Assembly: GCA_903826205.1 (NCBI GenBank)
Contig: CAIKDP010000189.1
Location: 1-49,594, forward strand
Length of the DNA stretch: 49,594 nucleotides
Origin: Akkermansiaceae bacterium
GTDB taxonomy: Bacteria; Verrucomicrobiota; Verrucomicrobiia; Verrucomicrobiales; Akkermansiaceae
Direction: 5' to 3'
Shown: positions 1 through 49,594 of the stretch, in pieces
Layout: every line of letters starts with the position of its first letter
How positions within the stretch are numbered: the first letter of the stretch is position 1
Made by a program: the position numbers and the translations under genes
The notes under the pieces: generated by a model
What the model was told of the DNA's origin: nothing
The model's database searches: none
What the model saw: only the letters and a program-made list of their open reading frames with translations

Positions 1-46
1 CATGGGCGGTGCCAAGGCGCGGCGCATGAGCAGGCAAGACAAGACC

Positions 47-69
47 CGCGTTCTCACGAACGCGCCTAC
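47..69 (-). repeat. GTAG-type REP copy 1
   Basis: Stem GCGTT/AACGC with loop CTCACG and head GTAG (read as CTAC on the plus strand). Confidence 0.75.
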
Positions 70-173
70 GAAGAAAATACGAAATCATAAATCCTAAATT
101 TCAAATCAATCAGTGCCCTCAGTGACATCAGTTCTTTTCAGTGGTTTTCTTAGACCGCTTCACTTCAACCCCC

Positions 174-196
174 CGCGTTCTCACGAGCGCGCCTAC
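174..196 (-). repeat. GTAG-type REP copy 2
   Basis: Same layout as copy 1 with the right arm AGCGC, keeping the stem through a G-T wobble. Confidence 0.75.
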
Positions 197-268
197 GAAG
201 ACCGTCATTTTCCCGCACGCCCATAACTTTCGCTTGCATTGGCCGCGGCGCTCGCCCAGAGGTGCGCA

Positions 269-3187
269 GTGACACATGCCCATTGGATCCCGGGATGGCT
301 GGTGCTGGCGTTGCTGGCCACCAGCGGGCCGGTTTGTGCCACGCCGGACAAGGCCGCCGCGATGAGAGTGACGCCCGCTGCCGACGGCCGCAGCTTCAGC
401 GTGACGGCACCGGGATGGCGCGGGAGGCAGGGTGGCTTTGGCGCATGCATTGTCGCGGAGGGGGAAGAGAAACAATTGACGTCGGCCGCGGGCACGACGG
501 TGGGGCCGCCGCGCAATCTAACGGAAGAAACACCCTCCGGCACGGCCACGGTGATTGAGACGACACTCCGCTTTGAAAAGGAGCAGGTGGACCTGTTGTT
601 CCGCTTGGGCCGGGTGCCGGGGGTGCCGGGAGTCCTGGCGCAAACCGGGATCCGCAATAACGGCCGGCAAGCGGTCGAGTTGGCCAGCCTGACGGCGTTT
701 GATCTAACCATCGAAGCGGACGGCAAGCCGGAGCAGTGGCTGATCACCGGCTTCCACAGCCCGGTGTCGGCGATCACCGCGCTCATCGAACTGGCCAGGC
801 CGTTGGACGTCCACGAGGCGGGCGGCTTCTATCACAGGTCGGGCCAGGGGTTCTGGTTCGGCGCGGTCGGCACGCCAACGGCTTACGTCAACGCCCGCTT
901 CGTGCCAGCCGCGAATGGCAGGGCCGGCTTCAATCTAACATCCGAGATGAGCGGCGTGCGGGTGGACCCCGGGGAAATCCGCTGGGGCCAGCAGGCGGTG
1001 GTGCTGGTGGAAGCGCCGGAGCGGGCCGTGGCGCGCTGGGCGGAGTGGGTGGGCAAGACCCACGGGGCACGCACGTCCAAGGGGGCTCTGGCGGGTTGGA
1101 ACAATTGGAATTTCATCAAACACAAGGACCTTGGCAAGGAGGTGCTCGAGGTGGTGGCGGCGGTGCGCGAGTCCGACGGACGCTTGCGCCCCGGGGTGAT
1201 CCAGATGGAAACCATGACGCCCTGCGGGCAGGACGTACTGGATGCGCCGTGGCTGCCGGAGGTGGCGCAGCACGTCGGCGGGATCGGCGCGCGCTTCGGC
1301 CTGCGGCTCGCCTTCGAGCCAAGCCTGAATCCCGCGCTGGAAGGCCGCCCGATGGAAATCGGAGAAATCACCGCCGCGGTCCGCCGCGCCGTGCACGGCG
1401 GCTTCAATTACCTGAAGATCTCTTGCGGTCCTGCGCCCAAGCGGGTGGCGGGGGAGAAACGCAGCGCCTTTGAAATCCAGCGCGACATTTGGTCGGCCAT
1501 CCGCCAGGCCGCCGGCGAGGAAACCTATCTATTATTTTGCGGCGCTGCCTACCGGCCTGACCGCGCGGTGGTCGGTTGCGTGGATGCCAGCCGGGTCGGC
1601 CCGGATGCGGGTCGGCGCAGGCTGCCGGCGCTCATCAACGACCTGCGTCCCTACGGCCCGCTCAACGGCCGCTGGTTTGCGGTGGATCACGACGTGTATT
1701 ATTTGGCGGCGAATGCGGAGGGTATGGTGGTGGCCGGCGGTCAGGCGGCGGTCCAGACATGGCGGAGCATGGTGGGTCTGTCCGGTGGCGCGGCCATCAC
1801 GGCCGACCCATGGTACTGGGGGGACTTCAGGGAAAACTGGCACCACGCCGAAGTGATGACGCCACCGGCAACGGAAGACACCCGGATGCTGGGCTTCGGC
1901 ACGCGAGGGGCGTGGCGCGGTCTCGTCGGTCACATCCGTCGCGACTGGGTGGATTCAACCGTCGCCTTGGTGTGGAGCGTCGGCGATCGGCTACAGGCAT
2001 CCAACAGGTTGGATTTCGCCGCCGCCGGGATGGACCCTAACCGGCGCTATGCGGTCTGGTCGTTTTGGGACAACCAATTCCTCGGCATCGCCAAAGGTTC
2101 GTGGGTCACGCCACTGCTGGCCGAGTCAGCTTCCGAACATTTGTGCTTCACCGATCTGGATCGCACTCCCAACCAGCCGGTGCTTATCGGCTCCAACCTG
2201 CACATCTATTGCGGGGCGGCTGAGATCAAGGGTGTCAGCTGCACGCGCAGCTCGATGCGGATCGATCTAACTGACGCCGGCGCGCACGACGGGGACCTGT
2301 GGGTATACAGCCGTTGGCCGCTGGCCTTCAAGGCGGCGATCGGCTGTGCGCTCAAGGAGGTGGTCAGCGCCGGCGACAATGTTTGGCGGATCAGCCTGGT
2401 GGACCGCCAGCACGGCCAGCCGCAACGCTTGGATCTGGAAATCCGGCTGCCGTTCACCCATCAGGCGTGGTTCTGGCTGGTGGTGGCGCTGGTGGTGGCC
2501 AGCCTGGCGTTGGCGGCGTGGCGCTATGGGGTGGGCTTGCGGTTGGAGCGCCTGCATGGGCTCGATGAGGAACGCGCCCGCATCGCCCGCAACATCCATG
2601 ACGATCTCGGAGCAAGCCTCACCGAAATCACCCTGCTCAGTGAATTGGCGCAAAGCGGGGAGGCCCCCACGGCGGAGGTGCGATCCGACATGCGCAAAAT
2701 CGCCGCCCGCGCGCGCCAACTGACGCGGGCACTCGACACCACGGTGTGGGCCGTGAACCCGCGCAACGACACCCTTGGCAGCTTGGTTTCCTACACCTGT
2801 CAGCGCGCGGAGGAGTTCCTTAAAGCGGGGGGGATTCGCTGCCGCATGGATGTGCCCAGCCAAGTGCCGGAGCAGGTATTGACCGCCACCGTGCGCCACA
2901 ATGTGTTCCTCGTGGTCAAGGAGGCCTGCCACAACGTGGTGAAACACAGCGGGGCCTCCGAGGTGGAGCTGCGCATGGCGACACGGGCGAACGGCTTGAC
3001 CATCGTCATTGAGGACAACGGCAAGGGCCTCACCCCGGATGCCAACGTGCTGGCGGGAGCGGCGGCACGCGACGGCTTGTCTAACATGCGCCAACGGGCC
3101 GCGGACATCGGCGCGACTTTGGAGGTGTGCGGCACCCCGGGACGGGGGACGCGCATCCAACTGGACATCCCCTTTCATTCACCATGA
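269..3187 (+). CDS. Membrane sensor histidine kinase with GH36-like extracytoplasmic domain
   Basis: Predicted two-component sensor of 972 residues. A signal peptide (GWLVLALLATSGPVCA) leads into a long extracytoplasmic region resembling GH36 alpha-galactosidases: GWNNWNFI in the barrel, then LKISCG around residue 385 where catalytic GH36 enzymes have LKxD, then RVGPD with Asp446 at the usual acid/base position, and a later LSGG...ADP stretch. One membrane segment lies near residues 731-752. It is followed by a HisKA_3 dimerisation helix (NIHDDLG, phospho-acceptor His777) and a HATPase with the N-box Asn917. I chose the GTG at 269 because AGAGG lies 6 bases upstream and the signal peptide then starts cleanly; a TTG at 239 is also open. 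The stop overlaps the regulator start (ATGA). The lost nucleophile suggests a ligand-binding rather than hydrolytic role, which is inference. Confidence 0.85.
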   Translation: MTHAHWIPGWLVLALLATSGPVCATPDKAAAMRVTPAADGRSFSVTAPGWRGRQGGFGACIVAEGEEKQLTSAAGTTVGPPRNLTEETPSGTATVIETTLRFEKEQVDLLFRLGRVPGVPGVLAQTGIRNNGRQAVELASLTAFDLTIEADGKPEQWLITGFHSPVSAITALIELARPLDVHEAGGFYHRSGQGFWFGAVGTPTAYVNARFVPAANGRAGFNLTSEMSGVRVDPGEIRWGQQAVVLVEAPERAVARWAEWVGKTHGARTSKGALAGWNNWNFIKHKDLGKEVLEVVAAVRESDGRLRPGVIQMETMTPCGQDVLDAPWLPEVAQHVGGIGARFGLRLAFEPSLNPALEGRPMEIGEITAAVRRAVHGGFNYLKISCGPAPKRVAGEKRSAFEIQRDIWSAIRQAAGEETYLLFCGAAYRPDRAVVGCVDASRVGPDAGRRRLPALINDLRPYGPLNGRWFAVDHDVYYLAANAEGMVVAGGQAAVQTWRSMVGLSGGAAITADPWYWGDFRENWHHAEVMTPPATEDTRMLGFGTRGAWRGLVGHIRRDWVDSTVALVWSVGDRLQASNRLDFAAAGMDPNRRYAVWSFWDNQFLGIAKGSWVTPLLAESASEHLCFTDLDRTPNQPVLIGSNLHIYCGAAEIKGVSCTRSSMRIDLTDAGAHDGDLWVYSRWPLAFKAAIGCALKEVVSAGDNVWRISLVDRQHGQPQRLDLEIRLPFTHQAWFWLVVALVVASLALAAWRYGVGLRLERLHGLDEERARIARNIHDDLGASLTEITLLSELAQSGEAPTAEVRSDMRKIAARARQLTRALDTTVWAVNPRNDTLGSLVSYTCQRAEEFLKAGGIRCRMDVPSQVPEQVLTATVRHNVFLVVKEACHNVVKHSGASEVELRMATRANGLTIVIEDNGKGLTPDANVLAGAAARDGLSNMRQRAADIGATLEVCGTPGRGTRIQLDIPFHSP

Positions 3188-3810
3188 ACAGCATCACCGT
3201 GGCCATTGTGGAGGATAACGTCGGCACGCAGGAAGCCCTCGAGCGCATTTTGGCTCGCGCGCGCGGGTTTCGTTGCCTCGGTTCATGCGCCAGCGGCGAG
3301 GCGGCCCTGCGCGAACTGCCGGCGCTCCGGCCCGACGTGGTTCTCATGGACATCAACCTGCCGGGCATCAACGGCGTCGAGTGCGTGCGCCAACTCAAGG
3401 CGCTGGTGCCCGCCATCCACATCATCATGCTCACCGTCTACGAGGAATCGGACCTGATTTTCGAGGCGCTCACCGCCGGCGCCACCGGTTACCTGCTCAA
3501 GCGCACGCCGTCCGCGGAATTGCTCGAAGCCATCCGCGATGTGCAATCCGGCGGGGCCCCCATGAGCAGCCAGATTGCACGCAAGGTGGTCCAATCCTTC
3601 CAAGCCGTGCCACCCGTCGGGCCCGGCGACACGCTCTCGCCGCGCGAGCAGGAAATCCTCGACTGGCTCGCCCAAGGATTCCTGATCAAGGAAATCGCCG
3701 AGCGGCTCAACCTCGGCTTCGACACCGTGCGCACCTACATCCGCCGTATCTACGAAAAACTCCAGGTCCACTCCCGCGCCCAGGCCGTCGCCAAATACCA
3801 CCGGCGCTGA
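3184..3810 (+). CDS. NarL/FixJ-family response regulator
   Basis: Cytoplasmic transcription factor of 208 residues, partner of the upstream kinase. The N-terminal receiver has the acidic pair in VEDN, the phospho-acceptor Asp56 in VLMDINLPG, and the conserved Lys in YLLKRTP. A LuxR-type helix-turn-helix follows (LSPREQEILDWLAQGF, then EIAERLNLGFDTVRTYIRRI). The ATG at 3184 overlaps the kinase stop by 4 bases, indicating translational coupling; an in-frame GTG at 3127 inside the kinase is less likely. The pair probably controls carbohydrate genes because the sensor domain is glycosidase-like, but no target is visible in the window. Confidence 0.93.
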   Translation: MNSITVAIVEDNVGTQEALERILARARGFRCLGSCASGEAALRELPALRPDVVLMDINLPGINGVECVRQLKALVPAIHIIMLTVYEESDLIFEALTAGATGYLLKRTPSAELLEAIRDVQSGGAPMSSQIARKVVQSFQAVPPVGPGDTLSPREQEILDWLAQGFLIKEIAERLNLGFDTVRTYIRRIYEKLQVHSRAQAVAKYHRR

Positions 3811-4127
3811 GGCGGAGGGGAAAAATTCCTTCCTCCCTGCCGTGTCACTCATTTGGCCGACATGACAGATTCCCGATACCGGGCATTATCAACCGGTCTT
3901 GCCGCTTCCTGACCGGCTTTCCAACGATTCAACGCTCACCTCCACTGCCCGATGCCGGACACCGCATCCGATTGATCCGCCGCCGCCCGCCCCGGTCAAT
4001 CCACCTGTTGTCCGTGGTTTCCAACATCTAACAAACATCCCACCGCTTTCCGGAAGTTATTGGTTTTTCTTCCGGGATACAAGGGGCCGCCGGTGCGGAC
4101 CGGCGGCCCCGCATTCTCCAGAAGGCC
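3811..4127. other. Convergent intergenic region between regulator and dnaE
   Basis: This gap of about 317 bases separates two converging genes. Apart from the strong hairpin at 4083-4110 I see no coding signal, RNA gene or repeat. Short open frames here have no recognisable start signal or family. Confidence 0.5.
4083..4110 (-). terminator. Terminator-like hairpin after dnaE
   Basis: Perfect 12-bp inverted repeat GGGGCCGCCGGT / ACCGGCGGCCCC with a 4-base loop, 18 bases past the dnaE stop. On the minus strand it is followed by TTGTAT rather than a strong T tract, so the intrinsic terminator is imperfect. It could serve both converging genes. Confidence 0.55.
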
Positions 4128-7100
4128 TCATTCCTCGATCCAGCGGGCGAGCTCGTCCTCGAGTTCGACGCTGCGTTTGACGTTGAAGGCGGTGCCTAAC
4201 TCGACGGTGGCGCGGCGGCCGGCGCTGTTTTGGAAATGCAGATGGACCGGGGTGTGGCCGGGGTAACCGGCGATGATGAAGCGGATGTCCTCAAGGTCGC
4301 GCTCGCTGTGACGGTTGGTCCACAACGTCAACTCCAACGGACCCTTGCCATTGGCCAGCGCCCGCTTCGGCTTGAGCTCGGCTATCTCGTAGCCGGTGAG
4401 ACGGCGGCCGCCGGTGCGGTCGTCCACCTGGATGGCACACTTGAGCTTGATGATCTTGCCGGGTTCTAACAACCCGGCGTCGCGGGCGGGAACGAAGGTT
4501 TCGCCCCACAGCATGATTTCGGCGCTGCCGGTGAAGTCCTCGAGGACGAGCACGCCGAAGGGTTTGCCGGTTTTGGTGGTTTTGCCCTCCAAGCTGCGGA
4601 CCATGCCGGCGAAGGGGAAGCGGTCGCGGGCGTTGGCGATTTCCAAATCATCGATGAGGCCGAGGCGCCGGTAACGGTCCGAATCAATCACGGAGCGGAA
4701 CTTGTCGAGCGGATGGCCGGTGACGTAGAATCCTAACAATTCCTTCTCATGGGCGAGGCGCTCATCCTTCGGCCATTCCTCGACGGCCTTGGCATTGCGG
4801 CCGGTCTTGGCGGCCGGCGGCGGCGCGGCAAAGTCCATGGCGTCAAACATCGAGACCTGGCCGGACGCGCGGTCGCGCTGGATCGACGACGAGGCCATGA
4901 TGACTTGTTCGAGCCGGCCGGACATGCCGGCGCGGGATTCGCCGGTCCAATCGAAGGCACCGGCCTTGACGAGGTTTTCGAGGATGCGTTTGTTGACGAC
5001 CTTGGAATCCAGCCGTGACGAAAAATCCTCGAGCGAGCTGAAGCGGCCGTTGGCGGCGCGCTCGGCGATGGCGGCGGACATGGCACCCTCACCGCAATTT
5101 TTGATAGCGGCCAGGCCGTAGCGGATGCACGGCTTGCCGGTGGGGCCGGTTTCGGGCGCGAAGCGCAGTTGCGAGGCATTGAGGTCGGGCGGCAGAATCT
5201 CCAGGCCCATGCGGTGGCACTCGGAAACGAACACGCCGATCTTGTCGGTGTTCTGGATTTCGTTGGACAACAACGCCGCCATGAACTCGACGGTGTGATT
5301 GGTTTTCAGATAGGCCGTCCAATAGGAAATGTGACCATAACAGGCCGAGTGGGATTTGTTGAACCCGTAACCGGCAAACATCGCGATCTTGTCGAAGATC
5401 TGGTCCGCGAGCCTGCGGCTGATGCCATTGGTGGCCTCGCAGCCTTCGACGAATTTGGCCCGCTGTTGCTCCATCTCCTTGGCGTCCTTCTTGCCCATGG
5501 CGCGGCGCAGCAGGTCGGCACCGCCGAGCGTGTAACCGGCGAGCACCTTGGCGGCATTCTGCACCTGTTCCTGATAGATCATCACCCCGTAGGTGTCGCT
5601 GCAGATTTTTTCCAGCAAGGGATGCTCGTACATCGCCTTCTTGCGGCCTTTCTTGACGTCGAGCATCTGGTCGATGAACTGCATGGCGCCCGGCCGATAG
5701 ACCGCCAGCAGGTCGATGATGTCATCAATCTTGTTGATGGCATATTTGCGGCAGGTTTCCACCATGCCGCCGCTTTCCAACTGGAACACGCCCATGGTCT
5801 CGCCGCGGTTGAGCAGGTCGAAGGTCTTGGGATCTTCGAGGGTGACCGTTTCGATGACAAAGTCCGGCGTGTGCCGCCGGATGTGTTGCACCGCCTCATG
5901 AATGACGGTGAGGTTTTTCAAACCGAGGAAATCCATCTTGAGCAAGCCCACATCGGTGATGGCCTTCATCGCGTACTGGGTGACCACCCCGCCCTCGTTG
6001 TCGACGGTGAGCGGGACGTGCTCATCGAGCGGGCGGTCGCCGATGACGATACCCGCGGCATGCACGCCGACGTTGCGGTTGAGGCCCTCGAGCTTGAGGG
6101 CATAACTCCACAGCTCCTGATAGGAGGTGCTGCTTTCGATGAGGTCGTGCAGTTCGGTGTTCTTGACCCATTCGCGCGCCAGGATCGAGTCCTTGTAGAG
6201 GTTCTTGTCCTCCTTTTCGTTAGGTTTGGGGTCGATCAGCTTGGAGATGCGGTCGCCGTCGTTGTAGGACATGCCCATGACGCGGGCGACGTCGCGCACC
6301 ACGCTCTTGGCGCCCATGGTGCCGTAGGTGATGATATGGGAGACGCAGCGTTCGCCGTATTTGCGCCGCACGTAGTCGATGACCTCGCCGCGGCGGCTCT
6401 GGCAGAAGTCGATATCGACGTCGGGCGGGCTGACGCGTTCGGGGTTGAGGAAGCGCTCGAACAACAAGCCGAAACGCAGCGGGCAAATGTCGGTGATGCC
6501 CATGGCATAGGAGGCGAGCGAGCCGGCGGCGGAGCCGCGGCCGGGGCCGACCGGGATGCCCTGGTCGCGCGCCCATTGGATGAAATCGGCGGTGATGAGG
6601 AAGTAGGAGGCAAAACCTAACTGGTTGATGGTGTCCACCTCGTACTTGAGGCGGGCGGCCAGCTCGGGGTCGTTGGCGCGTTGCTCGCCGTAGCGTCTGA
6701 CGAGTCCCTGGCGGCAGACTTGCATGAAGTATTCTTCGCGCGGGCTGCCATCGGGCGTGCCGAATTGCGGGTACTTATCCGACGAGGTGGAATCGAGCTT
6801 GAGGGTGACATTGCAGCGCTCGGCGATTTCGAGGGTGGCATCACAGGCACCCGGCACATCCGCAAACAGCGCGCGCATTTCCTCCGCCGTCTTGAAATAC
6901 AGCTCGGGCGAATAGCGCATGCGGTTTTCATCAATGAGCAGGTGGCCGGTGCCAATGCACAACATCACATCATGCGCCTCGCGGTCCGCTGGCTTGAGGA
7001 AATGCACGTCATTGGCAGCCACCGGCTTGAGGCCCAACTCGGCGGCGAGCTTGAGCAGGCCCGGCGTGACGCGGCGCTCCGGCTCCAGGTCGTGGTTGTG

Positions 7101-7634
7101 GATTTCGACATAAGTGTTAGCCTTGCCGAAGATCCCGCACAGTTCGACGAGCGTCTCGCGGGCCTTGTCCTCATCCCCGGCAAGCAACCATTCATTGACC
7201 GGCCCGGAGATGCAGCCGCTCAGGCAAATGAGGCCCGCCGCGTATTGCCGCAGCGCGTCGCGATCGACCCGCGGCTTGCCGTAATACATCCCTTCGAGGT
7301 GGCCTTTGGTGACGAGCTTGCTGAGGTTGGCCCAGCCCTCGTTGGTTTCGGCCAACAAGGTGAGGTGGGTGGCGCGCTTGCGGCCGGGGATCTCGCGCTT
7401 GTCTTCAAAGGTGGTCGGCGCGAGGTAAATCTCGCAGCCGAGGATCGGCTTGACCTTGGCGTCCTTGCAGGCTTTGTAGAATTGGACGGCACCGTAAAGA
7501 TTGCCGTGATCGGTCATGGCCACGGCGGGCATGCCCAGTTGGGCCGCCCGCTTGGCCAAATCCTTGGTGCGGATCATGCCATCCAGCAGCGAAAACTCCG
7601 TGTGCAGGTGAAGGTGGACAAAGGAATCGGACAT
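4128..7634 (-). CDS. dnaE: DNA polymerase III subunit alpha
   Basis: Catalytic subunit of the replicative polymerase, 1168 residues, within the usual DnaE range. The N-terminal PHP domain opens with HLHLHTEFSLLDG. The polymerase core shows GRGSAAGS and the metal-binding PDVDIDF motif with Asp405 and Asp407. Later come the helix-hairpin-helix and OB-fold regions (the latter with GKPFGVLVLEDFTGSAEIM). I place the start at the ATG at 7634, giving MSDSFVHLHLHTEF, the standard beginning of the family; an upstream in-frame start at 7673 would add 13 residues of no family character. It is a lone minus-strand gene; the sulfatase-superfamily gene lies 75 bases upstream on the same strand. Confidence 0.97.
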   Translation of the reverse strand: MSDSFVHLHLHTEFSLLDGMIRTKDLAKRAAQLGMPAVAMTDHGNLYGAVQFYKACKDAKVKPILGCEIYLAPTTFEDKREIPGRKRATHLTLLAETNEGWANLSKLVTKGHLEGMYYGKPRVDRDALRQYAAGLICLSGCISGPVNEWLLAGDEDKARETLVELCGIFGKANTYVEIHNHDLEPERRVTPGLLKLAAELGLKPVAANDVHFLKPADREAHDVMLCIGTGHLLIDENRMRYSPELYFKTAEEMRALFADVPGACDATLEIAERCNVTLKLDSTSSDKYPQFGTPDGSPREEYFMQVCRQGLVRRYGEQRANDPELAARLKYEVDTINQLGFASYFLITADFIQWARDQGIPVGPGRGSAAGSLASYAMGITDICPLRFGLLFERFLNPERVSPPDVDIDFCQSRRGEVIDYVRRKYGERCVSHIITYGTMGAKSVVRDVARVMGMSYNDGDRISKLIDPKPNEKEDKNLYKDSILAREWVKNTELHDLIESSTSYQELWSYALKLEGLNRNVGVHAAGIVIGDRPLDEHVPLTVDNEGGVVTQYAMKAITDVGLLKMDFLGLKNLTVIHEAVQHIRRHTPDFVIETVTLEDPKTFDLLNRGETMGVFQLESGGMVETCRKYAINKIDDIIDLLAVYRPGAMQFIDQMLDVKKGRKKAMYEHPLLEKICSDTYGVMIYQEQVQNAAKVLAGYTLGGADLLRRAMGKKDAKEMEQQRAKFVEGCEATNGISRRLADQIFDKIAMFAGYGFNKSHSACYGHISYWTAYLKTNHTVEFMAALLSNEIQNTDKIGVFVSECHRMGLEILPPDLNASQLRFAPETGPTGKPCIRYGLAAIKNCGEGAMSAAIAERAANGRFSSLEDFSSRLDSKVVNKRILENLVKAGAFDWTGESRAGMSGRLEQVIMASSSIQRDRASGQVSMFDAMDFAAPPPAAKTGRNAKAVEEWPKDERLAHEKELLGFYVTGHPLDKFRSVIDSDRYRRLGLIDDLEIANARDRFPFAGMVRSLEGKTTKTGKPFGVLVLEDFTGSAEIMLWGETFVPARDAGLLEPGKIIKLKCAIQVDDRTGGRRLTGYEIAELKPKRALANGKGPLELTLWTNRHSERDLEDIRFIIAGYPGHTPVHLHFQNSAGRRATVELGTAFNVKRSVELEDELARWIEE

Positions 7635-7709
7635 CGGATGCACGGATGCTAGCCAGGCCCCGCCCAAGGGCAAGCGGCGCGATGCCCGAATCGAGGATTT
7701 TTCCCTCCC

Positions 7710-9956
7710 CTACTCAAACTTGACAAACCACCGGCTGATGGCATCCGGAAAATATTCGTGCAAGGCGGCTTCCGCGGCGTGGGCGGAAGGGAATTCGAGG
7801 TTGCCTTGCGGCCCTGAAAGCCGCTCCAACCACAGCTGGCTCGGCACCCCGGGAACCCAGAATTTATCCCACGCGAAAGCCGCCTCATAGCCCTTGCGGC
7901 GCCACAGCATGCCCTCGCCGTTGAGCGAGGCGTAGTGAGTCATGACCAAGACGGTCGGCTCGCCGGCCTGGCGCAGTGAGTGGCCGGCCAAGCCATGCCA
8001 TTGGGATTCCGGGCAACCGAGGGCCTCGAGTATCGAGGGCATGATGTCCAGATGGCTGGCCTGCGCGACGGGCAGGCCGCGGCCCATGGCCTTGGGCCAT
8101 TTGACCACGACCGGCACGGCGGTTTGCTCGGTGGTGAGACCGGAGGTGTGGAACCAAACCCCGTGCTCCTGCATTTCCTCACCGTGATCCCCGGTGATCA
8201 CAATCATCGCGTCGTCATAGCGCCCCTGCGCTTGCAAAAACCCGATGTACTGCCGCAGCAGGGTGTCCACCCAGGCCAGCGAATTCCAATACCGGTGCCG
8301 AACCCGCTGCGTGTCTTGCGCGTTCGGATGCGCCGGAAACCACGACGAATTGGCGAAATCCGCAAACGGCGGGGTAAAATCGGCCGCCCAGTTGTACGGG
8401 TAATGAGGCGACTCCACGGCCACCAGATGGAAGTTGCCGCCGGCCTTTTCTGTTAGAACGGATCTGCGCCACAGATCCAACACATGCAGGTCGCGCTCGC
8501 TGATGCCGGCCGGCCACTCGGGGTTGTCAGGGGTCAGGCTCAGCAGCACATCGGTCGCTTCGCCGTGGCCGAAATTGGTGGTGTCCATCTCGGCGTAGTT
8601 GAAGATGGCCGACGAGCGCACTTCATTGCGGTAGCCGGCGCCATGCAGCAAGGCCAACAAGGGCGCCGGCCGTTGGGCCTGACGGTCCTGCTCCCAAAAC
8701 ACCGATGGCTTGCCGCTCAACAGCGCATACCATGACAGATGGGTGGCATTGGTGGCCGCCCGGCTTTCGAGCATCGGCTGGCACTCGCTGTCGCGCCACT
8801 GGCTCAGAAAGGGCATGATGTCCGGGCGCACCGCATCGCCACGCAGGGTTTCAACCACAAACATGAACACATCCGGCCGCCGCGTCACGGTTAGCGCCGC
8901 GGGTCGCTCCGGCTCACGGAACTGCACCACAAAAGAGGCCAGGCCCGGCGCGCACTCGCCCGGGCTCAAATGAATGATGCAGGAGCGGCGTTGCCACCAG
9001 CGCCCCACCCGGCTGTTCCAAAGCCCCTCCGAGCTTTGCTCCGCCAACAACAACAACCAGGCTGCCGCGGCGACCACCAGCAAGGTCCAGGGCCGCAAGC
9101 GCAGGTCCAGACGTCGGGAAAGCCGCGCCGTGCCGACCAGCAGCCCGGCCACCACCACCAACACGGCCGCGATGCCGAGCAGCGGGGTCATGGAAATGCG
9201 CACGCCGCCGCCTTCCAACACCCGCAGCAAATCGAACTTGCCACCCACGGTGAGCTCGGCCACGAACAACACCAAACCTTTGCCCCACAGCTTGCGCATG
9301 CCGATTTCCGCCCCAAGCGTGACCAGCGCCACCCCCAAGGCCAGCCCGCCAAGCCAGCGGGTGCCCGCCGGCGACCACCGCCAGAACTGTTGCAGCCCAT
9401 ACCAGGCCACGGAGACAAGCACCACCTGCGTGAGCCCGCGCGACAATACCAAGCCCACGATGCCGGCACCGCCACCCTTCGGCTGTCCTAACACAACGCA
9501 GTCGCTTGCCACACTCAAGAGCAGGAGCAACCCGAACAACACCCCGTTCCACGGGATGCCGGGAGCCCGGACCCAGCCCCGCCATTGTCCCCAGAGCGCG
9601 CGCACGCCTGCCACACCTAACACACCCACCCCGGCCGCCACACCCGCCCAATACACCGGCTGCGCCAGCCAACCAAGCACGCCGGCCAGGCCCCAACCCA
9701 ACAAAATCAACGCAGCCCGGCGGCCGCCATGCCGCCGTGCCCACCCATAGCCGCCGAGGGTGCCGCCCGCCATGGCCAACACCCCGCCGATGATCAACTC
9801 GACGAGGAAATTGCCCGGCCACAGCCGCACGGGCTGGGGGGTGCCGCCGAACCCCAGCGACCACGCCCGCACGAAGGGAGTCAGGGCGGTCAAGACCCCG
9901 CCCAGCCAAGCCATGTAGTGGGCCGCCTGCTCCCACTTTGCGGATTTACTCTCCAT
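7710..9956 (-). CDS. Polytopic membrane protein with sulfatase/phosphoethanolamine-transferase-type domain
   Basis: Predicted inner-membrane enzyme of 748 residues. The first ~310 residues hold about nine hydrophobic segments. The rest is an alkaline-phosphatase-superfamily domain facing the periplasm: FVVETLRGD supplies a metal-binding Glu, ATNATHLSWYALLSG contains the region of the likely nucleophilic Thr, and TGDHGEEM plus WFHTSG supply the remaining metal ligands. This layout matches LtaS and EptA-type transferases that modify lipids or envelope glycans, rather than soluble arylsulfatases, whose CxPxR motif is absent. Substrate is unknown. The start ATG at 9956 is preceded by no clear Shine-Dalgarno sequence. 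It could form a transcription unit with dnaE downstream, though no functional link is evident. Confidence 0.8.
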   Translation of the reverse strand: MESKSAKWEQAAHYMAWLGGVLTALTPFVRAWSLGFGGTPQPVRLWPGNFLVELIIGGVLAMAGGTLGGYGWARRHGGRRAALILLGWGLAGVLGWLAQPVYWAGVAAGVGVLGVAGVRALWGQWRGWVRAPGIPWNGVLFGLLLLLSVASDCVVLGQPKGGGAGIVGLVLSRGLTQVVLVSVAWYGLQQFWRWSPAGTRWLGGLALGVALVTLGAEIGMRKLWGKGLVLFVAELTVGGKFDLLRVLEGGGVRISMTPLLGIAAVLVVVAGLLVGTARLSRRLDLRLRPWTLLVVAAAAWLLLLAEQSSEGLWNSRVGRWWQRRSCIIHLSPGECAPGLASFVVQFREPERPAALTVTRRPDVFMFVVETLRGDAVRPDIMPFLSQWRDSECQPMLESRAATNATHLSWYALLSGKPSVFWEQDRQAQRPAPLLALLHGAGYRNEVRSSAIFNYAEMDTTNFGHGEATDVLLSLTPDNPEWPAGISERDLHVLDLWRRSVLTEKAGGNFHLVAVESPHYPYNWAADFTPPFADFANSSWFPAHPNAQDTQRVRHRYWNSLAWVDTLLRQYIGFLQAQGRYDDAMIVITGDHGEEMQEHGVWFHTSGLTTEQTAVPVVVKWPKAMGRGLPVAQASHLDIMPSILEALGCPESQWHGLAGHSLRQAGEPTVLVMTHYASLNGEGMLWRRKGYEAAFAWDKFWVPGVPSQLWLERLSGPQGNLEFPSAHAAEAALHEYFPDAISRWFVKFE

Positions 9957-10424
9957 CGGCGCGCGGTTTTACCCCATCCGGCAGGTTCGGCAATGCAAAA
10001 TGCGCATTACGGCCGGATGCCGCCCGCGCGCCCCGCCCCGGCGGGCATGCGCGTCAAGTTAAGGGGATAGTTATGAGAAACCACCGAGTTCTGGTAAATC
10101 GCACCAGAAAAACCACTGAAACACTGAGGACCACTGATATCACTGAGAAGATTTTTATTATTATTTCAGTGGAATCAGTGGTCCTCAGTGCTCCCAGTGG
10201 TAAAAATCGTTACGCAAAATCACAAAAACTTCGCTAACTTGACGCGCATGCCCGGCGGGCGCGGTTTGTTTCGCCTTGTCTAAGGATTTGAAAACCTAAC
10301 ACGACAGGGAATTCGCCCCAGACTGCAAGCAACGTGTGCCGCCGAGCCATTCTTTGCTAGCCGTCTTGGCGGAAATTCCGCATACTCTTAGGGTTTTCTG
10401 ATTGAATCCGAAACTAACAGAATT
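9957..10424. other. Divergent intergenic region between the sulfatase-like gene and the secreted-protein gene
   Basis: A gap of 468 bases between divergent genes, so it must hold at least two promoters. The only structure I can defend is the long CACTGA hairpin at 10112-10201. No confident -35/-10 pair could be assigned by eye, and no RNA gene is recognised. Confidence 0.5.
10112..10201. repeat. Long imperfect hairpin built of CACTGA units
   Basis: The left arm reads ACCACTG...CACTGAGGACCACTGAT...CACTGA and the right arm is its near-perfect reverse complement, about 35 bases each, around an AT-rich loop of about 18 bases. Each arm is itself a run of the hexamer CACTGA every 8-10 bases. A second copy lies at 35354-35439 and a half copy near 108-150. 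Confidence 0.8.
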
Positions 10425-12347
10425 ATGAACCCGAACCTGTTATTAACAACGGGGATCGATCCCCACCGCAGCCCCCGCAACCCGGCGTTAGGCCTGGCCT
10501 GGCTGCTGCTGGTCCTCACCCAACCTGCCGCCGGGCAACTGGCCGCCTGGGATTTCACCGGCGACAACACCGCCAGCGCCAGCTCCGCCGCGGAGGTGTA
10601 TGATGGCAAACTCGACAGCGCGAGCACCCTCACGCGCGGCAGCGGCGCGGCGGCCAGCGCGGCTAACAATTCATTCCGCAGCCAAGGCTTTGGCAACGAC
10701 GGGATCGCCACGGCCAACACGGACTACTACCAAGTGACCTTGTCCGCGGCTGCGGGATACACCCTTTCCCTCGGCACCCTGGACGCCAGATTTTCCGGCA
10801 CGGCGAGCTTTTTTGCCGCACCTGGCGTGACCGGCCACTTTGCCTACAGCCTGGATGGCGCCACGTTTGTGTGGATCGGCAGCCCGTTTGTCATGACGGC
10901 AGCGGGAGCCATGCCACAGATCGACGTCAGCGGCATCCCGGAATTGCAGAACGTGCCGGATGCCACCACCGTCACCCTGAGATATTATGCCTCCGGACAA
11001 ACCGCGACCGGCGGCTGGGGCTTGTATTCCGCCAGCACCGGCCAATACGGCCTGGCCATCAGCGGCACCCTCGCCACCTCCGCGATGCCATCCCTCACGC
11101 TCAGCGCCTCTCCATCGAGCTTTGCTGAAAATGCGGCCGCCGCCACCGGCACGGTGAGCCTCCCGGCACCCGCACCTGCCGATCTGGTCGTCACCTTGGC
11201 CAGCAGCGATGCCACCGAAGCCAGCGTGCCCGCCAGCGTCACCGTCAAGGCCGGCGACGCCTCCGCCAATTTTGAGATCACGCCGGTCAATGATGCCCTG
11301 GCGGATGGTGCGCAGGGGGTCGGTCTAACAGCATCGGCCGCGGGTTACACCAGCGCCACCCTGGCCATAACCGTCAACGATGACGGTGATGCACCCCCCA
11401 ACCTCAGCCCGGGAGCCATCGCCTTTGTCGGCTTCAACGCCGATGGCAATGATGACCTCGCCTTTGTCGCGCTGGCGGCCATCGCGGCCAACGACACGAT
11501 TTTCCTCACCGACAAGGCGTGGAACGGCTTGGACTTGGGCAAGAGCGGGGCCTTCGACAGTGGCGAAGGGCTTGTCAGCTGGACGGCCCCCGCGGGCGGG
11601 GTGGCGCCTGGCACCGTGGTCACCCTTAACAACCTCCACAATGCCACCCGCAGCGCCAGCGTGGGCACCCTCGCCGCCGCCGGCAACTTCGATCTGAGTG
11701 GCGACGGCGAAACCGTCTATGCCTATCAAGGGAGCGCCGGCGCTCCCACCGGCTTTCTCGCCGTCATCGCCACCCAATCCGTGGACGCCACAAGCGGCAC
11801 CGGCCTGGGATCCTCACACATCGTCTATCTGCCCCATCACGCGGACGTGGCGGCCTACACCGGATCGCGCTCTAACCAGGCGGCATTCGCCACCTATCTG
11901 GCGGCCATCGGCACCCCGGCCAACTGGGTGGCGGAAGATGGCACCGGCGACCAACATAACAATTCCATCGCGCCCGATGTGCCCTTCGCCATGCAGGCCT
12001 TCACGCTGGCAGGCGCCGCCGGCTACGCCACCTGGGCCAAGGACCATGCCAACAACGAAGCCGCCAGCGTGGACTCCGATGGCGACGGCGTGCCTAACGG
12101 AGTCGAATACTTCATGGGTGAAACGCATGGCACCTTCACCCCGAATCCGGCACCGGCCAATGGCAGGATCAGCTGGCCGCACGATGCCGGCGCCGATGCC
12201 ACCTACACCGTCAAAACCTCCACCGACCTCAGCCATTGGGAGACCGCCACCGCCGGGGTGAAGGACACCGGGGATTCCATCGAATTCACCCTGCCTGACG
12301 GAGCCACGCAAATCTTCGTCCGGCTGGAGGTGGTGACCCGCCCGTGA
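10425..12347 (+). CDS. Large secreted protein with Calx-beta-like domain and DSDGDG C-terminal region
   Basis: A 640-residue exported protein. A long n-region precedes a signal sequence (GLAWLLLVLTQPAAGQ). Residues ~40-215 form a beta-rich unknown domain. Residues ~221-320 look like a Calx-beta domain (SLTLSASPSSFAENAA and later ITVNDDGD). From about 324 (LSPGAIAFVGFNADGNDD) follows a domain seen in secreted surface proteins with lamin-tail-like folds. A calcium-type loop DSDGDGVPNGVEYF near residue 550 leads to a C-terminal domain (TYTVKTSTDLSHWET) typical of Verrucomicrobiota exported proteins. Function is unknown; adhesion or extracellular carbohydrate handling is a guess. No Shine-Dalgarno is visible before the ATG, which is also the case for several neighbours. 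Confidence 0.75.
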   Translation: MNPNLLLTTGIDPHRSPRNPALGLAWLLLVLTQPAAGQLAAWDFTGDNTASASSAAEVYDGKLDSASTLTRGSGAAASAANNSFRSQGFGNDGIATANTDYYQVTLSAAAGYTLSLGTLDARFSGTASFFAAPGVTGHFAYSLDGATFVWIGSPFVMTAAGAMPQIDVSGIPELQNVPDATTVTLRYYASGQTATGGWGLYSASTGQYGLAISGTLATSAMPSLTLSASPSSFAENAAAATGTVSLPAPAPADLVVTLASSDATEASVPASVTVKAGDASANFEITPVNDALADGAQGVGLTASAAGYTSATLAITVNDDGDAPPNLSPGAIAFVGFNADGNDDLAFVALAAIAANDTIFLTDKAWNGLDLGKSGAFDSGEGLVSWTAPAGGVAPGTVVTLNNLHNATRSASVGTLAAAGNFDLSGDGETVYAYQGSAGAPTGFLAVIATQSVDATSGTGLGSSHIVYLPHHADVAAYTGSRSNQAAFATYLAAIGTPANWVAEDGTGDQHNNSIAPDVPFAMQAFTLAGAAGYATWAKDHANNEAASVDSDGDGVPNGVEYFMGETHGTFTPNPAPANGRISWPHDAGADATYTVKTSTDLSHWETATAGVKDTGDSIEFTLPDGATQIFVRLEVVTRP

Positions 12348-12367
12348 ATGGCAGCTTTGTTGCCGAC

Positions 12368-12468
12368 GTTGAACCACCCTGTTTCGCGACCACCACAGGA
12401 ATGTGGTGGCTCCTTATTGCTCCCGCGCCTGAGGAGCGACGACATTCTTGTCGTCGTTGAACCACCCT
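12368..12468. repeat. GGAG-headed inverted palindrome pair (REPIN-like)
   Basis: Two palindromes with different arms and identical design face each other. 12390-12413 (minus): CCACCACA-4-TGTGGTGG with head GGAG. 12433-12456 (plus): GGAG then CGACGACA-4-TGTCGTCG. Both have 8-bp stems, 4-base loops and the GGAG tetranucleotide, and the arms covary. A 13-base direct repeat GTTGAACCACCCT bounds the unit at 12368 and 12456. This is the architecture of REP doublets mobilised by RAYT transposases; no RAYT gene is in the window. It lies between convergent genes and may also act as a terminator. Confidence 0.75.
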
Positions 12469-12479
12469 ATACCGCCGCC

Positions 12480-13886
12480 TCACCAACCGCCACCGAGCGC
12501 CTTGTAGAGGGCGATCAAATTGCCGGCGAGCGCGTAATTGCTCAGGGTCAGCTCGCTTTCCGATTGCAACAGCGAGCGCTGGGCGTTGAGGACGTTGATG
12601 AAATCAGTCTGGCCGGCGGTGTAGAGCTTGAGCGAGAGGTCCACGGCACGGCGGTTGGCAGTGACCGCCTCATTGAGTGAGGAGCGCCGCTTGTGTTCGT
12701 TAGAACTGGCGATCATCGCATCCTCGACTTCCTGCAAGGCCGTGAGCACCGTCTTGCGGTACGCCAGCAACGCCTCATCCCGCAACGCCTGTTGCACGCG
12801 AATGTTGGCCTGAATGCTGCCACCCTGGAACAAGGCCCAGTTGAACGACGGACCGAACGCACTGGAACGCGCCGCCGGGGTGAGCCAGTCGGACAACTTG
12901 GCGCTTTGCTGGCTGAGCGATCCGGTCAGGGAAAACTTGGGGAATAAATCGGCCACCGCCACCCCGATGCCGGCGGTGGCGGCATGCGCGCCGGCCTCGG
13001 CACGGCGGATGTCAGGCCGGCGCCGCAACAGGTCTGAGGGCATGCCGGTGGGCACCTTGGCGGAGGCGGTGGGCACCGGGCCGGCGTCCGCCAGCTGGGC
13101 TAACAAATCCGCCGGCGGCCGGCCGAGCAACACGGCAATGGCATGGGCGGATTGTCTGGCGGAGGTTTCCAAACGCGGGATCTGGGCCTGGGTATTGGCG
13201 ACGAGGGCGGTGGAGTTGACCACGTCGAGTTCGCTGGCGAAGCCGGCGTCGCGGCGTTCCTGGGTGATTTGGGCGCTGTGTTGTTGCGCGGTGAGGTTGC
13301 GCCGCGCAACGTTGATTTGGTCCTGGATCGAACGCAACTGGCAATACGTTAGAGCCACTTCCGCCGCCATGCTCAAGCGGGTGGCATCCAAGTCCGCCGC
13401 CGCCGCCGCGACGCGGGCCCCCGCGGATTCAAGGCTGCGGCGGTTGCCGCCAAACAGATCGAGCTCCCACGCGGCCGCCAGACCGCCGCGATAACTGCGG
13501 CCACTGCCTGACCCCGTGCCCGAGCCACCGACGTCGAACGCCTGCCCACTGCCCGTGGCACTGAGCCATGGCCAGAACGGGGCGGCCGCTCCCTGCCGCT
13601 GCGCGCGGGCCTGGGTGAGACGCGCCACGGCGATTTTCACATCGAGATTGGCCTCAACAGCGGCTTCCACCAGCGCGTTGAGTTTGGCATCATGAAACCT
13701 CCGCCACCAGCCCGCCAAGGCCGCGGGGTCCGCCGCCGCACCCGGCTTCTTGTCAAAACTCCAGGCGGCGGGCAGCTTCCCGTCAGGTTGTTGGAAGTCC
13801 GGCCCCACCGAACAGGCGGTCAGACAGAATCCTAACAGCAGGATGTATGTTTTGTTAGATGTCATAAGCGCGAAAGGCGTTGTCAT
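12480..13886 (-). CDS. Outer-membrane efflux lipoprotein (NodT/OprM family)
   Basis: Outer-membrane channel of a tripartite exporter, 468 residues. The N-terminus has a lipoprotein signal ending in the lipobox LTAC followed by SVGPDFQQP, the usual beginning of mature NodT/OprM-type proteins. Two OEP repeats follow; the second contains the family signature DLLRRRPDIRRAE, and the C-terminal half has QGGSIQANIRVQQA and long helices rich in Ala and Gln. The ATG at 13886 overlaps the permease stop (ATGA). A second ATG at 13865 (MTSNKTYILLLG) would give a shorter signal peptide and is nearly as good. It is the last gene of the four-gene efflux operon. Confidence 0.92.
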   Translation of the reverse strand: MTTPFALMTSNKTYILLLGFCLTACSVGPDFQQPDGKLPAAWSFDKKPGAAADPAALAGWWRRFHDAKLNALVEAAVEANLDVKIAVARLTQARAQRQGAAAPFWPWLSATGSGQAFDVGGSGTGSGSGRSYRGGLAAAWELDLFGGNRRSLESAGARVAAAAADLDATRLSMAAEVALTYCQLRSIQDQINVARRNLTAQQHSAQITQERRDAGFASELDVVNSTALVANTQAQIPRLETSARQSAHAIAVLLGRPPADLLAQLADAGPVPTASAKVPTGMPSDLLRRRPDIRRAEAGAHAATAGIGVAVADLFPKFSLTGSLSQQSAKLSDWLTPAARSSAFGPSFNWALFQGGSIQANIRVQQALRDEALLAYRKTVLTALQEVEDAMIASSNEHKRRSSLNEAVTANRRAVDLSLKLYTAGQTDFINVLNAQRSLLQSESELTLSNYALAGNLIALYKALGGGW

Positions 13887-15247
13887 TCATAGCGAAGCGC
13901 CTCGATCGGATCCAGGCGCGAGGCTTTCCAGGCGGGATAAAAACCAAAGATGATGCCGACGGATGCGGACACCAGCACCGAGGCGATGATGGCGCCCAGC
14001 GAGGGCAGCGTGGGCCAATGCAGGAGCGTGGCGACAAGATAGGAGGTGCCGCGCCCGAGCGCGATGCCCATGGCCCCGCCGGCCAGACATAACATGACGG
14101 ACTCGGTGAGGAACTGCCGCAGGATATCCGCGCCGCGCGCGCCCACCGCCATGCGCAAGCCGATTTCCTTGGTGCGCTCGGTCACCGAAACGAGCATGAT
14201 GTTCATGATGCCGACGCCGCCGACAATCAGCGAGATCATGGCAACCACCAGCAACAGCTTGGTCATCAAATCCGAGGTGGATGACAGGGCTTTGGCGATC
14301 TCGGCCAGGTTGCGGATATTGAAATCATCCACTTCGCCTTCACCGATGTGGTGGCGTTCATGGAGCAAGGCGGTGATTTCGGCGATGGCATCGGCCGTCT
14401 CCGCGGCACTGGCGGCGGACACCACGATTTGATCCACCGTGATCATGCGCACCGGGGTCGGACTGTTTTTGGTTTGCATGGCCGAGCGGTTGGCATAGGT
14501 CCCCCGCGACGACCCGGGAAAGAGTTGCCCGCGCGGGGTGCTGGTGCTCGTCGTCGTGGCGGGCGTGGCGATGTTGGCGGTGGTCGCGCCGGACACCCGG
14601 AACTTGATGGTCGTCCACGGGGCAATGAGCACATCATCCTGATCGCGCCCCATCATGTTGGCGCCCTTTTTCGCGAGCACCCCGACCACGCGCAGGGCGA
14701 CGTTTTGCAGGCGCACCTCCTGGCCGATTGGCGACTGTCCTTGGAACAACTCGCGCGCCAGCGTCTGGCCAACCAGGCAGACCCGGGCGGCGTTGCGCAC
14801 ATCGCGCTCATCAAACGTCGCGCCTTCGGTCAGCGACCACTCGCGCACCTTGAGATAGTCCGGGGTGGTGCCCTGGATTTCGTTAGGCACCCAGTTTTTG
14901 TTGCCGCAGATGACGGGGGCGTTTTTGGAGCGGACCACGGCGGCGGTGTTGCGGACCGACGGGCATTCGCGCAGGATGGCTTCGCTGTCATCGGGGGTCA
15001 GGGTCATGGTGCTGCCGGCGCCAAAGGACACCCCGCCGCTGGCCGCCGCGCCGGGGAAAATCATCAGCGTGTTGGCTCCCATGCTGGCAATGGTTTTCTG
15101 GATGGATGCCGATGACCCGTTGCCGATCTCCATCATGGCAATCACCGCGCCCACACCGATGACGATGCCGAGGGTGGTCAACGCCGAGCGCATCACATTG
15201 CGGCGCAAGGCTGTTAGGGAAGCCAGCAGGATCCGCAGGGTTTTCAT
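13883..15247 (-). CDS. MacB-type ABC transporter permease
   Basis: Inner-membrane permease of 454 residues. One N-terminal transmembrane helix (ALTTLGIVIGVGAVIAMMEIG) is followed by a large MacB_PCD periplasmic domain and a C-terminal FtsX domain with three more helices (ATPase and permease are fused in E. coli MacB but separate here). A Ser/Thr/Pro-rich insertion sits in the periplasmic domain around residues 220-265 (TPATTTSTSTPRG), longer than in typical MacB. The start ATG at 15247 overlaps the ATPase stop by 4 bases. The permease should pair with the ATPase and couple through the adaptor to the outer-membrane channel to export macrolide-like compounds, peptides or lipids; the substrate cannot be read from sequence. 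Confidence 0.92.
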   Translation of the reverse strand: MKTLRILLASLTALRRNVMRSALTTLGIVIGVGAVIAMMEIGNGSSASIQKTIASMGANTLMIFPGAAASGGVSFGAGSTMTLTPDDSEAILRECPSVRNTAAVVRSKNAPVICGNKNWVPNEIQGTTPDYLKVREWSLTEGATFDERDVRNAARVCLVGQTLARELFQGQSPIGQEVRLQNVALRVVGVLAKKGANMMGRDQDDVLIAPWTTIKFRVSGATTANIATPATTTSTSTPRGQLFPGSSRGTYANRSAMQTKNSPTPVRMITVDQIVVSAASAAETADAIAEITALLHERHHIGEGEVDDFNIRNLAEIAKALSSTSDLMTKLLLVVAMISLIVGGVGIMNIMLVSVTERTKEIGLRMAVGARGADILRQFLTESVMLCLAGGAMGIALGRGTSYLVATLLHWPTLPSLGAIIASVLVSASVGIIFGFYPAWKASRLDPIEALRYE

Positions 15248-15948
15248 GAGCTGCCGGGCGTGATCCTTTCATCCGCTTCGATCAAGCCGTCCGCCATGCG
15301 GATCACCCGTTTGCAGCTCGCCGCCACCTTGGGATCATGGGTGACGATCAGAATCGTGATGCCATCCTGCTCATTGAGTTGTTTGAAAAGGGCCAGCACC
15401 TCGCGGGTGGTTTGGGAATCAAGGTTGCCGGTCGGCTCGTCGGCAAGCAGCAACGGCGGATGGTTGATCAGGGCGCGCGCCAGGGCCACGCGTTGTTGCT
15501 GGCCCCCGGATAGTTGCGACGGCTGGTGATCCATGCGGTCGGCCAATCCCACCCGCTCCAACATGGCCGCGGCACGCTGGCGGGCCTCCCGCTGCGAGAT
15601 GTGTTTGCCACCATACAACAAGGGCATCATCACCTGCGCCTGGGCCATGGTGCGCGGCAGCAAATTGAAGTTTTGGAACACGAAGCCCATCTTCTGATTG
15701 CGCAGTAGCGCGCGCTCATCGTTAGATAGGCGCGAGGCTTCCTGCCCGTCAAGCAGGTAGTCCCCGGAGGTCGGACGATCGAGGCAGCCGAGCGTGTTCA
15801 TCAGGGTGCTCTTGCCGGAGCCGGACGCGCCGGTGAGGGCGACCATGTCGCCCTTGGCGATGTCGAGGCTGATGCCCTTGAGGACGGGCAGCACCACCTC
15901 GCCCAGAAAGAAGGTTTTGCGGATGTCTCGCAGTTCGATGAGATTCAT
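15244..15948 (-). CDS. MacB/LolD-type ABC transporter ATPase
   Basis: Cytoplasmic ATPase of 234 residues, standard length for the LolD/MacB class. Walker A is GASGSGKST with Lys46, the signature is LSGGQ at 146-150, and Walker B is LLLADEP with Asp170 and catalytic Glu171. I set the start at the ATG at 15948 (MNLIELRDIRKTF), the normal family beginning. The longer open frame to 16137 runs back into the adaptor gene and encodes only Pro/Arg/Ser-rich shadow sequence. It lies 28 bases after the adaptor and overlaps the permease start, so the three are co-translated. Confidence 0.95.
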   Translation of the reverse strand: MNLIELRDIRKTFFLGEVVLPVLKGISLDIAKGDMVALTGASGSGKSTLMNTLGCLDRPTSGDYLLDGQEASRLSNDERALLRNQKMGFVFQNFNLLPRTMAQAQVMMPLLYGGKHISQREARQRAAAMLERVGLADRMDHQPSQLSGGQQQRVALARALINHPPLLLADEPTGNLDSQTTREVLALFKQLNEQDGITILIVTHDPKVAASCKRVIRMADGLIEADERITPGSS

Positions 15949-15976
15949 GGGATCACGCGCACGCCGGTACCGCGGC

Positions 15977-17404
15977 TTATTTTTTCGGTCCGCCGCGCGG
16001 GGGGAATTTGGGTGCGAAGGGATTGGTGGTTTCGGTGGAGACCGAGGTGTCCCCCTCGCGCTGCTCGGCGACGACCACTTCCACGCCCTCGAGCGTGGCC
16101 TCCTCAGTGGCCGGCATGACTTCGGTGATGACGCCATCGCTGATGCCGACGCGCACCTTCAGCGGCTTGACCAGGTTGGACTTGTTGGATTCGCGCACCC
16201 ACAGGTAGCCGTTTTGGGTCTTCTTTTTCTCGGCCGCTTTCGCGCCGCCCTTGGCCGCGTCCTTGCGGCCGGGTCTGGCGGCATCCTTCTTGCCGCCCTT
16301 GGAGCTGAACGGGTTCTCCGCGCCGGGCGCGAGCTGGTTGTCATCCGGCCGCCAGCGCAGCGCCGCATTGGGCACGGTCAGCACGTTTTGCTTGTGATCG
16401 ATCTCGAACTTCACGCTCGCCGTTAGATAGGGCAACAGCAGGCCATCCGCATTGTCGGTGTTGATTTCGACGGTGTAGGTCACCACGTTCTGGCTCATGG
16501 TGGCGTTGAGGCGGATTTTGTTGACGGAGCCCTGGAAGGTCGTGCCGGAAAAGGTGTCCACAGTGAAGGCGACCGACTGGCCGGGATGGATGCTGCCGAT
16601 GTCGGCCTCGTTGACGGCCACCCACACCTCCAGTTTCTGCAAATCCTTGGCCAACAAAAACAGGCTGGAGGCACTCATGTTGGACACCACCGTCTGCCCC
16701 ACGTCCACCCGGCGGTCGATGACGATGCCCTTGACCGGGGAGGAAATCGTGCAATACCCGAGGTTGCGGTCCGCCAGTTGGATGGCGGCCTGGGCCTGCA
16801 TGACGGTGGCCTTGCTGGTGGCGATTTGGGCGCCGGCCACCTCGCAGGCGGCCTCGGCGGCGGCCATGTTGGCCTTGGCCACCTCGTGGGTGCTTTGATA
16901 GGTGTCAAAGGCCGAGTGCGAGAGGGAATCCGAGGGGCCGAGTTTTTCGGCGCGGTCCCAATCTTTTTTCGCCTGGTTCAATTGCGCCCGCGCTTGTTCG
17001 AGTTTGGCCTTGCTTTGGACGAGGCCGGCCTCGGCGGAGATGACCGCGGATTGCGCCTGCTGGAGTTGGGCCTCCGCCTGCTTCTTGTTGATGGCATAGA
17101 GCGAGTCATCGATTTTGGCCAACAGCGCGCCTTCCTCCACCTGCGAGCCATAATCGACGGTCTTGCCTTCCGTGTCAGTGCCGAATGACAGGATCTGCCC
17201 GGTCACCTGGGCGCCGATATCCACCACTTCCTCGGGCTCGATCGTGCCGGTGGCGCTGATGCTGGCGAACACGTCACCGCGTTTCACCGCGAGCGTTTGG
17301 AGTTCCGGCAAGGTCACCGCCTTTTTGGCAAAGACGCGCCACGCGACCCAGGCGATGCCAACGATGCCGAGAAAAACGAGGATTAAACGGAGAGGGCGGT
17401 TCAT
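15977..17404 (-). CDS. HlyD/MacA-family periplasmic adaptor
   Basis: Membrane-fusion protein of 475 residues linking the ABC transporter to the outer-membrane channel. An N-terminal anchor (LILVFLGIVGIAWVAW) precedes a barrel-sandwich half (GTIEPEEVVDIGAQVTGQI), a long Ala/Gln-rich coiled-coil hairpin at about 95-205, the second barrel half and a beta-barrel domain. A Lys/Ala-rich insert of about 40 residues (GGKKDAARPGRKDAAK) near residues 360-400 interrupts the membrane-proximal region and is absent from ordinary MacA proteins. It is the first gene of the efflux operon; the 160-base gap to lpdA is divergent and should hold its promoter. Family call is firm, substrate unknown. Confidence 0.93.
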   Translation of the reverse strand: MNRPLRLILVFLGIVGIAWVAWRVFAKKAVTLPELQTLAVKRGDVFASISATGTIEPEEVVDIGAQVTGQILSFGTDTEGKTVDYGSQVEEGALLAKIDDSLYAINKKQAEAQLQQAQSAVISAEAGLVQSKAKLEQARAQLNQAKKDWDRAEKLGPSDSLSHSAFDTYQSTHEVAKANMAAAEAACEVAGAQIATSKATVMQAQAAIQLADRNLGYCTISSPVKGIVIDRRVDVGQTVVSNMSASSLFLLAKDLQKLEVWVAVNEADIGSIHPGQSVAFTVDTFSGTTFQGSVNKIRLNATMSQNVVTYTVEINTDNADGLLLPYLTASVKFEIDHKQNVLTVPNAALRWRPDDNQLAPGAENPFSSKGGKKDAARPGRKDAAKGGAKAAEKKKTQNGYLWVRESNKSNLVKPLKVRVGISDGVITEVMPATEEATLEGVEVVVAEQREGDTSVSTETTNPFAPKFPPRGGPKK

Positions 17405-17506
17405 TGCGTGCGGAGACGGGGGAAGTCACCATAACGCACCTACGCCACGCGTTCTTTCATGACGCCCGCAGCAACACCGGTATGCCACCACGGGGATTTT
17501 CACGCT

Positions 17507-17512
17507 TTGACA
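17507..17512 (+). promoter_or_regulatory. Possible -35 element before lpdA
   Basis: A perfect TTGACA lies 53 bases ahead of the lpdA ATG in the divergent gap. No good -10 hexamer is seen 16-18 bases downstream, so this is only a weak promoter candidate. Confidence 0.25.
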
Positions 17513-17564
17513 AGCCTGCCATTCTGCGACAAGCTGGTGGCGCAACTCAGAAATCACACATCCC

Positions 17565-18947
<1,383 letters not shown>

Positions 18948-18962
18948 CCCATACACCCACCC

Positions 18963-20363
18963 ATGAAACTCAGGTTTTGCGGTGCCGCCGGCACCACCAC
19001 CGGATCGCAACATTTGCTGGAGGTCAATGGCAAGCGGATCCTGTTGGATTGCGGCCTCTATCAGGGCAGCCGCAAGCTCGCCTACGGGATCAACTGCGGT
19101 TTTCCCCACTATGATCCGGCGGCGGTGGATGCGGTCATTTTATCCCACGCGCACATTGACCACAGTGGCAATCTGCCCAATCTGGCCAAGAAAGGCTTCA
19201 CTGGCAACATCTACGCGACGGATGCCACCCGCGACCTGTGCCAGATCATGCTGGCGGATTCCGCACGCATCCAGACCGGCGATATCGAATGGCTCAACAA
19301 ACACCGCAAACGCGACGGATTGGAACCGGTCGAGCCGATATACAGCGAAAAGGACGCGGAGCATTGTCTGCGCCAGTTTGTCACCGTTGGTTATGACCGG
19401 CCGATCTTTGTGGCGGACGGAGTGGCGCTCACCTTCATTGATGCGGGGCATATTCTCGGCAGCGCGCAGGTTTTGTTAGAGGTGAATGACCACGCCGACG
19501 GCAAGACCAAGCGGTTCCTGTTTTCCGGCGACATCGGCCGCGGCCACAACGAGGTGCTGCGCGATCCGGTGCCGGTCAAGGATGTGGATTTCTTGCTGAT
19601 GGAAAGCACCTACGGCGGCCGCGAGCACGAGGCGCCGCCGGGCGTCGGGGAATTTTTCGCGGAGGTCATCCGCCAGGCGGTGCGGCGCGGCGGCAAGATC
19701 CTCATCCCGGCGTTTGCCGTGGAACGCACCCAACAAATCCTGTTCGTCCTCAACGAGTTGTTCGAGGGTGGCAAGATTCCCGAGATCCCGGTGTATGTGG
19801 ACAGCCCGCTGGCGGTCAGTGCCACCGAGATCTACCGGCTGCATCCCGAGGCGTTCAATGCCGAGGTCTACGAGGCGTTGTTTGAAAAACAAAACCCGTT
19901 CGGGTTTGAGAATCTAACATTGGTGCGGTCGGTGCGCGGCTCCATGGCGCTCAACGAGCTCAAAGGCGTGGTGATCATCATTTCCGCCTCCGGCATGTGC
20001 GAGGCCGGGCGCATCCTGCACCACCTCAAGAACAACATCGGAGACCCGCGCACCACGGTGCTCTTTGTCGGGTATTGCGCGGACAACACCCTCGGCCGCC
20101 GCATCTGCGATGGCGAAAAAGAAGTGCCCATCCTCGGCGGCCGCTACCAAGTGCGCGCCAAAATCGAAAGCGTGGATTCCTTCTCCGGCCATGCCGACCA
20201 TTCCGAGTTGGTGGATTACTTCGAGCGCACCACCGGGCCGAAACACAAAGTCTGGCTGGTTCACGGCGAGTTGGATCGCGCGGCAAGCCTCCGCGAGGCC
20301 CTCGCCGCACGCCACGGCGGGGCGGTGGAACTGGGCGTGCTGGGGACGGAAGTGGAGTTTTGA
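18963..20363 (+). CDS. Metallo-beta-lactamase/beta-CASP RNA-processing nuclease
   Basis: Predicted zinc-dependent ribonuclease of 466 residues related to CPSF73-like bacterial proteins. The metallo-beta-lactamase motif HAHIDHSG gives His62, His64, Asp66 and His67; GHILGSAQV and FSGDIGR carry later metal ligands; the beta-CASP insert and RMMBL-type C-terminus follow, with ESTYGGREH, IPAFAVERTQQIL, IISASGMCEAGRI and VDSFSGHADHSEL. The two-enzyme comparison is RNase J versus CPSF73-type; motif order favours the latter. It lies 15 bases after lpdA and may share its transcript, with a hairpin terminator directly after it. Confidence 0.92.
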   Translation: MKLRFCGAAGTTTGSQHLLEVNGKRILLDCGLYQGSRKLAYGINCGFPHYDPAAVDAVILSHAHIDHSGNLPNLAKKGFTGNIYATDATRDLCQIMLADSARIQTGDIEWLNKHRKRDGLEPVEPIYSEKDAEHCLRQFVTVGYDRPIFVADGVALTFIDAGHILGSAQVLLEVNDHADGKTKRFLFSGDIGRGHNEVLRDPVPVKDVDFLLMESTYGGREHEAPPGVGEFFAEVIRQAVRRGGKILIPAFAVERTQQILFVLNELFEGGKIPEIPVYVDSPLAVSATEIYRLHPEAFNAEVYEALFEKQNPFGFENLTLVRSVRGSMALNELKGVVIIISASGMCEAGRILHHLKNNIGDPRTTVLFVGYCADNTLGRRICDGEKEVPILGGRYQVRAKIESVDSFSGHADHSELVDYFERTTGPKHKVWLVHGELDRAASLREALAARHGGAVELGVLGTEVEF

Positions 20364-20374
20364 TGGGTGAAACA

Positions 20375-20405
20375 AATCCCGCCCCCGCGCGGCTGCGGGA
20401 TTTTT
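20375..20405 (+). terminator. Intrinsic terminator after the nuclease gene
   Basis: AATCCCGC pairs with GCGGGATT across a 12-base loop, and the right arm runs into a short T tract, 11 bases past the stop codon. Confidence 0.7.
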
Positions 20406-20487
20406 CAAGAGCTGCGTCCCGGGCGGGTGAGTGGGGCCTCCTTTTTCACGGATGAAAAATCCGCGGCCTGCTGTGAGTAGTAGGGGC

Positions 20488-21261
20488 ATGCAGACCCATC
20501 CATCGAATGTGGCCCCCGTGTGTGGAGCCTTCCTGAAAGGCAGCGTCATGAGCGGCATCCTAGCGCTCGCATGTGGCATGGCCACCGCGGCACCGGCCGC
20601 TGACCCCGCGTGCGCCGCCGGCGACGCCCAAGCCGCCTCGACCTGCGGCGTGGGAGTGTGCCTGTTCAATGGCAAGGACCTGAGCGGCTGGGAAGGCGCC
20701 CCCGGTTGGTGGACCGTGGAGGATGGCGCGCTGACCGCCGAAAGCACCGCCGAAAAACCCTGCAAGGCCTGCAATTACCTCGTCTGGCAAGGCGGCAAAC
20801 CCGCCGACTTCGAACTCAACTGCGATTTCAAATTGAGCGGCGCCGCCAACTCCGGCGTCCAGATCCGTTCCGAAACCCGGCCCAACTGGGACACCTATGG
20901 CTATCAGGCGGACATGACCGGCGACGGCAGCCTGATCGGCTACGTCTATCATCACAAGCGCGGCCTGATCGCGGCACGCGGTGAGAACGTCACCATCGCG
21001 GCGGATGGCACCAAGGAGGTGCGCAAGATCGGCGACGCCGCCGAGTTGCTCAAGAACTACAAGCCGGGGGACTGGAACCATTATACGATTCTGTGCATCG
21101 GCTCTAACATCACGCTCTCTATCAATGGTGTCGTGATGTGCCAGATCACCGACAATGACACCAGCACGGCCGTCAAAAACGGGATCATCGCGCTCCAGAT
21201 GCACCCGGGCCCGCCCATGAAGGTGCAGTTCAAGAATATCAATCTGAAGGAATTGAAATAG
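20488..21261 (+). CDS. Secreted DUF1080 (3-keto-disaccharide hydrolase-type) protein
   Basis: Exported protein of 257 residues. After a signal region (SGILALACGMATAAPA) comes a concanavalin-like DUF1080 fold: LFNGKDLSGWEGA, then GWWTVEDGALTAES, DFELNCDFKL, NSGVQIRSE, NHYTILCIGSNITLSINGV and a C-terminal GIIALQMHPGPPMKVQFKNI. This family is named 3-keto-disaccharide hydrolase in current databases after characterised members from gut bacteria. The ATG at 20488 follows GTAGGGGC and is my choice; ATG 20548 gives a shorter signal peptide and has AAAGG upstream. Several Cys residues in the N-terminal part (CNYLVW and before) could form disulfides. It likely works with ThuA and isomerase genes elsewhere in the window. 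Confidence 0.85.
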   Translation: MQTHPSNVAPVCGAFLKGSVMSGILALACGMATAAPAADPACAAGDAQAASTCGVGVCLFNGKDLSGWEGAPGWWTVEDGALTAESTAEKPCKACNYLVWQGGKPADFELNCDFKLSGAANSGVQIRSETRPNWDTYGYQADMTGDGSLIGYVYHHKRGLIAARGENVTIAADGTKEVRKIGDAAELLKNYKPGDWNHYTILCIGSNITLSINGVVMCQITDNDTSTAVKNGIIALQMHPGPPMKVQFKNINLKELK

Positions 21262-21273
21262 GCCGCGGGAAAT

Positions 21274-21660
21274 CTAGTCCTCCGGCGCGTCAGCCAACAT
21301 CTGCCGCCGTTTTTCCGCAAACAGCAGGCGCACCACGAGGATGAGCTGCAGGATGCAGATCAGGGCCACCGCGGACTCTAACACTGGGGCCGGGCCGCAC
21401 TCGCGCCCGCCAAACCAGAATTTGGGCAGGGCGGCGAGGTTTTCAAGGCCGCGGGATGCGCCTAACAAGGCGACCACGCCGGCACCAATGATGCCGTGCC
21501 ACCGGTTGCGCAGGGCAAACAAGCCGCAGATGATCAAACCGCCGCCGAGCGTGAGCGCGCCAAGGAGAAAGCCAAAAGCCGCCGGCTTTTCCAGCACCTG
21601 CATGGCGGCAAAGCCCAGGGCGAGAATGGCCAGACCGGAGAAAAAGATTTGGAAGCGCAT
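21274..21660 (-). CDS. Small hypothetical four-helix membrane protein
   Basis: A 128-residue protein with about four hydrophobic segments (FFSGLAILALGFAAMQV, FLLGALTLGGGLIICGLFAL, IIGAGVVALLGAS and AVALICILQLILVVRLLF) and a charged C-terminal tail. I do not recognise a named family. The start is the ATG at 21660; the open frame continues upstream to 21876 but that extension is Arg/Pro-rich with no membrane character and would overlap pabC. It is encoded opposite to its neighbours, its stop lying 12 bases from the DUF1080 stop in a convergent arrangement. Confidence 0.65.
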   Translation of the reverse strand: MRFQIFFSGLAILALGFAAMQVLEKPAAFGFLLGALTLGGGLIICGLFALRNRWHGIIGAGVVALLGASRGLENLAALPKFWFGGRECGPAPVLESAVALICILQLILVVRLLFAEKRRQMLADAPED

Positions 21661-21849
21661 GGTGGCAATGAGGCTGGGGCGGATTGTGAGACGTGGGCGA
21701 GGGTAGGCCAATGCCCGGGCTTCGCCAAGCGGGGAATCGGGGGCACCCAAGGAGCGGCGGTCTCCGAACCGCCGGGCGCATGTTGGGTGCTGAAGCCGCG
21801 CATTCACGGGACTTGGCAAGTGCCGTTCCCCGGGATAGCATCCGCGCCG

Positions 21850-22689
21850 ATGAACACGCTCTGGTGCAATGGCCAATGGGTGGAGACCTTGCCTGCGGCA
21901 CCGCTCGATCGTGGCGCGATGCTCGGCCTGGGGTTGTTTGAGACATTGTTAGGTCAGGACGGAAAGGTCGTGTTAGGGGGGCGCCATCTGGCGCGTCTTG
22001 GCGCGGGCTGCGCGAGGTTCGGTTGGGTGGCACCGCATGAGGAGTTCGCGGATTTGCCGGCGGCGATGGAGCACTTGTTGCAGCGCGCAGGTTATGGCAG
22101 CGGGCGGGCACGCATCCGCCTGGCGGTTTCCGCAGGCAGCGGTGCGCTCGCGGATTTGGCCAGGGGGGCGGATCGCATGGTATGGATGGTGGCCTCGCCG
22201 GTGGCTGAAACTCCCGCCAGTCTGGCACTGACAGCGTCCCCCTGGCCGCGCAATGAACACGGGGCGCTGGCGGGATTGAAATGTGCTTCCTATGCGGAAA
22301 ACCTGGTGGCTCTCGATCACGCGCGGCGCGCCGGGTTTGATGAAACCTTGTTTTTCAACACCGCCGGGGAATTGTGCGAGGCGGCCACCGCGAATGTTTT
22401 TATTGTTAGAGAAGGTGGATTGCGGACCCCTTCCCTCGCCTCCGGTTGTCTGGCTGGCATCACCCGCGGGGTGGTGATGGAACTTGCCGCGCAACATGGG
22501 ATCCCCTGTGAGGAAGTCACGCTGCGGCAGGCGGACCTTGATAGTGCGGACGAGGTGTTTCTCACCTCCGCCACGCGCGGGCCGGTGGCGGTGTCCGTCA
22601 TCGGCACAAGAACGTTTCCGCCACCGCGGATAGGCCCGCGCGTCCGCGCCTTGTGGGACGCGGAAGTGCGCCGCAAGATTCTTGCCTGA
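21850..22689 (+). CDS. pabC: Aminodeoxychorismate lyase-like PLP enzyme (class IV aminotransferase)
   Basis: A fold-type IV PLP enzyme of 279 residues, the size of PabC and of D-amino-acid/branched-chain aminotransferases. It begins [10 protein letters not shown], with [15 protein letters not shown] early on; the PLP Lys is in [10 protein letters not shown]; the family signature [18 protein letters not shown] follows, and [15 protein letters not shown] ends the domain. The GLFET and LK.ASYAEN forms are more like PabC than IlvE. PabC releases pyruvate from aminodeoxychorismate to give p-aminobenzoate for folate; a pabB gene lies at 38336. The start at 21850 is used because the longer frame back to 21496 is antisense shadow of the membrane protein. 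Confidence 0.8.
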
Positions 22690-22765
22690 GCCCGAGTTTT
22701 TTTCTTTAGTTCGGCCTGCCGGTTGCATACAAACTGGCAACCCTAACCCCCAATCCCAACCAGTC

Positions 22766-23809
<1,044 letters not shown>

Positions 23810-23861
23810 GCAGGGAGCGGGCAACGCGGCTGCGCCAGCCAGAGTACCGCCATCTCTTCAC

Positions 23862-23950
23862 CTTGGAAATTGGATATTGGACATTGGGCGTTGGACATTC
23901 AATCCGGCCAGGATTTTCAATATCCAATATCCAACTCCCAATATCCAAGG
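23862..23950. repeat. Long imperfect hairpin built of TTGG-ATATTGG units
   Basis: The left arm repeats ATTGGATATTGG-like words; the right arm repeats their complement (AATATCCAATATCCAA), giving arms of roughly 40 bases. It lies between the isomerase stop and the tRNA terminator and is not coding. Its periodic design resembles the CACTGA hairpins but the unit is unrelated. Confidence 0.7.
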
Positions 23951-24054
23951 CTCAAGGGAAGAGAAGAGCAGCCCTGCCCAACCGCCAACGCCTACCCACC
24001 ACCATGGAGCGGGACAACCCAGTCCCGCTCCCTTTTTTTGATGCGGGAGTGCAA

Positions 24055-24083
24055 AGAAAAACCCCGCCGTTGCGGGCGGGGTT
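24055..24083 (-). terminator. Intrinsic terminator downstream of tRNA-Asp
   Basis: On the minus strand AACCCCGCC pairs with GGCGGGGTT over a 6-base loop and is followed by TTTTTCTTT. It ends the tRNA transcript and perhaps the fabD transcript. Confidence 0.85.
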
Positions 24084-24097
24084 CCTTACCGGGGGGA

Positions 24098-24174
24098 TGG
24101 CGGAGCGGACGGGGCTCGAACCCGCGACCTCCAACGTGACAGGCTGGCGCTCTAACCAACTGAGCTACCGCTCC
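24098..24174 (-). tRNA. tRNA-Asp (anticodon GTC)
   Basis: A 77-base cloverleaf on the minus strand. The acceptor stem GGAGCGG pairs with CCGCTCC, followed by G and an encoded CCA. The D arm contains GCTCAGTTGGTTAGAGC, the anticodon stem CCAGC/GTTGG holds loop CTGTCAC with anticodon GTC, and the T arm has GGTTCGA. An intrinsic terminator follows directly. It is 86 bases downstream of the fabD stop on the same strand. Confidence 0.96.
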
Positions 24175-24260
24175 ATCCCCGTTCGGGTGGCGCGCAACCT
24201 ATGAGGCAATCCGGCCCCGCGCAACACCTTTTTTCAAACCGGCGGATATTTTTTTCCGAC

Positions 24261-25187
24261 TCAGGACAAGGCCGCAACCGCGGCCTCAAGCGAGGCGAGG
24301 TCCTCGATGGAATGCACGGTCACATCCTTGTCGATTTTTCCGAGCAAGCCGGCGATGACCTTGCCGGGGCCGAGTTCGAGAAAATTGCGATGGCCCAGTG
24401 AGATGAGTTTTTGAATCGACTCGGTCCAGCGGACGGACCCGGTCACTTGGGATTCGAGCGAATGGCGGATTTCGGCCGGCTCAGACACCACGCTGGCGGA
24501 GAAGTTGCAGACGACGGGCATGCCCGGGGTTTGAATAGCCACGGCGGCAAGTTGGGTGGCCAGCAGTTCCTTGGCGCTTTGCATCAGCCGTGAGTGATAG
24601 GCGCCGGCGACGTTGAGCTTGATGGCGCGGCGGATGCCAAAGTCCTTGGCCTTGGCGACCGCGGCATCAATGCCAGCCACGGTGCCGGAAAGCACGATTT
24701 GGCCCGGGGCGTTGAAGTTGGCGACATCGACATCAGCGGCGGCGGCCAAGGCGCGCACTTGCTCTTCATCGCCGCCGATGAGGGCGGCCATGGTGCCTTG
24801 GGTGGCGAGGCAGGCGGCTTCCATGTATTCGCCGCGGCGGGCGACGAGGCGCAGGCCGTCGGCAAAGGAAAACGTGCCCGCGGCGACATGGGCGGTGAAT
24901 TCGCCTAACGAGAGGCCGGCGGTGGCCACGGCTTGGAGTTGCGGCAGGCGTTCGCGGACGAGGGCGAGGGCCATCAGGCCATGAAGGAAAAGGGCGGGTT
25001 GGCAGCGCGAGGTTTTGGTGAGTTCCTCATCGGGACCTCCAAACATGATGTTCGAGATGGAAAATCCGAGGGCTTCATCGGCCTCAGCAGCCAAGTCGCG
25101 CGCGGTGGCGGAGGCTTCCGCCAAATCTTTGCCCATACCCACTTTTTGCGCGCCTTGGCCGGAAAATAAGAGAACGATTTGGCTCAT
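24261..25187 (-). CDS. fabD: Malonyl-CoA:ACP transacylase
   Basis: Loads malonyl groups from CoA onto acyl-carrier protein in fatty-acid synthesis; 308 residues, the usual size. It starts MSQIVLLFSGQGAQ; the nucleophile is Ser93 in GLSLGE, the malonate-binding Arg is Arg118 in ARRGEYM, and the catalytic His is His198 in AGAYHSRLM. GLSLGE replaces the commoner GHSLGE, a known natural variant. No other fab genes lie alongside, unlike in many bacteria. The tRNA-Asp gene follows on the same strand. Confidence 0.95.
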   Translation of the reverse strand: MSQIVLLFSGQGAQKVGMGKDLAEASATARDLAAEADEALGFSISNIMFGGPDEELTKTSRCQPALFLHGLMALALVRERLPQLQAVATAGLSLGEFTAHVAAGTFSFADGLRLVARRGEYMEAACLATQGTMAALIGGDEEQVRALAAAADVDVANFNAPGQIVLSGTVAGIDAAVAKAKDFGIRRAIKLNVAGAYHSRLMQSAKELLATQLAAVAIQTPGMPVVCNFSASVVSEPAEIRHSLESQVTGSVRWTESIQKLISLGHRNFLELGPGKVIAGLLGKIDKDVTVHSIEDLASLEAAVAALS

Positions 25188-25364
25188 GTCGCAGGAGGTC
25201 TATGGCAATGTGGAGGAGATGAAAAGCGGGAAATGCGGATTCGGGGGGGGCGGCTGATATTCTTTGGGGCGCCTGCTTTTGGGGTTGAATCCAAGTATCT
25301 GGCAACTCTTGGAGGCTTGGAGGGTTTGAACACTGCGTTTGTCAATCCACACCCCACCCATGCC

Positions 25365-26828
25365 ATGAAAACCAGATCCCCCTATTTGCCGCTGTTTCCG
25401 CTGCTCGCCGCCGGAATGATGTTGTTACCCATGACCCTGCAGGCGCAGGACGCGCCACGTGAGTCAGCCCCCGGGGCTGCCCCGCAGGCGGCTCCCAATC
25501 CCGAACAGATTCAGGCCATGGTGCGCGAACTGCAAGAACTTCACCGCGCGGGCAAACGTGAGGAGGCCCGCCCCCTCATCCAACGTCTCCGCACGCTTGC
25601 CAAAGAAAATCCTCAATTGGCTGAGACCCTTCATAACGCCATGAAACCACAGGAGCAGCCGATGGCCCAACCCAATCCAGCGGCACCGGCTCAACCGCAG
25701 ATGCGGCACCACATGCCGGGGGGGCAGGAGCGCCCAATGGCCCAACAAAATCCAACAGCGCCGCCACCGCCGCAGATGCGGCCCCACATGCCGGGGGGTC
25801 AGGAGCGCCCGATGGCCCAACAAAATCCAACAGCGCCGGCACCGCCGCAAATGCGGCCCCACATGCCGGGTGGTCAGGAACAGCCGATGGCCCAACACAA
25901 CATGCCTGGCCAGCAACCGCCGCAGGCGCAGCAAAACCGCTTCGGCTGGCAAGGCAACCCGATGATCCCCTCACCCCGGCAGGGGGCTTGGGGTCCGCGC
26001 ATGGCCCAACACAACATGCCTGGCCAGCAACCGCCGCAGGCGCAACAAAACCGCTTTGGCTGGCAGGGCAATCCGATGTTCCAGTCTAACCGGCAGGGCA
26101 ATCCGATGTTCCAGTCCCACCGGCATGGCAGCTGGGGTTCCCGCATGGAACCGTCCAATGCCGCCGGAAATCAACGCCACATGGGGCGTAAGAACATGTT
26201 AGGTTGGCAGGGTGGCGCGATGTCCCGGTCCCACCGGCATGGCGGCTGGGGTCCCCGCATGGAACCGTCCAATGCCGCCGGAAATCAACGCCACATGGGC
26301 CGCAAGAATATGTTAGGTTGGCAGGGCGGCGGGATGTTCCGCTCGCACCGGCATGGTGGCTGGGGCCCCCGGATGGTCCAGCCCAACGCCGCGGGACCGC
26401 AACGCCAGATGCCGCAGCCCAAGATGGCGCAACCGCAACGCCCGATGGCCCGGCCCAATCTGTCGGCTGGCCAAGCGCAGCCGCCGGTTCAAGCGGATCA
26501 GTCCCAAGTGGCCAAGCTTAGACATTTGCGGCAGGCTGCCGAGCATTTGGCCGCAGCGGGATTTGCCGAGCAGGCCACCAAGGCCCGTGAGGAAAGCGCA
26601 AGGATGGAGAAGGAATTGAATCAACGCAAGGCGCAGGCACCCGCCGACATGAGCGCTCCGCGCGAGGCACCCCGCCGCGACCTCAACCAGGACAACAAGG
26701 TCAAGCCGGAAGCGGGTCGTGTTCCCGATCCAAACGCCGCGATGCTCAATGAAATGCGCAAGCTGGGCAAACAAATCGAACAGCTCAACTCGCGGATGCA
26801 GAAGCTCGAAACGCGCGGCGCGGAGTAA
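25365..26828 (+). CDS. Secreted Met/Gln/Pro/His-rich tandem-repeat protein with C-terminal coiled coil
   Basis: An exported protein of 487 residues with no recognised family. After a signal peptide (LFPLLAAGMMLLPMTLQAQ) comes a short helical segment (QAMVRELQELHRAGKREEA). Then three 25-residue repeats begin at bases 25662, 25737 and 25812 (PMAQ..P.AP...QMR.HMPGGQE), two 38-residue repeats at 25887 and 26001 (MAQHNMPGQQPPQAQQNRFG), and two more 38-residue repeats at 26145 and 26259 (SNAAGNQRHMGRKNMLGWQGG with RSHRHGGWGPRM). The end is helical with a predicted coiled coil (NEMRKLGKQIEQLNSRMQKLE). The Met and His richness could bind metal, but that is speculation. The ATG at 25365 gives the signal peptide; the frame open back to 25179 is not. 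Confidence 0.75.
   Translation: MKTRSPYLPLFPLLAAGMMLLPMTLQAQDAPRESAPGAAPQAAPNPEQIQAMVRELQELHRAGKREEARPLIQRLRTLAKENPQLAETLHNAMKPQEQPMAQPNPAAPAQPQMRHHMPGGQERPMAQQNPTAPPPPQMRPHMPGGQERPMAQQNPTAPAPPQMRPHMPGGQEQPMAQHNMPGQQPPQAQQNRFGWQGNPMIPSPRQGAWGPRMAQHNMPGQQPPQAQQNRFGWQGNPMFQSNRQGNPMFQSHRHGSWGSRMEPSNAAGNQRHMGRKNMLGWQGGAMSRSHRHGGWGPRMEPSNAAGNQRHMGRKNMLGWQGGGMFRSHRHGGWGPRMVQPNAAGPQRQMPQPKMAQPQRPMARPNLSAGQAQPPVQADQSQVAKLRHLRQAAEHLAAAGFAEQATKAREESARMEKELNQRKAQAPADMSAPREAPRRDLNQDNKVKPEAGRVPDPNAAMLNEMRKLGKQIEQLNSRMQKLETRGAE
25662..25886 (+). repeat. Three 75-base tandem coding repeats
   Basis: Units start at 25662, 25737 and 25812, each opening ATGGCCCAAC and ending before the next. The second and third are nearly identical, which suggests recent slippage or unequal crossing-over. 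Confidence 0.85.
25887..26372 (+). repeat. 114-base coding repeats, two types
   Basis: One 114-base repeat starts at 25887 and 26001 (ATGGCCCAACACAACATGCC). A different 114-base repeat starts at 26145 and 26259 (ATGGAACCGTCCAATGCCGC). Both pairs are nearly identical at the DNA level. Confidence 0.8.
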
Positions 26829-26840
26829 CCCCGCCCGATA

Positions 26841-26868
26841 CCGCCCTCCTCTGTTCAGTGGAGGGCGG
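26841..26868. terminator. Hairpin shared by convergent genes
   Basis: CCGCCCTCC and GGAGGGCGG form a 9-bp stem. The loop contains the stop codon of the minus-strand F gene, and the stem starts 12 bases after the plus-strand repeat-protein stop. It lacks a clear T tract in either direction, so its activity is uncertain. Confidence 0.5.
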
Positions 26869-28132
26869 AGATGGTTTGGAAGATGGCGGTGATCATCAGA
26901 TAGGCCATGGTGCCGATGAGCACGGCCATGACGATGAGCACGGTGGGCATGATCAGCGCCATGATGCGCTGCAGGTCCTTGTCCAAATCCTTGTCAAAGC
27001 GCTCGGCCGCGCGGCGCAGCGAGACGTCGATCTTGCCGGTTTGTTCACCCACTGACACCATGTCAATGAGCAAGGCCGGGAAGGCCCCGCTGCGGATCAA
27101 GGCTTTGGAAAACGAACGACCATCGCCGACTTGCTCGATCACGCGGTCAAGCTCCATCCGCAACGAGCGATTGTAGGTGGCATCGCGCGACAACTCCAAG
27201 GCGCGCAGCAAGGGCAACCCGTTGGCGACGAGGTTGGCCATGGTTTCCAAAAACTGCACGTAAAAGCGGCTGGTGATGACCGGCCCGGCCAGCGGCAGCT
27301 TGAGCTTGATCCGGTCCCAGGTTGGCTTGTTCGCCTCGTTGTCCTTCCAAGCCTTGAAGAAGATGGCCGCGCCGACGATGACCAACAACATCACGATCCA
27401 CCATTTTTTCAAAAACGCGGAGGCTCCTATCAGAATGGCCGCGCCGATGGGGATTTTGCCGCCCGGCGTGCTGGCAATCAGCGCCGTAAGCTGCGGAATC
27501 AGCGTGGTGACAAACACCACCGACGCCCCTATGCCGGCCAGCACCAGAAACGCCGGATAGATCATCGCCAGAATCAAGCGGCTTTGCAAATCCGCCAGGG
27601 TCTTGAGATAATGCGCCTGGCGCTTGAGAATGGTGTCGAGCGCACCGGACGCCTCACCCGCCGCGGCCAGCGAGCAATACAGCGGACCAAAGCTCGGACT
27701 CGCCTTTTTCAAGGCCACGGAAAAATTCACGCCGTCGCGCACGACCTGGCGGATCTTGAAGGAGACGGCTTTCAGGTTGCCCAGCTCCTGGCGGTTTTCC
27801 ATGGATTTGAGCGCCGGCTCAAGTTGCAGGCCCGCACTGAGCATGTCCGAGAGTTCCTCAGTGAAAAGCACCACCTCCTGGCGCTTCAACTTGATCGGTC
27901 CCTCAGGGATTTTTTCCTCCTTGCCGGAGGCGCCGGATGTCGCCTCCGCCTGCGGCTTGCCGCCGGTTTTTCTAACAGACGCGGCGGCGGCTGTGGCGGT
28001 CTCGGTGAGGCTCACCGGTTGGAGGCCTTTGCGGTCGAGCACGCGCAGCGCCTCGGTGCGGTCGGCCGCATCAAACTCGCCGGCGGTGACGGCGCCTTTG
28101 GCATTCAGGGCTTTGTAGGCAAACAGCGGCAT
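26855..28132 (-). CDS. Type II secretion/type IV pilus inner-membrane protein F
   Basis: Polytopic platform protein of the GspF/PilC family, 425 residues. It begins MPLFAYKALNAKG, has two T2SSF repeats (ELSDMLSAGLQLEPALKSM and QFLETMANLVANGLPLLRAL), and three hydrophobic segments, one near the middle pair and one at the end (ALIMPTVLIVMAVLIGTMAY). It follows the ATPase gene by 37 bases on the same strand and should form its membrane partner. Only E and F are present here, so the rest of the secretion or pilus system is elsewhere, and the sequence cannot decide between secretion and pilus roles. Confidence 0.93.
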   Translation of the reverse strand: MPLFAYKALNAKGAVTAGEFDAADRTEALRVLDRKGLQPVSLTETATAAAASVRKTGGKPQAEATSGASGKEEKIPEGPIKLKRQEVVLFTEELSDMLSAGLQLEPALKSMENRQELGNLKAVSFKIRQVVRDGVNFSVALKKASPSFGPLYCSLAAAGEASGALDTILKRQAHYLKTLADLQSRLILAMIYPAFLVLAGIGASVVFVTTLIPQLTALIASTPGGKIPIGAAILIGASAFLKKWWIVMLLVIVGAAIFFKAWKDNEANKPTWDRIKLKLPLAGPVITSRFYVQFLETMANLVANGLPLLRALELSRDATYNRSLRMELDRVIEQVGDGRSFSKALIRSGAFPALLIDMVSVGEQTGKIDVSLRRAAERFDKDLDKDLQRIMALIMPTVLIVMAVLIGTMAYLMITAIFQTISALH

Positions 28133-28169
28133 GGGGAAAACTTGCTAGATGAGAGGGCGGCACAACCTA

Positions 28170-29891
28170 TCAATCCGCGCCGCCGATATCGGACGAGGTG
28201 ACGGAAACGACTTCCTCGATGGTGGTTTCGCCCTGCATCACCTTGTGCCAGCCATAGCCGCGCATCGGCACGTAGCCATCGCGGACGGCCTGGGTGCGCA
28301 CGTCATTGGCATGGGCGCTGTGGGAGATGAGGTCCTGCATCGGCGGGGTGAGCAAGACCATTTCATAAATGGCGAGGCGGCCCGAGAAGCCGGTGCCGCG
28401 GCATTGGTCGCAACCGCCGGCACCGGGGGCGTAGGCTTGGCCGGCGATGTTCATGGGCATGCCCAGTTCGCGGCGGTCGTCATCAGACACGTGACGGGCC
28501 ACCTTGCAATGCGGGCAGAGGCGGCGCACCAGGCGTTGGGCGAGGAAGGCGCGCACGGCGGCGGAAACCAGGAACGGTTCCACGCCCATGTCGATCAAGC
28601 GGCTGATGCCGCCGAGTGCGTCATTGGTGTGAAGGGTGGAAAACACCAAGTGACCGGTGAGCGAGGCGCGGATGGCGATCTCCGCCGTCTCCAGGTCGCG
28701 GATTTCCCCGATCATGACAATGTTGGGGTCGGCGCGCAGAATCGAGCGCAGCGCGTTGGCAAAGGTCAGGCCGATCTCGGATTTGACCGCAATCTGCATC
28801 ACGCCGGTGAGTTTGTTTTCCACCGGATCCTCAACGGTAACGATGCGTTGCTCGGGATGGTTCACCTCGCTGAGGAAGGAATACAGGCTGGTGGATTTAC
28901 CCGATCCGGTGGGACCGGTGATCAGGATGATGCCGTTAGGCAGGTGCAGCAACTCTTCAATCTTGCGGCGCACATACGGCTCCATGCGCAACTTGTCCAG
29001 ATTGAAGCGCTCTTGGTTGAGGAGGCGCAGTGACACGCTCTCACCCTCCACGGTGGGCACGGTGGCGACGCGGACGTCGATGGTTTGGCCTTCAAACTGG
29101 AGGTTGATACGGCCGTCCTGGGGCACGCGGCGCTCGGCGATGTCGAGGTGCGCCATGATTTTCAGACGGGCGATAACCGAACTCTGCAGGGCCTTGATGT
29201 TTTCCGGCACGGCAATTTCTAACAGTCGGCCATCGATGCGGTAACGGATCCGCAGGTTGGTGCTCAGCGGCTCGACGTGGATATCCGTTGCCCGTTGGTC
29301 GAGCGCCTCACGGATGATCTGGTTGACAAACTTGACCACGCTCGCCTCCTCATCGTCGTCGGCATCAATGATGTTGGCCTGGTCTTCGCCGCCGTCGATG
29401 TGGTCGTAGTCGAAATCCCGGCCCTCCAGGATTTGCTCAAAGGTATCCGCCCCCACCCCGTAGAGCCGGCGCAGCGCCTCGTGCAAACGCTTGCGCGACG
29501 CCATGCACCAATCAATGGGCAAGGACAATTCCTGCGCCGCCACTTGGCGGGCGATCAGATTGAAGGGGTCGAAGGTGGCGAGTTTGAGCCGGCGTTGGTC
29601 GCCCTCGCCCTCGATGGCCACGGGCAGCAAGCGGTGGCGCAGGGCGATGCGCGGGCCGCAGGCTTCGCGCAAGGGCAGCGGCACATCCGCCATCGGGATG
29701 CTCGGCAGCCACTCCAGATTGAGCAAACCGGCCAATTCGCGCAGGTAACTTTCCTCGTTGACCAGCCCGGCATCGAGCACGTCATCGATGGGTGAGCGTT
29801 GGCGCTGGGCTGCCCCCCGCAATACCTCGGCGAGTGCGTTCAGATCCTCGCAACCAGTGCGACGGGCGGGTTCAAGCAAAAATTGAGTCAT
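28170..29891 (-). CDS. Type II secretion/type IV pilus assembly ATPase E
   Basis: Hexameric cytoplasmic ATPase of the GspE/PilB family, 573 residues. An N-terminal MshEN-type domain is followed by the ATPase core: Walker A GPTGSGKST with Lys332, an Asp box, and Walker B-like IVMIGEIRDLETAEIA with the catalytic Glu. A zinc motif of two CxxC pairs (CPHC and CDQC) follows. I start at the ATG at 29891 (MTQFLLEPARRTG); the frame is open to 29954 but that extension (RIFKRQGCVRAGF) is unlike the family. Its promoter must lie in the 254-base divergent gap to the transglutaminase-like genes. Confidence 0.94.
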   Translation of the reverse strand: MTQFLLEPARRTGCEDLNALAEVLRGAAQRQRSPIDDVLDAGLVNEESYLRELAGLLNLEWLPSIPMADVPLPLREACGPRIALRHRLLPVAIEGEGDQRRLKLATFDPFNLIARQVAAQELSLPIDWCMASRKRLHEALRRLYGVGADTFEQILEGRDFDYDHIDGGEDQANIIDADDDEEASVVKFVNQIIREALDQRATDIHVEPLSTNLRIRYRIDGRLLEIAVPENIKALQSSVIARLKIMAHLDIAERRVPQDGRINLQFEGQTIDVRVATVPTVEGESVSLRLLNQERFNLDKLRMEPYVRRKIEELLHLPNGIILITGPTGSGKSTSLYSFLSEVNHPEQRIVTVEDPVENKLTGVMQIAVKSEIGLTFANALRSILRADPNIVMIGEIRDLETAEIAIRASLTGHLVFSTLHTNDALGGISRLIDMGVEPFLVSAAVRAFLAQRLVRRLCPHCKVARHVSDDDRRELGMPMNIAGQAYAPGAGGCDQCRGTGFSGRLAIYEMVLLTPPMQDLISHSAHANDVRTQAVRDGYVPMRGYGWHKVMQGETTIEEVVSVTSSDIGGAD

Positions 29892-30145
29892 GCGGGCGAA
29901 GACTTCTGCTCTAAAACCCGCCCGAACGCAACCCTGTCTCTTAAAAATCCGCATTTCTTACGCGACGGGTGCGAATTGCCCACACTGGCCGGGGCCCTTG
30001 ACGGCGGCGGCCGCCCCGCCAGAGCCTGCCCGCTTGAGAGCCTGCGCCGCCGCAGGATTCAGGTTTCGCGGTGAAAAAAAGTTGAAAGATCCGCGGCTGG
30101 GCACACGTTGGCTGCGCGGTGCGCGAGCTTGCGTGCCTGAATCAC
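29892..30145. other. Divergent gap upstream of ATPase E and first transglutaminase-like gene
   Basis: No gene is supported. A block GAAAAAAAGTTGAAAGAT near 30073-30090 recurs ahead of the second paralog at about 32528-32544, so the duplicated unit includes upstream sequence that may hold the promoter. I cannot assign a -10. Confidence 0.4.
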
Positions 30146-32251
30146 ATGAAAACAATCAGCCAACGAACTCTCAAGTCCCTTATCGCTTGCACCCTCCTCT
30201 GTTCGCTCAGCGGGCCACTGCATGCCTGGGAACCCAATGTCAAGGATTTGGATGCGGCTATCAGCAGCGGCGAGTTCGCCGGCTATTGCACCAATCTAAC
30301 CACCTGGCTGGGCCAGAAGACACCTGCCGATCCCGCCAAGCTCACACACCCGGCATTGACCGAATTGCTCAAGAATCCGGCGCTCGCGGCCACGCTTGCC
30401 CAGCGCCAGTTCATCGCCAAGGTCGGTCCTGACAAGCTGTCGGCGTTTTCCAAGGCGGATGCGGCTAACAAACCATTCCTGGCCTGGATCTTGAAGAGCC
30501 GGCCCATCACGGAGATGATTTTGGAAGGAGCGACGCCCACCAAGATGGCGCTCAGGGACGACAACAGTTGGTCGATTTCCACCAACACCCTGGAGATTTG
30601 GAAAAAGATCTACGTGGCCGATCCGGATTCAAGACAAGGTCTCTACCTGCGTCTGGCGATGGCCACGGCACTGCGTCCGCCCGGCACCGGTTCCCCGGGC
30701 TCCGGCCAGCAGAAAACGCCGAGTGATCCGCTGGTGCGCTATAAATATTTCAAGACCGCCCATGCCAACAAGGAATTGTTCCCCAGCTTTGACAACCTCA
30801 CGGTGTGGGACCTGCAATTCGTGGTCAACTCAGGCGCCTCCGAGGCGGACCTGAGCTGGGGCCGGGAAATGGTCAACACCTGGAACCCGCTTTTCAAAAA
30901 TGACGAGAAGGTCGTGGATACCACCTCGTGTGTGTGGCGCCGCAATTCGCCCGTGCCTCATGTGGACTACCGTGCCGTGTTAGATGGCGGCGGCAAATGC
31001 GGCCCCCGTTCGTCGTGGTCCGTCTTCATTTGCCAGGCCTGGGGCATCCCCGCCATGGGCGTCGGCCAACCCGCGCATGCCTGCGTCGCCTACAAGGCGA
31101 AGGATGGCCATTGGCAGGTCGCTTACGGCAGGGGCTGGAATGCCTCGAGACTCGAGGGCATGTCCGGTGGTGAATTTGTCGAAGGCACCGAGGCGCGTTT
31201 GCTGACCACCGCCTTCAGCCAGGTGGAACACATGCGCTGGTTGGCTGGCGCCCTGCCGGCCAAGGAACAATCCGCCGCCGTTCTAACTGTGGCCAAGAGC
31301 ATCACCCAGGCTTTGGCAGTCACCAAGCGCGATCTGGACGCATCGGAAAAGGTGAGCGAGATGAATGCGGATTCGGGTGCCGTCGTCGCGGTCCAAGACA
31401 AGGGTGAAGCCAAACCCACCGTCAAAGCCGAACCTCCCTACAAACCGGTTCCCGGCGTCATTCATGTCGAGGGTCCGAGCTTTTTTGAAACCGGCGGCAT
31501 CACCGTCTGGGGCGGCGAACCGCGGGTGGGCGTGATTGATAGCACCACCGGTGGCAAGCAGTTGCTTTTCCCGCAGGGCATGGCGTCGTGCTGGGTTGGC
31601 TACAAGATCGAAGTCCCGGCTACCGGCATCTATGAGCTGACCGCCAAGGTCGCCACCATCAACAGCGGACAGGCCATGTCCGTTAGATCGTTCGGCGCGA
31701 TGGCCCCGATCAAGAGCGCGACCGCCTCCAACGTGTTCCGCAACCAGGTCAAGGATCTGGGACCGCAATTCATGATTGACAACAATCCGGGCACGCGCTG
31801 GGCGTGCAGCATGGGCGTGGAGAATTGCCATCTCGAGTTCGATCTGGGCAAGCCCACCCCCATCAGCACCATCATGATCGACGAGCGTGCCTATAGCAAA
31901 ATCTCGAAGTTTGCCGTTGAGTACAAGGATGGCGAAGAGTGGAAAACCCTCTTTGAAGGGACCACCATCGGTGCCGACTACGTGAAGGATTTCCCGCAGG
32001 TGACGACCCAGTTTGTGCGTTTGCACACGCTGGATAGCAGCGGCTCGACGGGCGGACCGACCATCTGGGAATTCAGCGTGGGCACCGTGCAGGATGGCCA
32101 CGCCTGGCTGGAACTGCCGTGGACGGCCGGCCTGTGGCAGACCACCAAACCGGCGGAAATCCGCCTGGTCAAGGGCAGCCAGACGATCTGGCTCAACGCT
32201 CCCTATCAGCGCGGCGTCGCGCTCAAGTATTTCGATCTGAAAGCCAAGTAA
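30146..32251 (+). CDS. Secreted transglutaminase-like protein with nested F5/8 type C domain
   Basis: Exported protein of 701 residues. The signal peptide ends LHAWEP. Residues ~150-350 resemble a transglutaminase-like cysteine fold: GGGKCGPRSSW gives Cys285 and QPAHACVAY gives His311; a third acid is not obvious. A linker rich in Lys/Glu/Pro leads to a C-terminal beta domain beginning VPGVIHVEG. That domain is interrupted at about residues 519-648 by an F5/8 type C (discoidin) module (DNNPGTRWACSMG, LEFDLGKPTPIS, FVRLHTLDSSGS) before it resumes at LPWTAGLWQTTKP. The paralog that follows lacks this insert. The start at ATG 30146 gives a clean signal peptide. Likely cleaves or crosslinks peptide or glycan substrates while bound to carbohydrate; inference only. 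Confidence 0.75.
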   Translation: MKTISQRTLKSLIACTLLCSLSGPLHAWEPNVKDLDAAISSGEFAGYCTNLTTWLGQKTPADPAKLTHPALTELLKNPALAATLAQRQFIAKVGPDKLSAFSKADAANKPFLAWILKSRPITEMILEGATPTKMALRDDNSWSISTNTLEIWKKIYVADPDSRQGLYLRLAMATALRPPGTGSPGSGQQKTPSDPLVRYKYFKTAHANKELFPSFDNLTVWDLQFVVNSGASEADLSWGREMVNTWNPLFKNDEKVVDTTSCVWRRNSPVPHVDYRAVLDGGGKCGPRSSWSVFICQAWGIPAMGVGQPAHACVAYKAKDGHWQVAYGRGWNASRLEGMSGGEFVEGTEARLLTTAFSQVEHMRWLAGALPAKEQSAAVLTVAKSITQALAVTKRDLDASEKVSEMNADSGAVVAVQDKGEAKPTVKAEPPYKPVPGVIHVEGPSFFETGGITVWGGEPRVGVIDSTTGGKQLLFPQGMASCWVGYKIEVPATGIYELTAKVATINSGQAMSVRSFGAMAPIKSATASNVFRNQVKDLGPQFMIDNNPGTRWACSMGVENCHLEFDLGKPTPISTIMIDERAYSKISKFAVEYKDGEEWKTLFEGTTIGADYVKDFPQVTTQFVRLHTLDSSGSTGGPTIWEFSVGTVQDGHAWLELPWTAGLWQTTKPAEIRLVKGSQTIWLNAPYQRGVALKYFDLKAK

Positions 32252-32280
32252 CATCCGTTGGCCTCCGGCCAAAGGATGTT
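32250..32280 (+). terminator. Hairpin directly after the first transglutaminase-like gene
   Basis: AACATCCgTTGGCC and GGCCAAaGGATGTT pair around a 3-base loop, beginning within the stop codon. No T tract follows, so it may be a transcript-stabilising structure rather than a terminator. Confidence 0.5.
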
Positions 32281-32589
32281 ATGGGTTCAGATGATGCGGG
32301 TGTGCACATTTTCAAGGAGTGTGGGCGTCCCGCCCACATCCACTGGTGGCGGCGGATTGTAGCCGCCATGCCACTTCGAAATCAATCAGCGCTCTCAGCG
32401 GCATCCGTTCTTTCAGGGGTTGTATTGGACTGACGCACCCCAATCCCCCGCGTTCTCACGAACGCGCCTGCGAAGACCCCGCACCCCAATCCCCCGCGTT
32501 CTCACGAACGCGCCTACGAAGACCCTGAAAAAATGTTGAAAGATTGGCCGCGGCGTGTGCGTTGGTTGCTGGTGCTTGCCCTGAAACAC
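32252..32589. repeat. Repeat-packed intergenic region between the paralogs
   Basis: In 338 bases I find: the hairpin at 32250-32280; a GGAG-headed palindrome GTGGGCG-3-CGCCCAC at 32316-32337; an inverted repeat TGGCGGC/GCCGCCA at 32346-32368; a degenerate CAGTG run near 32380-32425; and two GTAG-type REPs at 32449-32471 and 32495-32517, the first with its head changed to GCAG on the minus strand. No gene is present. Confidence 0.75.
32495..32517 (-). repeat. GTAG-type REP copy between the paralogs
   Basis: Identical core to copy 1. A neighbouring copy at 32449-32471 differs only in the head (GCAG). Confidence 0.75.
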
Positions 32590-34341
32590 ATGAAAACCAA
32601 CCCTCATCGAGCCCTAACGTCCATCATCTCCGGCACCCTGCTGTGCTCGCTTGCTTCGCCACTCCATGCCTGGGAGCCCAACGCCAAGGATCTGGACGCG
32701 GCTATCAGCAGCGGCGAATTCGCCGGCTATTGCACCAACCTCTCCACTTGGTTGAGCCAGAAAGTTCCAAGCGATCCGGCCAAGATCACGCAAGCGTCAC
32801 TGACGGCCTTGCTCAAGGATCCGGTCGTCGCGCCGGCCCTGGCCCAGCGCCAGCTCATCGCCAAAGCCGGTCCCGACAAGCTGGGCGCCTTTGCCAAGGC
32901 GGATGCCGCCAACAAGCCGTTCCTCACATGGTTGCTCAAAGACCGCCAGGTCATGGACTTGTACCTCGAGGGGGCCACGCCGCTGAGTCTCGGCGCCAGG
33001 GAAGATAACAGTTGGGGATTGTCCACCGGTGCCCTGGAGATCTGGAAAAAGATCTATCTGGCAGATCCGGAGTCCAAGGTTGGCATGCCGCTCAAGCTGG
33101 CGATCGCCACGGCCCTGCGTCCGCCCGGCACCGGTGCCCCGGGCTCCGGCCAACAAAAACCGCCGAGTGATCCGCTGGTGCGCTACAAATATTTCAAAGC
33201 CGCGCATGCCAGCAAGGATTTGTTCCCCAGCTTCGACAAGCTCACGGTGTGGGACCTTCAATACGTGGTGTCCTCAGGGGCCTCCGAGGCCGACCTGACA
33301 TGGGGTCGGGAAATGGTCCGCGCCTGGCGCCCGGATTATCTGGTCAATGAGAAGGTGGTGGATACCACCAGCCAGATGTGGCGGCGCAATTCACCGATTT
33401 CCCACGTCGACTACAAGGCGGTGTTCGCGGGTGGTGGCAAATGCGGCCCCCGTTCGTCGTGGTCCGTCTTCATTTGCCAGGCGTGGGGCATCCCCGCCAT
33501 CGGCGTCGGCCAACCGGCCCATGCCTGCGTGGCCTTCAAGGGTGCCGAGGGCACCTGGCACGTCGGTTACGGCCGCGGTTGGCAGGTCTCCAAACTCGAA
33601 GGCATGGGCGGCACGGAGTTTGTCACCTGCGTCGAGTCCCGTGCGCGTGCGGATGTCTTCTCACAGGTCGAGCACATGCGTTGGCTTGCCTCGTCGCTGG
33701 CAGCTAACAAAGATCAAGCCGCCGCGGTGTTGGCCGTGGCCAAGACCTTGAACCAGGCGCCCGCTGCCGCCGCCAAGGATCTAACAGCATCGCTCAAGCC
33801 CGAGGAAATGGACGCCGAACCCGGCGTGGTCAAGCCCGCCGCCGAACCTGCGAAAGCCCCGGAAGCCGCATCCGCTGTCAAGCCGGAGCCGGCCTACACG
33901 CCGGTCCCCGGTGTCATTCATGTGAATGCGGTTGCGTTTGCCAAGATGGCGGGGGTCACCAGTTATGGAGGCGCGCAGACGGCGGGTGTGGTGGTGCATG
34001 ATAGTTACACGGGTGGCAAGCAGGTGCATTTCCAAGCGCACATGCAGAGCGCTGCGGTGACCTATGAGATCGATGTGCCAGAGGCCGGAACCTACAGCCT
34101 CGAACTCAAGGTGGCCACCGCCAACCTCGAACAGGTGATAAGCGTCCAAGTGCTCGACAGCACCCCGCCCACCGAGAAAATCGCCATCGAACTGCCCTAC
34201 ACCACCGGCCTGTGGCAAACCGCCAAGGGCCCGGACCTCAAACTCAACAAGGGCAAACAGACCCTCGAGATTTCCCACGGCTTCCAGCGCGGCATTGCCT
34301 TCAAGTCGTTCGACCTGAAATTGTCAGGCAAAGCGCAATGA
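32590..34341 (+). CDS. Secreted transglutaminase-like protein, paralog without F5/8C insert
   Basis: A 583-residue tandem paralog of the upstream gene. Signal peptide (GTLLCSLASPLHAWEP), transglutaminase-like region with Cys285 in GGGKCGPRSSW and His311 in QPAHACVAF at exactly the same residue numbers, and a C-terminal beta domain VPGVIHVNA...LPYTTGLWQTAKG that is continuous here. A Lys/Ala/Pro/Glu linker joins them. The DNA around the catalytic Cys is almost identical in the two genes including third codon positions, while flanking parts are more diverged. The ATG at 32590 gives the clean signal peptide. Function as for the paralog is inferred; the missing discoidin module suggests a different binding target. 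Confidence 0.75.
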   Translation: MKTNPHRALTSIISGTLLCSLASPLHAWEPNAKDLDAAISSGEFAGYCTNLSTWLSQKVPSDPAKITQASLTALLKDPVVAPALAQRQLIAKAGPDKLGAFAKADAANKPFLTWLLKDRQVMDLYLEGATPLSLGAREDNSWGLSTGALEIWKKIYLADPESKVGMPLKLAIATALRPPGTGAPGSGQQKPPSDPLVRYKYFKAAHASKDLFPSFDKLTVWDLQYVVSSGASEADLTWGREMVRAWRPDYLVNEKVVDTTSQMWRRNSPISHVDYKAVFAGGGKCGPRSSWSVFICQAWGIPAIGVGQPAHACVAFKGAEGTWHVGYGRGWQVSKLEGMGGTEFVTCVESRARADVFSQVEHMRWLASSLAANKDQAAAVLAVAKTLNQAPAAAAKDLTASLKPEEMDAEPGVVKPAAEPAKAPEAASAVKPEPAYTPVPGVIHVNAVAFAKMAGVTSYGGAQTAGVVVHDSYTGGKQVHFQAHMQSAAVTYEIDVPEAGTYSLELKVATANLEQVISVQVLDSTPPTEKIAIELPYTTGLWQTAKGPDLKLNKGKQTLEISHGFQRGIAFKSFDLKLSGKAQ

Positions 34342-34414
34342 CCCTTGTGTTGCTATATTTTCCAGTGAATGGATTTGTAGGTTTTTGAGCGGCTGTGAGT
34401 ACCAGGCTTCAAAC

Positions 34415-35290
34415 ATGTCAATTCCCACCATGATCGATGTTGGAGACCGTCGCGGCGGCAGGCGCTCCCTGTCCTGTCGTCCCGGGCTGCGGTTGCTTGC
34501 CCTCATGGCCTGCCTTGTCGCCCAACCCGCGCGGGCGGACGATGCCAAGCTGCGCGTGCTGATTCTTAGCGGGGCTAACAACCACAAGTGGCAGGAAACC
34601 ACCCCCGCCATCAAGGCCACACTCGAGGCGAGCGGGCGTTTCAGCGTGGATGTCGAAACCAACGTCGCGGGCATGCAGCCTGAGGCCATGGCTCCTTACG
34701 CGGTGGTCCTGAGTGATTTCAACCTTTTTGGCAAGGACAAGTCAGTCCAGGTGTGGGATGCGGCGATGCGCAAGGCGTTTATCGCGCACCTTGGGAAAGG
34801 CCACGGGTTGGTCATCGTGCACGCCGGCAGTTCGGTGTTTTTCGATTGGCCGGAGTTCCAACAACTGGCTTGCGGCGCATGGCAGGACGCCACCAGCCAC
34901 GGCACCATCCATATTGACCGGGTGTCCTTCACCGCACAAAAAAGCCCGATCACCGACGGGCTGGAACCGTTCTGGATCCGCGATGAGTTCTGGCACAACA
35001 CCGGGGTGGCTGCCGGTGCCAAAGCCCTCGCCACCGTCGCACCTCCCAATACCACCACGCCCAACACCACGGACCCCCTCAACCATAACAACATCCTCTT
35101 CACCAACGAAAGCGGCGGCGCCCGCGGGTTCGCTATTTTCCTCGGCCATGACGCACGCGCCATGAAAAACACCGCTTGGCAAACCTTGCTCCTCCGCGGC
35201 ACCGAGTGGGCCGCCACCAACAATGTCACCATCCCTCCAGCCAAAGACTGGCCCGCCACCCAGGCCGATGCCGAGCGCATGGCCAAATGA
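34415..35290 (+). CDS. Secreted ThuA-like trehalose-utilisation domain protein
   Basis: A 291-residue protein of the ThuA (glutamine-amidotransferase-like) fold. A signal peptide (LLALMACLVAQPARADD) precedes VLILSGANNHKWQETTP, SDFNLFGK, LVIVHAGSSVFFDWPEF, the motif WIRDEFWHNT and FAIFLGHDARAMKNTAW, in the normal order for the family. ThuA-type proteins are linked to trehalose and keto-sugar metabolism. Start at ATG 34415; ATG 34430 is also possible. Together with the isomerase that follows on the same strand it forms a probable sugar-processing pair, with the CACTGA hairpin between them. Confidence 0.85.
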   Translation: MSIPTMIDVGDRRGGRRSLSCRPGLRLLALMACLVAQPARADDAKLRVLILSGANNHKWQETTPAIKATLEASGRFSVDVETNVAGMQPEAMAPYAVVLSDFNLFGKDKSVQVWDAAMRKAFIAHLGKGHGLVIVHAGSSVFFDWPEFQQLACGAWQDATSHGTIHIDRVSFTAQKSPITDGLEPFWIRDEFWHNTGVAAGAKALATVAPPNTTTPNTTDPLNHNNILFTNESGGARGFAIFLGHDARAMKNTAWQTLLLRGTEWAATNNVTIPPAKDWPATQADAERMAK

Positions 35291-35353
35291 AGCATTAAAC
35301 GCGTATCCGAACCACAGATGAACGTGGATTTCCTCAATGATCCGAACAAAGAA

Positions 35354-35439
35354 AACCACTGAAACACTGATGACCACTGAGATCACTGCAAACATGATAC
35401 ATTCAGTGTCCTCAGTGGATTTCAGTGTCCTCAGTGGTT
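35354..35439. repeat. Second CACTGA-unit hairpin
   Basis: AACCACTGA...ACACTGA...CCACTGAG...CACTG on the left is complementary to TCAGTG-CTCAGTGG-TTCAGTG-CTCAGTGGTT on the right, with a short AT-rich loop. The unit design and outer ends match the copy at 10112-10201, but the internal spacers differ. Confidence 0.75.
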
Positions 35440-35500
35440 ATATCGGCATGTGCAACCTTTCGTAATCTGTCCTAGAAACCAATAATAAATCCCCAACCCT

Positions 35501-36346
35501 ATGAAAATCGGCTGCTTCGCCCTCATCCAACCGTTCTCGCCCATGCGGCGGCAATTCGAACTCATCCGTGAACTCGGCTTCGATTACGCGGACCTCACCG
35601 ACAACCACGACGGCGCCACCCTCGGCACCGAGTATGGCTTCTCCGCGTCGTTCAGTCTCGACTCACACCCGGCGACCATCCTCGACATGGTCAACGAGTT
35701 CGGGCTCACGCTCACCAGCGTTTGCGCTCATGCCAACCTGCTCGATGCGACCTCACCGGACCGCTACGGTACCGCCGAAATCATCAAGGCCATCAAACTC
35801 GCCCATTTCCTCGGCGTCAAACAAGTCATCACCACCGAAGGCGACCCGAAAACCCACTTCGGCCATCACCTCACCGACGACCAGCGGATTTTCTCCATCC
35901 GCGAAAAACTCCAGGAACCCGTCCGCTGGGCCAAGACCCTGGGTGTCGAGCTTTTGTTAGAACCGCACGGCATCCTCACCGACACCGTCGACGGCATGAC
36001 CCGCATCCTCGACGCGCTGGGCCACGAGGACACCGTCGGCATCAACCTCGACACCGGCAACTCCTGGCTCGGCGGTGGCGACCCCATGCAGTTCATCAAG
36101 ACATTCGGCCCACGCATCAAGCACGTCCATTGGAAGGACATGCCCGCCGAGATGCTGGCCAAGCGCGGCACCCAGTTCGGCTGCGGCATGGGACTCATTC
36201 CGCTCGGCGACGGCATCGTCGGCATCGAGGCCCTCGTCAAGGAGTTGTTAGCCACAGGCTTCGACGGACCCACCACGCTGGAGATCGCCGGCGAAGAAGC
36301 CGTCAAGGTCTCCGCGGAGCGCCTCCGCAAGTGGTCCGCCGGCTGA
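35501..36346 (+). CDS. Sugar phosphate isomerase/epimerase (xylose-isomerase-like TIM barrel)
   Basis: A 281-residue AP-endonuclease-2-type TIM barrel, shorter than the one at 22766 and closer to hydroxypyruvate-isomerase-like enzymes. Metal ligands appear in LLLEPHGIL (Glu), INLDTGNSWLGG (Asp), IKHVHWKDMP (His) and TLEIAGEEA (Glu). It starts MKIGCFALIQPF. It follows thuA by about 210 bases containing the CACTGA hairpin, so separate transcription is possible. Substrate is unknown; with ThuA and DUF1080 it fits keto-sugar processing. Confidence 0.88.
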   Translation: MKIGCFALIQPFSPMRRQFELIRELGFDYADLTDNHDGATLGTEYGFSASFSLDSHPATILDMVNEFGLTLTSVCAHANLLDATSPDRYGTAEIIKAIKLAHFLGVKQVITTEGDPKTHFGHHLTDDQRIFSIREKLQEPVRWAKTLGVELLLEPHGILTDTVDGMTRILDALGHEDTVGINLDTGNSWLGGGDPMQFIKTFGPRIKHVHWKDMPAEMLAKRGTQFGCGMGLIPLGDGIVGIEALVKELLATGFDGPTTLEIAGEEAVKVSAERLRKWSAG

Positions 36347-36378
36347 GAGCCATTACGCGTCTGACCACAGGTCTAACA

Positions 36379-36413
36379 GGGAACGCCTTGCCCCGGTCCC
36401 GGCGTTCCCTTTG
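36379..36413 (+). terminator. Intrinsic terminator after the isomerase
   Basis: GGGAACGCC pairs with GGCGTTCCC over 13 bases and is followed by TTTG, 33 bases past the isomerase stop in a convergent gap. Confidence 0.65.
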
Positions 36414-36421
36414 CCAAAGCG

Positions 36422-36455
36422 AACGCCCGGCTCCCGGGAGCGGGAGGCGGGCGTT
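36422..36455 (-). terminator. Hairpin after tsf
   Basis: AACGCCCG pairs with CGGGCGTT, with an inner TCCC/GGGA stem, 25-58 bases past the tsf stop on the minus strand. No strong T tract follows. Confidence 0.5.
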
Positions 36456-36479
36456 AGGTGGAGAGGGCACTTGACCGGA

Positions 36480-37346
36480 TCACTCGCCAAGGCCGAAGCG
36501 GACGAAGCGGGTGACGGTGAGCGAGTCGCCGAGTTCGGCGCCCTTGGCGGCGAGGAGCTTGGCGACGGTGATGTCAGTGTCCTTGACGAAGCCTTGCTCA
36601 AGGAAGCAGCTTTCGGCAAAGAACTTGGCGAGCTGGCCCTTGATGATGTTTTCGATCAGATTGGCCGGCTTGCCCTCGGCGGTGAGCCGGGCGCGGAAGA
36701 TGTCCTTTTCATTTTCGATGATGGCCTCCGGGATGTCCTCGCGGGAGAGCCCTTTGGGAGCGCTGGCCGCAATGTGCAGGGTCAGATCCTTGACGAGCTC
36801 GCGGAATGTGTCGGAACCGGCGGTGGCCGCCTGGGTGGTGCCCACCTCGATGAGCACGCCGACCTTGCCACCCATGTGGATGTATGAGCCAATGACGCCG
36901 CCGGGCGCGGCATCGTAGCGGACGTATTTGCGGAACTGGAGGTTCTCACCGACTTCGACGACCTTGGCCTTGACGGTGTCGCCGAGGTTGTATTCGCCGT
37001 GTTGCACGGCCAGCGCCGCGGCGTGGTCGGCGGCATCGGCGGCGGCCAGAACATCGGCGATTTCATGGACAAACGCCTGGAAGTTCTCATTTTTGGAAAC
37101 GAAATCGGTTTCGCAATTCAGTTCCATGAGGATGCCGGTGGTGGCGGCGGGGTTGACGCGGGCGGTGATGATGCCTTCGTTGGCGGCGCGGTCGGCCTTG
37201 GCACCGGCCTTGGCGATGCCGCGTTCGCGCAGCAGCTTGATGGAGGCCTCGATGTCGCCGTTGGTTTCGGTGAGGACCTTCTTGCAGTCCATCATGCCGG
37301 CGTTGGTTTTATCCCGGAGTTCTTTGACAATGGCAGCGGTAATCAT
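36480..37346 (-). CDS. tsf: Translation elongation factor Ts
   Basis: Guanine-nucleotide exchange factor for EF-Tu, 288 residues. It begins with the UBA-type segment VKELRDKTNAGMMDCKKVL and carries the EF-Tu-contacting motif in CETDFVSKNENF, followed by two dimerisation subdomains with IAASAPKGLSREDIPEA. It lies 83 bases after rpsB, the conserved bacterial order. A strong GC hairpin sits in the gap. Confidence 0.97.
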   Translation of the reverse strand: MITAAIVKELRDKTNAGMMDCKKVLTETNGDIEASIKLLRERGIAKAGAKADRAANEGIITARVNPAATTGILMELNCETDFVSKNENFQAFVHEIADVLAAADAADHAAALAVQHGEYNLGDTVKAKVVEVGENLQFRKYVRYDAAPGGVIGSYIHMGGKVGVLIEVGTTQAATAGSDTFRELVKDLTLHIAASAPKGLSREDIPEAIIENEKDIFRARLTAEGKPANLIENIIKGQLAKFFAESCFLEQGFVKDTDITVAKLLAAKGAELGDSLTVTRFVRFGLGE

Positions 37347-37378
37347 GGCGAAGTGGGGGTGTTGTTGTTAGAAAAGGC

Positions 37379-37405
37379 GGGCGGCTCCCGGATGAGGAGC
37401 CGCCC
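37379..37405 (-). terminator. Hairpin between rpsB and tsf
   Basis: GGGCGGCTCC pairs perfectly with GGAGCCGCCC over a 7-base loop. On the minus strand the stem is followed shortly by TTTTCTAAC. It is placed to act as an attenuator that lowers tsf expression relative to rpsB or as an RNA-processing site. Confidence 0.55.
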
Positions 37406-37429
37406 GGTCGGTTAGAGTGAGTGAGTTAA

Positions 37430-38113
37430 TCAGGCTTTGCGGCCGGCGACCATGGCGTCCACCAAATTTTGGAGGATGATGCGGATGGAGCGGATGGCGT
37501 CATCATTGCCGGGAATCGGATAGTTGACGATGGATGGATCGGCGTTGGTATCGACAATGGCGATGATGGGAATTTCAAGGCGGCGGGCTTCGGCCACGGC
37601 AATGGTTTCCCGGGCGGAGTCGACGATGACGACGGCGTCCGGCTTCTTGTCCATGTCGCGCACCCCGCAAAGGTTGCGCAGCAACTTGTCGCGCTCGCGG
37701 CCGAGGGCGGCGAGTTCCTTTTTGGACATGGCCTTGAACTCGGGTTGTTTCTCAATGGTTTCGAGGTACTTGAGGCGTTCGATGCTCTTGCGGACGGTGG
37801 CGCTGTTGGTGAGCATGCCGCCGAGCCAGCGGTGGTTGACGTAGAATTGGCCGGTGGCTTCCGCGGCTTCGCGGATGGCGTCCTGGGCTTGGCGTTTGCA
37901 ACCAACAAAGAGGACCTTGCGGCCCTTGCTGACGAGGTCGGAAAGGAAATCCGCGGCCTTATCGAGGCACTGGACGGTTTTTTCCAGATTGATGATATAG
38001 ATGCCGCCTTTATCCTTCATCAGGTAAGGCTTCATCCGCGGGTTCCATTTTTTCGTTTGATGGCCGTAGTGGACGCCGGCGTCCACCATTTCAGTGATGA
38101 GTTCGTTGATCAT
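37430..38113 (-). CDS. rpsB: 30S ribosomal protein S2
   Basis: Small-subunit ribosomal protein of 227 residues. It opens MINELITEMVDAGVHYGHQT with the family signature VHYGHQTKKWNPRMKPY, and continues with GIYIINLEKTVQCL, VLFVGCKRQAQD, VNHRWLGGMLTN and IPIIAIVDTNADPS. The ATG at 38113 is used; an open extension to 38212 has no S2 character. It is the first gene of the rpsB-tsf unit, with its promoter in the 222-base divergent gap to pabB. Confidence 0.97.
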   Translation of the reverse strand: MINELITEMVDAGVHYGHQTKKWNPRMKPYLMKDKGGIYIINLEKTVQCLDKAADFLSDLVSKGRKVLFVGCKRQAQDAIREAAEATGQFYVNHRWLGGMLTNSATVRKSIERLKYLETIEKQPEFKAMSKKELAALGRERDKLLRNLCGVRDMDKKPDAVVIVDSARETIAVAEARRLEIPIIAIVDTNADPSIVNYPIPGNDDAIRSIRIILQNLVDAMVAGRKA

Positions 38114-38335
38114 GGGGTGTGGGGTGCCCGCCTTGAAGCAGGACGGGCGATGCTTGAAGACCTGCCGCAGGAGGGGTCCCTCTGGGTCTTCGTTGGTGGC
38201 AAGGCGGCACAAGGAGGGGCGCGGGTCTTAGAGATGCGGGCGGATTTTGGCAAGAGAAATCCGGCGTTTTTTAAAAAATTCCGCGAGGGATTGTGGCTTG
38301 CATTGGGCGGATGGCAGGTATTGCTTGCGGCGGTG

Positions 38336-39661
38336 ATGGCTGACATACCGATGCAATCCTTGGCTCGACCGCTGCGGCTTGGCGGACTGGCACCCGTGGA
38401 GGTGGCCGGGCGCTTGAGGCATTTGCCGGGCTTGGTGTTTTTCGACACCGCAGGAAATCGGCCCACTGCAGGGGGGCGGGCGGTGTCGGTTATTGCCGCG
38501 CGGCCCGTGCGGGTGCTGCACGGAAATTTGTTTGCAGAAACCGATCGACAGCGCTTGCAGGCGGCGGTGGCGGCCGGACCGCAAGTGCCCGGCGCACACG
38601 GGTTTCCGCTCGGCGGCCTCTGCGGGTGGGTCGATTACGAGGGGGCTTTTGTCTTCGGCGATTATCGTGAGATGCTGGTGCATTGCCATGACGAGGGGTC
38701 GTGGTGGGAGGTGGGCGGGCTGTCCGGGTGCCTGAGTGCGGCACCGGTGGCGGGGGCGCCTGTCTTCCCTGACAACCGGGACGGCTGTCCTCCGCCACCG
38801 CACATCGGACGGTTCACTGCTCTAACGAGCCGCGAGGATTTCATCACGGGGGTGCAACGGATCAAGGAATGGATTGCGGCGGGCGACATCTATCAGGTGA
38901 ACCTGTCGCAGGCGTATCAGGCACCGCTGGCGGGTGGCTCCTTGTTTGGCTTGTACGAAGCCTTGCGGGACGCCTCGCCGGCACCGATGGCGTGCTGGAT
39001 GTCACTGGCCGGGCGGGAGGTGCTGAGTTCCTCGCCGGAGACATTTTTGAAGGTGTCCGGGCGGCAGATCGAGACCCGCCCGATCAAGGGGACGCGGCCG
39101 CGCTTTGCGGATGGGGAGGCAGACCGGAGTGCGGCGCGTGAATTACAGAATTCGGCCAAGGAAGTGGCCGAGTTGGTGATGATCACGGATTTGCTGCGCA
39201 ATGATCTGGGGCAAGTGTGCGAATTCGGGTCGGTGGCGGTGACGGGAATGCTGCAGTTGGAGAGTCTGGGCCAAGTGCATCACCTGGTCTCCACGGTGAC
39301 CGGCAGGATGCGCCAGGATGTGGATGGGGTCACGGCCTTGGCCGCCTGTTTTCCGGGCGGCAGCATCACCGGCGCACCCAAACTGCGGGCCATGGAAATC
39401 ATCCGTGAACTGGAAGCCGCGCCTCGCGGAATCTATTGCGGGGCACTCGGGTGGCTGGGATTCAATGGCGAGTGCGCGTTCAATATCGCGATCCGCACGC
39501 TGGTCCGCTGTGGGTCGCAGCTTTGCTACCAAGTGGGCGCGGGCATTGTGGCGGATTCCGATCCGCAACAGGAATACGAGGAGACACTGCACAAGGCGGC
39601 GGGCATCCGCCTGGCCATCGAACGCTGGCAGCACTCAAACAGCCCATACGACCAGGGATGA
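38336..39661 (+). CDS. pabB: Aminodeoxychorismate synthase component I
   Basis: Chorismate-using enzyme of 441 residues, usual PabB length. The divergent N-terminal part (GGLAPVEVAGRLRHLPGLVFF) matches anthranilate-synthase-I-type N domains. The chorismate-binding domain contains GDIYQVNLSQ, SPETFL, RPIKGTRPR with the conserved Lys, MITDLLRNDLGQV, GSITGAPKLRAMEII and YCGALGWLGFNG. The PIKGT Lys and absence of the TrpE feedback segment favour PabB over TrpE. I start at the ATG at 38336; a GTG directly upstream and ATG 38351 are alternatives, while the longer frame back to 37469 is antisense of rpsB. The amidotransferase partner PabA is not in the window; pabC is at 21850. Confidence 0.88.
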   Translation: MADIPMQSLARPLRLGGLAPVEVAGRLRHLPGLVFFDTAGNRPTAGGRAVSVIAARPVRVLHGNLFAETDRQRLQAAVAAGPQVPGAHGFPLGGLCGWVDYEGAFVFGDYREMLVHCHDEGSWWEVGGLSGCLSAAPVAGAPVFPDNRDGCPPPPHIGRFTALTSREDFITGVQRIKEWIAAGDIYQVNLSQAYQAPLAGGSLFGLYEALRDASPAPMACWMSLAGREVLSSSPETFLKVSGRQIETRPIKGTRPRFADGEADRSAARELQNSAKEVAELVMITDLLRNDLGQVCEFGSVAVTGMLQLESLGQVHHLVSTVTGRMRQDVDGVTALAACFPGGSITGAPKLRAMEIIRELEAAPRGIYCGALGWLGFNGECAFNIAIRTLVRCGSQLCYQVGAGIVADSDPQQEYEETLHKAAGIRLAIERWQHSNSPYDQG

Positions 39662-39846
39662 TCCGGCCCTCCGCATCCCGCCTCCAATGGCTTCAATTTG
39701 CGTCCCCTCCCGCGTTCTCACGCACGCACCAGCAATAAACCCCGCTTTCCACACCGCCGGCGGGCCACGCTTCCCGGATTCAAGGCGCGCTGGAGAAATT
39801 TCTGATTTGCGAAACATTGCGCAAAGCCTGCCCGTATTCCCCGTGC
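39662..39846. other. Gap between pabB and the chorismatase-like gene
   Basis: This holds a decayed REP at about 39711-39728 whose left arm CGCGTTCTCACG is intact but whose right arm is altered. No terminator or gene is evident. Confidence 0.4.
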
Positions 39847-40974
39847 ATGAAGCAGCTCACCCAGCCCCAATTGGAGATTATCGCGGAATCTTTTGGCTCG
39901 CTTTGGAGCCGGGCCATCCCGAAATCCGGGTGGACCGAATTTCTCTTGGGAGCCATTCCGGGAAACGGCTCGTCACCTAACAACTGGCTGGCGGATTTGT
40001 CCGCCTTTCTGGAGCAGACTGGCGCCACGCTGGTGGAACTCGATGCCTTTGGCGATGCGTTGCTGATGGGTGAAATGGCCGAGGCTCTGGCAAGCTCGGG
40101 TTTTGCCGCGGTTCCGGTTTCATTGTTGGTCAACGCCAGCTACCCCGGCCCACCAAGTGGCGGCTTGTTAGTCCGGGCGGTGCTCGGGGTGACGGTCGAA
40201 CCGGTCGTCTATCACGGCAAGACACTGGGCTTCCGCTTCGAGGATGAAAACGCGACGTATTGCTACCTCGGCGGCTTGGTTCCGGACGATGGCCAACAAG
40301 ACGGCGCAGGCCAAACCACACAGGTGATGTCCGACATCCGGGGAAGCTTGCGCGCGGTGGGCATGGGGTTTCGGGATGTGGTGCGGACCTGGTATTATCT
40401 CGACGGGATTTTGGCGTGGTATGACGACTTCAACCGGGCACGCACCGAGTTTTTCAAGGAGCACGATGTGTTCTCCAAAATGATGCCGGCCAGCACCGGC
40501 ATCGGCATCGCCAATGCCTCCGGCAAACTCGTGCTGGCCAAGGTCCATGCCTTGCGCCCGAAAAATCCAAATTGCAGTGCGCGCGTGGCCGATTCGCCCT
40601 TGCAAGGCTGCGCCTATGCCTATGGCAGCGCCTTCAGCCGGGCGCTGGAATTGCGCTCACCGGAAGGCCGCACCCTGCACATCTCCGGCTCCGCCAGCAT
40701 CGCCCCCAGCGGCGAAACCGAATATGTCGATGACGTCGACGCCCAAATCCAACGAACCCTGGAAGTGGTGCAAGCCATCTTGCATCAGGCCGGCATGGAT
40801 TGGTCTGACACGGTGCGCGGCATCGCCTATTTCCGCCATGCCAAGGATCTGGCCCTGTGGGAAGCCGCACGCAACGCGCTGACCCTGCCGTCACAGGTGG
40901 AGATCGTCGTGTATGCCGACGTTTGCCGGGATGACTTGCTATTTGAGCTGGAACTGGAAGCATCGAGCGCATGA
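39847..40974 (+). CDS. Chorismatase-like (FkbO/Hyg5/XanB2-type) RidA-fold protein
   Basis: A 375-residue protein resembling the FkbO/Hyg5/XanB2 chorismatases, which have two RidA/YjgF-like halves and cleave chorismate to pyruvate plus a benzoate or cyclohexadiene acid. Supporting stretches are VVRTWYYLDGILAWYDDFN (compare the R-T-W-Y/N-Y-L and F-N-x-x-R family pattern), ASTGIGIANASGKLVL, SARVADSPLQGCAYAY, LHISGSASIAPSGET and VRGIAYFRHAKD. The alternative is a generic RidA-domain protein of other function. The ATG at 39847 gives the family start. The stop overlaps the DUF1549/1553 start by 4 bases (ATGA), tying it to the secreted-protein cluster. Catalytic residues were not verified, so activity is unproven. 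Confidence 0.65.
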   Translation: MKQLTQPQLEIIAESFGSLWSRAIPKSGWTEFLLGAIPGNGSSPNNWLADLSAFLEQTGATLVELDAFGDALLMGEMAEALASSGFAAVPVSLLVNASYPGPPSGGLLVRAVLGVTVEPVVYHGKTLGFRFEDENATYCYLGGLVPDDGQQDGAGQTTQVMSDIRGSLRAVGMGFRDVVRTWYYLDGILAWYDDFNRARTEFFKEHDVFSKMMPASTGIGIANASGKLVLAKVHALRPKNPNCSARVADSPLQGCAYAYGSAFSRALELRSPEGRTLHISGSASIAPSGETEYVDDVDAQIQRTLEVVQAILHQAGMDWSDTVRGIAYFRHAKDLALWEAARNALTLPSQVEIVVYADVCRDDLLFELELEASSA

Positions 40975-42542
40975 GACGCCTTGCATCGGTCCTGCTGTGG
41001 TTGTGTGCGGCGCTTGCGCCCGCCGCAACCCCCGCAGGCCCCCCGATGCCTCGCGAGCCTTATGAAGCCTCCTCCTTTAGCGTTCCGCCATGCCGCATTG
41101 ACGCCATCATTTTCACCCGTCTGGCCAAGGACGGTTTGGTTCCGGCACTCCCCTGTTCCGATGCGGTGTTCGTCCGCCGGGTTTTTCTCGATCTGATAGG
41201 CACCCTGCCGACCGGTGACGAGGTGGCGGCCTTTCTCAGCGACAAAGCCTCTGACAAGCGCAACAAGCTGGTGGACACCTTGTTCAAGCGCGATGAATTC
41301 GCCGATTACTGGGCCATGAAATGGTGCGACCTGTTGCGCGTCAAGGCCGAGTTCCCAGTCAACCTGTGGCCCAATCCCGCACAGGCCTATCATCGCCTCG
41401 TGCATACGTGCCTGGCCGACAACCTGTCGATGGACCGCTTTGCCAGGGGCTTGCTCACCGCCTCCGGCAGCAACATGCGCGTGCCCCAGGCGAATTTTTT
41501 CCGCGCCGTGCAAAGCCGCGAACCCCGTTCCCTTGCCGCCGCCGTCTCGCTCGTGTTCATGGGTGTGCGCCAGGATTCCTGGACACCTGCCGAGTTGGAC
41601 TCCCTCGCGGTCTTCTTCTCCCGCGTCGGTTACAAGTCCACCATGGAATGGAAAGAGGAGATCGTGTTTTTTGATGAAGCCAAACCCGCGGCCAAAGGCC
41701 CGGTGAATATGCCCGACGGGCAGCTGCTGCCCGTCCCGCCGGAGCGTGATCCGCGCTCCGTGTTCGCCGATTGGTTGATCCAACCTAACAACCCTTGGTT
41801 CGCGCGCAACCTCGCCAACCGCGCCTGGTACTGGCTGTTGGGTCGCGGCCTCGTCCACGAACCGGATGATGTCCGCAAAAACAATCCACCGTCCCATCCG
41901 GAACTGCTGGCATACCTCGAAAAGGAATTCGTCAGCCACGGCTATGACATGCGGCATCTGCTGCGCCTGATTGTCAACTCCCGGACCTATCAACTCTCAT
42001 GCATTCCCGTCGGTGACAACCCGCGGACGCTGGAATTGTTTGGTGCCTATCCGATCCGGCGCCTGGATGCCGAGGTGCTGATTGATGCCATCTGCGCGGT
42101 GACGGGAACCGGCGAAAGTTACTCCAGCGCCATCCCGGAGCCGTTCACCTTCCTGCCGGACGGCTCGCGCGCCATCGCCTTGCCGGATGGCTCCATCAGC
42201 AGTTCCTTCCTCGAATTGTTCGGGCGTCCGGCGCGCGATTCCGGGTTTGAAAGCGAGCGCAACTCGAATCCCAGCGCCGCCCAACGACTGCATTTCCTCA
42301 ACTCGTCGCAGATCCGTTCCAAGATCGAAAAAAGCTCCAGCCTGGGCAAACTGCTGCGCAATACCGGCGCACCTAACAACACAGCCACCCAGCTCTACAC
42401 GGACATTCTCTGCCGCCCGCCCACCGAAACGGAAAAATCCCTGGTCCGGGAAGTCCTCGGTGCCGCGACCAACCGCAAGGAGGCGCTCATCGACTTGACC
42501 TGGGCCTTGTTCAACACCACCGAATTCCTATGTCGTCATTAA
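40971..42542 (+). CDS. Secreted DUF1549/DUF1553 protein
   Basis: Exported protein of 523 residues of the Planctomycetota/Verrucomicrobiota PSCyt2-PSD1 class. A signal peptide (VLLWLCAALAPAATPA) is followed by a DUF1549 segment (IDAIIFTRL, FVRRVFLDLIGTLPTGDEVAAFL, YWAMKWCDLLRVK) and a DUF1553 segment (RAWYWLLGRGLVHEPDD, GYDMRHLLRLIVNSRTYQLS, RRLDAEVLIDAI). The PSCyt1 haem domain often fused to this pair is absent, so it is a haem-less form. The start overlaps the chorismatase-like gene and the end overlaps DUF1501 by 13 bases, indicating one translation unit. Molecular function is unknown for the family. Confidence 0.85.
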   Translation: MRRLASVLLWLCAALAPAATPAGPPMPREPYEASSFSVPPCRIDAIIFTRLAKDGLVPALPCSDAVFVRRVFLDLIGTLPTGDEVAAFLSDKASDKRNKLVDTLFKRDEFADYWAMKWCDLLRVKAEFPVNLWPNPAQAYHRLVHTCLADNLSMDRFARGLLTASGSNMRVPQANFFRAVQSREPRSLAAAVSLVFMGVRQDSWTPAELDSLAVFFSRVGYKSTMEWKEEIVFFDEAKPAAKGPVNMPDGQLLPVPPERDPRSVFADWLIQPNNPWFARNLANRAWYWLLGRGLVHEPDDVRKNNPPSHPELLAYLEKEFVSHGYDMRHLLRLIVNSRTYQLSCIPVGDNPRTLELFGAYPIRRLDAEVLIDAICAVTGTGESYSSAIPEPFTFLPDGSRAIALPDGSISSSFLELFGRPARDSGFESERNSNPSAAQRLHFLNSSQIRSKIEKSSSLGKLLRNTGAPNNTATQLYTDILCRPPTETEKSLVREVLGAATNRKEALIDLTWALFNTTEFLCRH

Positions 42543-43960
42543 ACCCATACCACAACGACAGGTCGTCACCCCGCCCCACAGTGGACCGGGCATGTTGCCC
42601 GGATCTTCCCGCGCCGGATCCGCGAGGTCTGCCAATGTCACGGCGCCGCGTCATCCAATGTGCCCTCGGTGGCTCCGCCAGCGTGTTGTTATCCAACCAA
42701 CCCTTGTTTGCGGAAACAGCGGCACCCGCGGCCACTCCGCCGCCGCGTCCGGCACGGGCGAAGTCGGTGATCCAGATCTGGCTCTGGGGCGGACCTTGTC
42801 ATCTGGACACCTTTGACCCCAAACCCGAGGCCGGCACGGACTATTGCGGCCCGTTTGGCAAACCCCTCGAGACGAAGGTGGCGGGCATCCGTATCAATGA
42901 GTTATTGCCGGTGCTGGCCTCACAGGCCGACAAGTTCTCCATCCTGCGGGGCATGACCCATGGCATCAACGCCCATGAAACAGCGTCCTATGTGATGCAA
43001 ACCGGTCATCCCGAAGGGGATCGCATTGTCTATCCGTCAGTGGGCGCGGTGGTGTCCCTCTTCAAAGGTCGCGCCGCAGGCTATCAGGGGCAGATTCCTC
43101 CCTACATCGTTCTAACCGAACCACAGGGGCGTTTCTCCGAGGCGGGCTTTCTTGGCTCGCGCTACAAGCCATTCGCCACCGGCGGCAACCCGGCCAAGAC
43201 CCCCTTTGCCGTGGAAGGCATCGTTGCGGAAGGCTTCAGCGAGGAACGCCAACGCGCCCGCCGCGATTTGCTCCACCGCATGGACACCCTCGCCAAAGAT
43301 ATGCCCCAGCACCCGGCCATCGCCGCCATGCGCCGCTGCGAGGATGACGCGTATGACCTGATCCTTGGCAACGGCGCCAAGACCTTCGACCTCAATCAGG
43401 AAACTCCGGAACTGCGCGATAAATACGGTCGCAGCACCTTCGGCCAGTCCTGCCTGATGGCACGCCGCCTGGTCGAACTCGGCGTCCCTTATATCACCAT
43501 CAACTACAAAGGTTGGGACACCCACAAACAACACTTCCAAATCATGCGCCGCCAACTCCCGGAAATGGACAAGGGCGTCGGCACCCTTATCGAGGACTTG
43601 GCCAGCCACGGACTCCTTGACAGCACCATCGTCTGGTGGGGCGGCGAATTCGGCCGCACCCCCAAGGTCCAGAATGAATCCCCGTGGAATGGCGGCCGCA
43701 GCCATTATGGCAAGGCGTTTTGCTCAATGGTGGCCGGCGGCGGATTCAAGGGCGGTCAGGTCGTGGGCGCCACCGATGCCCGCGGCGAGGAAGTCGCCTC
43801 CCGCCCGATCTATCCATGGGACCTGGTCGGCAGCATCTATGAATTGTTGGGTATCGACACCGAAGCCACCCTGCCCCACCCGCTCGGCCTCACCGCCCGC
43901 GTCATGCCGGGCAAGGAGGAAAAACTCAAGAGCGGCGGCAGGCTGCATGAAATCATGTGA
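42530..43960 (+). CDS. DUF1501 protein with twin-arginine signal
   Basis: A 476-residue DUF1501 (sulfatase-like fold) protein. The Tat motif is in PMSRRRVIQCALGGSAS, so folded export is likely. The core shows IQIWLWGGPCHLDTFDPKP, RGMTHGINAHETAS, GHPEGDRIVYPSVGAVVS, GRSTFGQSCLMARRLVE, NYKGWDTH and VWWGGEFGRTPKVQN, all typical. It overlaps the DUF1549/1553 gene and is followed by the PPC protein. DUF1501 partners of DUF1553 proteins are ubiquitous in this phylum but their substrate is unknown. Export with the haem-less partner suggests a joint periplasmic role. Confidence 0.92.
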   Translation: MSSLNPYHNDRSSPRPTVDRACCPDLPAPDPRGLPMSRRRVIQCALGGSASVLLSNQPLFAETAAPAATPPPRPARAKSVIQIWLWGGPCHLDTFDPKPEAGTDYCGPFGKPLETKVAGIRINELLPVLASQADKFSILRGMTHGINAHETASYVMQTGHPEGDRIVYPSVGAVVSLFKGRAAGYQGQIPPYIVLTEPQGRFSEAGFLGSRYKPFATGGNPAKTPFAVEGIVAEGFSEERQRARRDLLHRMDTLAKDMPQHPAIAAMRRCEDDAYDLILGNGAKTFDLNQETPELRDKYGRSTFGQSCLMARRLVELGVPYITINYKGWDTHKQHFQIMRRQLPEMDKGVGTLIEDLASHGLLDSTIVWWGGEFGRTPKVQNESPWNGGRSHYGKAFCSMVAGGGFKGGQVVGATDARGEEVASRPIYPWDLVGSIYELLGIDTEATLPHPLGLTARVMPGKEEKLKSGGRLHEIM

Positions 43961-43971
43961 GCCTAACCATC

Positions 43972-46329
43972 ATGACACTCCAGCCGATCACCCGCTTCGT
44001 CCGACCTGTCCGACCTGTCCGACCTGTCCGACCCTCGGCGTTCCGCCTCTTGCTCCTCATTCCTCTCGCCATCTCTTTGTTGCTGGCGGCACCCGCGTCT
44101 GCCCAACAACAACCTCCCGTGATCGGCTACGCATTGCCGGCCGGCGGCCGCCAGGGAACCCAGTTCGAGTGCGCCGTGGGCGGCGCCAATCTAACCGGAA
44201 CCACCGCGGCCATCATTTCCGGAACCGGCGTGAGCGCCGAGGTGGCCAAACACTTCAAGCCGCTCAATGGCGGCCGGGAAAGGGAGATCCGTGACTTGCT
44301 GCAGGCGGAACGCGAAAAATTGAAGAAAGACAAACCTCTGCCGCGCTTCGCGCGCGACGAGGACCTGCTGACCCAGATTGCCGAGCGGGCCGGAATCACC
44401 GCCGACGAGGTGGCGGCGTTTCGTGAAGGCGTCATGCAAAAGCGTGACCCCAAACACCAACTCAACCCGCAACTCGTGGAACGGGTCACGCTGCGCATCA
44501 AGGTCGCGGCCAATGCGCCGACCGGCAAACACGAGGTCCGCCTGCTCACCCCCAGCGGCCTTTCCAATCCCATCGTGTTCCAGGTCGGTGTGCTGCCGGA
44601 AGTGATGGAAGCCGAACCTAACGACAAGCCCGCCGACGCCGACGCCACCCCGGTGAAAATCCCGGCGGTAATCAACGGCCGCATCCTGCCCGGCGATGTG
44701 GATTGTTTCGCCTTTGATGCCCGGGCGGGCATGAAGCTCACCGTGGCCGTCGCCGCCCGCGAGCTGATCCCCTATCTGGCAGATGCGGTCCCGGGATGGT
44801 TCCAGGCCAACCTCACCCTGTTGGATTCCAAACAACATGAAGTCGCCTTCAGCGATGACTTCTGCTACCGGCCGGACCCGCTCATCTGCGTGAGCATCCC
44901 CACCGACGGCCGTTACACGCTGCGCATCCGCGACTCCATCTGCCGCGGACGCGAGGACTTCGTCTATCGCATCAGTGTGGGCGAACTTCCCTGCCTAACC
45001 GAACAATTCCCCGCGGGCGGGCAGATCCACTCGAAGGTTGACGTCCGCGTGGCCGGTTGGAACTTGCCGGAGCGCAGCATCACCGTGGACGCAGGCGACT
45101 CGCCGGGACTGCGCAACATCGGCTTGCAGGCGCCGGCCATCGGGTTTGTCAGATTTGAAGCCGGGAGCTTCCCCGAATTTTTGGAAGCCGCGTCCGACGC
45201 CAAGCCGGGGGCGCCCTGGGAGTTGCGCTTTCCCTGTGTTGCCAATGCGGTCATCAGCAAGCCGGGCGAACATGATGTCTGCGCGCTGCGCCTGCAGGCG
45301 GGGACCGGGGTGGTCGCGGAAATCCGCGCCCGCCGCCTCGGTTCTCCCTTGGACTCAATGCTCAAAGTCACCGATGCCGATGGCAAAATCATCGCGTCTA
45401 ACGACGACTACGACGACCCGTCCGCGGGCCTGGAAACCCATCATGCCGATTCGCGCGTCGCCTTCACCGTCCCCAAGGATGACCTCTATCAATTCCATGT
45501 GTCGGACACCCAGGGCAAGGGCAGTCGCGCTCACGCCTATCGTCTGACCATCGCCCCGCCGCAACCGGGGTTCGACCTGCGCATCGTGCCGTCGAGCATC
45601 AATGGCCGCGCCGGTGCCATGGTCCCCGTCACCGCCCATGTCATGCGCCACGATGGCTTTGCCGGCGAAATCGATCTGAGCCTGAAAGACGCACCGCCCG
45701 GCTTCGGGTTGGCGGGTGCCAAAATTCCCGCCGGCACCGACTCGGTGCGGCTGAGCGTGAAAATGCCTGACGCGGCGGGCGCGGTCCCCGTGCCGCTTGC
45801 CATCGAAGGGCACGCCCGCATCGGCAGTGCGGACGTCGTGCGCACGGCGGTGCCCGCGGATGACCGGATGCAGGCATTTTTCTTCCGCCATCTCGTGCCC
45901 GCCGATGCCTTGTTAGCCTGGGTCATGGCCAAGCCTAAGGGCGCCAAACGCCCGCCGGAAACACTGGCCGGCATCGAGAAATTCCGCGCCGCCTGCGCGG
46001 CGGGCATCGCCATTCCGGCCGGTGGCACCGCCACCCTCAGCTTGCCGGGCCTGGGCGCGCTTTCTAACAACAGGCCACTGACCTTCGCGCTCAGCACCCC
46101 GCCGCCGGGCATCTCGCTGGATGCCAAACCCAACGGCAACACCATGGACTTCATCTTCAAGGCGGATGCCGCGAAAACCAAGCCCGGCCCTCTCGGCAAT
46201 CTGATAGTGAATGTTTTCACGGAGATGCAGCCGCCCCAGGTTGAGGGCAAGCCCGCCAAGCCAAAGCGCTCCATACAGGTTGCCACCTTGCCACCCATCC
46301 CGTGCACGATTACCGGACAAGGCAAGTGA
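43972..46329 (+). CDS. Secreted pre-peptidase C (PPC) domain protein
   Basis: A 785-residue exported protein, the third member of the DUF1549/1553-DUF1501 cluster. The n-region of the signal peptide has three VRP repeats before RLLLLIPLAISLLLAAPASAQ. The mature part starts with a beta domain (GGRQGTQFECAVGG), and contains two PPC-type domains around VDCFAFDARAGMKLTVAV and HDVCALRLQAGTGVVAEIRA, with YDDPSAGLETHHADSRVAF nearby, then further Ig-like beta segments. It ends with an Lys-rich VEGKPAKPKRSIQ. GTG 43957, overlapping the DUF1501 stop, is another possible start; ATG 43972 is preferred. It is probably a substrate- or wall-binding partner. Confidence 0.85.
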   Translation: MTLQPITRFVRPVRPVRPVRPSAFRLLLLIPLAISLLLAAPASAQQQPPVIGYALPAGGRQGTQFECAVGGANLTGTTAAIISGTGVSAEVAKHFKPLNGGREREIRDLLQAEREKLKKDKPLPRFARDEDLLTQIAERAGITADEVAAFREGVMQKRDPKHQLNPQLVERVTLRIKVAANAPTGKHEVRLLTPSGLSNPIVFQVGVLPEVMEAEPNDKPADADATPVKIPAVINGRILPGDVDCFAFDARAGMKLTVAVAARELIPYLADAVPGWFQANLTLLDSKQHEVAFSDDFCYRPDPLICVSIPTDGRYTLRIRDSICRGREDFVYRISVGELPCLTEQFPAGGQIHSKVDVRVAGWNLPERSITVDAGDSPGLRNIGLQAPAIGFVRFEAGSFPEFLEAASDAKPGAPWELRFPCVANAVISKPGEHDVCALRLQAGTGVVAEIRARRLGSPLDSMLKVTDADGKIIASNDDYDDPSAGLETHHADSRVAFTVPKDDLYQFHVSDTQGKGSRAHAYRLTIAPPQPGFDLRIVPSSINGRAGAMVPVTAHVMRHDGFAGEIDLSLKDAPPGFGLAGAKIPAGTDSVRLSVKMPDAAGAVPVPLAIEGHARIGSADVVRTAVPADDRMQAFFFRHLVPADALLAWVMAKPKGAKRPPETLAGIEKFRAACAAGIAIPAGGTATLSLPGLGALSNNRPLTFALSTPPPGISLDAKPNGNTMDFIFKADAAKTKPGPLGNLIVNVFTEMQPPQVEGKPAKPKRSIQVATLPPIPCTITGQGK
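43999..44036 (+). repeat. 9-base tandem repeat in the PPC signal region
   Basis: About four copies of GACCTGTCC encode VRPVRPVRP in the positively charged part of the signal peptide. The unit is a multiple of three, so copy change alters length but not frame. Confidence 0.8.
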
Positions 46330-46556
46330 CCCGCAGGTAGGCGCGTTGGTGACAACGCGTTGGGGCAATGGCGGAGACACCGTGCAGGCGCGACTCTCCC
46401 CCGCATTCTAACGAATGCGCCTACGGGGTGAATGCCGCGCCCGATTTCTTTGTAGGCGCGTTGGTGACAACGCGTTGGGGCAATGGGGATTGACTTTGGC
46501 ATTGTCCTTGACCCCGCCCGCCGCAATCGCAACTATCTGCGTGCGCCAACTCCCCC
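46330..46556. repeat. REP cluster upstream of the agaS operon
   Basis: Three GTAG-type palindromes: 46337-46360 (plus), 46402-46424 (minus) and 46452-46475 (plus). The two plus copies are almost identical over about 35 bases including trailing GGGGCAATGG. The minus copy has a GCATT/AATGC stem in place of GCGTT/AACGC, a compensated pair change that keeps the stem. The remaining 46476-46556 should hold the operon promoter; no clear boxes are visible. Confidence 0.8.
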
Positions 46557-47714
46557 ATGAATGCCTCTTCCGCACCCACTGCCCCTGGCAACGATTCCCA
46601 CGTGACACTCCGTGAAATCCAGCACCAACCGGCTTGTTGGAAAAAAACATTCGAGATCATCCGCGCCGCCAGGCCGGCGATTGAGGCGTTCCTGCAATCC
46701 TTCAACGCCAACGCTGCAGACCGTCAGGTGATCATCACCGGTGCCGGGACCTCGGCGTATGCGGGCATCGTGTTGGAATCGATCATCCGTAGGGACACCC
46801 GGGCCTTTGTCAGGGCGGTGGCCACCACCGATCTCATCCTCGAGCCGGACAGTTATTTCAAACCCGGGATTGCCACCCTGTTGGTTTCGTTTGCCCGCTC
46901 GGGCGACAGCCCGGAAAGCAAGGCGGCTATCGATCTTGCGGACCAATCGGCGTCGGTCGTCAGCCATCTCATCATCACGTGCAATGTGAATGGGCGGATT
47001 GCGGTAAAGCGCGACGACTCCAATGCGCTGGTGATCTTCTTGCCGGATGAAACCAATGACAGGGGCCTGGCGATGACCAGCAGTTTTTCCAACATGCTGC
47101 TGGCAGGGATTCTCACCTTTGCATGGCATCAAATCGGCGATGTTGAAAAGCAGGTGGCCACCCTCATGGGTTGTGGCTGCAAGATCCTCAAGGATTATAC
47201 CGGTGCCATTGAGGATATTTCCAAGTCCGGGTTTCGGCAGGCGGTGTTTCTTGGATCGGGCAGCCTGACCGGCATCGCCCAGGAATCGAAGTTGAAGCTT
47301 TTGGAACTCACCGTGGGTGACGTCGTCTGCCACCACGAATCGTTCGTGGCCTTCCGCCACGGCCCAATCGCGGTGATGAACCAAGATACCCTGCTGGTCT
47401 GTCTCTTTTCCAGTGATCCCTGCATCCAACAATATGAAAGGGATCTGGTGAACTCCTTGCACAAGGGGAAGTTCAAACTCGGCATCTCCCAACACCCGGT
47501 CGCCGGTGTGACTGTGGACCAGGCGCTGGTGTTCGGTGACGCCACCGACGATGACCTGTGCCGCGAATTGTTGCCGGTGTGCGCGGTGCTGCCCGGCCAG
47601 ATGTTAGGTTATTTCACCTCCTTGCACATCGGCCTCAATCCGGACGCCCCCTGCACCGACGGGAGTTATTCCCGCGTGGTCCAGGGCGTGCATATCTATC
47701 AACCAACCCATTGA
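46557..47714 (+). CDS. agaS: SIS-domain sugar isomerase/deaminase (AgaS-like)
   Basis: A 385-residue protein with two SIS domains, of the AgaS/GlmS-isomerase-like group. The first domain contains VIITGAGTSAYAGIVLES and LLVSFARSGDSPESKAAIDLA; the second contains FLGSGSLTGIAQESKLKLLE, followed by VVCHHESFVAFRHGPIAV. AgaS converts galactosamine-6-phosphate to tagatose-6-phosphate plus ammonia. The next genes are a PfkB kinase and a GatZ-type protein, completing the logic tagatose-6-P to tagatose-1,6-bisP to triose phosphates. The start is ATG 46557. Confidence 0.85.
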   Translation: MNASSAPTAPGNDSHVTLREIQHQPACWKKTFEIIRAARPAIEAFLQSFNANAADRQVIITGAGTSAYAGIVLESIIRRDTRAFVRAVATTDLILEPDSYFKPGIATLLVSFARSGDSPESKAAIDLADQSASVVSHLIITCNVNGRIAVKRDDSNALVIFLPDETNDRGLAMTSSFSNMLLAGILTFAWHQIGDVEKQVATLMGCGCKILKDYTGAIEDISKSGFRQAVFLGSGSLTGIAQESKLKLLELTVGDVVCHHESFVAFRHGPIAVMNQDTLLVCLFSSDPCIQQYERDLVNSLHKGKFKLGISQHPVAGVTVDQALVFGDATDDDLCRELLPVCAVLPGQMLGYFTSLHIGLNPDAPCTDGSYSRVVQGVHIYQPTH

Positions 47715-47729
47715 CATAACTTCAAACCA

Positions 47730-48674
47730 ATGCAAGACATCATCGTAGTGGGCGAGTTGAACGTGGATATCATCCTGGACGGCCTGCCGTCATTTCCCGA
47801 GGTCAACAGGGAGCGCATCGCCAGCCGCATGGAAACCGTGCTGGGGAGTTCCTCGGCGATTTTCGCCAGCAATATTTCCAGCCTCGGCATGCGGGTCGCC
47901 TTCATCGGTAAGCTCGGCATGGATGATTACAGCGAACTCATCATCGATAATCTGGAGAGCAAGGGCGTCGATACCTCCCACATCCTGGTGGATGCCAAAC
48001 TGCGCACCGGGGCCACCGTCATTCTCAGCAGCGGCGAGGACCGCATGATGGTCACCTATCCGGGCAGCATGAATCATCTCACCCTCGCCGATGTGCCGGT
48101 GGATGTGTTGCGGCAGGCCAAACACCTGCATTTCTCGTCGTTCTTCATCCAGCCCGGCATCCGCCCGCAGGTCGGCGACCTGATGCGGATGGCCAAGGCC
48201 GCCGGCCTAACAACCTCGCTCGACCTGCAGGGCGACCCCGATGAGGCCTGGGATTTCGATTACGCGGCGATTCTGCCGCATGTGGATGTGTTCCTGCCGA
48301 ATGAATCGGAACTGCTCGCCCTGACCGGGGATACCGAATTGCCAGCGGCGCTGGACAAGCTCGCCCGCCATTCCAACATCATAGCCGTGAAGTGCGGCAG
48401 CAAGGGCTGCCTCGTCTCCCATGAAGGGGATAGCTTTTGGCAGGCACCCTACCTGAATGCGGCGGTGGTCGACGCGATCGGCGCGGGAGACAGCTTCAAT
48501 GCGGGCTTCATTTGCAAATTCAAACAGGGCAAGACGCTGCCGGAGTGTGCCGACTTTGCCAACCTGATGGGGGCAATCTCGACCACGGCGGTGGGTGGAA
48601 CCATGGCCTTTGCCAACAAGTGCATCATCATGGAAACCGCACTCCACAAGTTCAATCAAGTCATCCACTTATGA
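47730..48674 (+). CDS. PfkB-family carbohydrate kinase (probable tagatose-6-phosphate kinase)
   Basis: A 314-residue ribokinase-fold sugar kinase. It begins IIVVGELNVDIILDGLPSFP, has GSSSAIFASNISSLG and GKLGMDDYS early, and ends with the PfkB signature DAIGAGDSFNAGF with catalytic Asp254. In this operon the likely reaction is phosphorylation of tagatose-6-phosphate to the 1,6-bisphosphate, but fructose- or ribokinase activity cannot be excluded by sequence alone. It is 15 bases after agaS and overlaps the next gene by 4 bases (ATGA). Confidence 0.85.
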   Translation: MQDIIVVGELNVDIILDGLPSFPEVNRERIASRMETVLGSSSAIFASNISSLGMRVAFIGKLGMDDYSELIIDNLESKGVDTSHILVDAKLRTGATVILSSGEDRMMVTYPGSMNHLTLADVPVDVLRQAKHLHFSSFFIQPGIRPQVGDLMRMAKAAGLTTSLDLQGDPDEAWDFDYAAILPHVDVFLPNESELLALTGDTELPAALDKLARHSNIIAVKCGSKGCLVSHEGDSFWQAPYLNAAVVDAIGAGDSFNAGFICKFKQGKTLPECADFANLMGAISTTAVGGTMAFANKCIIMETALHKFNQVIHL

Positions 48675-49594
48675 ATAAGATTGTTAGACAAAAGGCGGCG
48701 GCCGCTCACCTCCCCGTGTTGGACTATATCCTCAAGCGAATCAAGGAGCTTGAGGCGCAGACGGGTGTCAAACGCACCTTGTTCGCGGCCTGCCCGAATT
48801 CCGTGGAGGTCATCCGTGCCTCGCTGCGCGCGGCCAAACGCAACCAGGCGCCAATCAAATTCGCCGCCACCCTCAATCAGGTGGATACCGACCGCGGCTA
48901 CACCGGCATGACCCACCAGGAGTTTGTGGTCACCATCCGCGAGGAGGCCAGGCGCATCCACCTGCAATCCCCGGTCATCATCGCCATCGATCACGGCGGC
49001 CCATGGTTGAAGGACACTGCCAGGCTGGCCAACCTGCCGTATGCCGAGGCTATGGCGGCGGTCAAGCGCTCGTTCGAGGCGGCCATCACGGCGGGCTTCG
49101 ACCTGCTGCATGTGGACCCGACCATTGACATCACGCTGGGCGCGGGCGAGTCCATCCGGATAGAGACGGTGGTGGAACGCACCTTGGAGTTGATAGAGCA
49201 TGCCGAGAGATTCCGGCGTGCCGGCGGCTTCCCCAAAATCTCCTATGAGGTGGGCACCGAGGAAGTGCATGGCGGTCTGGCCGACCTGTCCGCATTCACC
49301 AGCTTTCTTGAAGGCCTGAAGGCAGGGTTGCTGGCACGCGGCTTGGCTGACACCTGGCCGTGTTTCGTGGTCGGTAAAGTGGGCACCGATCTTCACACCA
49401 CCACCTTTGACCCGGTGGTGGCCCGCCAGCTCGCCGACATCGCCGCGCGTTATGGCAGCCTGATCAAGGGCCACTATTCGGATGGCGTGTCCAATCCCGA
49501 GGACTATCCGCTCTCGGGGATGGGCGCCGCCAATGTCGGACCCGAGTTCACCGAGAACGAATACGACGGCCTGATGGAACTCGATGCCATCGAA
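48671..49594 (+). CDS. Class II D-tagatose-bisphosphate aldolase, non-catalytic subunit (GatZ/KbaZ-like), partial
   Basis: The first 308 codons are present; the gene runs off the window end with no stop. GatZ/AgaZ-type family features include GYTGMTHQEFV, IIAIDHGGPWLKD, FDLLHVDPTID, KISYEVGTEEVHGGL, FVVGKVGTDLHTT and IKGHYSDGVSNP. In Enterobacteria GatZ/KbaZ supports the aldolase GatY/KbaY that splits tagatose-1,6-bisphosphate; a GatY partner is not in the window. The ATG at 48671 overlaps the kinase stop, so the two are translationally coupled. Confidence 0.88.
   Translation, partial: MNKIVRQKAAAAHLPVLDYILKRIKELEAQTGVKRTLFAACPNSVEVIRASLRAAKRNQAPIKFAATLNQVDTDRGYTGMTHQEFVVTIREEARRIHLQSPVIIAIDHGGPWLKDTARLANLPYAEAMAAVKRSFEAAITAGFDLLHVDPTIDITLGAGESIRIETVVERTLELIEHAERFRRAGGFPKISYEVGTEEVHGGLADLSAFTSFLEGLKAGLLARGLADTWPCFVVGKVGTDLHTTTFDPVVARQLADIAARYGSLIKGHYSDGVSNPEDYPLSGMGAANVGPEFTENEYDGLMELDAIE

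Follow-up and report, generated by a model that had tools for sequence, protein, structure and literature searches.

The locus

In the 49,594-nucleotide stretch of Akkermansiaceae DNA analysed here (the window), a chorismatase-like gene lies directly upstream of genes for three proteins with DUF1549/1553, DUF1501 and PPC domains (Table 1). The four genes overlap in the manner of the original prediction: the chorismatase-like gene runs into the start of the DUF1549/1553 gene by 4 bases, the latter overlaps the DUF1501 gene by 13 bases and the PPC gene follows. The start of the PPC gene overlaps the DUF1501 stop by 4 bases. A TTG at 39817 is a possible alternative upstream start for the chorismatase-like gene. 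The non-coding block directly upstream is partially conserved in four close relatives, L033–L036 (MAFFT alignment of the window, L033–L036 and L038).

Table 1. Features at and around the chorismatase-like gene (window positions)
Feature	Position	Strand	Start codon or basis
pabB (aminodeoxychorismate synthase component I)	38336..39661	+	TIGR00553; start codon uncertain
Non-coding block directly 5′ of the chorismatase-like gene	39792..39846 (+)		MAFFT of upstream regions
Chorismatase-superfamily enzyme, two fused RidA-like domains, 375 aa	39847..40974	+	ATG
DUF1549 (PSCyt2)/DUF1553 (PSD1) protein, haem-less, 523 aa	40971..42542	+	ATG
DUF1501 protein, 476 aa	42530..43960	+	ATG
PPC-domain protein, 790 aa	43957..46329	+	GTG

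Pfam matches above cut-off are Ribonuc_L-PSP (59.7 bits) and FkbO_Hyg5-like_N (29.8 bits, cut-off 27) for the chorismatase-like protein, PSCyt2 (96.2) and PSD1 (151.9) for the DUF1549/1553 protein, DUF1501 (309.2) and PPC (31.6). No signal peptide is seen in the chorismatase-like protein. Read by eye, the DUF1549/1553 protein has an apparent Sec signal peptide, the DUF1501 protein an apparent twin-arginine signal (MSRRRVIQCALGG) and the PPC protein an apparent signal peptide. None of the three partner translations contains CxxCH, and the description of the cluster as haem-less holds. A model of the DUF1549/1553 protein built from 15 sequences is weak (pLDDT 71.7); it finds no fold relative in the PDB at E ≤ 0.001 (best E 0.2) and the sequence none below E 0.2, and a missing match says nothing about its fold. 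Searching the DUF1501 protein against PDB sequences returns thermonucleases at E 0.027 and higher; these matches are taken as chance.

The pabB gene that had been singled out as a second chorismate enzyme is real and lies just upstream (TIGR00553, 333.0 bits against a cut-off of 328.4), but it is not a conserved neighbour. No relative of it is found in L033–L062 at E 1e-5, or within 10 kb of the enzyme at 130 homologue loci, some on short contigs, at E 1e-10 and half coverage; as part of a module it is rejected. An IclR regulator as hydroxybenzoate sensor was likewise dropped, occurring beside the enzyme only in L071 and weakly in L120 of the 130 loci. By eye, an IclR gene also lies beside the di-haem module (described below) in L170.

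Fold and active site of the enzyme

The structure model of the enzyme (pLDDT 92.9) has as top PDB matches Hyg5 (5ag3, E 1.6e-17) and FkbO (4bps, E 8.1e-17), and a profile search finds Hyg5 at E 1.4e-19. Superposition on 4bps, 5a3k and 5ag3 covers 300–303 residues at 2.5–2.6 Å with Z of 31.8–32.6 (32.6 for Hyg5 5ag3, 31.8 for FkbO 4bps). The enzyme has its whole fold in common with the Hyg5-type chorismatase (CH-II), which converts chorismate to 3-hydroxybenzoate, and shares the fold of FkbO (CH-I). XanB2 (CH-III), a supplier of hydroxybenzoates, presumably has the same fold. RidA/YjgF is a single domain of ~130 aa whose fold equals each half of the two-domain, 375-aa enzyme, and RidA chains align with one half only (Z ~11, 120–132 residues). 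A single-domain RidA/YjgF identity is rejected on this length and coverage, and in place of the ordinary RidA-like protein that would have undone the original prediction there is a two-domain chorismatase fold with Hyg5-type residues.

The residues noted in the enzyme are Arg180, Trp182, Tyr192, Arg199, Arg265, Gly281, Cys360 and Glu367. Gly240, Cys327 and the catalytic Glu334 of Hyg5, the active-site residues looked for, are retained as the last three of these. Glu-334 of Hyg5 is named as the essential acid, and Gly, Gly and Cys as the marks of the Hyg5 subfamily (PMC7170507). The window enzyme has all three marks as Gly218, Gly281 and Cys360; Gly218 is equated with Hyg5 173 by a constant offset from the Nat-hyg5 numbering, and the others correspond to Hyg5 240 and 327.

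Across the alignment of 127 homologues, Arg180, Trp182, Arg199, Phe263, Arg265, Gly281, Ala283 and Gln300 are conserved in every row, Cys360 in 125 and Glu367 in 126 (one gap), figures to be read with the fact that 77 of the rows were retrieved by a pattern of which the Cys and Glu motif is a part. The 50 rows found without the pattern have Cys in 49, Glu in 50 and Gly281 in 50. Hyg5, at ~20% identity to the window enzyme, agrees with the rows at the positions just listed. Alignment A1 has 19 invariant columns; Hyg5 matches in 18 of them, Gly240, Cys327 and Glu334 included. FkbO matches in 16 of the 19, and has Ala both at 281, where all the enzyme rows have Gly, and at 360, where 125 of 127 have Cys.

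Placement as a new subfamily

The gene had been assigned to the FkbO/Hyg5/XanB2 family. The chorismatase fold and residues stand, but membership of the FkbO or Hyg5 subfamilies does not, because the enzyme lies outside their group on the tree and scores 57.3 bits against the curated TIGR04444 cut-off of 325. FkbO and Hyg5 group with L061, L062 and L084, apart from the clade of 124 rows (SH-aLRT 99), on a quick tree in which both references are partial chains and long branches meet at their grouping. One relative (L068) falls just short of the FkbO_Hyg5-like_N cut-off (25.5 bits against 27). Unlike Hyg5, the subfamily of the window enzyme has secreted DUF or haem modules as partners. Judged by sequence and modelled structure, the gene product represents a new subfamily within the chorismatase superfamily, and its activity is putative.

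The linkage of the enzyme to shikimate-pathway genes recurs. DAHP synthase lies within 2.1 kb of it at 12 of 127 loci (family models confirm 8 of these), and EPSP synthase is 305 bases away in L125, where another neighbour, 8.0 kb away, has a DAHP synthase match below the cut-offs. A neighbour at 7.4 kb in L073 is KDO8P synthase and was excluded from the count. Such neighbours speak against a RidA-like hydrolase, or a non-chorismate enzyme on a chorismatase scaffold, as do a Z of ~32 to chorismatases against ~11 to RidA, the FkbO_Hyg5-like_N match above cut-off and a Cys360 and Gly281 as in Hyg5. That identity is unlikely, even though Ribonuc_L-PSP is the strongest Pfam match, the TIGR04444 cut-off is missed and RidA proteins too have the second-domain Arg and Glu.

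Two alternative partner modules

The cluster had been put forward as an undescribed functional module, and among the literature matches listed there is no earlier description of it. Nor is it unique to this genome: further genera, families and classes have the arrangement as well, and by their record titles the homologue loci are spread over several phyla. Partners were scored at 127 distinct homologue loci (130 with three repeated loci). Module A is the haem-less DUF1549/1553-DUF1501-PPC set and module B a di-haem beta-propeller cytochrome and/or an HZS-alpha-like cytochrome. Module A or parts of it are found at 37 loci, B at 50, a haem operon at 4 and an imelysin/di-haem operon at 2, with none scored at 34; A and B never occur together at one locus. 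Haem-biosynthesis genes lie near the enzyme at 4 of the 127.

The 37 loci with parts of A have them within 6 kb of the enzyme, with DUF1549 or DUF1501 in 35 and PPC alone in L118 and L145. Three arrangements are seen, namely the enzyme before DUF1549 (15), PPC before the enzyme (16) and opposite strands (6), and four-base overlaps are present in both gene orders. Among partner relatives at the 130 loci (≥33% identity, >300 aa, repeated loci included), CxxCH is absent from 37 of 39 DUF1549/1553, all 39 DUF1501 and all 39 PPC proteins. The window DUF1549/1553 protein has the PSCyt2 and PSD1 domains of the Planctomycete-specific cytochrome/PSD proteins; unlike those cytochromes, its enzyme-linked subfamily lacks the haem motif and sits beside a chorismatase-like gene. 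HZS_alpha shares its middle domain and CxxCH motifs with the module B partner, which, unlike HZS_alpha, adjoins a propeller di-haem cytochrome and a chorismatase-like gene. The enzyme tree requires at least nine changes between A and B. The window's own genome has a single enzyme gene, and module B lies on another of its contigs (C63).

Co-occurrence in genomes

Across 387 genomes of the phylum, with kinship uncorrected, the enzyme is present in 77 of 80 genomes with A and 71 of 75 with B, in 121 of 127 with either and in 34 of 260 with neither; these 34 belong to the 155 genomes that carry the enzyme. Detection favours enzyme-linked modules, because the A and B profiles were built from members beside the enzyme; cut-offs were set by us, and the best three to four candidates were scored per genome. 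For subfamily A, we placed the line at 430 bits after seeing the scores; shorter or split matches below it occur both in genomes with the enzyme (G498 and G307 are examples) and in others that lack it (G286, G360, G506). Unlike the haem-less subfamily, long DUF1549/1553 forms do not go with the enzyme, which is present in 2 of 23 control genomes that have only long (≥737 aa) matches and were picked by us on open-frame length. Co-location within 10 kb is seen in 43 of 140 tabulated enzyme rows, a low count given the number of short contigs and the scoring of only the best three to four candidates in each genome; the genome-level figures are therefore given alongside it.

That these neighbourhoods reflect chance or kinship with no functional tie is very improbable. 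Many loci do come from related genomes, the statistics are uncorrected and the profiles derive from linked members, but against this stand the three arrangements, the four-base overlaps in both orders, the several phyla, the mutual exclusion of A and B at a locus and a genome-level dependence with its negative control. Production of 4- or 3-hydroxybenzoate that serves a quinone, pigment or signal, with neighbours merely co-regulated, is quite improbable too: it is consistent with a UbiA-family neighbour in L098 and with such a role for XanB2 in Xanthomonas, described in PMC12423496 and named in a reference title of PMC7170507, but leaves unexplained both the co-occurrence with two unrelated secreted modules and their exchange.

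Possible iron and haem operons

Two genomes from the same family as the window have the enzyme within an imelysin/di-haem/siderophore-type importer operon. One (G255, L068) has on one strand imelysin, DHOR, the enzyme, two FecCD genes, an ABC ATPase, a binding protein, ResB and a cytochrome c assembly protein. Its imelysin matches PF09375 and scores 55 bits with the EfeO model (cut-off 270), and the best NCBIfam match of the binding protein is catechol_SstD (214.5 bits, cut-off 450). The other (G332, L174), fetched after the loci were tabulated, keeps this order up to the binding protein, near a contig end. In G269 (L073) the order is DHOR, enzyme, imelysin, imelysin. Separately, in L112 the first gene behind the enzyme has no NCBIfam match, and its 'ResB-like' label comes from a weak BLAST match and our own reading.

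These gene runs suggest an iron-specific reading in which a siderophore-like aromatic would bind or reduce iron, with A and B as alternative devices that handle iron outside the cytoplasm. It is possible but doubtful, as imelysin/di-haem loci make up only 2 of the 127 tabulated, the SstD and EfeO cut-offs are missed and no other tabulated locus has a neighbour related to the L068 binding protein or FecCD. Moreover, 3-hydroxybenzoate is a poor chelator. Beside the window cluster itself no iron-linked genes are recognised.

A proposed chorismate-derived aromatic for extracytoplasmic modules

The favoured reading is that the new-subfamily chorismatase probably supplies a hydroxybenzoate-type aromatic to interchangeable extracytoplasmic modules. 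The cytoplasmic enzyme would convert chorismate to a hydroxybenzoate-type acid and pyruvate; its Gly and Cys, as in Hyg5, make 3-hydroxybenzoate the first guess for the product. The aromatic would then leave the cell, where an extracytoplasmic module would need it: the secreted haem-less DUF1549/1553-DUF1501-PPC set at the window locus, the di-haem propeller with HZS-alpha-like cytochromes in other genomes and elsewhere in the window's own, and the importer operon in two genomes of its family. Extracytoplasmic iron or redox chemistry is the use we favour.

The genome-wide tie of the haem-less subfamily to a chorismatase-like enzyme offers biochemistry a concrete starting point for these secreted proteins, and HZS-alpha-like cytochromes, including those of apparent Akkermansia genomes, are tied to the same enzyme. 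More tentatively, Verrucomicrobiota and several other phyla may possess undescribed chorismate-dependent extracytoplasmic redox or iron systems, in which A and B would do the same job with unrelated proteins.

An enzyme with two partner modules

The original prediction coupled a probable FkbO/Hyg5/XanB2-family gene to a haem-less DUF1549/1553-DUF1501-PPC set (module A). Its main guess, that a chorismatase-like enzyme goes with this module, is strengthened, and the same enzyme also accompanies a second, unrelated module, a di-haem beta-propeller cytochrome and/or HZS-alpha-like cytochromes (module B). Among the titles and abstract openings listed, from a library with little subscription content, the pairing is not described in the literature on DUF1501/1549/1553, chorismatases or HZS-alpha-like proteins, on imelysin with chorismate or hydroxybenzoate with Akkermansia or siderophores, or on chorismatase with Verrucomicrobiota and relatives or with cytochrome and operon.

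The four window genes agree with the prediction in coordinates and Pfam families, overlapping in order by 4, 13 and 4 bases. The pabB gene lies just upstream, ending 185 bases before the enzyme gene, and is not conserved as a neighbour at the homologue loci. By eye, the three module A proteins of the window carry apparent signal sequences and no CxxCH. The enzyme should be cytoplasmic, as expected of a protein with no apparent signal sequence. No relative of the downstream AgaS-like SIS gene or PfkB kinase was found in loci L033-L062 (E 1e-5).

Coordinates of the window cluster, its flanks and selected homologue loci (L numbers)
Feature	Location	Coordinates	Remarks
RidA/chorismatase-like gene (enzyme), 375 aa	window	39847-40974 (+)	first of four co-directional overlapping genes, 39847-46329; Pfam-confirmed family
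DUF1549/1553 protein, 523 aa	window	within 39847-46329	second gene; Pfam-confirmed family
DUF1501 protein, 476 aa	window	within 39847-46329	third gene; Pfam-confirmed family
PPC-domain protein, 790 aa	window	within 39847-46329	fourth gene; Pfam-confirmed family
Non-coding block	window	39792-39846	directly 5′ of enzyme gene; partly kept in four close relatives
TTTGCG-N8-CGCAAA	window	39806-39825	in window copy of the block
AgaS-like SIS gene and PfkB kinase	window	46557-48674	same strand as cluster, downstream
Module B of the window's genome	contig C63 (L169)	2895-10943	propeller di-haem cytochrome, two HZS-alpha-like cytochromes
Imelysin, DHOR, enzyme, FecCD, FecCD, ABC ATPase, binding protein, ResB, cytochrome c assembly protein	L068 (genome G255)	2017-12330	one strand
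L068 order as far as binding protein	L174 (genome G332)	5331-13103	near contig end; window's family
DHOR-enzyme-imelysin-imelysin	L073 (genome G269)		
Enzyme gene near hemE, hemN and/or hemY relatives	L078	8048-13158	likewise L074, L107, L109; names by eye and BLAST to L078
FkbO/Hyg5-like homologue adjoining a flavoprotein	L061	10158-12748	likewise L062
Enzyme homologue, ORF 560 aa	L175	4133-5815	
Enzyme homologue, ORF 567 aa	L176	8148-9851	

Fold and place of the enzyme

A PDB sequence search with the window enzyme returns FkbO and Hyg5 as top matches (E about 2e-6), and a 78-row profile reaches Hyg5 at E 1.4e-19. The AlphaFold2 model (78 sequences; pLDDT 92.9, pTM 0.91) aligns with Hyg5 and FkbO along almost the entire chain (Foldseek E 1.6e-17 and 8.1e-17; structural alignment Z 32.6 and 31.8), and RidA proteins cover one half of it (Z about 11, 120-132 residues). 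At 19 invariant columns of a 23-row alignment, the residue is identical in Hyg5 at 18 and in FkbO at 16.

According to PMC7170507, the acid that Hyg5 cannot do without is Glu-334, and the subfamily that forms 3-hydroxybenzoate is recognised by Gly, Gly and Cys. Their window equivalents are Glu367 and, in order, Gly218 (placed by an assumed constant numbering offset), Gly281 and Cys360; alignment finds the active-site residues Gly281, Cys360 and Glu367 in place. Gly281 is invariant across 127 rows, made up of 126 loci plus the window. Glu367 is missing from a single row, at a gap (126 kept), Cys360 from two, one with Ser and the other gapped (125 kept), and Gly218 is kept in 122. Of these rows, 77 were retrieved with a pattern that itself included the Cys and Glu stretch; the 50 retrieved otherwise keep Cys in 49, and Glu and Gly281 in all 50. 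The ORF lengths of L175 and L176 would come either from a long added stretch at the N-terminus or from a misassigned start.

The predicted family assignment holds in part: the fold (Z about 32) and the Gly, Cys and Glu speak for it, but the TIGR04444 score (57.3 bits, below the cut-off of 325) and the tree count against membership in the known subfamilies compared (FkbO and Hyg5). In a quick midpoint-rooted tree of 129 rows, partial FkbO and Hyg5 chains group with L061, L062 and L084, and a 124-row clade with the window stands apart (SH-aLRT 99), the program warning of long branches at this split. The flavoprotein beside the L061 and L062 homologues is a putative halogenase, and these loci are perhaps of the aryl-polyene type.

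Partner modules across loci and genomes

The locus set joins 30 relatives' loci, 20 picked by hand from 18 of the 155 enzyme-positive genomes and 80 named loci (the best 80 of at least 563 confirmed); after removal of the repeats L088, L089 and L097, 127 of the 130 are distinct. Module A lies within 6 kb of the enzyme in 37 (DUF1549/1553 or DUF1501 present in 35, PPC the sole part in two), so the arrangement is not unique to the window. Module B does so in 50 (propeller cytochrome with HZS-alpha-like protein in 23, the former alone in 21, the latter alone in 6), and both modules jointly in 0/127. hemE/hemY occur in four loci and imelysin/DHOR in two at this distance; among the 34 with none of the scored partners are short contigs, the fragment L041 and also L125, whose adjoining HZS_alpha protein escaped the automatic rule.

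Module A is arranged as enzyme-DUF1549 (15), PPC-enzyme (16) or on opposite strands (6); the first two orders, with all genes on one strand, both include 4-base overlaps. An HMGL-like aldolase lies downstream of PPC in L053, L057, L058 and L059 and near the enzyme in L135 and L146 (PF00682 in L059 and L135, BLAST elsewhere). Among the matches listed, record titles place enzyme homologues in Verrucomicrobiota, Kiritimatiellota, Lentisphaerota, Planctomycetota, Hydrogenedentota, Armatimonadota, Gemmatimonadota, Myxococcota and Fibrobacterota; module A loci fall in the first three and one untitled bacterium (L145), module B loci also in Planctomycetota, Hydrogenedentota and Armatimonadota. Counting A and B rows only, the partner changes at least nine times on the tree, and the labels are more clustered than shuffled ones (0/500 shuffles as low), which indicates that the partner is partly inherited.

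The enzyme profile matches 155 of 387 genomes of the phylum (E <= 1e-25). The enzyme is found in 77 of the 80 with the haem-less DUF1549/1553 subfamily (>=430 bits), 71 of the 75 with the propeller cytochrome (E <= 1e-90), 121 of the 127 with either module and 34 of the 260 with neither (Fisher P 4e-60, kinship uncorrected), both module profiles being biased by construction from members adjoining the enzyme. The six genomes with a module and no enzyme are 86-89% (G379, G378, G395, G421), 94% (G212) and 92% (G228) complete. In contrast to the haem-less subfamily, only 2 of 23 hand-selected control genomes with only long DUF1549/1553 matches (open frames >=737 aa), presumably the haem form, hold the enzyme. 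Both modules occur in 28 genomes, 27 with the enzyme; the window's own is among the 28 and has a single enzyme gene, with no second copy beside its module B on C63. Co-location within 10 kb holds for 43/140 tabulated enzyme rows.

Proposed substrate and use

DAHP synthase, like pabB a gene tied to chorismate but one that recurs as a supplier of it, lies within 2.1 kb of the enzyme in 12/127 loci, confirmed by family models in eight (L112, L054, L076, L083, L099, L108, L119, L159) and identified by BLAST in L111, L116, L120 and L132. Eight (L108, L111, L112, L116, L119, L120, L132, L159), titled Kiritimatiellota or Verrucomicrobia, read DAHP synthase-propeller cytochrome-enzyme on one strand; in seven, this run is followed by a membrane gene plus one resembling CcsA/CcsB, for which L112 scores below the CcsB cut-off. 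L054, L076, L083 and L099 are arranged otherwise. At 2.1-10 kb, L125 has a DAHP synthase-like protein scoring below cut-offs, and the L073 match is a KDO8P synthase, excluded from the count. The recurring DAHP synthase, with an EPSP synthase 305 bases upstream of the enzyme in L125, supports chorismate as substrate.

For module A, structure modelling and searches yielded no readable mechanism. G255, which carries L068, belongs to the window's family and is assembled as one contig of 2.7 Mb; the nearest model to the L068 binding protein is SstD catecholamine-iron (214.5 bits, under its cut-off of 450). Together, the imelysin/DHOR/importer loci and the di-haem proteins of module B point, we infer, to a use of the enzyme in extracytoplasmic iron or redox chemistry.
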